64,000 bases of DNA from Astrocystis sublimbata (lineage: Eukaryota; Ascomycota; Sordariomycetes; Xylariales; Xylariaceae), in the NCBI GenBank assembly GCA_022453515.1, contig JAJNNY010000045.1, positions 62,001-126,000 on the forward strand. The letters are read 5' to 3'. The notes beneath the pieces are model-generated. The model did not search any database. It had not been told where the DNA came from and worked only from the letters and a program-made list of their open reading frames with translations. Made by a program: the position numbers and the translations under genes. Shown piece after piece: positions 1 through 64,000 of this stretch. Every line of letters begins with the position of its first letter. Positions within the stretch are counted from its first letter, which is position 1.

Positions 1-371
1 GTGGGTAACGTAGGTGAGACAGCTAATCTAGGCAGAAGGTATGATAGATATGATAGACAAGTAGGTAAGTAGGTAGGTAGATAGAACACGTAATGAAATG
101 TAGATAGATATTGGCGACGGCCAGAAAACTCTATTCTCGAGGCTTTGCGCCGAGGGAGGGTATCATTATCAATCCCGCTTTGTCCGGTCCTGTTCTTTCC
201 TTGAAAAAAAAAAAAAAAAATCTGCGCCGTTGCCAGTACACCGCAAATCATCATTATCTCCAAGCGAAAAATCCAAAAAGCCAATTACGCAATTTTTGGG
301 CAGCGCAAAATGCAAGCGCAAAACGTAAACGCAATCAATCAATCAGTCAGTCAGTCGGCGAGGGAGTCATT
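1..371. other. Non-coding flank with GTAG-type simple repeats
   Basis: I see no gene here. The first 90 bases carry imperfect GTAG/GATA short repeats, and there is a run of 17 A at about 204-220. Around 330-360 lie short AATC and AGTC repeats. This is the 3' flank of the minus-strand gene that ends at 372. Confidence 0.5.
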
Positions 372-2711
372 CTACATGAGCTCAGTCGGCGACTGGAAGT
401 CGCCCGCATAAGCGTGCTGGGCTTCCCATTTCAGGAAGTCGCCCAGGTCGTGGCCCAGATTATACCCCATGGGCACGACATCGAGGTCGTCGCCGCTGTC
501 ACTGCGGATGACGCGTAAGTCGAGCATCGGGCTCGGCGGAAGACTGTTGAGGCTCTGGCGATTCATGATGACCTCTTTCTCCTCGTTGTCGTTCAATTGG
601 TTGTGTCCGTTCGCAAGATACCACGACGACGGGTCCGTCTTCTTGGCAGTGGCAGAGTTGATGTCGAGCTGCAGGCCCGAGGCCCGCGACCTCTGCTGCG
701 CCTCCTGCCATCGCATTTGCGGGTTGTTGGGGTGGTCCTTGCCGACGCCGTTATAGAAGGGGAAGTCTGGGATCTCATCTAGGGAGAGTGTGCTGGTGGG
801 GCTGGATGCTTCATAGTTGCGGGTGACGAGCTGCCCGGCGCCTTCGAAGTTGAACGAGTCCCACCAGTCTGCTATGTCGTCGCGCTCGTTGTCTTCTTCT
901 TCTCCGCGATATAGTGTGCGGTCGGTATCTACGCAGAAGTCGCCGGCACCACCGAGGATCGCCATCTGATATGCCGTCCAGTCCAGAACCTCGTCACCAC
1001 AGAGTTTCATCTCTTGTACGAGGTCGGACTTGCACAGCCGAATGGGTCCATGTTGAAATGTCGGCATGGAAATGGAGTATGGGGATGATCTGAGGTAAAC
1101 ATATTCGGAAGTAGAAGTGGCATAAGATTCAAGGGATTCATGAGATGTGTTGTTGGATGATAGATCACCAATGGGTCTTGGTGCGGTACTTGTCTCAGGT
1201 ATGATGGGAAGCTCTGTCATTTGTCTGCGCGACGAGCTCCGGACATGTCGTGACGACACAGTGGGATGTGTGTTGTTTCGAAATGAGGACCGGGAGGGGA
1301 GAGGAGGCGTGATAGTTTGGTCTTGGAGTTGTTTTTCAATTGGAAGGTTTTGAGGTACCTCATCATCAAGGACGGGTTTCGCAGGCTGCTCTTCAGCCTT
1401 CTCGAAATTAGATGTTGCTGTTGCAGGCGGTGTTGAGACATCACCAGGTTTGGCTGCTGATGATGATTCAGGTGGCGATGGGAAATCGCTAGGTGTTATT
1501 GTTGTGGGCTCAGGAGGTGCAGGGAAGTCGTCAATATGGATGATGTCCTCAGGCGAGTCCGCCAAGTCATTTTCGAAAGGAGCTGCCACCTTGTCTACTT
1601 GAAGCTTCGTTATCCTCTGCTGCTTGAAAGCCTCAATCTGGTCGGGTGTAAGCATCTCATCAGCTTCTATCCGGTGGAAGAGCCTGCTCAACCCCGACAC
1701 ATTCTCGGAAAGTGTCCATCTTGGCCCGGCGGTCTTGACCACTTGTCTCGGTGAGGGGGCTCTCCGTATCTGCTTCATCGGGTTCCGGCGTTTGGATTTC
1801 CTGGTATTTTCCCGCTTATGACTCTGCACAGGAGAAGTGTCCTTGGGCGGACTGCTAAGAGGCGAGGAGCTAGGCAGTGAAGGTGTGTTCGGTGAGGGAG
1901 TACGAGTATTTGGAATTGAATGCCTTGTCTCCTTTGGAGGTGGGGTGGGTGGCCTCGCCCCGGCGTCATCAGGTGTGTCGGAGACGTCTGAAACTGCCTT
2001 TGTTATTTTGACATCAGTAGTCGGATTGAACGCCCCCTCCGAGTATCTACTCTGAACATGGAAAGCATTGTTGAAAGCATTCTCGGTCTCTTGGATTAAT
2101 TGCAGTAGTATGTCCCCCGAGGAGGACGCATCGGACGAACCGTCCTTTGATTGCTGTTGTTTTGAGTCTTCGTCTTTGTGCTCGCCTAGAGAAAGCGAAG
2201 CGGTAGTGACGTCCGCTTTGGCTGCGGCAGAGTCACCTGGCACAAAAAATCTGGACATTGGTACATGTTGTACCACCGTGTCATCAGGATTGGAGTTGTT
2301 GACGAGAGACAACAATGAGAGGTCCTCGTCGTATTCCTTTGGTGTCGTCGAGTGACGAGGCGATCTTCTTTTCATACTCAGTAGTGGGCAGTCACACTCG
2401 ACATGACGCTCGCACCTACACGACGAGTCGGCCGACGACCGGGGCGAGTCGCTCGGGATCGGTGGCAGCGGCCGCAGGATGTCGGCGTGGGTGAGAGGGC
2501 TCGTGGCTATAATCGGGACCACTGCTCGTTTTTGGCGATTGGGATGTTTCGGTTTCACGGCGAATACGTTGATAGTGCCATCTTCCTGGCTTGACCTCGA
2601 GACTCGCGGCTCCTCTTCCTTTATCTGTTCACTTGCACTCAGGTCCTCATCACTCGACCGCCGGGAGGGCATCAGGCTGCGAATGCTGAGACCGGATCTT
2701 CTAGACGGCAT
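372..2711 (-). CDS. Long disordered Ser/Pro-rich hypothetical protein
   Basis: A single open frame of 779 codons from the ATG at 2711, which begins MPSRRSG. An in-frame ATG at 2807 would add 32 residues that look like leader, so I prefer 2711. Most of the protein is low-complexity Ser/Pro/Glu sequence with basic patches, as in a nuclear or scaffold protein. Two stretches look ordered. One, around residues 330-395, contains GPRWTLSENVSGL. The other, around 560-660, contains ILGGAGDFCVD followed by an acidic stretch and a WW pair (ADWWDSFNF). There is no signal peptide or membrane segment. I do not recognise the family; similar lineage-restricted hypothetical proteins are common in Sordariomycetes. 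The stop is TAG at 374-372. Its upstream side faces about 7 kb of apparently non-coding DNA. Confidence 0.75.
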   Translation of the reverse strand: MPSRRSGLSIRSLMPSRRSSDEDLSASEQIKEEEPRVSRSSQEDGTINVFAVKPKHPNRQKRAVVPIIATSPLTHADILRPLPPIPSDSPRSSADSSCRCERHVECDCPLLSMKRRSPRHSTTPKEYDEDLSLLSLVNNSNPDDTVVQHVPMSRFFVPGDSAAAKADVTTASLSLGEHKDEDSKQQQSKDGSSDASSSGDILLQLIQETENAFNNAFHVQSRYSEGAFNPTTDVKITKAVSDVSDTPDDAGARPPTPPPKETRHSIPNTRTPSPNTPSLPSSSPLSSPPKDTSPVQSHKRENTRKSKRRNPMKQIRRAPSPRQVVKTAGPRWTLSENVSGLSRLFHRIEADEMLTPDQIEAFKQQRITKLQVDKVAAPFENDLADSPEDIIHIDDFPAPPEPTTITPSDFPSPPESSSAAKPGDVSTPPATATSNFEKAEEQPAKPVLDDEVPQNLPIEKQLQDQTITPPLPSRSSFRNNTHPTVSSRHVRSSSRRQMTELPIIPETSTAPRPIGDLSSNNTSHESLESYATSTSEYVYLRSSPYSISMPTFQHGPIRLCKSDLVQEMKLCGDEVLDWTAYQMAILGGAGDFCVDTDRTLYRGEEEDNERDDIADWWDSFNFEGAGQLVTRNYEASSPTSTLSLDEIPDFPFYNGVGKDHPNNPQMRWQEAQQRSRASGLQLDINSATAKKTDPSSWYLANGHNQLNDNEEKEVIMNRQSLNSLPPSPMLDLRVIRSDSGDDLDVVPMGYNLGHDLGDFLKWEAQHAYAGDFQSPTELM

Positions 2712-5700
2712 ATTGGCGACACGACACGAGAAAGGCAGTGTGGTCAAGAGTGCAGATCTCGGGGAAAGACATTTCATATAATAATGAATCAGCTTGGGGT
2801 ACCACAAGGCTGGCTGCCTACGGTTTGCCAGGGCCGCCAGAGGGATTATCTATGTACACAGCGGGAGCAGAGGCGGCCGCCGGCCGTGGGGCGGCGTGCT
2901 ATCTCCATTTGTATGTGAATCCTGTTGCTCCGCCAAGTAGGCAAGACATAGTAGGCAAGTAGGCAAGTAGGGACCATGCCGCAGCAGAGTCTCGAGCGAA
3001 AGCGAGCGAACGGGGGGCGTGACGTGACACGGGTGTATTCCCTGCGTACGATCGCCGAGCTACACACAACCACAGGGCGAGCGAGAGATGTCGATGCCTA
3101 GCTCGGCTGAACCCAGACAAGCCAGACAGAACTTAGAGAAGCCAGAGAGACGTTGCCACTATGCGCGCAGGGGTGCCCTGGCGTATGCGGGAAGACCGGG
3201 GGGTAAGGGGGGCAGCCAACCAAGCCTCCCACCCTCCCACGCAGGCATCATCATGGCATGGCATGGCATGGGGCAGGGTACGACGGTATTCCTTTTGGGA
3301 CGCTTGATGTGTCCTGTTATTTTTGTCCCTGTGGCTGCTGCTAAGGCGCATTTCTATTTGCGACCCTGTGAAGATCGGATCCATTGGGTTAGTGTACGGC
3401 ATACCCTCACGGGCATGAAGCCCAGAGCCGTACTGCCCCCAGTCGCCAGCGCCCAGCTCGCCCAGAGCCGAAGGGCATAATCTACTTGACGTCAACTCGT
3501 GCTGGGGGCACACGATGCGCCTGGGATGCGCACCTCGACGCATTGAAGCCGGCCAACCCCGCCACAGTAACCCCTCCGGTGGAGAGTCACGAGGTGTTCA
3601 AACGCGCAATTGCGAAAAACGTCCAAGGTTGCGTTGCGCGCGCAACACATCCATCGTGGAGGCATACTGTGACTGCTGGGAGTGCTTAGGTAGTTTCGGC
3701 CCCGAGGAGTTGAATTGGGGGGTCAAACAAACATCAAACAAACGGTACATAGGGAGTCGATCGTGGAGTTGCATTGTCTCGCATGTGTGCAAGTATACCT
3801 ACGGGCCTCCCTAGTGTCTACCAAAGTTGGTGTCTCTTGGTCCAGCTACGCTGCACTGGGTTAGCCAATCGAGTCACAGGTTGGGGTTGAGTGCCGACGA
3901 CGATGGACGGGGCGCCAGGCGACTAAGACTACCTAAAGGCCTAGCTAGGGGCATTATCGTGGTGTAGGTCGGCGAGGTAGCGTACGGTAAAGGCAAGGTG
4001 TGCAGCCGAGCAGCGGATGTCGTCTAGCAGTGTGTGTACGTATATTCTGTAGGAATCACAGTTGCGTAGTATGTTCCTAAGTGATCCCGCAGGCCTGCCC
4101 GCAGCTGACGCATGTTCGACATCGCTGTTGACCTGGCATGCCTGGCTTCGGAGCTGCTATCGTCGAAGATCTGCATTTCTTACGCGGGTCCGTCGGGTCG
4201 CATCTACCACTAACAAACGTGTAGAGCCCCGGCCCTTTGCCAGGATACGTAATGAATCCGATAGGTTACTGTACCCAACAGCAACAGTTGCACTCGATTC
4301 CTAGAGCTGACTGACGTATCGCAAACGAATTATGATTCAACTTCCCGGCAGTGGACTGTGCATGACAATGAAAGCCGAAAACCGTTGTCGGTGTTGGGTT
4401 GGCCGCAAAGGCCGCCAGCTGAGCTGAAGCTTGCTTACTTGAAATACGGCGCAAACGAAAACGCAGCCCCGACCAACCAACGGAAGCTCCCGACTGACGA
4501 GAGCACAGTAGTACAGTTGCCTAACTGGCTCAGACTTACATGGACGTTGCTGGCCCCAATCCCGTCGTCTGCTCCCATTCATTATCGCCTCGTGACACTT
4601 GCCAAGGGGGGGATCCCACGCGAGCGAACGGCCTAGATGGGAATGTCAACGGGCGACAAGACAGAGCGACAGGGGCTCGAGGGGCTCCGTTCGCTTATGG
4701 GAGACATTGCGCCCCGTCAATACTTTCGCATTCGGAGCTGTTGCAGTAATATATTGGGAATACCTTTCGCATTCGACGGTTGCAGTGTGTGGGCGGGTGC
4801 CGATTCTGAGGTACCTCATGCACGGCATGCTCCTGAAGGAGGATGTCGGTGCAGAAGCGATGCACCGATGGCTCGTCAGGGTCGAGGGTTGGTGTGACTT
4901 GCGCAGAGTGGCCGCAGAATGGTGGGTGGGGGACCATGGGGAACAATAAGCTTGTCCATGGCGCATGTAGTAAGTCGAGGCCATTTGGACGTCACTGTCC
5001 TAGAATAGGCATTTCACTGGAGATGGCGAGATGGTATTTGATTCAATTGATGTCGAGGTGGAGAACCCACAGCGCTACTGCAAGTTAGTGCATCTACATG
5101 TACTTTTTTTTTTAACATGCCGACATGCAGAGGCGAGTGTGTATTTCTGTCCCGAGCCCAGCTCCCATTGAGGTTAGGTTGTCAGTTAGTGGCCCGACTG
5201 GCTTCTCCATCTCGGGGAATACTATGTACTAGTAAACTCCACGCATCAGTTGACGATGGTTGAACATGCTTGGCATCTCGGGTGCACAGTCAACATCTTC
5301 TTCTTACCAAAGCCCCAACTTCTTCAAGTCTCGGTCCCGTCCAGCGGCGCTGGGTTTGTCAACTTACTTACATACTTACTTACTTAGTGCCGATGTGGCT
5401 TGAGGTTTACGATTTACTGTATGTAACAAAGATCAACGCCGTGGGCATTGATGGATTAATTGTCGCCAAGCCTTTCGCTCAACAAGTTCCGTACTCGTAG
5501 GCATAGCACCATTAGCAAGTCTTGCTCTGTTCCTTCGCGATTCCGCCCACGTTTCCCCGCCACTTCCGAGGTAAGACCGCATCAGGCCACGATATCGACA
5601 AGCACTGACCTTGACCACTCTCGCTTCTTACCTTGGACCATGTAGGATGCGATGCTAGAAAGAGACTTCGGTCGGCCAGAACCTCTCCGTTCCAACGTGA

Positions 5701-8700
5701 CACATACGATTGATTATACGATCGTACGCCGCTGGTCGAGGCATACGCAATCTTGAACAATCCTATCGGCACGGAACATCCAACAGCCAACGAAGTCCGA
5801 AAGGAATTCAAGAAGCTGACCACTGACCAACTAACTAACGAGGCAACAAGACGACGAATCAACGTGAACCTTGCGTCAGTTATTTCGAGCGTACTCCAAG
5901 CAGACACAACACTATCTAGAAAGAAACAGGGAATCTGGCCGCAGCGATACTAACAACGGTGGATCGGTTAATCAAATTCCGGGCGTCATTCATCGATCAT
6001 CTGCAGGCTGTCGTCAAGCTGAACGAAATATTCAATGTTGGACGTATACGTAAGTAATTATCGAGACAAAAGTCAGCCAATGACCAACGGCTCGGTGCCA
6101 ATGAGCGGAAATTTGTGTCACCGACGGCGCGCATCGATACTGACACCAGGATCCCCTGGGATAGGTAACGGGCAAAGGACCCCAACCGAGTTTGAATAAA
6201 AATCATGAATGAGGAAATGAGAAAATGAAGCCTGACCACCGGGGAGCCAATGGAAAATGCCAATTGGTACCGACATCACCACCTGCACCCCTGATGTGAT
6301 AATTGCGCGGTGTTGCACAGCCCAATGGCATCTGCCACATTGTGTATCAATCTAGATGGCCTGATGCAACCGTCCACGGCAGACCCCACGACATCTGGCC
6401 CTCTCTCGCACCTGATTTGACCCTTTGCCAAGCTACTTTCAGCGCCAATGCCTCCCTTGGCCCCCCCGCCAGTCCATCAAACGTCCACTGTCAAGTTGTC
6501 AAGTTTCGTTCATTTACCATTGAAGAAACATCGACCACTGTTTCGTATTGCAAATGATGCAACTAACGTTGTCATGTCTGTCTGTCTGTCTGTCTGTCTG
6601 TCAGTTCCTTTCCACGTCCTACACTAACAGCTACCACTACTACCTACCCCTTCAAATGTGACACGAGCGCCGCATGCCTCGCCGGATCTACGGCCTGTGG
6701 CTTGCATACGCACCTGCAGTGTGGGCAGTATGGGCACCCATGGCCTTCTTAATCAGGTTGGTGAGCTTCTCCCGGGGAAAGTTCCTCACATACGGCCACC
6801 CTTAAGAAGGCCGCCAGGTCAGGGGTGAAGGCAATCCGAAACACGATCGTGGACGCATCTCACGAACGCCTCTCTCGCTGTCGCTGCTCGCTTAGGGGTT
6901 AGCCGCAACTATAAACAGCACCTGCATACATACGGCGGAGGGTCGAAAGCTCGCCATGTTCCGCCCGCCGCAAGGCCGGACTCCAGAACAGACCGACCAC
7001 GGTGCCATGTGCTTTTGCTTTCCCTCGTGGCTTTTCTGCTCCATCCTCTCTAGGTAAAGTAGGGCATGTAGCTATCTATTTTCTGCATCAAGCAACCGAG
7101 ATTCCGACTGCAGATGAAACACCGAAACAAACGGGACGGATCTATCAACCGATCGCGGAGATAAGTATGGTCAGTTCAAGTTCCCTGGGCCATCATCATG
7201 TGCCGCACGTTTGCTTCGGACCACTTCACCTCCTCATCACCTACCTAATTGGAGCGCACACATCAATCGACAATTTCGATAATTTCGACCGACTGCCTGT
7301 GTGGTCCTTGATGCTTGCAACCCATGCGACGGCGAGTGAGATGCCATGGTAGGTCGCACGTGTGCACTTGGATCGTTGGGTTGCTGGGCCACAACGCTGC
7401 AGCGTTGCAATGTTTCACAACGAAAGGACTACTTACGGTGATGGTGATACTCATTGCGGTTCGTACAACGTAGCAACACCATAATACCGTGCCGCCGCAG
7501 CTGGAAATGTACCTGCCTACTGCTTCCAGCTCGCCACCTGGTCCAGACAGCCAGGCTAGATTGCGCGAGGCAGATACACGTAAAGTCTCGCTCGACTCCT
7601 TTGAATCCTACATAGCGAAACCTTGACCTAGGTAAGTAGGAGGATGGATTGTCCCGTCGTACGTACGTGCGCAAGCAAGTGCGCACGCAATCACTGAACA
7701 ACAGTGTCGATCCTTGAAGAGGACGGCGGAATTAATTGACATGCGGCTCCTTGCCGAGTCATAGCGATATCCATGAGCGCAATTCAAAAACTTGATCTTA
7801 CCATCTCAATCACTTTGCGAAATACACGGGCGTCAACCAATGCACATCCACGGCACCCACTGACACCTCACGACCCAGAAAGCAACGCCGATTGATGATC
7901 ATCATGACACAGTATTAGAAGGCGACCATGTCTCGAGACCTAGATCCAAACACCGGGTACGAACTGGTTAATTATGCCATGATCTCGTTTCCCCCCGGTA
8001 GCCTGTCTCGCCTGTCAAGCTGTCTCCCTAGGTCTGCCTAGGCACCGTATCTAAAACATGATTGCCAGCAGAGTTGTCAATGATTGTTCATCAATGATCC
8101 GCCGCAGTGGTAAGGCAGCCAAGCCAGCCTCGTCTGGGGCGCACGGCGCAAACAAACATTCTAGACCCAGCTCCCAAGCCTCATGTACTGTACTTAATTA
8201 AGCTGAGCTAACTAATGTAACTGTACTGCAAGTTAGTTTTGTGCGCAATCCAAAAAAAAGACCATATTTATATATTCTGGTTTTAAACAGACAACAGGAA
8301 AAATAAGCCGCGAAATCCATCGTGCAAATCCTTCAGTGAGCCCCCTTTATAAGTAAGACATACATACACTGACATCCATCCATTGCGGCGTAGTTACTGC
8401 TGCCTTGTCGTCCGTTACACAGGAATTGAACACTCAATCCCTGGCATGTCATTGGTGTGAAAAATAGATGAAATGACTGTGTAGAGATGCATTAGATCAA
8501 TTGATAATCTGCTTATTCCCACAATAACTATCCCGAGACTATTTTGAACAAGTTATACGCAGTGAGGCATTCACTATGTAATAAAACGGAATATGTATTA
8601 TGTTATAGAGGGTTGATACACATAGGGCTCTATCTCAGACGGCATTTGCATTTAATCTTCACACTGCCTCCCTCATTCCTAGCCCGTGAAGTAACATATG

Positions 8701-9543
8701 TTGCCATTGTCTCAGATGGCGGTAGGTAGTTGTTGGTTGGTTGGCCCGTCGATTGCTTTGGTAGTTTGATTGGATATTGAATTAATGGAATTAATTGACC
8801 AAGAGTTGGTTCTAATTCGGCTTATTTCGGCGAGCCTCATCTGCCCGCGACAGAGCGGGATGCGATGCGATGCGATGCCAACACCCGTTGGGTCCGGCGT
8901 GTTGGGATCTTTCGAGGGAGGACTTTGTTACCCGCACACGCAATCGCATCACATCCGCAATTGATTTGATTTGATTTGATGTTGGTGGTGCACCGTCATG
9001 TCGTCTCGCGGCGCTGTTCCCTCTGCAACCAACTCCAAGACTCTGTTGCTGCACAGCCAGAGGCGGATGGGGTATCGGATGAAGCCAACAACGGCATGAT
9101 TGAATATGGTCATGCCGACAGCGGCAGGAGTAGGAGAGTCGCCAACATCTGTCATCCAACCCTCGCATTTTCTCACCCTCTCCCACCCCAATATCCCCCA
9201 ATTGCGCTGGTTTCATGAATATTGGCGAAAGGCACCCATTTCGGCCCCCGATGGTGGACACTGCTGACACCAGGCCATCACATCACATCAATCCGTCTCA
9301 GACAGATGACCCATCCGAGTCATGTGAGGGGGGCGGAGGGGCAATGCAACGACAGTCTGAGGAAGGATGTTCAGATATTGAGTTTGCGGGCCGATTGACC
9401 TCGCTCCCTCCAGGTCACATCGGCAGGGAGGTAGGCCATAGGTAACTCCCATCAACAACACCCTCAATATTCTCTTCTTCTCCTTCCCCCTATTTGTTCT
9501 TGATTGATTATCTCGTTTGATGTCGGCAGACGAAGGACCAATC
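2712..9543. other. Gene-poor 6.8-kb stretch rich in microsatellites
   Basis: No convincing gene is visible on either strand; frames are short and overlap one another. Simple repeats are frequent: GGCAT at about 3250, CTTA/CATA at about 5365, TGTC at about 6577-6602, GCGAT at about 8860 and ATTTG at about 8962. The segment at 5640-5955 looks like faded coding sequence and is listed separately. Long 5' regulatory DNA or UTR of the gene starting at 2711 could occupy part of the stretch. Confidence 0.5.
5642..5953 (+). pseudogene. Possible decayed coding segment, family unknown
   Basis: After a plausible acceptor (ACCATGTAG, ending at 5645), one frame reads a peptide-like stretch ending near THTIDYTIVRR. 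A shift of frame near 5720 continues into EAYAILNNPIGTEHP and then a Lys/Thr-rich helix-like stretch to about 5950. The composition looks coding, but no single frame is open and I recognise no family. It could be chance. Confidence 0.2.
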
Positions 9544-9783
9544 CTATAAGATCTCATTCGCCTTCTTCATATGCCGCGGCGTCGCGGTCCGGGAGAACGA
9601 CTCGGCCGCATGCGTGGGCACGTACGGGGCCGAGGGACGGGCTGTGCTGTTCTTCTCGTCGAGTGCTTTCTCGGCTTTGTCCTGCTGTTGCCGTCGACAG
9701 GCCGGCACGAGGTTCCGGACCCAGGTTGGCACCATGCCGAAGCAGTTGTCCATGCACCCCTTTTCGTCCGAGTATTCACGCAT
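9544..9783 (-). CDS. Small Cys-containing hypothetical protein (79 aa)
   Basis: A 79-codon frame starting MREYSDEKGCMDNC. The N-terminal third is hydrophobic and aromatic with three Cys in the first 30 residues (CMDNC, then a later Cys). The remainder is polar, with Lys, Ser and Pro. It reads more like protein than the overlapping frames, which are Arg/Pro-rich shadows. There is no signal peptide. Without comparative or RNA data I cannot tell whether it is expressed. Confidence 0.35.
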   Translation of the reverse strand: MREYSDEKGCMDNCFGMVPTWVRNLVPACRRQQQDKAEKALDEKNSTARPSAPYVPTHAAESFSRTATPRHMKKANEIL

Positions 9784-12700
9784 GGTCGTAAGGGAGGTCT
9801 GACTGTTGTTGGAAGGTGTTGGGCTTCTGGATGGAATGTGAAGATGTGAAGCGACGACTTGTATAAGTAGTCAGTGACGCGGTATGTCTCACAACCACTC
9901 TTAGGTGTACAGTCGTCGGAATTGGTGGTGATTGGAATGTGTCTTAGGAAGAAGAAGGGATGGTTCGGCTTGAGCGGTATGTGGCTTCGATGTGAAGAAG
10001 AAGGACTGATGGTTTTATGAGACCAAGAAGGTGCCGAGGATATTAGAGCACTAAGTAAGGTGGCAAAAACAGTCGATTTTGAGGTCTCTTCGTGATATAG
10101 ATACAGACAATCGTGTAAATAACCCGACTGAACGGATAGACTCAGACCCCCTGAGGGGAAGAACAAGATAATATACCATATAGACACCATCCACATCAAG
10201 CCATCTAGACAACCCTCACTAGTTAGAGTCCAAATAGGGACCGATCGAAAAAGGACGGCTGCGAACTAGCTAGTTTGCTGCTGATGCCGTTGCTGGCCCA
10301 GATTAGGTTCCAAGAAACTGGGAAAGACTAGAGCTGGGCAAAGCTGGAAACTAGGCAAGGCGGAAAAAGGGTGACATCGCGTTAGATCGAGCCTTCGACA
10401 TGACACCACGCACGCAGGACGCCCACCCGGCCAATCGATCGTTGGCGGGCTCTATCATCATCGAGACTTATCGAACGGTCTGAAAGCGCCACTCACACAT
10501 ACACACACATCCAGCCCTATTGATCGTCTCGCCGAGTGGGTGTGTGGTCCATGTGCTATTGGGCGAGGGGAGGGGCGTGTGAGTGAGACTGGGTCTAGAC
10601 AAGACACGCAAGACAAAACGGAGTACACACGCAACACTTGGGACGTTTGTGACCAAGACAAGACAAGACATGATAAGCAAGGCTAACGAACCATCTTCAG
10701 CCAGTCAGCGGCGTGGCTGTGTTACTTACTGACTCGGGATCTTGTCTGTCTGTCTCCTTTCGTCCATCTAGATATTATGAACGCCGACACACACACACAC
10801 ATGTACACACTTACACATCTGTAGATATACACACCATGTAAGTAACAGTCCATCCTGCATAATATGGTCTAGAAGCGCTATCGATTTCGAAGTCGCAGTG
10901 AAAATGGCTCTTTCTGCTGCGTGCTCCGACTCGGTCCCGATCACGGCGCCGTGCCGTAGTATCTAGGAGTCCCATGCATGATACCATCAGCCTCAACAAC
11001 GATAACAACGACAACGAACCCCCACCAAGGAGAAGGTGAAGTAACATTACTCCATGACAGAAACTCCAATAGCTCGAAAAGAAAAGGCCATCGCATTGTG
11101 ACTTAGCCCAACTATTCCAACCTAGACCTGGGAACAGAACCAACTAGTAGCTGCGCAATACGTGTACCTACCTATCAACAAGCGAAAGGCGAGAGGAGGG
11201 GCAAAAGGAATAGAACGAATCAAATAGTCGACTCGCTTGATAGCGTCGAAAAGAAACACACCATTATCCCCATACCCGCAACGACATAACGCTGCAACGA
11301 GAGTGGGTAACCAACCGGACTGTCATGATAGTACAAGTGGATTTGGGTTGTTAAGTACAGTAGAGAAGGAAATAAGGCAAGGATACCTATACCTAAACTA
11401 TCTATACCGCCTCGGCCTAGAGTGTGAGAGTAATCTCGACTGCCGGCTTTGGGAGGCCCGCTATTTCGTGAACTATTTCCTCATGGCCGGTGGAAGTAGA
11501 GAGGGAAGGAGGTGAGGGGGGGAGAGTGTGTGGTGTGACCTACCTATCGACATATCGACGGACTAACACCGACTGGCGAAAATTGCGTATCTAGGAGGAT
11601 GGATGGATGGACATCCGTCTCGCAAGCAAGAGGGATGGGAGGCAAGATCGTGTGTGCTAGCTAGAACGAGAACGAAAACAATAACGACAACGAGACGAAA
11701 ACACAATGACCTTGTTCCCCTCTCTTCTTGTCCGCGCAACAAAAGCATAGTACCCCTGACCAGCGTAACTACTCGTACTACTAGTCAGGCAGTTCGTTGA
11801 AAGCCTTCGAAAGGCAGGCAGGCACAACAGGCTCAAGACTAAGACGAGGTAGAGTCGAACTAGAGTATCTAGCAGGATGATCGTCGAAGCAGAAAACGCG
11901 GAGGGTAGCGTGTGACACTACTGTAGTGTGAGTTCGTGGGATAATAAGTAAGTACTACATGACACGAGGTAGGCTCTTGGGGGGGAAAGAGCTGATCCAG
12001 ACGATTCCAGGGTTAGAACGATGCCAAAGCTAACCTGCTTAGCTGGATATGTACTTGGGGGACGTTTTGGCTTGGTACCCAATCAAGAGTGTGCAGCGCC
12101 GGCGTGGAAGCGAAGAACAGCTTCGCCACAGGAGTCTGGCTGAGAGTCCGGTGCTCTTCTTAGCCTTAGCGTGAGGGCGAGTGAGGGTGTGAAGTGAGTA
12201 GCTTGCTGCCATGACTCGATGACGCGAGACGTACTTAGGCCTCGGTAGGGAGGTCTTGACAGTTTGATCTACGAGGCAGTAGCTTGGACTCTAGCTCTAG
12301 TGCCAGGTTTAAGTTAAGTTCATGACCACAGCCTTATGTGCTAGGTCAACTACCTTGGCTCGCTAGCTTGGAGCGAGCGAGTGAAGAAAAAAAAAATGAA
12401 ATAAAACGGAAAATGAAAGCACTAAAGAATCGGCTGATGTTGATCTTGGTGTTGACATTAGCGCTGGAATTGATGAGGGGAGACAGGCAGGCAGGCAGAC
12501 GTCGAGCGGACTTCTTCAACAGTAAGTGAGCAAGTAATATGCGTAAGTCAGGCCAGATAGATCTAGATAGATAGATGGATAGAAATAGAACGGAAAAGGC
12601 CGAAACAGGAGCAGAGTCTATTCCAAAATGCACGCATCATCCAAAAGAAAAAAGAAAAGGAGACCAAAGTGGCATCATGAATGGAGAAGAAAAAGCAAAA

Positions 12701-13643
12701 AAGAAACCCGAGATCTTGATAGCAGGTGGGTAGACCCGTCGATAGATGATGCGTGGCGTGTAGCATCGTCGGGTAGACCTGACATTCTAGGCGTCGTCGT
12801 CGATATCATCACATGCATGCAATTGTGGGTATTGACGCGATCTTTCGAGTCACAACTTATCAGGATGAAGAGGAAGTAGAAGCTCTCGATGGTTGCTCTT
12901 CTTCCCGCCAGTTTGGTAATGTTAAAGTTGGCGCCAAGCAGACATGGATTGATTGCACGCACCACTATGCTGACAACGACATGTGATGCTGAAGAAAGAG
13001 CAAAAAACCGCATCCTAGGCTCCCGAGCCATTGGTCAAAACCTACCAATTACACAAAAAGTGGCGTTTTACAGTGGATTTCGCGGCAGTGGCTTGTCTAG
13101 ATCTTGCATTGCTGTTCAGCTGAGCACACCATTGTTCGTTGATGGTTGGTCTATTTCTCTTGGTCATTCCTTCAATTGCTAAGCGAGCCAACGAGATGAG
13201 CCCGACGATGTTGGTTGTGAGATAAGTGGTGTGGTCGTGTAGTAGTGAAGATGGGCTTCCATCGAAGATCGATCTATCTGTCAAAGGGAGGCTGTGCGCG
13301 CATTAGGAAGTCTAGATTATCGGTTCTGAATAGTCCTAAACGTGAGCAAATAAGATGCCGCGGACTACTATTCGGTTCGACGAGGTCAGCTAATTACTCT
13401 AGTTTCCGACGATAGGCCCTTCTCGTGCATGGCAATCCTGGGAAGCATGGCCATTCCCAACACAGTATGGGAAATTGCGGTCACGATAGTAACAAATGCA
13501 AATACTAAGGCATCACATTGTTGGAAAATGCATACGCTCCTAGTCCCAATGAGTATAAGGCAACCGACCCCATGGTTCGATAGGGAGACGAGATATCACA
13601 GACCGCTATACATAGTACCGCCTGGTTGGTACAAGAATTGCAG
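9784..13643. other. Gene-poor 3.9-kb stretch
   Basis: I see no supported gene. Short CA repeats occur at about 10,500 and 10,788-10,800, a GGAT repeat at about 11,598 and a GGCA repeat at about 12,485. Many short direct repeats of the CTAG/GACGAG type make the composition uneven. With 2.7-9.5 kb it forms one of the two emptiest parts of the window. Confidence 0.45.
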
Positions 13644-14681
13644 CTAATCCTCCTCGCTACTTTCGGACTCGGACTCGTCCTCTTCCTGCGTGATGTACGG
13701 AACAAACCGGAAATCCAGAAAGCTGACATGGCCGCTCTCGACCTCGACCATGAACTGCAGACTCAGCACGCCCTGGCCATCGCCTCGGAAGCTGACCTTG
13801 CTCGCGATGCGCATGGCCTCGCTCGCCGACTTGATCAAATCAAACTTGTAGCTCTGGGCCCAGGGCCGGTGTAACGTGAATGTCTCTAACAACTCTCTTC
13901 CATTGGAGAAATCGACGCTCGCGCTGCCGGCAGCCCCACCACTCGTGAGCTTCAAATACGGCGCGCTCTCCAGTGCTGAGATGGTGATTCGTGCGGGCGA
14001 CATGGGCGCGAGCTCGGAGAGGCTGTCGAGCAGCCAACGCGCCTGCATGATAATCTTGAAATCTAGATCGGCCCGATCAAAAGGGATGTCGTCTGGAGAA
14101 TCAGGCGTGTACGTGACGATGTTACAGGTCGTGTTCACGTCCGACTCCTCTAGTAGGACACTGAGCGGCGATCCCTCTTCGTTGTAGATGAGACAGCAGG
14201 TGCCAGGCATGCCGAGAGTCTGATGGCTGAAGGCATCCGGGCGGTAGTTGCGTAGGTTGCTGCGATATGAATCTGCCTCGGTCTTGGCTGCGCGAGCTGC
14301 GGCGTCGGTAGCGCCGAAGATCTGTAGAGCTTCTAACAGGGCGGGGAAATTCAGTTGAAACCGAGGTGTTGTCTTGGCCTTCTCTGGCCAGTTGAGGGTA
14401 TACGTTGTGAACAACGTCTTGTCTAGAAATGCCACACCTGTGCTGGGTTGTTAGCATGTCTGATACGGGGAAATACGTCAGTATCGGAGTACAGTCGCAT
14501 GCGTACCCTGCATAACGCGGGAATAGTCCACCGCAAAGCGGATGCCATCGTGGGTCAACTGGACATCGACTTTGGGCGCGAAACTGATACACTTGAGTAG
14601 TTGGTAGATTCTTTTGGTCGAGCTCGCGACAGCTCGGAAGAGAGGTTGCTGTGGCGGAGCGGACCTAGCCGGAGACGCCAT
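13644..14681 (-). CDS. RAD1: Checkpoint clamp subunit Rad1 (9-1-1 complex)
   Basis: Two exons, 14681-14507 and 14437-13644, joined across a 69-bp intron (donor GTACGC, acceptor CACAG), give 322 aa. The N-terminal half carries the Rad1 pattern ISFAPKVDVQLTHDGIRFAVD followed, over the splice, by MQGVAFLDKTLF. The second half has the PCNA-like fold signature around LDFKIIMQARWLLDSLSEL and ends in an acidic Glu/Ser/Asp tail. Rad1 forms the PCNA-like heterotrimer with Rad9 and Hus1, which marks DNA damage for ATR/Mec1 signalling in the nucleus. The start at MASPARS gives a short N-terminus typical of fungal Rad1. Length and motifs fit the family, and nothing looks broken. It is the first of a compact block of conserved genes. 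Confidence 0.9.
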
Positions 14682-14918
14682 GGTGTATTGATATGTACGA
14701 CTATTATGTCGCGAGGTCGTAGGGGACGTAGGAAATTCGCAGAGTTCGAGAAGGCAGTCAAGATGGTGCCTGGTCACACTCAAAAACACAGAAGATGGAT
14801 GTAGTTAGGTAATAATCAAGGCAAAGGCAGACCTCAATTCATCTATGATACACGGGGACGTCTTCTTCGGTCCACCAGAGGTACTTTTGGGGGTATCGTA
14901 TGCTTTTCTCTTCTTCTT

Positions 14919-15291
14919 CTAAACGTAGACTCCGACCGCGCAAAACATGTAGACCGTTCCGAAGCTGCCGAATGGTTAGGACTGGGTTAAATGGCCGTGT
15001 AGTGGAAGAGTTGAAGACGCACGCTATGGCTAGTCCGGCGGGGACACCGTAGACGGGAAGGTTGACGAGCGATCGATCTACACGAGAGCTGTGGTCAGTG
15101 TCGCTGCGCCCGAGAGACAGGAGTGAGCTCTTTGGGAAATGGGGTTACATACTGAAGGCGTATGCGCCGGTGACGGAGAGACCGATGAGCAGTAGAGTGA
15201 AGCCGACGAGGAACTGGTTTCCCTTGCCGATGGCGGGTTGGAACGGGCTGGCTGAAGCAGAGTGCCACAGCTCATGCAACGAGGAATCCAT
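14919..15291 (-). CDS. OST5: Oligosaccharyltransferase subunit Ost5
   Basis: Three exons (15291-15153, 15077-15023, 14964-14919) give only 79 aa; the gene is too small to show as one frame. Introns are 75 bp (donor GTATGT) and 58 bp (donor GTGCGT, branch CCTAACC, acceptor CGGCAG). The product starts MDSSLHELWHSAS and has two hydrophobic helices, one around FLVGFTLLLIGLSVTG and one around YMFCAVGVYV. The family-typical C-terminus VGVYV is decisive. Ost5 (TMEM258 in animals) is a small membrane subunit of the endoplasmic-reticulum complex that transfers the lipid-linked glycan to Asn. It is transcribed away from GCN5 across about 650 bp. Confidence 0.9.
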
Positions 15292-15937
15292 GGACGATGA
15301 CGGCGACTCTGTGGTTGACAGCTCGAGACGAGGTTGTGTGTGCTGTCGGTAGTGCTGGTAGCGATAGGAGCCGAGAATGGATTGGTTGAAGCTCGACGGG
15401 GTCTGAACGGGATGGGTGCGATCAGTCAGTTTCCAATTGAAGCTCGACAGCTTAGCATCTTCGGTACGGACAGCTTTTTGGCAACGGTGGCCCGTCCAGG
15501 TACATGCAGCACAAGGGTGCAGGTGCTCGGGTGCTGTCCCCCGTAACAGACCCGTAAGGCTTAATGTGCTGGGGCTTCTGATACAGTGCCTGCCGACCTG
15601 CCTGTACTGTACTCGTAGGTACGTTACTCTAGCGCATCGCTACTGCCACCTCCATGTACTCTCGCCAGCCAATCAGACCTTGAGAAGCTGAGCAATTCAA
15701 TCCACACGTACAGGACAGGCCCCATACCGTGCCGGTCAGCTTGCATAATCCGATCTACATACTGTACACCTGTGCCATTCTGCGGAGACTCTGAGGCGCA
15801 AAGGCGCTTGGCGCGCTTCATCCATCGTTAACTGTACATCGTCGACTGCAGCCCACGCATGCCCACCGTCGCCCACGTTCGCGGCGAACATCCCGTATCG
15901 CCATTGCGCCTTCGTTATCGCCATCGTTGTCGCCATC
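15292..15937. promoter_or_regulatory. Shared divergent promoter of OST5 and GCN5
   Basis: The 646-bp gap between the OST5 start (minus) and the GCN5 start (plus) holds no gene. It is the only room for both promoters. I see no clear TATA box, and no individual regulatory site can be assigned with confidence. Confidence 0.5.
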
Positions 15938-17431
15938 ATGGCATTCATCAAAGACGAGAGTAAGTCTGGCATTACTTATTGCACCAACCGCAATGCGCCC
16001 AACGTCACTGACTAACATGGTCCTACAACAGATGTTAAGCGCAAGGCCAGTGAGGAGCCCTCCTCGCCAAACGCATCGAAGCGCCCCAAACACAATGATG
16101 AAGCGCCCGAGCTCGACAAGAAGGCTATGAAACCCATACCCTTCCCCGAAAAGGTGCGTTTGTGCAGTTTCTATTAATACCAACCATCGCATCATCCAGC
16201 GTATCCAGGAGCGCATTGTCCGTCGACTTAAGCTTAAATAAAATACGGACAACGGCGCAAATGATATGCGATATGCGCCCCGCGGGCGGACGAGCTGCAC
16301 CGTGAGAGTATATGTCCCGGTTGCACAACACAACACAACCTAGACAACTTACCCACTAACAAACACCTTTTTGCCACCTAGCCCGCCGTCATCGAAGAGC
16401 GCACCGGCGAGATCGAGTTCCGCGTAGTCAACAACGACAACGAGCGCGAGTCGCTGATCATCCTGACCGGTCTCAAATGCATCTTCCAGAAACAGCTCCC
16501 CAAGATGCCCAAGGACTACATCGCACGCCTCGTCTACGACCGCACGCACTTGTCCATAGCCATCGTCAAGAAGCCGCTCGAGGTCGTCGGCGGCATCACC
16601 TACCGGCCCTTCAAGGGGCGACAGTTCGCCGAGATCGTCTTCTGCGCCATCAGTTCCGACCAGCAGGTGAAAGGCTACGGCGCGCACCTCATGTCGCATC
16701 TCAAGGACTACGTAAAAGCTACCAGCGACGTCATGCACTTCCTCACCTACGCCGACAACTACGCCATCGGATACTTCAAGAAACAGGGCTTCACCAAGGA
16801 GATCACGCTACCGAGGTCGGTGTGGATGGGGTACATCAAGGACTACGAGGGAGGTACCATCATGCAGTGCTCGATGCTGCCGCGCGTGCGCTATCTCGAG
16901 ATGGGTCGCATGCTACTTAAGCAGAAGGAGTGCGTCCATGCCAAGATACGCGCCTTCTCCAAGTCCCACGTCGTGCACCAGCCGCCCAAGCAATGGAAGA
17001 GCGGCGGCGTCTCCTCCATCGACCCCCTGTCCATCGACGCCATCCGCGAGTCCGGCTGGTCGCCCGACATGGACGAGCTGGCGCGCCAGCCGCGCCACGG
17101 CCCCAACTACAACCAGCTGCTACACCTGCTCAACGACATGCAGAACCACCAGTCGGCCTGGCCCTTCCTGAACCCCGTCAACAAGGACGACGTGGCCGAC
17201 TACTACGAGGTCATCAAGGAGCCCATGGACCTGTCCACCATGGAAACCAAGCTCGAGGCCGATCAGTACACGACGCCTGAGGAGTTCATCCGCGACGCCC
17301 GCCTCATCTTCGACAACTGCCGCAAGTACAACAACGAGAGCACCCCCTACGCTAAGTCGGCCAACAAGCTCGAGAAGTACATGTGGAACCAGATCAAGGC
17401 CATCCCCGAGTGGTCCCACCTCGAGCCCTAG
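15938..17431 (+). CDS. GCN5: Histone acetyltransferase Gcn5
   Basis: Three exons: 15938-15959, 16032-16153 and 16382-17431 (397 aa). The introns are 72 and 228 bp. The short first exon encodes MAFIKDE. Exon 2 gives a basic, Ser/Pro-rich leader ([16 protein letters not shown]). The GNAT domain follows, with the general base Glu at about residue 132 (FAEIVFCAI) and the acetyl-CoA loop QVKGYG at about 143-148. The C-terminal bromodomain covers about 290-395 ([21 protein letters not shown], then [15 protein letters not shown]). Gcn5 acetylates histone H3 tails in SAGA/ADA. The natural C-terminus [10 protein letters not shown] is reached at the TAG. The same frame stays open for another 114 codons after this stop (separate entry). 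Confidence 0.95.
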
Positions 17432-17773
17432 AAGGGCGAGGTGGTCGCGAGGGGCATGATATCCATCAGAAAGGAAGCGGTGCCGGCGCAGACACAGGCA
17501 CCAGAGTTAGTGGCACAGACGAAGCCGAATCCAAATTCGAAGGAAGAGAGGGAAAAGGAGTCGAAGAGGGAGAAGGGGAAGGAAAAGGAGACGCAGAAGA
17601 AGAAAACTAAGAGAACTTACAGCAAGAGAAGGCCGGGTCGAAAGCAGGAAGAGGGCAAAAGAAAGAAGCAGAAGAGGAATGATGACGAGTCCACCGCTGC
17701 TGCTCCCACTGCCGTCGCGCCAGCACGACCCCAGCAAGCACATGCGTCGAAGACCCTGGGAGACGCGAACTAA
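17432..17773 (+). other. In-frame Lys/Glu-rich extension beyond the GCN5 stop
   Basis: Directly after the GCN5 TAG (17429-17431), the same frame runs 114 codons to TAA at 17771-17773. It encodes a highly charged Lys/Glu/Arg tail (REKESKREKGKEKETQKKK is typical) followed by an Ala/Pro stretch. Known Gcn5 proteins end at the WSHLE position, so this is probably purine-rich 3' UTR that happens to be open. Stop-codon readthrough would add a strongly basic tail. The context after TAG (A) is not a strong readthrough signal. Confidence 0.35.
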
Positions 17774-19381
17774 GCGGTGTATTTGCCCCTTGCGTTGCGC
17801 CTCATCGGTGCATCACTCTTCTTCTTTCTATCTATCCACGGATTTCCCTACCCTTCCATCCCATGATTATTGTTATTCAACGCGGAGGAATCTCAAGCAT
17901 ATCCTGAGGTGAGGAAAGGGAAAAAGAAGGGGAAGGGGAAGGGAAGGGTCAAAGATACCGAAAGCGAAGGAACGTCTGTCTGCCAATATTTTCCAACATT
18001 TTCCAACAAACCACCAACAACAACAGCTGGAGCATGTTATCGATCTGCCTTTGACACATCTATCTCGAACCGCGTCGAACTTCATCCCTCCCTCCCTCTT
18101 CCTCCTTCTCATCATCCAATCAATGCCTTCCTTGATGGGCAGCGCAACTCCGTTTCTTTTCTTCTTCCTTTCTCATTCCATTATCATCAGCAAAGCATGC
18201 ATAGCCAAGGCGTTTGGACGGATTTTATTTATTTATTTATGTATTTATTTTTTTCCCTGTTGCGGGAGAGCCGCCGGGTTTGGTTTGGTGGGGTCATTTT
18301 GTTTTGTTTCGTTCATGTCCATTTGGCATGGATCAATGATGATTGATCGTGATCATGGTTCGTTGGTTGGTTGGTTGGCCATGTCATTTTTTTTTTACAG
18401 CAAAGTAAAGCAGAGCAGAGCCAGGAACGAGCAGCCTGCTTGCTATGTTTGCAAGCTTCCCTCAGGCTGATGAGGGCTTGTCAGTTTCAACGTTGGTCAT
18501 TCATCTACATACCTGACTTATATTAGCGGGACAAGTGGTATCGAGAATTAGGGGTAACTAGCATGAGCTCATTTTTTGCCAGGCAAAACAAAGGAAAAGC
18601 AAGCATAGTCACATATACAAAATATATATTCTGTATACATTGTCGTATTACATATATATTGCCTGAAGTTAGTGTGTCATTCAGCCCGTGACTTGGACAA
18701 CATTATGAGTAAGTTGTCATTGCGTACATATATATATATCCATGTCTCAACTAGGCAGCAACCAAAAGAGGCTTACGATACGAGCACACATGGGCATTTA
18801 TTTACCCGTGGTCATTGTTAACAATTTCTGTATTGGTATTTTATCTGATTTATCAGAACGCTTCGCGTATAAAAAACAAACTAAGCCATATCCCTAATAG
18901 TGCGCTAACCAGATAATGTTTATTGTGTTTGTCTGCCCCTCTATTGTGCCTGGACGAGAGATGGAAGACTTGAAAGCATGGAAACAACCTGATTGCCCTC
19001 TCCATTACAAGGTATGAGGGAAGTGATGGGGCGGTATGATTCATGAAGTCGTTAAAGAAATGTAGCGTGTATCAGGCATTAGTAGCATGGTGGCAGATAT
19101 GGGTGACAAGTGCATGAATGCGGATAAATCGAAATGAAAAGCTCAGGCGTAAATTGATATGCAAATGCTCCCTTTGAGCCAGCAAAGACCGAGCTAAAGA
19201 TGCCATGTTAAATTGCCGTTGTCGCGACTTCTCTTGCACTGGAGATCAAATCGGAATTGTCGGATGGACTTCCCAGGTAGCAAGCAGGCTGCGCTGCAGC
19301 TGCACTCGCACTTCTGTGGCACCTGTACGGCTGTCCTCGCACTCAGGTAACCCAATACCAGAGAACGTTGATCGCGTGAGA
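17774..19381. other. Intergenic: GCN5 3' flank and AT-rich spacer
   Basis: No gene is supported. The left part is pyrimidine-rich with TTTATTTATTTATGTATTT at about 18,225-18,250 and a GGTT repeat near 18,362, as expected for 3' UTR and terminator DNA. Around 18,610-18,745 lie several TATATA stretches. The remainder shows only short frames. Confidence 0.5.
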
Positions 19382-20524
19382 TTAATTCAATTCGCGTCGG
19401 ATCGTCGGCACCGTTGGCATGGGCATGGAGGGGGTCCGTGGGGGCCCGTATCTCGTCGGCCCATACTCGAGCTCTGCGGCCGGGCGAATGAACTCTCTAA
19501 GCCACTGCAGTATTCCGTCCCATTGGCCGGCCCTAGCGGCATCCAGCATGTTCGGGGGGAGCTGCAGCTGGTCCAGGTCCATGGATGCGCCACTGTCATA
19601 GGCGCTCTTCAGCAACTGCTCCAACTCCTGGTGGTAGCGTTGCGCGGCCTCCCCGGTGTCGTCGTGTTCTGCGGCCTGGGCCAAGAGGAGTCGATTCAGG
19701 GAGTAGCCAATGCTACTGGACAGTACATTGTCAGTCTCCTCTTCCTCTGATGCATCCATGGCCTCGTCTCCGGTGTCATTTTCTTCTATTATTTCTTCCT
19801 CTTCCTCCAGGATCAGCTCTTCGTGTTCCACCTCGTCCCTTTCTATTAGTTCTCCGTCGTCCTCTTCTTCTTCTTCTTCCACCTCCACCTCCAGCTCCAG
19901 CTCCTCCTCTTCCTCCTCCTGTTCATGTTCCGCTACAATTTCCTGGGCGATTCTGACATGCTCTACCTCGACAGGTCTGTCCTCGGGCTCGACGTATGGC
20001 ACTATACCATCTGATGCGGTATCTTGGATGGCAATGCCCGAGTCGCGTTCGAAGCGCTCCTTGGCCCACTTGGTGCCCTCCCATTTTGTCAGGTCTGCGA
20101 TTTCCCAATGGGTCAGGCGCAAAGCGTCAAAAGCGCGAAAAAGGCGGCGATGCCATTGCCAGCGACTCAGACGTATGCGGTGTATGGAGTGGCAGTAATC
20201 TAGGCCCGGGTACTTGGCTTCTTGGGTGTCGAGGTGACCGTAGAATGACTGGACCTCCTGACGGACCTCGAGAATGAGGTATCGATGGAGTAGGGCATGG
20301 AAGTTCTGCGGGTCATTATGCCGCGGGTTCGGAAACATGGCCTCGTAAACGAGATCCGTGACCGGACGACCCCTCATCTCGGCGGTGTGTCCGAGACTGG
20401 GACTGCGATGGAGGTGGAAAGGTGTCCGGCAACAGCGCACTGTAGGACGAAGAATCAATCCGTGTGTGTGCCGTGATCGGTCAGCAGGTATTCGCTCGCG
20501 GAGTGTAGTCGGATCAGCGGGCAC
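19382..20524 (-). CDS. Hypothetical protein with a long acidic Glu-rich tract
   Basis: A single frame of 380 codons. An internal ATG at 20377 (MRGRPVTDLVYEAMF, residue 50) is the more convincing start because the preceding 49 residues look non-conserved. Residues about 55-160 look folded and rich in aromatic and basic residues (RYLILEVRQEV, then SRWQWHRRLFRAFDALRLTHWEIADL). Residues about 205-275 are almost entirely Glu/Asp with Val/Leu. The C-terminal third again looks helical (YHQELEQLLKSAYDSG) and ends in a Pro-rich tail. There is no membrane segment or signal peptide. I do not recognise a named family. The acidic tract suggests contact with basic partners such as histones or ribosomal proteins, but that is inference from composition only. 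Confidence 0.7.
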   Translation of the reverse strand: MPADPTTLRERIPADRSRHTHGLILRPTVRCCRTPFHLHRSPSLGHTAEMRGRPVTDLVYEAMFPNPRHNDPQNFHALLHRYLILEVRQEVQSFYGHLDTQEAKYPGLDYCHSIHRIRLSRWQWHRRLFRAFDALRLTHWEIADLTKWEGTKWAKERFERDSGIAIQDTASDGIVPYVEPEDRPVEVEHVRIAQEIVAEHEQEEEEEELELEVEVEEEEEEDDGELIERDEVEHEELILEEEEEIIEENDTGDEAMDASEEEETDNVLSSSIGYSLNRLLLAQAAEHDDTGEAAQRYHQELEQLLKSAYDSGASMDLDQLQLPPNMLDAARAGQWDGILQWLREFIRPAAELEYGPTRYGPPRTPSMPMPTVPTIRRELN

Positions 20525-22756
20525 AGTCGTGGCAGAGGAAGGTGTGCTCGATGTGTGCGTCGGAAAACCGGTGGTAGAGCAAGGGATTGAACGAGTGGTA
20601 GTGGTGGTGGTAGTGGTGGCTGGCTGCTAGCACGACTATGTTTCAATTGCGCACAACAGCGAGGTGCCACGGAAGGGATATCGACTGCACAGCGAGGTGG
20701 AACCGACAGGTGATAGCTGGAGGTCTTGTCGTCGGCGTTGCTCGCTACATGAAGCGCCGTCGAGGAAGGAAAGGAAGGCAAAGGAGGGCTCGAAAACGAA
20801 GGGAAGAGAAGGGAAGGCTAGGTAGGTGGGGGTGTCGAGGTTGGCGAGGTTGGATGAGTTGGTCGGGGTGAGTTGTTCAGGTTGTACAGGTGGTAATACA
20901 GGTAGAAGGCGAGGAAGGCTCTTGCAGCGAGCGGTCGGTGGAGGGGGCCAGAACGGACATCAGATGGAGATCAGATGGGATCGACGGCCACTTTTTTAGA
21001 CCGTCTGGGCACATTCGGTGCAGCCGGCACAGTCAAGACAGTTTCTGGCAGGAGATAGACAGGAACAATCGGGCTGGACCCCTGGGGGCACCTTCGTTCG
21101 CGCTACGAGAAGGTCCCGCACCCAGATGTGCACGTACTAGTCCCAACGCGGTAACTAGGTACTGGGTAATCAGTTTTTCCAGCCCGAATGCGCTACGCTT
21201 AGGTAAGCTCAAGGCCTTCGCTGTCAGCAACCAGGCAGGCCAAAGCTATTTTTGGTTCACATTTATCACCACATCCATATCTCAAATCTAGCCCGCAATA
21301 GATAATATCACATATCTCACCCCAAGTTAGCTCAAAGTATATGTGTATCGAAAGTTAAGAATTGTCGACTACGCTTTAGACAATGCCAATCTTGAAGCTC
21401 AGTGTCCTCTCGATAATGGACGACATTTCATTCTACTACAGGATTCGTTGGGGCAATTGAACATGTCTGGAACTTCTCACATATATATTTCTAACACTTA
21501 ATCTACCGTTGTTACCATCTTTCGCTACGTAAATCGTTGCGCAATACGTCTTATTCAATTCACTACATCAGTTCCAAATACAATTAGTATTGAAGCATTA
21601 TCACAATATTCTTCGTGCTATTATCAGCATCAACGCTCGTTACTTTAATTACAGCACTCTATACAAAACACTCTTTACCACTAAGTACGAAGCTTGCGAT
21701 CGCTTTAGTAGCTATCTTTACCTCATCACTAGCAAACACGTATATTATTTTTGCTTTGCGATAAATCCGAATGACTTTCCCGTGTCAGCTACACGTACGG
21801 CTAAGCACCTCGGCCTCCGGAGGAAAGAGATCAAACACCTGCCTCATATCTTGAGTCTCCCTGGGAAGCACACTACATTCTGTAAATCGTCAAGGAATAG
21901 AATCACGCTATTTGACCGGCAAGCTATACTTACAAGTATATCGAAGTCCCCCAATTTGGCAATTAACAACAACATCCGACAACAAGACGTAACTACGAAG
22001 GAGCCTCGAAGACACATGTCAATCATTTCTGCTCCCTTCTTCGGCTCTTCGGGTCTGTCGGCTGATTGAGGCTTTTATTACGCTGGCTGCAGAGGAAGTA
22101 AGGAGCTCGAGAAGAATCTGAGGAACAAGTATACGGCCGATGGCATTATTGATCACATCCTACAGTATGGAACAGTAACAGTTGTGGACCAGCAAATGAA
22201 ACATGTATAAATAATACTACACTACGTACGTCGTACCTCAACTTCTCACGATATCCAATTTACCGCCTGACAACCTAAACCTAAACATCAGCGGACGAAA
22301 AGCGATGCGCAAACGATGGACATAGGGAGAGGAGGGCGTCGCACAATAACATGAGACTTATTCCCAGAGCCTGCCTTACATGTACTGTGGTACCCCCCAA
22401 TAAAAGAAGTATATTCTGTTAATACCCCCGAGTATTAACAGCGACGTCGTTTTTACCTCCGTGGCTGGTTTTCCCAACGAGTATATCAATGTTTCTTTGC
22501 GTAGAAAACGGTACCTAATGGAGTCGGCCTTTATTCAACCCATACCAGTACCTAGGTATAGTTGCATTGTGTTCTACCTGGGTACTTACTTATGCGACCT
22601 CTACAAAGACTAACACTGTTGGACCTTTGCATTTCGATTCATCGAGGCTCCAGCGGCATCTTCATTCTAATATCTTTGTGTTTCTCACTTCCAGCCCTTG
22701 CAGACGATAAAGTACTAGCACCAGAGACGAAGCTGTATCATTAGGTGGTTATAGCC
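20525..22756. other. Intergenic 2.2 kb; right half AT-rich
   Basis: The left part (20.5-21.3 kb) is GC-rich upstream DNA of the acidic-protein gene. From about 21.3 to 22.3 kb the sequence turns AT-rich, with an isolated 159-codon frame at 21590-22069 that matches nothing I know and may be chance or decayed repeat DNA. A perfect 10-bp inverted repeat sits at 22416-22441 (separate entry). Confidence 0.4.
22416..22441. promoter_or_regulatory. Perfect inverted repeat upstream of the SDR cluster
   Basis: The arms CTGTTAATAC and GTATTAACAG are perfectly complementary over 10 bp and are separated by CCCCGA. The site lies about 315 bp before the start of the SDR at 22757. A palindrome in this place could bind a dimeric cluster regulator, or it could be a chance hairpin. 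Confidence 0.35.
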
Positions 22757-23824
22757 ATGTCGTCCTCGGTCATCATCACCGGCGCAAACGGATCACTAGC
22801 TCTGCCCACAGTCGCGCACCTCTTAAGTTCCAAGCCCGAACTTGCATTGATTCTCACAGTTCGAAACGCGACCGAGGCCGATGCCAATACTCAGCGCCTA
22901 CGCCACACAATCTCCAAGTTTCCTAAAGCCCAAGTCTCCATCCATGAAGTTGACCTGGCCAGTCTCGCATCTGTTCATCAGTTTGCGAACCATGTAATCG
23001 AAGGAATCCGCAGTGGAACCTATTCCGCTCCGAATGCTGTCATCTGCACTGCTTACAGTTGGGACCTAGTCGGAGATCACAAATCCACAGTCACGGGCGA
23101 TGGCTACGACAGGACCTTCCAGGTCAACCTCATCGCCCACGCCGCTCTGGTCCTTCGTCTACTCGGGAGCTTCCATCCAGACGGTGGCCGTGTCCTCATG
23201 TTCACCAGCGACGCGCACTGGCCGGGCAAGAACCTCTTCGAAAAGATACCGCCGGCAATTCCTCGGGATCTCAACGAGCTCGTCAAGTCCCAGCCCCTTG
23301 ATGATCGCGCAGGCGATGGCTTTCATCGTTATGCAAACTCGAAGCTGGCGATAATCATGTGGACCTACGCATTGAACAGACATTTGCAGAAGGCTTGTAT
23401 CCCTAATCGTAGACCAACATAGCTTCCCCGCTAATCTATCATCTTCCCGTCGAAGCAGACTCCTGGGTCACCACCTATCGTAGCAATGGCAATGAATCCG
23501 GGCAACCTTGTCGATTCGAGGGCACTTCGCACAAATACCCCTTCTATGATGATTATCCTGCAGCGTTTCCTTTTACAACCCTTCAAGTCTGTCCTTCGAC
23601 TAGCAGACCCGACAATGCGAACATCGACAAATGCTGCAGCTGACCTGGTAGAGCTTGCTACTAATCCAGCCTTAGACCAAGGAGGCTTCTATAGCCTCTT
23701 GAGTAAAACGGAGAGTGCTCCTGATAGTTACAATGAGGAAGTGCAAGAGAAGATTTGGACTCAGACGATGAACTGGGCGGGCATAACTGAACAGAATATA
23801 GGACTGGGTGCCTTGCTTCAGTAA
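22757..23824 (+). CDS. Short-chain dehydrogenase/reductase (retinol-dehydrogenase-like)
   Basis: Starts at ATG 22757 (MSSSVIITGANGSLALP). The Rossmann motif TGANGSL is at residues 8-14 and the catalytic pair in YANSK at about Tyr192 and Lys196, so it is an NAD(P)-dependent SDR. The second exon (23459-23824) has the matching C-terminal part with MNPGNLVDSRAL. The junction is unusual. The canonical donor at 23397 (GTATCC, branch GCTAATC, acceptor CAG at 23458) puts exon 2 out of frame by one base. A GC-AG intron from 23393 keeps the frame and gives 333 aa. Either the intron is a rare GC-AG type or the gene carries a 1-nt frameshift. It belongs to a run of redox genes. Confidence 0.7.
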
Positions 23825-24632
23825 TTGAGAAGGGTGTCAACTAGGACGATGCGATAGTTCATGATCTTGCCTCGGTATGGGAGTCAATGTTTCAATCTAA
23901 GGCATCTCGGTTGAATATCAATCTTAACTTTTGCTTGACATAGAAGCAGCACATGGGGACCGTTTACGCTTCGCTCTCTACATACATACCTACTGTAATA
24001 GTAGTAGGGTAATTAATGATGCATACAGAAGCATTTGCTGTTGGTTGCAGTCATAACAGATGTAAGCTCCCCTGCATATGTCGTGCTACCAACAATAAGT
24101 ACGATCAAAAGTTGCTGCGCCCGACGTAGCATTGGCCCTCACTGCCACCGCGTTAATAACAGTACAGCACTGCCTACTGATTCCGGCATGATGCTTTTGG
24201 ATCGAGCTGATTGACTTATCACCGCGCCACTATCAACTGCACCGTCAAATCAATGGCCTTCGGCTTCCGAACATGCTTGATAGGACTTTAAGTGGCATTC
24301 GCTGCGACACGAAGCTTCAACAGCAGATGACGCGGTCGTCGACTCGAGTCGGTTCCGCTTTTCACGAGAGCGAATGACAACATGTCCGGTATCTTAAGTT
24401 ATTATTATCATACTCAGTACTGGGATGAATGACTCTAAGTCAATGGCTTGGTGACTATCTACTATATCCCAGTAATATACAGAGAGGCTTTCATGTAAGT
24501 CATCCGTCGGTAGTTAGTAAAGCCCCGAGAAAGCTGAGCAGTATGTATGGAATTAGTAAACTAAATACTAGTAAGAATATACTGCAGTAACCAGTCGTAT
24601 AACTACTCCATTGAGTCCCTAGTGGCAGGAGA
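23825..24632. other. Intergenic between converging SDR and FAD oxidase
   Basis: This is the 808-bp gap between two converging genes. It is AT-rich with a few direct repeats such as CATACATACC. It presumably holds both terminators. I see nothing coding. Confidence 0.5.
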
Positions 24633-26426
24633 CTACGCTTTGGAAAGCAGGAAACCATCGTTCTGTAATTTCTGAAATAGTCCATTGCCATCGTACTTGA
24701 GTGCAATTCGCTTCAGCCTTGCCAGGTTCTCCGATCCGTACGATGCAAGGGGATTCTGGTCCCTCGAAGCATCATTCATAAAGATATGCGGAAGACTAGC
24801 GGAGCGATCTCGCCCCAGAGTTTCCCACGCCTTAGACGTTTCGATGGAAACAGATCGAACTTTGTCATCGTCGGCCGCGTTTTTCCAATCAACGACTGTG
24901 GTCCACCCTATTGAGAGGAATGAGTACCGCTTGGGGTTTCAAAGGTTGGCAAAGCTTACATTGGTGATCCTCGTGTGGAATACCCATCGGGTTGCCTCCT
25001 TTGGCAACCCCCTGGTCTGCCATATTCTTCGGGACGGGCTGAATAGTAAATGTTTGATTGGCCCCTGTGGTGTCTCGCACCTTCTGCGCTCGTACTTTCC
25101 AGAAGTTCCATACGTCCTTGTAAAGCTGACGATCCACTCTGGAACTAGCGGATCTATAATCGTGCCTATACAGAGTGCATGTATTAGCGTGGGCAAGGGT
25201 GCCGCCGCCATCATCATGCTTACCGAAGGGGCTCATCACTAAAGGTGTTGGCTAGGAAGTCTGTCAAGGTCTTGACTGTCCCTTTGATGGGTGGCACCAT
25301 GGATGACGCGTTTTCAAGTTGGTAAAATGGATCGAACGCCGCTGGATGTTCAACTGGAGCTGAATAGATCAAGCCGACGACAGCGCTATCAAGGGACATT
25401 ATCAGGGCGACGGTGGACTTGAGGTCCGAGGCGCCAGCGCTTTGCCACGCAAACATTGCATCGAGAACCTCCTCAGCCTGGTCACCTGGATATGCATCCC
25501 ATCGGTACCAGATGTCTCTGACTGGCACAGTTAACAGATCATAGCGGGTTACGATACCGAAGTTTGGTCCGCCTCCCTTGAGTGCCCAGAAAAGATCGGC
25601 GTTCTGGGAAGCATTTGCGTTGGTAATAGTACCATCGGCTAGGACAATCTGGATTTCACCGATATGAATCAATGTCTTAAAGCCAGGGGTCGTTGGGACA
25701 TATATATATACCTCAAAGTTCTTCACATTATCTGCAGCCAATCCAAACTCCCCGGAGAAGTGGAAGAGGCCACCTGAAGAACTATTAGTCTTGATGAAGC
25801 TTGGTTGTACCTGATCTCGACATACCACCCAATAATAGACCACCAACACCGACGTTAGGGATCCGTCCTCCGATGACGGATGTCTTCTGCTCATCCAACA
25901 TGGCAATGACGCTGCCCCATCGAGCTCCGGGGCCGACGCTGGCGACCGTCTTCGCGTCATTCAAGCTGACCTGGTCTAACTTTTGCAAGTCAAGGAGAAT
26001 TCCATTGCTATTGCTTGACCAGCCGGGGTTTGGAGAGTGTCCCCCGCTACGGGTCGAGAATATAATTTGATAGTGCTGGATAATTTTGATGGCCTTTGAT
26101 ACACCCAGCGCATCGGTTGGCTGGAAAATGCAGTGAGGCTCGGCTACACAACCTAGAGACCTTGGTGAACACTGTTATCATTTGCCACAATGGCAAGAGA
26201 GGGGCCTTCAGACGCACCAATTTTCCCGCACCACAGTCTGATTCAAGGGTCGAACGTGAACATTCTCATCACCCAAACTCAGTTGGCCTACCAAGCACGC
26301 CAGATCAAGCTTTTCACGTGGACCGAGGCTATCTCCGTTGAGCTCGTCATATCTGTTGCTTAGAGTCTGTGAATCCAGCTTCGAAAGTTCAATGTCGCTA
26401 TAGAATAGCGTTAATTCGTCAGCCAT
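24633..26426 (-). CDS. FAD-linked oxidoreductase (berberine-bridge-enzyme family)
   Basis: Six exons, all in phase: 26426-26218, 26160-25826, 25773-25712, 25648-25224, 25165-24960 and 24907-24633 (503 aa). Introns are 52-63 bp. The FAD-binding PCMH/FAD_binding_4 part has TRSGGHS with the flavin-linking His at residue 111, then [11 protein letters not shown] and NVKNFEIVLADG. The position that carries the second flavin-linking Cys in bicovalent enzymes is Pro (RIPNVGVGG), so flavin attachment should be single. The C-terminal BBE segment ends with [17 protein letters not shown] and a [11 protein letters not shown] tail. There is no clear signal peptide from this start; an ATG at 26516 would add 30 residues. 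Such enzymes oxidise alcohols or close rings in secondary metabolism. The gene is intact. Confidence 0.88.
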
Positions 26427-27292
26427 TGTGACTTGACGACCGGGTATGATAGAATTGTTGATGGCAGTGACTTTGGCAAGCCGCTGATGAGGGGTAGTTA
26501 AGTATTCGCGCAGCACCCGTTCATGCGGGCTTTATGTCCTTTGTCCTGTTGAAGCCACACAATGCAGTTGGCTCAGCTTCAGTCATCCGGTGATCCACAA
26601 TACCTATAATAAGACCAATCTACCAAGGGGCGGGGGGGTTGATAACACTAATTCTCACAGCAAAGGGGACTATTAATCCACGCGCCTCTTGGCTAGCTTA
26701 ATATGAAGCCGGCGATTGAAAACATCCCAGAACTCTAGAAGGGAGTCTCAAAAGGAGGCTAGTAAAGCGACAAAGGTGATGATATAGGCGTCATGAAGCC
26801 TTAGCAGTAAGTTCTGGCGGCAAGGAAATGCTAATAATCACATAAGGCGGCCTATCTTATCTCTCAGACCTCTACGGAATGGCTTGCGACAACGTAGTCA
26901 ACTTCGAGGTGAGATTGGTTGACTTGTCAGTCTTTACCTCAACGAGGACAGACTCGATGTTACCAGGTTATGTGCGTGTCTATTCTGACGAGTATGGGGA
27001 CCTCGGGAGGTAGGTTGGTGGGGTCCGTCTGACGAGACTGCTCATAATAGCAACCTGGAACTCTGTTGTCTTAGATAATACCGAATATGCAGGTGGGATC
27101 GACCTGAGTGCTGGATTTTCCGTGTCACCTCGGATGAGCATCTGTCTCATAATTGCAAACATAATTGGTAGAATTGCCACGACTACCAGCCTATCATGCT
27201 TTGTATCTGCCATCCAGCCGGCAGCGACATGCATGTTGAAGCTTTTACTAAACCTAGACGCTGCCCATGTCCGAATTGAACCCAAGCCAGAA
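26427..27292. other. Intergenic, promoter side of FAD oxidase
   Basis: The 866-bp gap upstream of the FAD oxidase and downstream of the next SDR. No gene is visible. It includes a G run at 26631-26638 and AT-rich stretches. Confidence 0.45.
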
Positions 27293-28251
27293 TCAAGCTT
27301 TCTGCACATCATCATGGTCCGTCGACACAATGGCCTCTTCCCACTCCTTCATCAGCTTCTCCGTTCTCGCAATCTTCGCCCGGATGCCATCCATACAATC
27401 GCGGCCGAGCAGGACCCGGATGGGGAACTCCTTCCCCTTCGCGACGCCCGAGTCCGTGAGCACGTCCACGATGACCTTCGCACCCTTCGCGACGTCGCCG
27501 GGCTGGTTGTTGTTGTACTGATCCAGCGCCTGGCCCGTCTTCTCGACGCCTGTCCCCTTGTACTCGGCGTCCAAGGGGTTCGAGACGACCTTTCGGTTGC
27601 CGCCGCCTTCGTTTAGGAACCCGGTGCGGAAGTAGCCCGGCTCGACCACCGTGGCGTGGATGCCGAGTTCCTTGACTTCTTCGTGCACGCTCTCGGTGAA
27701 GCCTGTGACTGCCCACTGTGATGGGTTGCGTTAACCTCGCTGTTTCAATGCAGGTAGGTACCCAGGTACTATCACAACAAGCAGGAAGTACGACGCACCT
27801 TCGCAGCAGCGTAATGCGAAAAGGCCGCGCCACCGTGCCACGAGCCGATACTGCCAAAGTTTGCGATATAGCCCGACTTTCTCGGTCTTAGATAGGCGAT
27901 CTGGAGCCGCGTCAAGTTCATGATGGCCAGAACGTTCAGATTTATGCTGTCGAATGCGTCCTTGGCACTCGCTCCCTCGACCGGGCCCTGGAGGATAAAT
28001 CCAGGGGCATTGATGAAGTGTGTGATCTTGCCATACTTGTCGATCGCCTTCTGGAATGCTGCACTTATCGTCGCATCTTCACTCGTAACGTCGAGATCTA
28101 GTAGCATGGCGCCCTGCGACGCGAGGTCCTTTATGGATGTCCCGCGCCGAGAGGAGGCGACGACTGCATCGCCGCGTCGCAACGCCTCGAGTGCAATGTA
28201 CTTGCCGAAGCCGCTGCTGGCGCCTGTGATGAACCACACGTTTCCGGTCAT
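27293..28251 (-). CDS. Classical short-chain dehydrogenase/reductase
   Basis: Two exons, 28251-27799 and 27715-27293, around an 83-bp intron (donor GTGCGT, acceptor CACAG) give 291 aa. The cofactor motif TGASSGFG is at residues 9-16, which starts almost at the N-terminus, so the start is firm. NAPG stands where NNAG is usual. The catalytic pair is Tyr147 and Lys151 (HYAAAK). After the splice WAVTGFTESVHEEV and EPGYFRTGF follow, as in the fungal classical SDRs annotated as oxidoreductases or ketoreductases. It probably uses NADP(H), since the segment after beta-strand 2 reads SSRRG. It sits among other redox genes on the same strand. The exact substrate cannot be deduced. Confidence 0.88.
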
Positions 28252-29024
28252 GATGTAGAGTTCTTTGAGTCAATGGAGTAGAATAATTGGTATGTGATTA
28301 ACAAAGGCTAAAGTTATAAGTAGAAGGTACTAGGTACGCTTTGATCGATGTTCAGAGTCTGGTGCTTTGTTGATAGGTATTATATCGACGTGCCGCGACG
28401 TGACATTATATACAGCAGCACTCATCCACTCCATCAAGATATCTGAGATCTATTAAGTCCGTAGATCCGTGGATCTTGTCCGCGCAGCATGCGAGGCATG
28501 CACCCAGTGATCGAACATACATACATACATACCTACATATAGGTAAGTTCCAAATGATCTTCTAGTACCCCTTTGCGCATCATCGCAGGTTGGTGGTCCA
28601 AACTCCAAACTCCGGTCCTGCGCTGGTCCAAGTGCCCCTCTAAACCCCGACCCGACCAAATGCTCAGGGCCTAGCGTAGGTTTTTCGGCGTTTAGATTCC
28701 ATCGCCGATATACCTACTGAAAACTCGCCAAGTCCCAATTGCCCGCTCAATATTTAGGACAAATGAGTAGTTGCGTGGCAGATAAGCAAGCAGATGGCAA
28801 TCAAGTAATCAGATGCGGTGATGTTAATTATCAACAGTTTGTACGTATTCTAAATCCTAAATTCTCACTTCTAAACACCCAACGCCCCAGACCCCGAAAA
28901 CCTCAACCTCCCTACCTAAGAATTTACAAAATCGCGCTCGACCGGATGAGTAGGGATTCATCAATCAAATACAGACCGCCCAAACCCCGTAAAATAATTT
29001 ACATGTCATCCTCGATGAACCACA
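28252..29024. other. Intergenic between SDR and FAD monooxygenase
   Basis: The 773-bp gap holds the SDR promoter and the 3' end of the monooxygenase gene. There are CATA repeats at about 28,511-28,530. No coding signal is seen. Confidence 0.45.
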
Positions 29025-30515
29025 TCACGCATGCACCCAGGGCACCTTCCCCGACTTGAGGTCCGCCTGGATGAAGTCGAACTTATGCATGCCGTTCACA
29101 AACCCATTGCTTATCTTCCCCACGAGCTTCTCCTCGGGCATCATCCAGGGAAAGACGACGTCGCCAATGAACCACGACATGTAGCTGTCCCACGTGTTCA
29201 CGCGGATCATGCGCGCCGCCATATCGCACACAGTCTTGGACTCGGCCCGGCGGACGTTCTGGTAACCTTCTAACACGCCATCCAGCGTCTCCATATCTGG
29301 GCTGGCGTTCTCCTTGAGCATCTCATGCAGCTTGTTGACGAGCACAATGGCGGATTGTATGCCGTTATTGACACCCAGCCCCGCGGCCGCCGTCATCTGC
29401 GCGCACGAGTCGCCCGCCAGCACGATGCGGCCGTGGTGCCAGTGCTTCAGCAGGCCCTCGGGCTGGTTGACGAGGCGCGTCCACTCGGCGTTCTTGTATA
29501 GTTCTTTGAACGACAGGTTGGGCATGACCATAACGTCCGAGAAGGCCTCGACGAACTCGGCGACCTCTTCCTTGGAATACTCCTGCTTGCGCTCCGTGGC
29601 GGGGGCGGGCAGCTTGCGGTATATGCCGAAGTGCATGCGTGTCTCGTCGGCCGAGATCTGCGAGCTCATGTAGGTCCCGTGCGTCTCGTAAAACGTGTTG
29701 ATTTCGGCGTTGGGAAGACGCTTTGCTCGGCCGTACTGCGTCGTCGGAAATGCGTTAGTCAAAATATTCTTGGCTCGCAATTGAAGGTTTATGCCGCTCG
29801 CGCTAATGTAGGGAAGCAATTGCTGCTCTAAAGAAATTCGCTTATCACATACCATGATCTGGTAGTTGGCTACCATAGGGTCTTCGTCTTTGGCAATGTC
29901 GTTCCCGGCCTCTTTCGCCAGTTGTTGCATGAACCCCCGAGTTTGCGAGTGTATGCCGTCGGCGCCGACGACAATGGAGCCCTCCTCGACGCTGCCATCA
30001 GAGAGACGGACCCGCACACCGCTCTCTGTCATCTCGATCTTCTTGATCTCTACGCCTGTGCGGATTATCGACTCGTCCCCTCCCAGGCCATCGAGTAATG
30101 TCTGAACCAACCCCGGGCGAGGGAAGTTCATGCAGGGGTAACCGTGGCTATGTCTAATGTTAGTGCATGGCGGAATGGAAGATGTTGTTGAACGTTACAG
30201 AGTCACATACTTCGTGTTAAGGTGTTTGAAGATTGACCCAGATCGAATTTGCGTTCCGTCGAGTTTGATGCTCGTCTTGTCGTCTACGGGTATGTAGCGA
30301 CCCTCGCAAGCGTCGAGGAGCCCCAGCTGGTCCATGACTCGTACATTGTGCGACCAGAGCATGATGCCTGCTCCCGAATCCGACATGATGGTGGGATACC
30401 GCTCGAGGACGACGAAGTCTACGTCTGCCCTTTTGAAGCCATTGGCGAGGGCGAGGCCAACAGGGCCACCCCCTATGATGATGGCTCGGAATTTGCCTTC
30501 GTTGGTCGGCGCCAT
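29025..30515 (-). CDS. FAD-dependent monooxygenase (PHBH/salicylate-hydroxylase type)
   Basis: Two exons, 30515-30211 and 30147-29025, with a 63-bp intron (GTATGT donor, ACATAG acceptor) give 475 aa. The FAD/NADH motif GGGPVG is at about residues 15-20, followed by a fitting ER at the end of strand 2. GADGIHSQTRG is the conserved DG-type motif. The second flavin motif reads LAGDSCAQMTAAAGLGVNNGIQ, where many relatives have GDAAH. The enzyme should insert one oxygen from O2 into an aromatic or isoprenoid substrate with NAD(P)H. The C-terminal part has hydrophobic, Trp-rich stretches typical of PaxM-like fungal monooxygenases. The start at MAPTNEG is chosen because the FAD fold begins right after it. 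It is the largest redox enzyme of the cluster. Confidence 0.88.
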
Positions 30516-32163
30516 GGTCAACCTTTTTCTTAGGAGTGTGGATGACTGAAGTTGTAGATCAAGGTAGGTATGTTCAGAGGGAAGGAAGTATTGGCAAGGA
30601 GGTGAGGTAAAGTATAATATGGCCTGTGTGATGGGACATATAAGTCGCTGGCTGTTGAGATGGACGCCAAAGGGATGTTCCAAGGACTGTATCTACCAGT
30701 TTGTGATGTGTGATGAATGTACTGGTAGTCTGAGTGAGCTATCACACGAGAGATGATTCGAAGGCCTTTTATAAGAAAGACCTCACCGACTCTGCGTACT
30801 CATGACCAGACATCCAGAGTCGTTTATGCCTCTGCTGGTCATGTCGTCGTCCTTGTCCTTAGCGTTAGCTTTCCTAATTGGGAAGCATTTTGCGCCTGCA
30901 CTAGCGTAGCCGGCTCTTAAGGCTGTTTGTTAGCTGGAGTGGAGTCTCCAATGCCCAAGCCCCAGGGTGCTAGGGCAGGGAACTCGATCACTTGTGACTC
31001 TTATCATCATCACGATCAGGAGATCTTAATCGGAGCAGATTGATATGGCTGAAATTAGTTTTCGGGTGCGTGTGACGTGGTTGACTCTGTGCTTACTCGT
31101 TCTCAATACTTGCGGCAACCGGGACACTAGTACGCAGCGGAAACGAAATATTGGCATCGAAAGCGAATATCGAGAGTCTCTGTCTCACAAGGTATTATAA
31201 GCCTCACTTAGCCGAGCTGTAATTATTTACGATATGCACAGATAGCGAGCGGAACCTCGCAGATTACATTGATGACATGTTTTGAATCACCCTATTCAAG
31301 TAGGGATTCGAGGAGTAGTTCTTGGGGTGTTTCTTGGGTGTTTTCTTGGACCAATACTGTATGTATGGACTGGGTATTTTTAGACTACCGGGCCCTAGCA
31401 CAAAGAAGCTGGAGGACTTCGGGAGGTTTTCCAATGTGCGAGGTGCCTTGGCGAAGGCGACGCTAGCCAACCTACGAGGTCGGGGGTGGCTTTCACACAC
31501 ACTTAGGTAAAGTCATGCATCCGAGCGGAGGAATTGTTCTCCCCGTCCCACGAGGTCTCCGAGAGTCTTGATCTATCTCGATTTCGGAAATAACTCATGT
31601 GTGAATGATATGTGTACCGCCTTCTTCACACAAGCAACTCTCATGCTCCATGTCACGATCTATCCATTCCCTTGGCCCGTGCTTTCTTGACTCATGTTCA
31701 AGGTACCATCCCTTTTCCTTTTCTTTCCCATTTCTGCTATCTCGATTGTAAACATAAAATTAAATGACGCAAAGGAAACCTTTTGCTTTCATCCTCACAG
31801 CTGTCAAATAATTGAAGCAAAGATCTTTCCAAACGTGACCAGGTCCCTTGCCCCAGTCGTCATGCCGAACTGCTCTCCACTGAGTCAGGAGAGTATATTC
31901 ACAATGGTACTTCATTAATGCGAGCTGCCTATCAGTTGATACAGAACTCGAATGGTACTTCAGCATGCTCGCCAGTAGTTAAATATACAAATCATAGCGT
32001 TCCATTCTCTCCTTCCGGCAAAATGGGCCGGTGCTGCATTGGCTTTCAGCCGCCATGCGGCTCGTCAATATTATACTGAGGTCAACGTCGAGCTACCACG
32101 AGAATGAATATCTCAAAACCGCCACAACACATTTGTGATCCCGTAAGATAGACAATCGTCAAG
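30516..32163. other. Intergenic 1.6 kb upstream of monooxygenase and DUF8021 gene
   Basis: This is a divergent gap between the monooxygenase (minus) and the secreted protein gene (plus). It contains only short frames, for example a 78-codon minus frame at 31264-31500 without recognisable features. Promoters of both genes must lie here. Confidence 0.45.
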
Positions 32164-33015
32164 ATGAAGTACCTCCCATTCCTCCTCCTACCAGCAACAG
32201 CCGCCAAACACTTCCACTTCCAGAACCAAACCTGCGACAGGGCGTTGCTCCAACAAGCCACAGCGCGATACATCGCGGCGCAAAGCACAGGACAAGCCCA
32301 ATGGCTCTCGACCCTCCTCGCCCCCAACGCAACCCTGATCGAGAACAACGAAGCCGTCTCCATCGCTGAAAGCATCGTGCTAAACCAGGCCCTCCCCATC
32401 GCGCACGCGCACCACATCTACGACACGGCCGCCTGCGCGACCTTCTCGGAGCTCATAAGCCTTTCGCCCGGGCCTGGCTACCAGATCGGCACGCAGCTCC
32501 GTCTCGATTCCACCACGGGGAAGATTGGGAAAATCGACAGCATAGTGACGACCGCGGGCGATCTATACTTCAACACCACGCACGCGTTGCACTATCTCCT
32601 GCGCGAAGACTGGGGGCCCATCCGCGCCGCAGACCGGGACTCGCGCGCCGCAATCCAAGCCGCGGCCGACGCTTACTACGCGTATTTCAGCGACGGCTCG
32701 ACGGTCGTGCCGTGGGGGACGCCGTGCGACCGTCTCGAGGGCGGCGCTTACATGGGGCCGGGACTCGGCAACGACACGTGCGATGCGGGCTTGCCGCCTT
32801 TTGCGGTCGAGATGAAGGAGCGTAGGTACGTGGTTGACGAAGTCGTCGGGTCGGTGAATATCCTGAGCGAGTTTGGGATTCTGGGCCCCGATAGCCATGA
32901 GTTTAGGGTTGAGAAGGGCCGCATTCGCTGGATCCATGCTATGACGTTTTGTAAGGGGACGGTGAATTGCGATGCCCCCGAGTTTCCGGGGTTGGGCGAG
33001 GAGGTGGGGTGGTGA
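32164..33015 (+). CDS. Secreted DUF8021-like protein (NTF2/SnoaL-like)
   Basis: A single exon of 283 aa. It starts MKYLPFLLLPATAA, a clear signal peptide with a probable cut before KHFHF. The mature part contains several NXS/T sites and Cys residues (TCDRALL, AACATF, GTPCDRLEGG, DTCDAGLP, TFCKGTVNC) expected to form disulfides. The region around VVDEVVGSVNILSEFG and HEFRVEKGRIRWIHAMT matches the pattern of fungal secreted DUF8021 proteins, with their cone-shaped SnoaL-like fold. Function is unknown. Some clusters carry such proteins as isomerases or cyclases, which is possible here because it follows the redox genes. It is intact. Confidence 0.75.
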   Translation: MKYLPFLLLPATAAKHFHFQNQTCDRALLQQATARYIAAQSTGQAQWLSTLLAPNATLIENNEAVSIAESIVLNQALPIAHAHHIYDTAACATFSELISLSPGPGYQIGTQLRLDSTTGKIGKIDSIVTTAGDLYFNTTHALHYLLREDWGPIRAADRDSRAAIQAAADAYYAYFSDGSTVVPWGTPCDRLEGGAYMGPGLGNDTCDAGLPPFAVEMKERRYVVDEVVGSVNILSEFGILGPDSHEFRVEKGRIRWIHAMTFCKGTVNCDAPEFPGLGEEVGW

Positions 33016-33246
33016 GTGAGTTTGATATGTGCTAGGATAGGTAGGTAGGTATGTAGGGCAGTATGTCAGTTGCATAAACGGATAACTTTGTCTTGCAAAT
33101 GGGTTGGAGATTAATAGTATATACGAGAAGTGAAGGGGTACTGTCATCTTCCAGCTCTTGCCATACTTGACACCAGCGCACTATATACAGCTCACGAGGA
33201 GTCCGATCTGGAAATCGTCAAATTGCCTGCCATTCCCATCTCGCAT

Positions 33247-33532
<286 letters not shown>

Positions 33533-33533
33533 C

Positions 33534-33551
33534 GTTTTCCCAGATGCCAAG
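33534..33551 (+). repeat. Left terminal inverted repeat of the island
   Basis: GTTTTCCCAGATGCCAAG on the plus strand. The minus-strand sequence at 53042-53025 is GTTTTACAAAATGCCAAG, a match at 15 of 18 positions. One base (C) separates it from the left heptamer. Confidence 0.65.
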
Positions 33552-34607
33552 CCCCCGACGAATCAGGTTTAGCGCTATCGCCCCTCTATCTCAGGCTCGG
33601 CTCAGTCAGTCGTCAGGCCATTGACTGAGGACATGATTTATGTCGGATTTATGCAGAGGGAAAACGGTGCCACAAAACCGTCTCATTTCACCGTCAACGG
33701 AATCATTTACATAGCTGAAAACGTCTTTACCTTGCCACCCGCATATACGAAACGTTAGGATTGTTCAAAAAACATGTTTCGAGGACGTAACAAAGACGAA
33801 CTGCGATATAAATTCACCAGTCCCCTTTAGCCCTCCTCTTGGGCAAAGGTAGAAAAATAAAAAAACTTACGTAGACCGTAGAGATCGCCTTGCAAGCATA
33901 TCACAGCAATACATACGTTCATATTGAAAACCATCGATTGCTCCAAACCTCTTCACTTCGTGGCCGATAGCTTTTGAGACTATGTGAAAAGTTGGTAAAA
34001 ACCATAGAAGTCTCGAGGAATAGAAGCGCCACTATTGAGTAGCAGGTGTTTAACTGTTGAGATACATCTACTCCAGCAATATCACGAGTATCAAAGACAC
34101 CGCTCATTTCAGCCAGCAACAACTAAATTATGGTGTCTTGCCTATCTCTTGCCAGCGACCAAAAACGAGACTGCCGAACTTCTCAAACTATTATCGACTT
34201 TCTCATCAAGGAACAAGGGCGTAATCCTGGCCTCGTGCTTATTGGATGCCAACGACGTCCGGCCATGTTGAGTATTTTTCGAGTTAGGCTGACTTGTTTG
34301 TCTTTGTTCTTTGCAAAACAAGGTGTATTGACAGGGTGACTTCCCAGTGGGTGACTGACTTCCTGAGGAAGTCAGCAGAGTGGCATGAGTGGCTAGGTCG
34401 GGGCTCTGCGTAGTGGTCCAACATCGAGGCTGTGCTGAAGAAGGTCGTAAGGGATTGGGATAGGGATGAAACGAGACTGCCAAAAAACCCGGTTTATTCG
34501 GCTAAGACCACTATTTAGGAAGTATACAAATAGCTCGCAAATTCTTTTTCTGAAATAAAACCAGACCCTACGTTCGCTTGCCGAATGAACACGAGATAAA
34601 ACAGCAA
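33552..34607. other. Left end region of the island, non-coding
   Basis: No gene is visible. At 34299-34344 there is a segment that recurs inverted at 52659-52701. Near 34,341-34,374 is a palindromic patch TGACTTCCTGAGGAAGTCA, with further copies of GACTTCC beside it, as expected for ends of a small Tc1/mariner-like or MITE insertion. Confidence 0.45.
34299..34344 (-). repeat. Subterminal repeat, inverted copy at 52659-52701
   Basis: Read on the minus strand it starts GGAAGTCACCCTGTCAATAC and continues through an AAAGAAC/AAGACA stretch. The plus strand at 52659-52701 starts GGAAGTCACCCCATCAATAC and continues the same way with a few differences and a short gap. The pair is inverted relative to each other, like the outer terminal repeats. 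Confidence 0.6.
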
Positions 34608-34928
34608 CTATATGCGCTTTTGAAACAGTACCTGTTCCGCCTCCTCGTGCTTCCCCAGATCACGAAGGACACCGGCGAGGTTATTCATGCTGGTAAGTGT
34701 ATCGGGATTCTCTCGGCCTAGTACTTTTTCCCTCAGCTTTAGTGTCTCCCGGTACATCGTTTCGGCCTGCTCGTACCTCCCCTGGTTGTCGAGGACGCCG
34801 GCAAGGTGATTCATGCTGGTGAGTGTAGACGGATTCTCTCGGCCCAGTACTTTTTCCCTCAGCTCTAGTGTCTGGCGATATAAATGTTCCGCGTCGCTGT
34901 GAAAACGGTCGATGACGAAGCCGCTCAA
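34608..34928 (-). pseudogene. Fragment with kinesin-light-chain-type TPR repeats
   Basis: An open frame of 106 codons carrying two and a half 42-residue TPR units (AEHLYRQTLELREKVLGREN, then AETMYRETLKLREKVLGREN). The 126-bp units are also visible as direct repeats in the DNA. TPRs of this type usually form the C-terminal sensor of fungal NB-ARC or NACHT receptors. No NB-ARC, no effector domain and no convincing start are found next to it, so this is a leftover of a larger receptor gene, either brought in by the element or truncated in place. Confidence 0.6.
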
Positions 34929-35280
34929 GCGTCCCCAACCCCATTTTAAGTGTTAATAGTTATGGATAATACATTTAATAGAACACTACGGGATGTCCAA
35001 TCCTTACGAAGAATTACATTATAACTCTATTACTATGGACACGGCAATTGGCTGTTACAACCGCCCGCTTCTTCGTAGCTCCTCTCGGACCCAGACTGTC
35101 GGGTCGAGCGGTTTCCAACAAGAAACAGTATATATAGCCCATGCCATCTATACTTCTGAAATGCCCTTCCGCTTTCGAGCCTAATAGAGAAGGACACCTA
35201 CGTATTATTGCCCTAGGTTTTGCAGACTTAGAGACAATAGTGCCGCTCAAAAATCAAGAGGTCGGTAAGAAGCAGACACT
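34929..35280. other. Spacer between TPR fragment and Rsm1-like gene
   Basis: 350 bp, AT-rich on the left. I see nothing coding that I can support. Confidence 0.4.
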
Positions 35281-36979
35281 TCAGCTTCCAGTCGTGCCAG
35301 TTGCTGCAGCAGTACGCGTAGGAGTAGCAGCAGCCGCCGTGGCAGTTCTTTCAGTTCCAACATTCTCGTCCTTCCGTAAATACGCCGTAGCAAGACGGCT
35401 GCTCGCCGTGCCCAGTCGACTTAGCGTCTGCTGCAATTTTTTCCTGCCCTTGGTATCGAACAAACTCTTAACGCGCCTCAATTTCGCCCACCGCTCTTTA
35501 TCCTTCGCATCTCGGGCTGCTATATCCTCTTCCTTTTCGTTGTCGAGCCCTTGTTCGTAGGCCTCATTCCCCATTATCTCATGATCCTCCCCTCTCTCAC
35601 CTTGGCCCCTGCCTTTCCTAGAAGGCGTCATGGGCCCATTGGCAGGTAGAGAGGCCGTCGGCCGGTGAGACATGGGCGTCCGGCGACTGGTCTTACTGCT
35701 GCGCTCGCCTTGCTGCCGGAGATAAGCGCTGTTCTTGAGCGTTTGCGCGAGTATCTCCCAGCCCGCTTTGATGTCCTTGCTCTTGGACCCTGGGTTCTGC
35801 TGGGCCGTGGGGCTGCGCCAGGGGCGGATGGGGTCGAGGTAGTCCATGGGTGCCGAGACTAGGATCTGCCCTGTCGCCTCGTCGACTTCTTTGCTCTTGG
35901 ACATCCAGAGGCGGAGACGTCGGAGACAGGTTGCGCAGGTTGCTGAGTTCGGGACGGCGCCTATGCGTGGGTTTGTTAGACCTTGCCAGCCTGTTAGGGC
36001 TAGTGCTAGGGCTACGTCGTTGGGGGATGATGCTGCTAGATTCGTATTTGGAGGTGGCGGGTCGGTGAAGAAAGTTGGGGGTAGATGAGATTTGGCGGCT
36101 TTTAGGTCGAAGGTTGGAGGGAGGCGGAGGTTGAAGAGGTAGGGGAAGAAGCTCTGTCTTGTGCATAGGTCGTCGTAGCGTTCGCGGAGAGAGGACAGGG
36201 CTTGCTGGGGGACTGCTAGATGTAGTCTCAACAGAGTCTCTAGTTGGGGGTAGATGTAGAGTTAGTATCGTTTAGAAGTCTTGCTCGATGCCTTGGCGAA
36301 CAAGAGAGTCGGTAATGTACCATCACAGCCATGTTTCCTCCACAGACAGTCCTCGTCATGACCGTCGACGATGAGCTCGGAGAATCTCTTGGCCAGTGCA
36401 GCTTCGACGTCGGAGCCAACCACAACAGGAACCTCCTTGCCCTCGATTGTCTTCGTATTTGTTTTGATAACCAGCTCTTTGTGGCAGAGAGTGCAGCGCA
36501 CCCGTTCTTTCCCCTTACATATCCATCCTCGCTTGGCCCATTCCATCTCGTTGGCAAGGTCGGGTTTCGGCGTCCACTCAGTCAGCTCCTGGAAGGTCTA
36601 GAGGCGCTTGATAAGCTCGTCGCGATCGCTTAGGCAGTATTTTGGGCGAGTGTCGTCAGTCTGCTGTTTCTTTGCACTGGAGCCTGGCCTCTCCGGTGTC
36701 CATTTCTTCAGGACGACATTGGATATGGCAGTGCCGCTGAGCGTCTTCTGGTTCGGGCTCGTGGTCTCGAGAACACCGACTCGTCGCCGCTTGTTGAACA
36801 GATCGAGACACGGTGACGGGGTCGCTGGTAGTACCAGGTCGGATCGATGAGGCTGGCGATGCCGTTTGTGTTATTGGTATCGGGCTATCTCTGGCGTCAT
36901 TCGATTCTGAGGGTTGGAAACTGGGCCTGGCGCCCATGCCTTGAATCAGGCTATTGAACTTTCGCTTCGTGGCATTCAT
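35281..36979 (-). pseudogene. Rsm1-like C3HC zinc-finger protein gene, frameshifted
   Basis: Reads as an Rsm1/NIPA-type C3HC zinc-finger protein involved in nuclear mRNA export. It starts MNATKRKFNSLIQGMG (36979), has DLFNKRRRVGVL, then YCLSDRDELIKRLQTFQELTEWTPKPD, the zinc-finger start WAKRGWICKGKERVRCTLCHKEL and HDEDCLWRKHGCD. An 81-bp intron (36320-36240; donor GTACAT, branch ACTAAC) joins to ETLLRLHLAVPQQ. Two defects show. First, the MNATKRK frame and the zinc-finger frame differ by one base, so a frameshift lies at about 36,770-36,900. Second, where relatives have a histidine- and cysteine-bearing EHRFFCPW-like stretch, this copy reads DPIRPWRSPTAQ, which loses about six residues with zinc ligands. 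The rest ends ARDAKDKERWAKLRRVKSLFDT as in the family. Probably a captured, decaying copy of a conserved gene. Confidence 0.7.
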
Positions 36980-37744
36980 CTTGTACCACTCCCTTCTTGC
37001 GGCTAAATTGGTTTAATGTCCGAACGGGGTGGTAGACCAGCGAGACTGGTTCTGTCGGCGTCGTTGTGGCTTGTTTTCACAAAGTCGTGTATTCTCGTAC
37101 AGGTACAATATCGGGGGGTGATATTATTTACTTGGTTGTAACTTAGAAGTGAATTTTGGGTCGTCGCAAGATGGCCGCTTCCATTCAACCCTTTGTTGCG
37201 AAGAAGAGTAGCACGAGCCGGTCTACCCTGATGATCAATAAAGTGAATAGACCAGATCACTCGTTTTTGAGATATGTGACGTGTAATGAATGGCAATGGG
37301 CTTGTCTTAGAATCAAATTATCCTCGTTATCACAGCTCAATCAGGGGTTGTTTTCCGGAGTTTTGATCGCATTTTGGCCGACGTTTAGCGCCGTATTGGT
37401 TGGAGGGGCGACCGGGTCTCAGCGCTCAGGTACAGGGGGGACAGCTCCGTGCTGGCGCGATGCGACAGAATTTCATCGTTTGACCATTCCTGTTATTCAC
37501 TTTCTGAATCATAACCTAAGATGGCAACCTGTCTTCCCCCAGCCGACATGGTGAGCTTATTTAACAGATCATTATGTACAACAACTACACTCTTACATCA
37601 CCGTTGGCACGCAGTCTCACGTTCACCCCTTTCACTCCTACAACAAGGAGGTAGTGGCAGAGACACATTGTATTTCAATTTTCACATAAAACATGGGTTG
37701 GACACTGATATTTGAGCGAGCATAGATGGCACATCCATCACTAC
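36980..37744. other. Spacer inside the island
   Basis: 765 bp upstream of the Rsm1-like gene and downstream of the peptidase. Only short frames without features occur here. Confidence 0.4.
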
Positions 37745-38709
37745 TCAAGAGGACGCCGCAATATCACCCCCCTCTTGTGTCAAGAAGTCCCCAACAACCC
37801 TCAACACCTTCTCCCGCAGTCTGCCGTCTTCCAAATGACACATGTGACCAGATCCAGGAAATGTGATCCAGCGCACCCGGGGAATGAGTTCAAAAAATGG
37901 CACCTGCGCAACATCGTGGGATGTGTCATATACACCATTATAAACGAGGGTAGGGGCGCTGATGTTGGCCAGTTGGGGAACAACAGTCCATGTTCGCAAC
38001 GAGCCATTGATGATCAGGGGCGAGGGGCCGTACATGGTTCGATATACCGTCGTGTCATCGGTCACATTGTGCAAAGATGCCAGCATCTCAACTGGTGGGA
38101 ATGGATCGGCGCGACAGACAAAATTCCTATGATAGAAGTTCATCGCGCTCTTGTATTCTGCGCCGTCGAATACGTTCTTCTCTTTGGCTTCGTCGAGCGC
38201 GCGTTTCATGTCCGGCGGCATCTGGTCTATGAGCCGCTCGACACCAAGGTCGGCCAGCTCTTTGCTTGCGAGCCCGCTGGCGAGGACTAGCCTCCGCAAA
38301 CCCTCAGGCCGACGGGCTGCAAATGCGGCGCCGAGCATACCTCCCCAACTCTGTCCAAGGATATGAAAGCCAGAACCTTGGCGTAGCCGCAAGTGGTCGA
38401 GCAGGTTGTCCAGCTCGTCTTGGAAAAGCTGCTCTTGCCAGAAAGACTCGTCACCGGCCTTTCCACGAAGATGTGTCGATGATGCGCAACCAATCTGGTC
38501 ATAGAAGATGACCGGAAGGCCATGATCGTGCCAAAGGGCCCCGAATGGCAGGAGGTACTCATGGCCGCTCCCGGGCCGCCGTGGATGATGACAACTGGAG
38601 TAGCGCTTGTGGAGAGGTTGCCTATGATCTTGTAATATGTGAAGCACTCTTGATCGATTGATGGGATCTTGAAGGGCGCCTTGCCTTCCAGAATCTGTGT
38701 TGCAGCCAT
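37745..38709 (-). pseudogene. Proline-iminopeptidase-like alpha/beta hydrolase, 1-nt deletion
   Basis: The start at 38709 (MAATQILEGKAPFKIP) leads into PVVIIHGGPGA, the oxyanion-hole HGGPG of the prolyl iminopeptidase/amidase group. After it the frame is wrong by one base. The other frame continues at once with GHEYLLPFGALWHDHG, VIFYDQIGCASSTHL, the nucleophile motif GQSWGG (Ser), and near the C-terminus the catalytic His in GSGHMCHLED. The full span is 965 bases, one short of 322 codons, so a single missing base near 38,561-38,572 explains it. Everything else is well kept, so the lesion is recent or a base-calling error. An intact form would hydrolyse N-terminal Pro or amide bonds in the cytosol. 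Similar hydrolases occur beside fungal peptide clusters. Confidence 0.75.
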
Positions 38710-39183
38710 GTTTGGGAGAGACAAGTGAAGAAGTTTGGAGAGTGATGATGCGGTGACGGGAAATAGAGTCAAGGCTGTGCATCCGGGATGGAATTTTGAG
38801 TAGTCCTGGGTCGGAACTGTTGATGTCGAGGCTGGTATTTTGCAGCTGCATTGTGACGTACATTGGTCTCACTGCAGCAACATTGATGGGCAGAACTCCA
38901 CTGGCAATTATATGTTGGTATTGGTATTTGCATGTACCTAGGTAGACAAGTACTTATACATTACCCGACTTCTGCCGCCTGTCGCTTACCAGTCGCATGA
39001 TATGCGCCCGTCACCATTTCCCCCCTACTTCGTCCTTGTCTTTATTTATTGCGACATTATACCATTTGGAAGTGCCTGCCAGGTGCATAAGTACCTATGT
39101 TCTTCTGATATCTCAACTGTGAACGCGCTCTGACATGCTGAAGTTCTCGCTCTTGTTCCAAACCCAATCATTCTTCAACTGAG
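38710..39183. promoter_or_regulatory. Divergent promoter region between peptidase and UstYa-like gene
   Basis: A 474-bp gap between a minus-strand and a plus-strand gene. There are short pyrimidine-rich stretches before the plus-strand start. No specific operator was identified. Confidence 0.4.
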
Positions 39184-40155
39184 ATGCCCGACTTTCTCAA
39201 CTATGCCCTTGTGCCCCAAAAGGAGGAGGATGATATCCAAGTGAAGAACACGTTGTCCCTCTCCACACAACTGACCCGCCTGTCGAAGTCATCGAAACGT
39301 GTTGTACTGCTCCTCGGCACTATGCTCCTAGGCTCCGTCTTTGTCAACATCGTTCTCATCTATAAACTGTTTGCCACGCCTTGGGCTCTTCTCGAAGTAC
39401 TGCCCACCCGATATGGTATGTTCGTAGATAGTTATCGCCTGTCAAATGACATTGTGAATAAGAAGCTCACACGTACTACCAGCCGGCCTTCGTCGAGATA
39501 TTCCTACAGAAATCCTCTCGAAAAGTGACTTCGATAGCATGAACCGAACAGTCCAGGAGGCTGCGTGGAGCCACGTCAATATGAAGCCTTGGAATGGATT
39601 TCTTGCGCTTGATGAGGAGTATACGATAGCTCAGGATCTACCGCACTCACAGCGGTGACCCTGGGACGTATCAAAGGGTGTCTACATCATGACAAGCTCT
39701 CATGAACTTCACTGTGTCGTAAATACCCCAATGCCTACTCTGAAGCCGCACCTTAGAGGGTCGACCCAACTAACACCAGCCTGTTACAGCACGTTCTTCG
39801 TCAATCTATCAACGAAGACCATGATGGGATAGTGGAGGCAGAGCGTACTTGGCCGTATCCTCATCTGATGCATTGCCTCAACGTTTTACGGGAGTCTGTG
39901 GTATGCAATGCCGATGACACACCACTCTATATTGGGCGACTACACAAGAATGCCCACGAAAAGTCACCAAGGGCAGGGACAGGGACGATAAAAATGTGTC
40001 GAGACTGGAACAAGCTGTTGGAATGGTCTCATGCTCGGAGTGCTTGTTATCGGCCGGTACACTGGACTGAAAAGGGCTTCAGCGAGCTGGATAGATATAA
40101 GAGTTGCCCAGATGGTTCCCGGCCATGGGAGCAAGTCGAAGACGAAATGGAGTGA
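39184..40155 (+). pseudogene. UstYa-like (DUF3328) oxidase gene with one nonsense codon
   Basis: Three exons: 39184-39415, 39483-39718 and 39790-40155. They would give 277 aa. The N-terminus has a transmembrane helix (VVLLLGTMLLGSVFVNIVLIY). Both family signatures are present: HELHCVHVLRQS, formed across the second splice, and PHLMHCLNVLRESVVCNAD. These HxxHC motifs bind the metal in UstYa-type oxidases, which cyclise or oxidise ribosomal peptides. The one defect is TGA at 39656-39658 (codon 136), where relatives have Trp in a QRWPWD-like stretch. All introns, phases and the rest of the frame are good. It lies next to a peptidase and a small secreted reading frame, as in RiPP clusters. Confidence 0.8.
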
Positions 40156-40381
40156 CTTGCTACGGCCTCATTTACAAACCTGTAGCGGTTGTTCTACGAT
40201 GGCCAAATCCATTCAATACACATACGAGTGCATTGTGTAATTTCCATGACCTACGATTTTAGATGCATATGAGTGTGTGTATGTGAGGTATATTGTGAGT
40301 TCATGTTGCTGTTCTTGACTGATGTCGTTACAATGTCTCCCCTCCACCACATGCAATCGATGAGCTACAATCTGGATGACA

Positions 40382-40729
40382 CTACACACTAGAGTCGTTG
40401 ATCCCAAACCGTACTTGCACTTCGTTAGAAGGCACACGCGACGATAAGCCCTGCGCTATCATCTTCCTGAACATCGTCATCCTCTGCTCGCTTGACTTTG
40501 GTAGTCTCATTCGACAAGGCCGCAGCTTCAGGGCAAGGGACCCTTTTGGCGTTGCTTCTGACACTACATGCATCTAGTGGGGGGATGTGTTAGTCTTTGA
40601 CAATCTCACCAGGTTCTTGGGAAAGAAAAGTTGTAAGGAGGTAGTGCTGGGATCGTGGACAGGAGTCGGCACAGCACCCACAACGGCAGCCACGGAAGCC
40701 ATGGTAGCAAGGATAGAGTTGAAATGCAT
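40382..40729 (-). CDS. Possible small secreted protein next to UstYa-like gene
   Basis: From ATG 40729 a short frame begins MHFNSILATMASVAAVVGAV, a good signal peptide, followed by PTPVHDPSTTSLQLFF. It meets TAG at 40574-40576. A same-frame stretch continues from ATG 40573 to 40382 (about 63 codons, basic). GTGAGA to CACTAG would make a 36-base intron between them, which is very short even for fungi. So it may be a 51-aa secreted peptide or a two-exon protein. There are no tandem core repeats with Lys-Arg cuts as in UstA-type precursors, so a RiPP precursor is only a possibility from position. Confidence 0.3.
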
Positions 40730-41581
40730 TGTGTGGCTGATTTGGTAGTCAGAGTGGTAGGAGGAGTTGTTTCTTTGACTGGTGGTATTCTGGCTACGGA
40801 TGGAAGACATCTCGGTCGGTGGTACCATAAATATACATCTCACGAACCCCATAGTTGACCATCATCCACTCCAATTGAACGACAGTCTGGCCTAAGACGA
40901 GTTTTGCTTGATTTGAGCCTGATCTGGCTGGAGAGAGAAGGCGGGGACCTTTGTGATTTGTGTGCAGAGAATCGATTTCCTGCAAAGTCCTGCAGGACAT
41001 TCACAGACTATCTACGTTGTACTCACTTGCGAAGTGCGGCGAAGTTACATATGCGTGTAACCTGAAGTAGGTCATAAGCTCGTATTTATTGCGCCTATTG
41101 GTCACATTCTTATGTTGGTTGTGTCTTGCATGCCGAAGATGTCATGTTTACGGCACAGAGCTGGGGGGCCATTGGCAGACAGAAATTTGTCGCCAAGTCC
41201 GACTTTTTACTGCAACGTTGATGGGGACAGTGGTTGCAAATCCTTTGTTTTTTTCTTGGTTTTTTCTCGTGTAGGCAGAGCCTTGCTGATAAATGTAGAG
41301 GTAATCCTGCTTCCTAACGGCACAGTTTCGTTGCAACTCATTCTGAACTCCAAACTGTCACCCTACTTCGGCTATCCATGTGGCGTCATGATCAATGTCC
41401 ATACGACGTTTCCGAAACGATGAGGGAAGGCGAACCCAGAAGATCTCCCATCCTCTTGAGCCGAGACACTTTCGTTCTCGCTCAACTACACCGCTTACAT
41501 ATCATACGAAACCTACCTATTCCGAGAATCTGTTTTTTTAAGCCTAAGGCTCATATTCATCACTCGCAACCTCCTGTCATC
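40730..41581. other. Spacer inside the island
   Basis: About 850 bp without a supported gene. Only short frames occur. Confidence 0.4.
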
Positions 41582-41728
41582 ATGCCAGACTCTTCCAAGA
41601 ACGCGCTTCTGGCCTTGACCGGCTCGCTGACAGGCATAACAACCGTCGCGTTCAGATTACGATTTTGGACCCGTAGACAGCACAAGTTGCCTCTGCTAGC
41701 AGACGACTGGTTTGCAGTCATTGCCCTT
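41582..41728 (+). pseudogene. First exon of a SAT4/rhodopsin-like membrane protein, truncated
   Basis: 49 codons from MPDSSKNALLALTG through a hydrophobic helix, then RLRFWTRRQHKLPLLADDWFAVIAL, which resembles the first membrane helix and the following loop of fungal SAT4-type (rhodopsin-domain) integral membrane proteins. A donor GTAAGC follows at 41729. I cannot find the remaining helices in the next kilobase. It therefore looks like a 5' fragment of a family whose usual length is 300-450 aa. Confidence 0.5.
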
Positions 41729-42207
41729 GTAAGCAGCCTACCTTATCCCAAGTTGCTTAGTTTGTGCTTGCTCACGTATTGTGATGGAAAGTTGTCTTGG
41801 ATCGGGAAGGCAATCTGTTTACTCATCAGGCGTTTTCAAGTCAAGAGGTCGAGGAGACAGTGTGGTTGGTGGCTGTGCAATTCATCAGCTTTAAGCCCGC
41901 ACGCCCAGCGCCGACCAGAGGATATACAGGAGTATCTTGAAAACTTGTAATGACGTATTTCGATACCCGTCAGATAGATAGACACCTTTAGCAATTCTCA
42001 TATTCATCGGTCTTGAAATACTCGCCAGATGTTCCTAGGAGATGAAGTGCTGGAAAACGCGGGCGGTAGGATGGTATATTGATTTGAGGTGCGATGGAGA
42101 GAAGTCATTTTCTTCCATATTGGGTTATTTACTGTCGGATGCAGCTTTTGCTGGGCCCTCGTGTCTATTTCCTGAAGTCGAGATCTACCTAGGCACCTAC
42201 CCGGTAC
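41729..42207. other. Spacer between SAT4-like fragment and NLR 3' end
   Basis: 480 bp. It would hold any remains of the membrane protein gene and the NLR terminator. Nothing recognisable. Confidence 0.4.
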
Positions 42208-45200
42208 TTACTGCCAAGAAACGTCGACACCATAATCAGAATCGTCGTTGTCGTCATCATCATCATCATTGTCGTCGTCGTCGTCGTCGTCGTCGTCGCT
42301 GATCACCATAACGACCTTAGCACGCCTGGTCTTGCAACCTCGCTCACTTGTTCTGCGTCGCTTCGCGTTTGGCTCCCCAGTCTCATCGCCACTTCCACTA
42401 TCCGCCATCTCTCTTACCCGTCTCTTGAGTCTCACCACATTCGTCCTCTTCGTCAGCTCATCCCACGTCTCACCGAGCCACTTCTGCACGACCGTCACCC
42501 CCTTTTCATCACCCGCCCTCTTGCCCGCATATTCATAATTCGGGTTAGCCCCTTTCTCGAGAAGAAAGCGGGAGAGCTGGGCCGAAGCCTCGGAGGTCTT
42601 CAGCATCGCGTTGTGAAGCGACGTCCTGCCTCGGTGCACCTTCTTAGATCTCTCATAATAGTCCTTCTCCCGGACTTCCGTCCTCGGGGCGGGGGGCCAC
42701 TCGTTCGCGACAATCTTCCCGCTTTTCCCACGGGGGAAGTCGATTGGCGCGCCGAGTCGAAGCAGCTCTTTGGCCAGTCGAATGGATTTGGATGACCTTC
42801 CGAGTTCCGTGAGCGACCAGCCCAGGAAGCGGGGGTTCAGCACCGGAACACCGAGGGTTGCGATCAGTCGGCCCCAGGTCTGGACAAGACGCTCTTCGTG
42901 CACGGCGCTCCGGCTGGTCGCGGAGAAGGCCGAAACGGAGAAGAGGATGGATCTCTTGTAGTGCAGCGGGATCAAGGTCTTCGCTGGTCGAAAGTCATCT
43001 GGGCTTAAAGAATAGGACGCCTCGGTAATGTCTGCTCCTACCATGCACGTCGGGCTTAGTACGAAGTCTTCCCACGCGGCATACATGTCGTCCGAGCTGG
43101 TCTTGAGCAAGTAGCTGGCCGCCAGGTTGTAGCTAGCCTGGTCCATGGAAGCGAACGCGTCGAGCAGCCATCTCCACAGTGCGACGTTACTCCCTTGCGC
43201 GATGGTCCTTAGGAACTCGCGCGCCTGTACATTGTAGATGAACAAGGTCTTTTCATCCAGCCTGTTCGTGCCCACGAGGATCTTCACCATCTCCAGCGAC
43301 CCCATCTTCGCTGCGAGATTCAGCGCGCTCCACGTCGACCAGAGGTAATTTTTCGAAAAACGCGACATGATCTTCTGCATTTGATCCAGCCTCTTGGCGT
43401 AGGTACACTCGAGCAGTATCAGCTCTAGCTCATCTGAGGACACTTTGCCCAAGGGAAGGTCGATCTGAACCGGGCGTGACGGACTGGAGTGCTCTTTATC
43501 GCGGTGGTTGTACATGTCTTGTTTGGAACTGAAGCCGACGTCGGCGTAGAAGCAGGAAGACACGGAACACTTCCAAGGCCGCGAGTGTATCTTCACGTGC
43601 GCGTTCCTTTCCGCGCGGCTCTGGAATCCCCTGCTCATGCCACAGCCGGGGTAGATGCATCTGTATATGTGCGTTCCGTAGTGTTTCAGTAGCGCCGAGC
43701 AAGAGCATTTGTCTGCATGTTTTGTACCGGTGCACAGCAAGTTCTCTAACTTCTGGAAGGTTTGGACCGAAACGGATGATAGAATCAGCGGGTTGAGGAC
43801 GGCCCAAGTCGAATCTGTGGTGCAGATGTTAATTCCCCTGTGATCAAAGTCCAAATGGCAGAAAGGGGAGAAAGGAAACTCCAAAACCTACTGTTGCTGA
43901 ATGTCCAATCAGTTTGTCTATCATCTTGACGGAATCTCCAGGTATCACTGATCACTTCGGAAATATCGTTATCTCCCCAATCAAGATCGTGGTAGACTAA
44001 GTCCGATTCCGTCTCATGGTGCTCAAATTTGTCATTCTTCAGTTTCCGCAGTACTTGAATGATCAAATCGACCAGTTCTGTGTGAATTGACGTATCATGT
44101 TGCATGTCTCTGCCAGAACGAGTCACTAAAGCGACCCATTGACTTGACGCGAATGACTGCAATCGATATTTGCCTGCGACTAGATCGGCACTCAGCTGTT
44201 CATTGGAAATGTTCAGCTGGAAGATATCGGACGAGAGGTAGTGCAATATCGAGGTCGTGAGCTCGTAGCGAGCATCTATTTCCCGGATGGAACCTTCGAT
44301 AGCTGAGCTGAAGATGTATCTTTCATCTCCGTCAGCATTGCCGCGGCTATTTGACTGTATGATGGAAGCTCAACTTACTCTTTGGCGGTGAAGTGTACGA
44401 ACTGCGGAGTCTCGTCTACAATCTCCAGGATAGGGCCACATATGCGCACGAAGTACACGCTGGATACGACAGAAGGACACAGGTTGGACGCTGGGTCAAT
44501 CAACAGTGCCTGCTCCAACTCGTATCTCGTCATGGGTGTTGAAGTGCATCCAATCCAACCCAGTATGGCCCTGGCTTTGCGACGCAGAGCGGGTGGTAGA
44601 CCATTTATCTTGGAAATTATTCTTCCGTAACTAGATGACATGAGTAATAGCTCTCTAATCGATTAATGGAGGGTAGGGTTATGTATCTTACGCATCGTTC
44701 AGATCACGGGGCAGAACTGTAAGTTCTCGCTCGATCTCCTCAACACTCGTAAGCTGCTCAGCATTGTCTAGCACAATTCTGGCGTATAGAAACATTCCTA
44801 GAGGTCGAGGATTAGAAACTAGATAAGTGATACACCCCACAAGGTTGAGCCAATGTCAATGAAATTAGAAGCACTATACCATCTGCGCGGGTAGCGATCG
44901 GAGCCAGAAGAGTCTGGATCTTGTCTTGAGCCTCTTGATCAAAGTCACACTGATCTATCCAGTCTCGATATCTCTGCTGAACATATTTCTGGATGCTGGC
45001 GGAGTTTCTCTCATCCACCCGAATGCCAGTGGCTTTGGTAGTCAGGATCTGGGCAATATCGTCTTCCGCCCGGCTACTCAAAAGTATTCTGATGCCAGGA
45101 CAGGAGGCGAGCCCCACCAACTGGTGCAGTAAGATTCTTCGTTCCACGGCCTCAATCTCGTCGAGCCCGTCGATGACTATATAAATCGGCCCGGAGATAG

Positions 45201-46369
45201 CCAGCAGCGTTTTGAGAAGTTCCGAGACGTAGTCGGTGCTACAGGCGAGTTCCCTCGTGTTGGATTCAACCACAACAGCCTGTGCCTCTTTGTATTCAGA
45301 GGCTAGTTGGAATGTCAGGGACTGAAGAATGGACCGCGCCGTAGTACTGCTTTGGTGCATATGGCTCGCGAACACAAAGAGAGCATTGTGACTCGCGCGG
45401 GCTTTTTTTAGGGCAACAGCGGCCAGGAAAGTCTTGCCTGCTCCTGGTATACCGTAGAACCACAATAACGGTGCAGCGTGAGATTTAGTGTCAAGCCAGC
45501 CCAGGAAGCTGGTGTCTTTGAGTAGCCACTCTGCTGAGCCATTGAAGGAGCGGTTCAATAACCAATCCAGGCGATCGTAGTACGTTTGGGGGGATATCTG
45601 AGTTCGCATTGCTTCGAATTTTTGGAGCTGCTGGAAATCGGTGGTCTGATCGAAGTGTTCTAATGCCTTGGTTCGAGCTTCGTGCTCGGCCCGAATATGC
45701 TGTAGCGAGACCTCATTCCTCAACAAAGCTGTGTGCTTTTCGAGGTGCTGGACAACAACATCGATTTTTTCGAGGCGCCTGGGCCAGATCGATTCGGATA
45801 TCAATCTCGGTCCTGAAACAGGTCAATTTATTATTCATCAACGCACAGAGTAAGTGAGAAGTGGAAAAGCGAAACTCACTTGACATGTTGAAGAATACGA
45901 GAACGATCACAAAGAACTCGAGAATGTCTCCGTAAAATAGGCTGAGCGCCTCTTTGAGCTTTTCGGAATCGGTGAAGATCTTGGCCACTTCAATAAAATG
46001 CGGCAGAGCATCGCCAATCTTTTCGAAGACGGCGGAGACGGCGTCGGAGAAGTGAGCGGCGTTTTTCGTCCATACTAACAGCATGCGGATAGGACCCCAT
46101 ATCAATGCCAGGATATCCGGCTTCACCTGCACGAAGGTATCGATCGTCGCTGCGTAGGCTTCCAATTTCCCAAGGAAACTTTTGATCTTTCCCAGATGTC
46201 GCATCCTCTGCTCAGCGTACGGTTTCTTCTGCACCTCTTTGATTGTTTCCCATACCTGCTCGATAGTAGTCGCCGAGAGCTTTTTGAATAGATCGTCATC
46301 ATTCAAGATGTTCTTAAGTCTCTTTTTGGCGGGCTCAAAAGCTAGAGCTGAAGGGTCGAATGAAGACAT
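42208..46369 (-). CDS. NACHT-type NLR with C2H2 fingers and poly-Asp tail
   Basis: Six exons, all in phase: 46369-45880, 45812-44880, 44797-44692, 44630-44379, 44319-43892 and 43814-42208 (1271 aa, intact). Residues 1-200: helical N-terminal domain of fungal STAND proteins (KIKSFLGKLEAYAATIDTF, then PDILALIWGPIRMLLVWTKN). NACHT: Walker A in GIPGAGKTF at about residue 284, Walker B in IYIVIDGLDEIE at about 373, then ILLSSRAEDDI and RADGMFLYARIVLD. HFTAKEYIFS ends the winged-helix-like part. Residues about 788-845 have two C2H2 zinc-finger patterns (CIYPGC, HVKIH; CSVSSC, HRDKEH). A helical, ankyrin-like region follows (SALNLAAKMGSLEMVKIL, then GRTSLHNAML). The tail has about 17 Asp from a GAC/GAT repeat. 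Fungal NLRs mediate non-self recognition and regulated cell death. It is divergent to the SNF2 gene. Confidence 0.85.
42248..42299. repeat. Trinucleotide repeat (TCG/TCA) encoding the NLR acidic tail
   Basis: A near-perfect run of ATC and GTC units on the plus strand, read as GAC/GAT on the coding strand. Such repeats change length easily, so the tail length may differ between strains. Confidence 0.7.
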
Positions 46370-47119
46370 ATTCGAGACTTATCGTACCTGTATATTTGGG
46401 AGATAGATTTCATCAACGCATTCCTCATAACGGACTCGGGAATATAAATGTATTATCAATACTCTCTGTGTAGTAGGAGCCGAACCCCTGTCGGTCAACC
46501 AACTGGAGCACGTCAAGTTTCTACACATCTTCATCATCCTTGTTGACAACCACAAGGAATGTGGCGCAGCTGGAAATCAATTGGCCAATGCATCCAATTG
46601 AATACGAATCGCCAATGGGCAAGACCACAATGCGCTGTTGGTCTGCACACCTGGGAGCTCTGCTGACACGGCGTCCGTTTCAGCAATTCATAGACACCCG
46701 ATCCTCAAGGCGGCAAACCGCTACCAATGTCTAATTGAAACGTTAGCTAATTTATACTGTTTATCGGGATTCGATTTACTATTCACCGTATCATCTACTT
46801 CTGATTGCATTAACAATGTCCAGGAGTGTGGGACACTGATTTAGTATCACAAGGCGTTTTCTTCATGGTTTCTGGTGTAGGAGACCTCTAGACAGGGGTT
46901 GCAGGCAACCGAGATTCTGATCGGCGGCGCATCAGCACGACGAAACACGCCTTATCTGCGGCCCCCAAAGCTTGCACAGCCAACTTTGACAGAAGACAGT
47001 CGGAGGATCCTGTATCTCTTTTGTTTTTCGTGCTCCCGACAAACTCGAACCACCTATAGTTCAAATCGATTCTCATTCATCTAAGGATTTCACCAATTAA
47101 CGGACTTCACACTCAAAAT
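46370..47119. promoter_or_regulatory. Divergent promoter between NLR and SNF2 genes
   Basis: A 750-bp gap between the two intact genes of the island. At 46,470-46,515 there is a short tRNA-like patch on the minus strand (GGGGTTCGGCTCC with a CCAGTTGGTTG beside it), too short to be a tRNA gene. No other feature. Confidence 0.4.
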
Positions 47120-50100
47120 ATGGCGCTAAAAAGAAAACGGCCTGTCTCCGAGAGCATAGCACCCAAAGTTCCGGAGAAGAGATCAAAAAGGATAGCGAAA
47201 AAGTCCGTTGAACCATCATGCATCGAGATTGATGAGATCACGGAAAAGATTTCAACTACTACAGATGTCGGAATTATGGTGATCCCATCACATACTCCAT
47301 CACCCCAACTGATTGTACCACAGCATGTCCATAATGAAGATGGTGAGTAAAGTGACAGCCCTTGACATCATATGGATCATGGAACACGTAACTAATGTAG
47401 TTGGTAGAGGCGACGTGCTGTACCATAGGCGAAGATTCAGTCTGTAGGATCAATAAGGCCGAAGGTAATGGTGCATCATCTTGATGTGCAAGAGCAAAGC
47501 CTTGTGTCTTGCTACTGCCCGAGAAAACGTTCGATACTAACGAGTTACAGGCCCAGATTCTTCGCACCAACGACCAAGCTTGCCATACGACGTTTGCTTT
47601 GGATTGGTAAGGGAATCAATTCCGAAAATAATGCCCTCCCAGCTAACAAGGTTATACAGCTATTATTCCAAATTAAATCCATGATATACGAAAACGAACC
47701 ACCTCTGCAAGCTGCACCTGTTCAGATTTCCTTGATAGACGACATGCTGAGTTTTCAATACGAGGGCACTGACGAGCGAGCCGGATTCCTCCTTTCGGAA
47801 ACTCTGGCACGACTATTGAGAGAATGCTCAGTAACTCTGGCTGCAACCATCGGGAAGCCCAGCACGCGATGTGATTCCAAATCCGCCTTCAAGTATAAAT
47901 CAATCCAAAACCGACCCCTCAGTCTTCTAGTCTATGGTCTGCGCTACGAGACAGAGACTGTGACTAAGATTCTAGACAGTGGCGGTTTGTTTCTGCAGCG
48001 CCCTGGGTTATCTGGATATGACAGAAGAGTCGAATATTTCAACCCTATGTATCTGATTCGACCTGGAGAGAAGATGCCGAGAATTATGGAACCCTCTGGA
48101 CAAGGACATTCGGATTCCTCCGCGGTTGAAACGACAGCAGATACACATGAGCATGAGGTAGTGACCAGCTTGGCGTCTCAAATATTTGACGAGGCCAATG
48201 GGCTCAATGTCAGAACTTCCCGAAACTTGAAACAGAGCCCAAGACTCATCTCTCACCTTAAGGAGTAAGTTGTTTCCACTCATCTTCGAAATTGCGTCTA
48301 ATCGGCTGACTTGATGGAAAACAAGACATCAAATGACTGCTCTATCAATGATGTTGGAGAGAGAAGAAGGGTCGGCGGATGGGAAGGGGCTATTCCCCAG
48401 CCTCTGGGAGTCATCGATAGAGGACGACAAAGAAAAGTGAGAGTTGCATCACATCCCGTCTTAAAGCTAGCGAACTGATATGACTCTCTAGATATCGGCA
48501 CGTAGTCACGGGGGCTGTTCAAAGTCTACCGCTTCCAGCGCTACACGGAGGAATTCTAGCTGATGTAAGGTTACCCAATCAGTATATCTACCATCTCTAA
48601 ACACAAACTTACTCGAAAATAGGACATGGGACTCGGGAAAACACTCTCAGCTATTGCCCTTATTTGCAATCACTTGGACAGACTTTCTGGTTCACCTCCG
48701 ACCCCGCAGAACCCCGTCGCTGGAGCGACCCTGATTGTGACGTCCAAGTCAAGTATGTACCTTATCGCCGACGTGAAAAATGGTCAAAGAATGATGGATG
48801 ATAAGTACCTGACTAACGACAAACAGCTATTTACGGCTGGCAGCACCAACTTCAAAGGTATCGATATTTTCGCCATTTCTTTTCTACTTAACTGCGAGCT
48901 GTGTTGACGATGTTGCGAGCAGCCATGTTCGAGCTGATGGGATACGCTTATCCATATACCACGGCCCTAACCGATCAGAGCACTTTTACCAAAGCAAGAG
49001 CTTTGATGTTGTTCTCACAACCTATGATACTCTTCGCTCTGATTGGAAGATCGACGGTCCTCTCTATAAGCACACCTGGGCCAGGATCATTCTTGACGAG
49101 GGTCCGTATGATAGCTAGTAACACCACTGCCCCAAAGCCATTGTGACCACTATTACCATTGCCCCTTCTCGGTACTGATTGTCATGTGCAGCTCACAAAA
49201 TCCGCAACCCCACCTCCGAGATCTTCCACGCAACATGTCAAGTCCAAGCAAAGAATCGATGGTGCCTAACCGGCACGCCCATCCAGAACTCGTTGAACGA
49301 TTATGGATCCCTCCTAGCCTTCATCGGTGTGCCGCCTTTTTCGACGCTTGACCAGTTCAAATACTGGATCTCACCCCGCGCTCGGGACGACTTACACGGT
49401 TACTGTCCCATACTCCTGCGAAAACTCGTCCTCGCCACCTGCCTACGGCGAACAAAGTCGACTCCCTGCTTATCTGAAGCTCTGAGGCTGCCGCTGAAGA
49501 TGGAAAAGGTCGAAATAGTAGAGCTCGCACCTGACGAAAGACAGGTCTACGACTTCTTCAAGCGTAGGTCGTATCTCTTATTAAGAAAAGGTCCGAACGA
49601 CGACGAAGGCTCTAAAGGAGCCGTTAGCCGCAGCTCAAAGTCCCGTGGCAGCTCGGCGGCGATGAAGAAACACGTGAAAGACGCAACGGAAGTCTCGCCG
49701 CGAAAGAGCACCGGCAATATCATAGTCCTGATCTCGGTGCTGAGGATGATCTGCAACCACGGCGAGGCTCTGCTTCCTAAGACCGCCCTCAACGCATGGC
49801 GTAACCGCGATTCGGACTTGGTGGGTTGGGCTTTGCTGCGAGAGGAGACGGAGGAGAAACGTACTTGCTACAGGTGTAGTGTGGCGATCGATATGTCGGG
49901 GACATCTCACCCAGAATTCGTGGATTTCGGCTGTGGCAAACATGTCGCATGTGAAGCGTGCGTTGGTCTTGAGGACGACGTAGCTCTGGAGTCGAGTTGC
50001 CCGATATGTCGACCGGCTGAGACGCCGTCTTTTTCCGGAATTTTGGATCCATGGCCGTCGTTAGCCATGTCATCGAAGCTCTCGGCTCTAGTGAAGAACG

Positions 50101-50980
50101 TTTCCTCTACACTTGAGGCTCACAAGACGAGCCGCAGGAAAAGCTCGCATACAAAGAGGTACGTAATCCCTCGAGCTTCTCTCTATTGTACAAATACTAA
50201 CAATTCTACCCTTCACGTACAGTGTCATCTTCTCACAATGGACTGGCATGCTCGACCTCGTGTCCGACACACTGCGTCCGCGATTAGAGTCCTCCGGCTT
50301 CTCCTTTGTCCGAATCGACGGCAGTTTAACCCTACAGCAGCGACGCATCGTACTAGACAAGTTCAATTCGGATGAAAACTGCGTGGTTATGCTAGCTACT
50401 ATCGGTGCTGTGAGCGAAGGGTAGGTTTCCATTCCCTCAAATCTTAGTACGCCTTGGCACATGTCTAGGTAGCATGTCATTTTCAACAATGCTATTCCAT
50501 GATGTGTGGAAAGAAGAGAAGCTGATTTATGCTGTCTTCAACATAGCATTGATTTGAGCGCCGCATCTGAAACGCACATATTGGAGCCGCACTGGAATCC
50601 CATGGCCGAGGCCCAGGCAGTTGATAGAGTCCATCGAATCGGACAGACGCGGGACGTGACGATTACCCGTTACTATGTGAAGGACAGTGTTGAAGAAGTG
50701 AGTACACCGATCAAAACATGCTGCTCAGAATAGAATCGATACTGACCATTGTTCACTGCAGTATATTAGATGGGTTCAAGTTAGGAAGACGAAGCTCATA
50801 AGTCAGTCTCTGTCATCTTCGGACAACAGTGCTGGACCAGGTCAAGAAGATGCACTGACTAAGGAGCGCTGGGAGGTAAGTCGAGCAGCTCTCGAGGTCA
50901 TGTCGTTGGCAACCTATGTCTGGCTTGAGTGTGAAATTTCTAATTATCTGACACAGCGATTACTGGACTACCTCAAATAA
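47120..50980 (+). CDS. SNF2-family ATPase with RING finger (Rad5/Rad16-like)
   Basis: Fourteen exons, all in phase: 47120-47342, 47408-47464, 47551-47606, 47660-48264, 48326-48436, 48492-48564, 48623-48752, 48827-48857, 48923-49101, 49192-50158, 50223-50420, 50547-50697, 50762-50875 and 50957-50980 (972 aa, intact). The N-terminus is basic (MALKRKRPVSE, a likely nuclear signal). The substrate-side region includes HQMTALSMMLERE. Walker A is DMGLGKT at about residue 378, DEAH is at about 485 (IILDEAHKIRN), and motif III is LTGTPIQNSLND. A C3HC4 RING lies inside the ATPase at about 712-765 (CYRC, GCGKHVACEAC, CPIC). The helicase C lobe has SVIFSQWTGMLDLV and RVHRIGQTRDVTI. It is a DNA translocase that could also be an E3 ligase. 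It sits inside the mobile island, beside the NLR. Confidence 0.88.
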
Positions 50981-51065
50981 GGTGATCTGTTGATTTCGAT
51001 ACTTGATCAGCGGCTGAACTTTGGATATGTATAACGAAGATCAATGTTCTGCCGTTACGCGAACA

Positions 51066-51375
51066 TCGTACCAGTCCGTCGTCCCACTGCGTACTGGTCC
51101 GACACCGTACTGGTACACACTGGACCAGTACGGGTTCAGACCAGTACAGACCGGAACCAGGTACGGCGGTTGATTTCGTATCAGCACCATCAGGACCAGC
51201 ACGATGCCGTACCAGTTCGTTGAGAAACCCGTTAGCAGTGACTATGGCGTGAACTCCTAGTCAGCCTCAGAAAACGCCAGAGGCGGAACGCTGCTGGGCG
51301 CCAAAAGTGACAGATTGATTGGCTGCTTTTTACTAGCGCATACCGACGGAATGGCACGTACCAGTCAGTGGCCAG
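51066..51375. repeat. Cluster of ACCAGTAC / GTACTGGT motifs in both orientations
   Basis: At least seven copies or near copies within 310 bp, some joined as palindromes (GTACTGGTAC). Such subterminal motif clusters are where transposases of hAT or similar elements bind. No transposase frame is next to it. Confidence 0.55.
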
Positions 51376-51886
51376 TGCAGAGAGGGCGAACTTGCGTCTT
51401 CAATATGTCGGACTCCCACCACATAAAACGACGATTTATTTGCCAGCGCTGTTTTCCCATTTACCTTCATTGAGCCTTGTTTTCTAGCTGCGCCTCAGCA
51501 CCCCGTCGTCAATGCAAAGCGCGTGCTGAGAAATTTGTTATCTGTTGCGTTGAGTTTTTAATTTGGCTTTTGTTTACTTGTTTGTCTTGCCACCTCGCTA
51601 TAAAATAGCTTATACTCTCCAGGCGAAAGATACCATTTCCGAATTCCTATTCTAAGATACGTTTGATTATATTAGATACAACTCAACGCGATTCTGTTGA
51701 TGTGAATCTGTGTAAGAAAGACGTCACTGGTCTTTTGCCAACTTTGGTGGGCTTACTCGCCGCGTCTAGTCTCTTTTTCCCGATGGAAGCGGTAACGTAG
51801 CAACGAAACTATTCTATATGTATAAATATATTTGGGAAGGCTCGGTTGAACTCGACTATGTCTGTAGCTTTGTTTACCACGTAGTT

Positions 51887-51887
<1 letters not shown>

Positions 51888-51919
<32 letters not shown>
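51888..51919. repeat. Homopolymer run of 32 C
   Basis: Uninterrupted poly-C directly after GTAGTTT. It is prone to length error in sequencing and replication. Confidence 0.9.
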
Positions 51920-51920
<1 letters not shown>

Positions 51921-52291
51921 ATATTTATCACCACAGGTGGCAGTACGAGGTAATTGGTGTTGTTGTAATCTCTCAATATTACTGCAAAATACTAGAATAA
52001 GGAGGATTAGAGATTAATGGAGCATTTCAAGCACCTTAACCTCCCCCGTAAACTACTCCAGTACACACATGCGTACCAACCGTGCCCCTCCTACCGACCC
52101 GTCGCAGGGGCGGGTGCAATATGAGAAATCGAGGCGAAGAAGGGCTTACCCTCAGCAGATCGTAACAACAAGGCTACTCTAAACAGATACTACTTCGGAG
52201 TTGAGCCCGGTGAATCCACGATGAAACTTTTTGACTAGATTCTGCTGTTCAGGTGGAGCGTCCGGGTTGAGTACGGCTTGGACTAGCAAGA

Positions 52292-52567
52292 TCAGTTATT
52301 TGGTAAACGGTGATGCTCCAGAAATAAGGAGCGTATGGGTTCTTGACACAGTAATAACCTCAATATCCTCGCGCCGGCCAGTGATCTGCGTAGCGTAGCG
52401 AGTGCAAAGCTCTGCGGCACAGGGCTCTTTCCCGAACATTGATCTCCGACGACGACGAGCTGAAGTCCCATATCAGTGGTCAGTAGGGCAGAGTGGTTAA
52501 GACGATTTACCTGATGCAACGCTATTCTAACCCTAATAAGCTCGCGCAGCTTGTCGACCTTGGTCAA
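52292..52567 (-). pseudogene. Dynamin-type GTPase fragment, decayed
   Basis: Reads VDKLRELIRVRIALHQ, then after an intron-like stretch LVVVGDQCSGKSPV, which is the P-loop of dynamin-family GTPases (usual GDQSSGKSS). The following bases, read in another frame, give LCTRYATQITGRREDIEVITV, the next conserved dynamin block. A stretch of about 15 codons plus a frame change separates the two. Start and GTPase remainder are missing. Dynamin-like genes often lie near NLRs in fungi. This copy cannot function. Confidence 0.65.
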
Positions 52568-53024
52568 AATGGCGACGTTGCCAGAGTGCGCGTCGCGAGT
52601 TCGAAATGGCAGTTGAACGCTTGGACCACTAAGCCAAATTAATGGGACTGACTTCCTAGGAAGTCACCCCATCAATACACCTTCAACAAAGAACGAAGAC
52701 AGAAGCCGAAACAATTGCACTACTGTGATCTTTTGATACAACAGGTATTTCATTCCCAGTAGGATACTTAGGCCTCACTAAACAGGAACATTTGCGTCTT
52801 ATATTGTAAACAAAACGAAGCACTTTATTCCCACATTAATACGTAGAATGTCCATTTTTAGTTAAACGGTCGCCTCTGATTTTTGTCGTATATTTACGGA
52901 GAAACGTTATTGATCGTTACGGGATTTTATGCATCTGGACTTGTGCAACAGCGGGCTCTGCTTAGGCCAAATTCCGGCCAAGTTCGGGCTGAAAAGTGGC
53001 ACTGCTCAGGTGAAGTCCTAAGTT
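52568..53024. other. Right end region of the island, non-coding
   Basis: Contains the inverted partner of the left subterminal repeat (52659-52701) with TGACTTCCTAGGAAGTCA at its edge, and otherwise AT-rich DNA. There is no gene. Confidence 0.45.
52659..52701 (+). repeat. Subterminal repeat, inverted copy of 34299-34344
   Basis: Starts GGAAGTCACCCCATCAATAC and continues to AAGACA. See the partner at 34299-34344. The edge forms TGACTTCC-TA-GGAAGTCA, as if two inverted repeats met at a TA dinucleotide. Confidence 0.6.
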
Positions 53025-53042
53025 CTTGGCATTTTGTAAAAC
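53025..53042 (-). repeat. Right terminal inverted repeat of the island
   Basis: On the minus strand GTTTTACAAAATGCCAAG, 15 of 18 identical to the left repeat. Ten bases (TTACTTTCGT) lie between it and the right heptamer, against one base on the left, so the true ends may be a little outside the repeats. Confidence 0.65.
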
Positions 53043-53052
53043 TTACTTTCGT

Positions 53053-53696
<644 letters not shown>

Positions 53697-54651
53697 TTTC
53701 GCCTGGCTTGAATCTAAAGGATCTGAGATAGTCTGGTCTGGTCTGTCTAGTCTAAAGAATTATAGGACGATGGCGCGTACTTATAACCCGAGGACAATTG
53801 CACCTAATCCGCTGGATTCGAACATGTCTTTTCCATGATGACAGGGATGGACGATGCCGTTGTCTTCAGACGGATACCGGCCTGCTGCTGAATGGCCGCG
53901 ATCCCGGCTCGCTCATCCACAACCCCGTCGCAAAGATACCACTTCGAGCATCATGCTCCGCGTCATTCCAGGTAGGTGGTATTCGCCCCAGCTGAGAATC
54001 TCGAGCTAAGATTTCTGTACCGATGTAAGCCAGCAATGCAAGCCTGCGCACAGCCAATCCAATGCAAGGACTGCTATCACCGAGATCGCGATTCTAATTA
54101 TTTACGTCGGCGGTGACAGCACTTTTCCGCCACTTAGTTCGCACGCCTCCTGAGCTCAAACGCCCTAGAGGCGCCATTGTCGTGGATTTAGTGCAGTGAC
54201 GTGCTGTAGTTTGGACGGGTTTGCCAACAATGCCAAGACATCCAAGACGTTGGCGATTGGGATTGGTGGAAATCCAATGGCTGGAATTCGCACGATTGTC
54301 CCGGTGAGCCGGTCAGTCCTCTTCAGGAATGTGCCTTGTGTGCTAAGTCGGCGGCCAACAACCGTGATATGATCATAAGCTGTAAGTGGGCGGAAAATCT
54401 AAACACAAACATAGAGAAAAGATAACAGACCTTGCGCGATGTCCCTGGCATAGAAACCCATAACGAAGTGTTGGTCAACATCAGGTGAGGCAATCCTAAA
54501 TGGTGGGCATTGTGTTCGCTAATACGAATCACAACACCAGCTCCGCTTGCAGGTAGATACTTAAGTAACCAATGTTCATAGAAACATTCGACATCTCGAG
54601 GGTCTGAATATATCTTCATGTTACTGCGTAGCGACACTACTAGTCTCGCGG
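53697..54651. other. Intergenic between xylanase 5' end and RAD2 3' end
   Basis: The 955-bp gap contains the xylanase promoter on its left. A minus frame of 104 codons at 54323-54637 has no recognisable features. No other feature. Confidence 0.45.
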
Positions 54652-57600
54652 TCAGCTAATGGTTTCCGTCCTCTTCCCTCCCCCTCTCCCTCTACCTCTA
54701 CCCCTAGTATTCCCCTTTCTCTTCCTTTTACTCCCACCTTGCGCCCCATCATCTGCCTCGTAGTCCCCATCCTGCCCATCATCCCCATCATCATCAGCGG
54801 CTGCAGCAGTCCTAGCTTTCCGTTTCCTCCCATCTGGCTTCGCGCTCGTACCCGAGGCGGCGTCTTCAGCCGGACCATCAACGCTAGGTCCAGCTCCAGC
54901 TCCATCACCACCAGCAGTGGTATGTGAGCGTAGCTTATTCACAGCCTGCGCCATGCGCTTACTACTCGCCACCCTCTGCCTCGGCGCAAACGCCTCCTTA
55001 ACACCCACACCAACACCACCCTCAAAGAATCTCGTGATATTACTCTGCGTGCCTTCCGTCTCGCGGCGATTCATGTCGCGAATAACAGGAACGAGAACCT
55101 CGTCCGTCCGCTCCTGGCTCCACCCAATGGTAGCCATGAGGAACTGCCGCAGGCCCTCGACGTCCGGCGAGCCCCACTGGAATTGCTCCGTGCTGTGGTC
55201 GACCTCCGGATGTAGGTACGCGTCGGCGACAGCTGGAGATGGGAAGCTAGGTGGGAGAAACAGCTTCGTGCCCTGTGATTTGCGGAACTTCTTTCTGAAC
55301 ACCGATGCTTTGTCAGCTTCTTTGGGGCGATTCTGTACTTGGACGTCCTGCCACCAGTCGTGAAATTCTTTGAGCCCGTCTACGCCGGGAAATTCGGAGA
55401 GAATCTCGACTGCGGTGACGGGGCCGACGCCTGGTAAGCCTTCTGTGTAATCGGAACCTAGTAGTTGGGCGAGAGAGATGAGCTGTTCACGAGATAGCGA
55501 TAACTCCTTTTCGAGATCTGTGCTAAGGTAGCACTCGACGAACTTATTGCCGTTGAACATGTTCTTGTATACACGTGTGCCCCCGAAGAGAAAAATATCG
55601 GAGTCGTCGGTGACGATGCCGTCGACCAAGCCGAGATGGACGAGCTCGGCGCATTGTGCCTCGGCCTCCATCGGAGCGGCAATGTATGGGATACCAAAGT
55701 ACCGTAGGAGAGCCTGGCATTCAGAGATCATGACTTGGGTGACTTCGTCTGCGTCCCTACGATCCTTCTTCTGTTGGTTGCGGAGTGCTTTCAGTTCTTT
55801 TTCGTATGACTCCTGATTTTCTTTCTCGGATTTATTGTTAAGTTGGCTAGCAAAGCGGGCATGTTCTTCGGCTTCCTCGGCCATCTGTGCGAGTAGTTCT
55901 TCGTCCTCGGGGTCGCTGAACTCGTCGTCAAACTCATCTCGAGCTGGTGCCATGTCGTCGCCACCATCAATGATCGCCTCATCGAAAAGTGTATGTGCTG
56001 ACTTCGCTGATTCCGTTTCAACTGCCTTGGCCTGTTCTTGAGACACGGACGCCTGGCGTTCTTCCGGTTCTTCCCCAGGATGCGCTATTTCTACGTCCTC
56101 GAAGTCTGGCTCTGGTGATGCTCCTTTAGAAGCCGGTTGGGGGCTTGTTGCAGCCATATCTGAGGAGTCTGTTTCTCTTACTCGCTCCTGGTTGAAATCT
56201 TCTTCCGGTTCCTCTGGAGACTGTATAATGTCGACTTCCTCAAAATCTGGCTCTGGAGAAGTTGATTTGGACGATTCTTGTGAACTCGGAGCGGTTTCAT
56301 TTAATGGTTGTTCTGTGTCCTGCATCTCTGGAAAGTCATCTGCATGTCGTGCACTTTCTGCCACTGTTGGGGGTTCAACCCTTGATAGCGTAGCAGGAGA
56401 TAACCGTGATACGTCGCTAGTTCCGCTTGCTCCTTTTGATATTTCCTGGCGTGGTGGAGGAGCATCGACAATCTCGACGTCGCTTTCGTTGTCACTATCC
56501 GATGACTCAATTTCTATAATTGCGTCTTTTTGCCACCGTTTTTCTTCTTCTTCTGCAGCCTCCAGATCGGCTTGGTTGATCTCGTGTTCACGCTCTTGTC
56601 CAGCCTTCACCCTCTCTCGAATGTCCGACTCATTTTGCATCATCCATGGGGGTAGCGGCCGAGGCGCATCATCATCTTCCCCATCTTGTATAAAGCCACC
56701 TGCAAGGTCTTCATTCGCGTCCGAGTTGACGTCGGCGGTTTCCTTTGAAGGTTGTGTACTTTCTGGTTTCTTCACAAAAATGCTCGATTTCCAGTCTAAC
56801 TTTTGAAATGGCAGAGGGCCATCGAATGGATTTTTAACATTTGGTACGGCCGAAACAGGTCGATGTTGTGACTCTGCCACCACTGGCTTCTTCTTCCTAG
56901 CAGCGGACACCGCTGTTCGCAGGTCCACATCGCTGTCACTGCTAGCATTGCTTTCTCGGCGTTTCGGAACTGCCGCTCTTGCTCGGTTATTGATGATGTG
57001 AGTGAGAACCTTGCCGTTTGTCGAGATCATTGGTCTCTGTGGCGCAACCGCTTCCTGTTTCCACTCGGGAGCGGGTAAATCTTCAAATTCTTCTTCTGCG
57101 TCTTCGAATTCCTCCTGGGCGGGGGATCGAATCCCATGTTGGTTCCTCAGAGATAGAGCTATCGCTCGGTTCACATCTTCCTCCTCATCGTGGAATAACG
57201 CGTCTTCACTACCAAAAAGTTCCCCAGGAGTATCTCCTAAATTGTTCTCGCCGACAAAAAGAGAGTCGTCATTACTCGCGACAATAGCATCGTCCAAACC
57301 TCTCTCAGTTTCGATATCTGCACGAATTTTCGGCAGTCGGTTCAGTCCTTCAATAGGCACGTCTTCGAATTCATCATCTTCCCAATCCTCGTCTTCGTCC
57401 TTGGCCTGATATTGGATGTCCATAGCATCAACATCGATAGGCTTGTGTATTTCTCCCTTATCCTTTTCTCTGCTCACGACACCGAGGGCCCAGCCACCTT
57501 CTGCTCCGTCGTTTTTGACAAGCACGTACTCGCGATCTTTCTCCCCAGCAATGCGCCCATTGACACCCAGAGTGATGTCGGTGCCTGTCATACCGACTTC

Positions 57601-58473
57601 CTTCATCAAGCGCTGTGTGAGATAATTGCGCTCCTTGACTCTTTCGATCTGGAATTTCGAAAATGCCATGCGGTCGGGAAACATTTTGTCGAGCTGCTCT
57701 TTGCTATACCCCATTCTCAGCCGACTGCGGAGTCTGGCGGCATTGAGGATATTGTATCTATCCGCAGGTGGTAGACTCTTGAAGAAATCACCCTCAAAAT
57801 CGATCTTGCTGAAATCGTAGAGATTGATGTCTTCGCCGCTGTGAAACTGTCGCGCATAGTGCTCGAGCTCCTCGATGCTCATGATGCGAGGGTCTTCGGG
57901 TCGGCCCATGCCTTCGATACTGCCGTTCAGATCTGGAAGGTGATAGGCATCTTGTTTGTAGAACTTCCTGCTCTTCTCCCTCTCCTGCTGGTCCATGCCT
58001 AGTTCGTCGACGTAGACGAGATTTTCGACATCGGGCACCTCCTCCACAGGCTCCTGAACCTCGGGTCTGTTGTCGCGCTCGGCTTCAAGGCGGCGCTTGC
58101 GCTTCTCGCCCTCTTCCTCGGCAATGCGCTGCATCTGGACAGCCAGCAACTTCCCGGCGGTGCGCACGGCATCGTCGCGACGGCCCTCCCTTCTCCGCTT
58201 GCGGTTCGTGATGGTCTGTCGCTTCAAGGCGGGCGCGCCTCCGTCGAAGACGAAGACAGGACGGATGCCGAACCAGAGCAGCTTGCATATGCGGCGAAAG
58301 AAGCCGACGACGTGGGAGTTGCGCAGCGCATTGCCTTCTTTGTCGCGCACGGCCTTCAGAAACTGGTAGATCCAGATGGAGGCGTCTACGGCGAGGCGTT
58401 TCCGGTTCAGAGTAGCGAGGTTTGTCGGTCGCGCGCATGGTTGGATGACGGTCCAGAGGCCGTTGACACCCAT
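54652..58473 (-). CDS. RAD2: DNA repair endonuclease Rad2/XPG
   Basis: A single exon of 1273 aa. The XPG N-domain opens the protein (MGVNGLWTVIQPCARP; LAVDASIWIYQFLKAVRD; RPVFVFDGGAPALKR). A long acidic, disordered spacer of about 700 residues follows, as in XPG/Rad13, where it contacts TFIIH. The XPG I-domain is at about residues 915-1000 (GIPYIAAPMEAEAQCAELV; VTDDSDIFLFGG) with the catalytic acidic residues. It is followed by the helix-hairpin-helix (LLGSDYTEGLPGVGPVTAVEIL). Near residue 1144 QSNITRFF fits a PCNA-interacting PIP box. The C-terminus is basic and Gly/Arg-rich with nuclear signals. It cuts 3' of lesions in nucleotide excision repair. Length and motifs are normal and it is intact. 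It is divergent to NAA38. Confidence 0.95.
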   Translation of the reverse strand: MGVNGLWTVIQPCARPTNLATLNRKRLAVDASIWIYQFLKAVRDKEGNALRNSHVVGFFRRICKLLWFGIRPVFVFDGGAPALKRQTITNRKRRREGRRDDAVRTAGKLLAVQMQRIAEEEGEKRKRRLEAERDNRPEVQEPVEEVPDVENLVYVDELGMDQQEREKSRKFYKQDAYHLPDLNGSIEGMGRPEDPRIMSIEELEHYARQFHSGEDINLYDFSKIDFEGDFFKSLPPADRYNILNAARLRSRLRMGYSKEQLDKMFPDRMAFSKFQIERVKERNYLTQRLMKEVGMTGTDITLGVNGRIAGEKDREYVLVKNDGAEGGWALGVVSREKDKGEIHKPIDVDAMDIQYQAKDEDEDWEDDEFEDVPIEGLNRLPKIRADIETERGLDDAIVASNDDSLFVGENNLGDTPGELFGSEDALFHDEEEDVNRAIALSLRNQHGIRSPAQEEFEDAEEEFEDLPAPEWKQEAVAPQRPMISTNGKVLTHIINNRARAAVPKRRESNASSDSDVDLRTAVSAARKKKPVVAESQHRPVSAVPNVKNPFDGPLPFQKLDWKSSIFVKKPESTQPSKETADVNSDANEDLAGGFIQDGEDDDAPRPLPPWMMQNESDIRERVKAGQEREHEINQADLEAAEEEEKRWQKDAIIEIESSDSDNESDVEIVDAPPPRQEISKGASGTSDVSRLSPATLSRVEPPTVAESARHADDFPEMQDTEQPLNETAPSSQESSKSTSPEPDFEEVDIIQSPEEPEEDFNQERVRETDSSDMAATSPQPASKGASPEPDFEDVEIAHPGEEPEERQASVSQEQAKAVETESAKSAHTLFDEAIIDGGDDMAPARDEFDDEFSDPEDEELLAQMAEEAEEHARFASQLNNKSEKENQESYEKELKALRNQQKKDRRDADEVTQVMISECQALLRYFGIPYIAAPMEAEAQCAELVHLGLVDGIVTDDSDIFLFGGTRVYKNMFNGNKFVECYLSTDLEKELSLSREQLISLAQLLGSDYTEGLPGVGPVTAVEILSEFPGVDGLKEFHDWWQDVQVQNRPKEADKASVFRKKFRKSQGTKLFLPPSFPSPAVADAYLHPEVDHSTEQFQWGSPDVEGLRQFLMATIGWSQERTDEVLVPVIRDMNRRETEGTQSNITRFFEGGVGVGVKEAFAPRQRVASSKRMAQAVNKLRSHTTAGGDGAGAGPSVDGPAEDAASGTSAKPDGRKRKARTAAAADDDGDDGQDGDYEADDGAQGGSKRKRKGNTRGRGRGRGGGKRTETIS

Positions 58474-59085
58474 GATGACGAAGTGGCGACCAGGGCCAGC
58501 TCAGCAATGTGGACGTCAAGGTGGGATGTCTAATAGCATCTTCGTGATTTGTGAAGAGGGAATGGTTCGTCCAAAGAAAGTTGTTGTTGCTGTATTCTCA
58601 TCCGACTGGACGTTCGTCTTGAAGCTGCAGAAGGGCGCAAATAGATGTGTTTTGCTGTCGCAAGGAGTTGTGTGGCCAAGGTGTTTGAAGATGACGACGA
58701 TGACTCGGACCGTCTCCCTAACGAACGCGCCGACGGGACCGCGTCAACGGATCTGCAAGCACTATAAGTGCGCTAGGAAACTCCCTAACCTTATTGTGGT
58801 GCAGGTTGCAGTTAGGTACTAACCCGAAGTAACCGAACCTTCGGGTTTTATTGTTTTATCGATTACGGCAGGCATCAGACTGCGGTACCGGTACATCATA
58901 GTAGAAACACCACTCAGTGTTGTCTCATCGTCTATCTCATTATCGCTGTATCATAACTTTTGCATCTTTTGCATCGAAAATAAGAGATCAAGTCCCACCA
59001 ACCAGGACTACTTGATATTGCTGCTTGATAACATCATTTCCAAATCCTACATGCTTTACACGTCGCTGTCAGTCTGGGGAACACC
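58474..59085. promoter_or_regulatory. Divergent promoter between RAD2 and NAA38
   Basis: A 612-bp gap. A CCCGAAG...CTTCGGG-type inverted repeat lies at about 58,823-58,846 (CCCGAAGTAACCGAACCTTCGGG). No TATA box is evident. It would serve both genes. Confidence 0.45.
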
Positions 59086-59554
59086 ATGCAGGCCGTGGCC
59101 GACCAGCTGGGTCGCACAACCATGAGTGAAGCTGCAACTCCCACTAAACCCGAAGCCGTGACCTACATCCGGTCGCTCATCAACAAGAGCATCCGCGTAC
59201 ACGCCACCGATGGCCGTGTATTTATAGGGCAATTCAAATGCACAGACACTGTTCGTTCAACCCATGTGAGCAGGTAATGAGTCGATGATGGCTGATGTGC
59301 CCTTCCAGGACCGCAACGTTGTCCTCGCTCTGACATATGAGTATCGGCAACCGTCCCAGCAGAGGCTCGCCGAGGCCGCTGCTGCCGCTGAGACCACTGG
59401 CGCAGCGACTGTGAAAGCGGACATGACTTCGAGATACCTGGGTCTTGTCGTCATTCCAGGCGAGCACATCGTCAAGATGGAAGTCGAGGAGTTCGTGAGC
59501 CAAGCGAAGAGTCGTGCTCCCTGGCTAGCAAGGCTGGCAAAGACGCGGCCATAG
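59086..59554 (+). CDS. NAA38: NatC auxiliary subunit Naa38 (LSm-like)
   Basis: Two exons, 59086-59250 and 59309-59554, around a 58-bp intron (donor GTTCGT, acceptor TTCCAG) give 136 aa. A second ATG at 59122 (MSEAATP) is also possible as the start. The LSm fold shows as SINK-type helix-strand IRSLINKSIRVHATDGRVFIG, then FKCTDTDRNVVLALTYEY over the splice (the Sm1 pattern), and YLGLVVIPGEHIVKMEVEEF (Sm2). This combination fits Naa38/LSMD1, the small auxiliary subunit of the NatC N-terminal acetyltransferase that acts at ribosomes, better than the spliceosomal LSm proteins. There is a Gln/Ala-rich loop between Sm1 and Sm2. It is intact. Confidence 0.85.
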
Positions 59555-61617
59555 GAAGGCACGTCGCGAAACTTCTCATCGCGTGGTCTTGCCATACACT
59601 ACCCAACCGAGACTAAACCCTTCGACATGGGAGCCCTTCAGCATGAGGTTGCCAGTACATGCGAAGAAGGCAGTTATAGTTATGGCTTGCATATGTTGGC
59701 TGAGTTGTGCGATAAAACAAGCCTGCTGGAGACTTGTCGAGTTGAGGAACGTTCCTCGCTCAATGCGACTTTCCCCAGCACAGGATCATCTACGGAAAGC
59801 TCTCCCGTTCCACCAGATCAGACACCACAATCCCCTCCGCAACCCAAACCAGCTGCAGATCTTCCGCAATCCGATCATCCACCGGAAGCACGCCTTGATC
59901 AAAAATAAGAATGTACCGAGGTGCCTGCTGTGCAGCAATTGCCTGCTTTACTCGGAACTACCGTCAGAGAAGTCTAATACAATATTGGTAAACTTCACGG
60001 CTGAGAAGTGGCGGGAAAAAGTGTAAGAATGGACGACCAAAGCACAACGATCTGTGGGCATGTTTCCGCCTCGTCCGGTGGCATTTGAGGTTGAAGATCG
60101 ACGCATTGCCGTATGATTACTCAACATCATGACGTGTATTGAGCAGAACATACAGTACATAACAATTCCAATGTTAAGATACCCTTGAAACGCCAAGTTT
60201 CGTTCACTTTCACGATCACCAGCCATGGCCTGCCTAATCCGTCCGTTACACATGTGCAATGGCCCAAGGGCCGACCCGTCATGCCGTGCTTATATTTGCA
60301 TTTAGGTGTGTTCATGATAATTATTACACTTTGGTGTGGTAAACTGCGGGCTCTGCACCCGCTCGCTAGCGCGCTGCTTCCTCTCCGATCCCCCTTCTAG
60401 CCCTCCACCTCCAGGGTTTGCTCTTCGGCGAGAACGTAAGATCGTGAGCACGCTGGCGAGGCTGGCGTTAGTATGTTCAAGGGTTAGCATCTGATATCGC
60501 TCCTGCAATGAAGAGAGCCCCATCAGATCAACGGTTGCAAACTCCGATGCTCCGCTTATAAAACTCACCTAGCCCAAGTGCGGTTTAGGGAGCTGAGTTA
60601 GCGTTGCAGTGGGCATCAACAGTACCCGAGCGCCGTTTCAATACGGCTCTTTCAGTAACGACTTACATACATGTGGAATCCATCGGAGATGCGTAAAATG
60701 CTAAGTCTTTAAATCCGAAAAAGTCCCAAATCCGACTTATTAAAATCTTAATAACCCACCAAGATGATAACGACAACCGTTGCTCGACGAAGATAGCATG
60801 GATCAGGCGTCGTTACTTTGATACCCTCGCCCAGAAGAACCCCAGTTCAAGCGACGGGCGCCAAGCTTCCTATGGGCGCTACGTTGCGCCAACTGGGGAG
60901 TCGATGCGTGGAGTAATGCTCAATACCAGAGAGCTGTTATGCTTCTGAGACGGCTATCTCGAAGTTTTGAAGAGCGGAAAAAAAAGGTCTGTGTATTTCC
61001 GTCATGCATACTGTGAGAAGTTTATTCAACAAACATCCCGGAGTTTCGTCAGAAGCGTGATGACGGGTCCAATGTGGGTTACTTTCCATAAGTGGCCGCA
61101 CACATCGTACAAGTAACAGGCGCAAGGGATACAGTAAGTAACATAGACCCAAAACAACAAAGGAGAGCAAGACAGCCAGCCAGCCACCCCGAATCTACCG
61201 AGGAGATTACCCGGGCTGTTATCATCACCAAAAATATCAAAGACATACATACATGAACATAATGATAGGACAGTCATGCTATCATCTTCTCCACAAAAGC
61301 TTTGCCGCACACCATTACTTAAGTCAAGTACGCAGTACTAAAAACCCGTCCGTCGAGATGTGAAGCTAGACCAGAGACTACGAAACTTGACGTAAAGAAC
61401 ACAGAGCAGACTAAAATCTTAGGTTTCCCGAGCCCCCGGTCGATTTACTTGTGAGTAAGTGAGTGAGGCGTTTGGCAGGTTCAATATCCGACCCCTCACC
61501 GACTGGACTGTCTCACTCCTCACTCCTGACTGGCACCAACATCCATACTTCCAGGGTTCCCCGCAAGTCAAGTTTAGTCAAGTTCAGTCAGTCACCAACA
61601 TAGGTAGCATACCAACT
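59555..61617. other. Intergenic 2.1 kb between NAA38 and ALDH
   Basis: I see no supported gene. A few frames of 80-147 codons overlap each other on both strands and look like chance. The right end is the ALDH promoter, with GTCAAGTTCAGTCA-type direct repeats just before its start. Confidence 0.4.
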
Positions 61618-63400
61618 ATGGCGCCCTACACCGTCCCCTTCATCATCAACGGCGAAGAGCGCACCGCCAGCGACACATTCGAAGTGAGATCGCCCGCAAC
61701 AGGCGAAGTCGTCCATCTATGCAGCACAGCCAGCGTATCCGACGCCACGGCCGCAGTCGAGGCGGCGGCAGCAGCAGCCCCCTCATGGCGGGATGTCTCG
61801 CCCGGTGCGCGGCGAGATCTGCTTCTCAAGGCGGCTGATATCATGCAGAAACGGTGGGCGGAGCTGAGCCAGTACTTAGTTGATGAGATCGGGCAGTCGT
61901 CGGGCTGGGCCGATTTCAATCTCGGCGTCACGGTCGACCAGATCAAGGACGTGGCGGGCCGCGTGGGGACAATCAGTGGTATTGTGCCGAGACCGGCTGA
62001 CCCGAACACGGGGGCTATGGTGTGGCGGGAGCCGTACGGTGTTGTGTTGGCGATTGCGCCTTGGTGAGTGGCCCCCCCCCCCCTTTTTTTTTGCAGATGC
62101 AGATGCACATCCGTGTGTAGATGCAATTTAGTTACAATTATCCATGATGGATCGATGAACTGGATGGATGATACATCGAAAGGCTAATCCCGAGACCAGG
62201 AATGCACCGTACATCCTGGGCACCCGGGCCGTGCTGAACCCTCTTGCGGCGGGATGCACGGTCGTGCTGAAGGGAACCGAGACCGCGCCCCGGGTGATGC
62301 ATGCCATCGCGTCCGTCTTCCAGGAAGCCGGTCTGCCGAAGGGCGTGCTGAACTTCATATCCACCAGCCCCGCGAATGCGGCCGTTGTGACAGAAGCTCT
62401 CATCGCGCATCCGCAGATCAAGAAGATCAATTTCACGGGAAGCACGGGTGTGGGACGAATCAGTAAGTATATTGCCATTGGAAACTAGCCAAGCTTAGGA
62501 GGGCTTTTGTTTCAATTTACTTACACCAATTGTCACTTAGTCGGTAAATTGGCCGGCCAGCATCTTAAGCCCGTAGTCCTGGAACTCGGCGGCAAAGCCC
62601 CCGCCATCGTATGGGAGGACGCGAACCTGGATCTCGCGGCAGAGTGCTGCGCGCGCGGTGCCTTCGTGGCCTCCGGGCAGGTGTGCATGAGCACGGAGCG
62701 GATCATCGTGCACAGCAAGGTCAGCGGGGCCTTCCAGACGAAGTTTAAAGCCGCCGTAGAGAAGATGTTTCCCGAGGCCCAGGTGCACATCAACACGGCC
62801 GGGGTCGAGAAGAACAAGAAGCTAGTGCAGGACGCCGCGAGCAAAGGCGCAACGATACTGACGGGAGATTTCAATGCCCAGGAGTCGTCGAGTACGCGCA
62901 TGCGGCCCATCGTTGTGGCTAATGTGACGCCGGAGATGGACATCTACAAGACCGAGTCGTTTGGCACAACGGTGAGCGTGCTTGAGGTCGACACCGAAAA
63001 AGAGGCGCTGCGCATTGCCAACGACACTGAGTACGGCCTGTCGTCTGCCGTGTTCACGGAGGACTTGAGGATTGGCCTGCGGCTTGCCAAGGGGATAGAG
63101 ACTGGCGCGGTCCATATCAACGACATGACGGTTCACGGTATGTATTCCTTTTCCCTTTCCCTCGTCCTCGTCCTCTTACTCTTCTTTTGGCAATTCTTGG
63201 GCAAGCATATCCCCTGTTGTATAAGTGAATGCCCAGAGGGCATTGATCACGTTACCAACGGCAGTAGCTGACATTGTGACTCGGCAGACGAAAGCAGCCT
63301 ACCCCATGGGGGAGCCAAGGCCAGTGGCTACGGAAGATTCAACACTTCGGCCGGGCTGGAAGAGTGGTTGAGGACGAAGACGGTGACCTGGAAAGGCTAG
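61618..63400 (+). CDS. Aldehyde dehydrogenase, salicylaldehyde/vanillin type
   Basis: Four exons, all in phase: 61618-62063, 62200-62462, 62541-63137 and 63288-63400 (472 aa). It starts MAPYTVPFIINGEER. Conserved ALDH motifs: AIAPWNAPYILGTRA (over the first splice), NFTGSTGVGR (cofactor loop), ELGGKAP (general base Glu), SGQVCMS (catalytic Cys), ESFGTTVSV, and C-terminal LPHGGAKASGYGRFN. The residues between (GVTVDQIKDVAGRVG) fit the salicylaldehyde/vanillin dehydrogenase branch that oxidises aromatic aldehydes to acids with NAD+. No targeting peptide is seen, so it is probably cytosolic. It lies far from the redox cluster, but a salicylate-type monooxygenase at 29 kb could use such an acid. 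That link is inference. It is intact. Confidence 0.88.
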
Positions 63401-64000
63401 TTCATGCGTTGGCGGTTCCGATTTTTATGCAGGCAAGCGGAGCAAGCGACAATAGGAATCTTGGTCATTCTTGTCTATTCGAGTCTCCTTCAACTACCGT
63501 ATATTTTCGTATTTCAAGGTTGCCTTCAGGGTCCCCTCTTGTGATATCGATGCATTGCAGCCTTCCATGTCGCGTGTCACGTGTAATATCAGCTCGTTCG
63601 CCACGAATGTGCAGCCACGTAGATACCCTATTCTTGGGGTCTCGTTCGTCGATTACAAATCAGACCATTTGGCCGTGAAAATGTTGACCCTAGACGGGTT
63701 CCTGAATAAAGCAGGTTTCAATGCGAAATCCCAGCTGAACGTTGAGGATGTATGGTTGTGTGAGCCGTTCGTTTACCTCATGCCGATCCAGACACCGATG
63801 TTCATGCCCCCCAATCGTACCAGAAATTCATCTGATGTGGTTCAAATAACGGTAGGCGACATTGTCACGTAAGAGGCACATAGGTGTGGGACTGATATCA
63901 AATGGCATACATAGACGAGCTGTCAAGCGCACTTGAAAGTCCCAGCAACCACAGAGCGTCGTGGGTAACTTGCGAAGCATAACGCAGCCCGTCTCCTATG
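63401..64000. other. Right window edge, no supported gene
   Basis: A plus frame of 133 codons (63471-63872) shows no recognisable motif. It may be chance or part of a gene that continues beyond the window. Confidence 0.4.

Follow-up and report, generated by a model that had tools for sequence, protein, structure and literature searches.

A 19.5-kb island that interrupts a GH11 xylanase gene represents a repeated, cargo-carrying mobile family of its own genome. The same ends are found at several loci around different flanks and contents, and NLR genes, which resemble immune receptors, are concentrated inward of them. These elements resemble the Starships in many respects, but Starships, giant transposons of the Pezizomycotina, carry a DUF3435 captain, a tyrosine recombinase, inside the element at the 5′ end, and none was found in the window or in those parts of other copies that were examined. 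On a modest balance of probability, the family is Starship-like but lacks a captain, transports NLR genes among others, and is either mobilised in trans or now stranded.

The window referred to here is the whole 64-kb stretch analysed, C130:62001-126000, from a genome of 42.6 Mb in 189 contigs. Positions given without a contig are those of the window, and the left and right ends of elements are designated L and R. Coordinates are in Table 1.

The interrupted xylanase gene

The first-pass annotation described the two xylanase halves as complementary parts of a single gene on the same strand, split by 19.5 kb, and the present analysis bears this out. The exons are on the minus strand at 53696-53431, 53332-53205, 53115-53053, 33525-33424 and 33353-33247. 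Each of the three introns is bordered by GT and AG, the splice phases fit as had been claimed, and the exon total is a multiple of three. The sum of 687 bases (229 codons) given earlier is wrong; with the heptamer counted once, the total is 666 bases, or 221 residues and a stop. It should be pointed out that this misstatement leaves the split-gene argument untouched.

The GH11 profile PF00457 matches eight pieces at three genes in the genome. Four of the pieces belong to the split gene and tile profile positions 1-49, 47-92, 109-146 and 146-178, which rules out that the halves come from two different xylanase genes. When one exon from each half was searched separately, the same solved xylanases were matched at complementary stretches, e.g. 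the structure 7zq0_A at 59-99 and 123-154. The GH11 reading frame and splice sites are unbroken on both sides of the island.

The heptamer GGTAGTT, reported in the first-pass annotation at both xylanase junctions, is present at each. That no insertion occurred, and that the gene was divided by an assembly join or an ancient rearrangement, is extremely improbable. The case is judged from one assembly, and this is what such a reading has in its favour; the exact heptamer at both breaks, the intact exon phases and the coincidence of the breakpoints with ends that bound unrelated DNA elsewhere all speak against it.

Table 1. Features of the island and of the related elements (window positions, except where a contig is named)
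Feature	Position	Strand	Remarks
Xylanase 3′ part: remainder of exon 3, one intron, exon 4	33247..33525	-	profile, structure matches, exon phases
GGTAGTT, left copy of direct repeat (GGT core)	33526..33532	+	
Conserved L terminus	33526..33863	+	76% identical to that of the C135 copy, 339 columns
L-end inverted 18-mer	33534..33551	+	15/18 identical to R-end 18-mer
TPR remnant	34611..34952	-	kin to tail of NB-ARC-TPR gene of the C24 copy
NuBaID-type zinc-finger protein (zf-C3HC, NuBaID_C)	35284..36597	-	
Alpha/beta hydrolase (proline-specific-peptidase-like)	37748..38953	-	nearest named relatives: Xylariaceae
UstYa-like exon	39757..40152	+	
ORF	41318..41947	+	fungal rhodopsin domain in one distant relative
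NLR-type gene region: DUF7708, NPHP3_N/NACHT, winged helix, ankyrin	42211..46378	-	five ORFs, intact or decayed
SNF2-type helicase (SNF2_rel_dom, Helicase_C)	48623..50730	+	RING match below cut-off
Conserved R terminus, read as non-coding	52181..53059	-	79% identical to that of the C106 copy, 914 columns
Perfect palindrome TGACTTCCTAGGAAGTCA	52649..52666	.	~400 bp inside R end
R-end inverted 18-mer	53025..53042	-	exact match to GTTTTACMAAATGCCAAG
GGTAGTT, right copy of direct repeat (GGT core)	53053..53059	+	
Xylanase 5′ part: exons 1, 2, part of 3, two introns	53060..53696	-	profile, structure matches, exon phases
Convergent L/R pair	C130		19.5 kb (xylanase island)
Convergent L/R pair	C135		28.2 kb
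Convergent L/R pair	C111		6.0 kb
Convergent L/R pair	C106		10.1 kb

Conserved ends and the repeated family

The first-pass annotation had proposed a search for the same ends with different flanks, and end copies were indeed found at other loci of the same genome. With the window included, the left 375 bases of the island have matches at six places, and the right 460 bases have nine matches on seven contigs. Common to both ends is an inverted 18-mer, GTTTTACMAAATGCCAAG, which is found at 26 places in the genome with no more than two mismatches, 13 of them exact, versus five places for a reversed control. Two-mismatch matches on C1, C2 and C46 were excluded because no recognisable terminus follows.

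Four loci display convergent L and R ends, and across these pairs the L and R 18-mers are identical at 14 to 18 of 18 positions. A fifth, probable element is on C24, where the L end, near 336.68 kb, is degenerate and the R end is at 393.5 kb, a span of ~57 kb. Ten L-type ends have no recognised partner (two each on C13 and C113, and one each on C109, C120, C105, C112, C102 and, near 640 kb, C24), and C35 has two L-like words in divergent orientation. An L partner is likewise missing for the R ends on C140 and C116, and the terminal 46 bases are absent from the C116 match. On C126, two L-type ends point towards each other across 2.0 kb (C126:106846-108890); a single open frame is found between them, which encodes a GCN5-like protein with GNAT acetyltransferase and bromodomain.

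The L-type end within C105:545101-551400 is ~0.7 kb from a leucyl-tRNA synthetase frame. As it faces this frame and an exocyst gene, it is taken to be a solo end or a very short element. One and the same end, with an identical flank, is found at C13:13333 and C88:8976, at the starts of two contigs; this is a duplicated stretch, perhaps subtelomeric.

The direct repeat and its GGT core

GGTAGTT occurs nine times in all on the plus strand of the window, and therefore the evidence resides in its exact position at both breaks. The other copies are informative in this respect. GGT is found at all six readable R ends, ten bases from the inverted 18-mer, and four of the six continue as GGTAG. At L-type ends it is found five bases from the 18-mer in 15 of 17 cases (C88 not counted), the exceptions being C112 and one of the C35 words; this spacing is kept at the L end of C102 but not at the degenerate one of C24. 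The fixed distance between GGT and the 18-mer in successive copies suggests a recognised core site. From GGT onward, the four L/R-bounded copies share runs of 7, 6, 3 and 3 bp. Repeat positions beyond GGT agree in 10 of 16 cases (P=0.0016), a figure that comes from a small sample of four L/R pairs, two of which share 3 bp only. As there are only four such pairs, and as the L words form two families, GGTAG.. and GGTTC.., the observations have limited independence.

The first-pass annotation interpreted the junctions as an insertion with a 7-bp target-site duplication. The insertion is strongly supported; an arbitrary 7-bp duplication is not the preferred reading, given that GGT is found at one end after another and that the length of the shared run varies. 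In appearance the repeat is closer to the recognised core of tyrosine-recombinase integration than to a random heptamer duplication. A fixed core, a variable repeat, core-like target sites and inverted arms at unequal spacing are the traces expected of a tyrosine recombinase.

Cargo of the island and of other copies

DNA similarity between copies is mostly at the termini, with scattered remnants in addition. The cargo of the island itself, from the NuBaID-type protein to the SNF2-type helicase, is listed in Table 1, as is the TPR remnant near the L end, which is the tail of another NLR. Over 69% of the query, the hydrolase of the island shares 88% identity with a protein of Xylariaceae sp. FL0255; its leading named matches are mostly from Xylariales, and the host is therefore probably xylarialean. 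Pfam scans near other ends covered 50 ORFs or pieces of ORFs, plus two ORFs of C126. In the C135 copy, Pfam identifies NACHT-ankyrin, two HET domains and a hAT fragment; BLAST adds relatives of two genes from other copies, NB-ARC-TPR of C24 and PNP_UDP of C106. The C106 copy carries PNP_UDP and NACHT, and the C24 copy NB-ARC-TPR and NPHP3_N. A NACHT-ankyrin gene is inward of the C120 end, and PNP_UDP followed by NPHP3_N is found on C113. The C111 copy has a FAD-binding/BBE pair and a GGACT protein, and no NLR was seen among its contents. The ORFs scanned inward of the C109 and C13 ends encode a SACS-domain protein and an AMP-binding/NAD-binding protein.

Association of NLR genes with the ends

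The NPHP3_N profile (PF24883) has 83 matches in the genome, which were merged by hand into 76 loci. Eight of the 76 are within 15 kb of the 25 ends in the inward direction and none outward, with 0.59 expected (P=1.5e-7). The counts are six inward to none outward within 10 kb (P=3.4e-6) and eight to one within 20 kb, where the single outward locus is inward of another end. The list of ends was drawn up without C88 (a duplicate), the second C35 word, C1, C2 and C46; positions for the C24 L end and C116 are approximate, and some intervals are shortened by contig ends. The ends were chosen by terminal sequence and not by NLR content, with the exception that the starting island carries an NLR. As C120:1228 is a mirror copy of another locus, seven of the eight inward NLR loci are independent.

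Near the start of C120, the region 4001-6313 (C120:4001-6313) forms an inverted duplication that is 99.7% self-identical and has mirrored NLR copies. This may be either a real palindrome or an assembly artefact.

Search for the mobilising enzyme

That no recognisable transposase is present inside the island holds as far as it was tested, i.e. by Pfam scans of 30 of the 95 island ORFs with at least 70 aa and by comparison with DUF3435. Genome-wide, PF11917 (DUF3435) has four matches at three places, and none of the four is near a family end. The three places, on C129, C136 and C187, are the only DUF3435 loci detected genome-wide, and each has in-frame stops or an intron. Relatives of the DUF3435 peptides of this genome were sought in 231,593 bases comprising the window, parts of ten copies and a positive control; the control was found and no relative was detected in the window or the copies, a single C109 match (E 0.38) being at chance level. 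Coverage of C24 from 336 to 364 kb for a captain is by the genome-wide profile search only. No family end was found within 3.5-3.9 kb upstream of the three DUF3435 loci with up to five mismatches allowed; these regions have five weak words that lack the conserved terminus, together with one match of 80% over 35 bp.

These findings bear on the proposal that the elements are derelict Starships, each descended from an element with a DUF3435 captain of its own that was later deleted, and that the family reflects ordinary decay within the superfamily. The ends and accessory genes are of the same kind, DUF3435 remains persist at three places in this genome, and derelict Starships with degraded captains have been described (PMC11623301). 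On the other hand, no captain-like remnant is found in the 231,593 bases, although the repeat of the xylanase copy is perfect and its host gene unbroken, and the three DUF3435 loci have no family end in the stretches of up to 3.9 kb searched upstream of them. Like the derelict elements of that report, the island family combines Starship-like cargo with the lack of a working captain, but it differs in keeping well-preserved ends at many loci and at least one clean-looking insertion, and degraded captains were not found near the copies examined. This origin is considered unlikely.

A check of the copies for DUF3435, MULE and hAT transposases, as the first-pass annotation had recommended, was positive only for hAT: a fragment is present in the 28.2-kb C135 copy, and DUF3435 and MULE were negative in the parts searched. 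There are three hAT loci in the genome, and the one inside the C135 copy is a Restless-like C-terminal fragment. MULE is represented by one locus, on C18, outside the family copies. KDZ has no match in the genome and its control was equally silent, as were the control genomes for NDC10_II (Crypton-type), which likewise has no match in this genome. A gene common to C135 and C24 was considered as a transposase candidate and rejected, there being one chance-level helix-turn-helix match only.

Could a cut-and-paste (DDE) element such as a hAT move the family, with the repeat being a target-site duplication that prefers GGT? The main evidence is that one of only three hAT loci in the genome is in the C135 copy and has the likeness to fungal Restless-type elements, and a fixed GGT duplication would fit the pairs equally well. 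However, the target-site duplication of hAT elements is 8 bp and adjoins symmetric terminal repeats, whereas no repeat here is of that length and the ends are asymmetric, the 18-mers being at unequal distances from the repeat (5 vs 10 bp). Moreover, none of the 30 scanned island ORFs has a hAT match, the sole MULE locus is elsewhere, and KDZ gave nothing, although its control was silent too. Mobilisation by a DDE transposase thus appears decidedly unlikely.

Comparison with Starships and a proposed mechanism

In 20 Starships, direct repeats of 2-12 bp are reported for 19 and terminal inverted repeats for 18 (PMC12153272), and Starship accessory genes include NLRs (PMC12506042). The island family shares with Starships the short, variable direct repeat that is part of the target motif, the terminal inverted repeats (here an inverted 18-mer at each end), single and diverse copies with changing cargo, NLR accessory genes and insertion in an ascomycete. 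Starships range from ~15-20 kb upward, and one survey applies a 15-kb minimum; copies of 19.5, 28.2 and probably 57 kb fit this size, but those of 6.0 and 10.1 kb do not. A GGTAG-type core is absent from the target sites in Table 1 of PMC12153272, where the nearest by eye is the A(N)TAGT of the Galactica family. As no captain was found in the window or the sampled copies, the island family is not filed as a Starship, though it would work like one.

In the favoured, captain-less scheme, a tyrosine-type site-specific recombinase would bind the inverted 18-mers and join the two ends, probably in an excised circle. Integration would then take place by strand exchange at GGTAG-like sites, and the exchanged core would become the direct repeat. 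The xylanase gene may have been hit because its coding strand reads AACTACC at the site. As no captain is found in the window or in the examined parts of copies, the enzyme would either work in trans or be lost by now, which would make the elements non-autonomous shuttles for NLR and other genes. The occurrence of the same ends around different flanks and contents at several loci counts for this scheme, as do the excess of 18-mer matches over the reversed control, the fixed spacing of GGT, the agreement of repeat positions beyond it, the inward NLR loci and the reported features of Starships. Counting against it are the missing recombinase, the small number and limited independence of the L/R pairs, two of which share 3 bp only, the Restless-like hAT fragment in the 28.2-kb copy, the two copies below the 15-kb Starship cut, the C111 copy with no NLR seen, the several partnerless L ends, and the facing L-type ends of C126, which are unexplained by the L/R model. 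A broader proposal, rather unlikely on present evidence, is that the family represents a class of captain-free fungal cargo shuttles: a trans-acting recombinase would move whatever is situated between 18-mer and GGTAG ends, and so disperse NLR/HET self/non-self genes in a cassette-like manner.

There is no settled view of how fungi reshuffle their NLR genes among loci. A Sordariales survey links reshuffling to clustering and unequal crossing-over (PMC12258605), and an NLR-carrying end family that lands in host genes would be a further, testable route. The literature surveyed, mostly open-access titles and abstracts, contains no recognised account of a captain-free end family with NLR cargo or of Starships in Xylariales. 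The family also raises the question of whether Starship-type ends are movable without a resident captain; surveys that start from captain genes would miss such a case.

Other features of the termini

No tRNA or Rfam family was found at the island ends. A small protein encoded in the R terminus was considered and rejected: frames break between copies, and a 123-aa ORF has a chance-level Pfam match only. Degradation of the repeat by RIP is not supported despite a mildly raised TA/AT ratio in three 2-kb intervals (0.93-1.05 in 34001-36000, 50001-52000 and 52001-54000); the ratio is 0.63-0.75 between these intervals, and 1.08 at one place far outside.

The R terminus also contains the perfect palindrome. 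With at most one mismatch it is found at ten places in the genome, eight of them in family copies, and its control at none. Collinearity with the R end of the island is interrupted in C24 and C135 by 6-7 kb at about the palindrome. A run of 32 C is also present inside the island, at 51888-51919.
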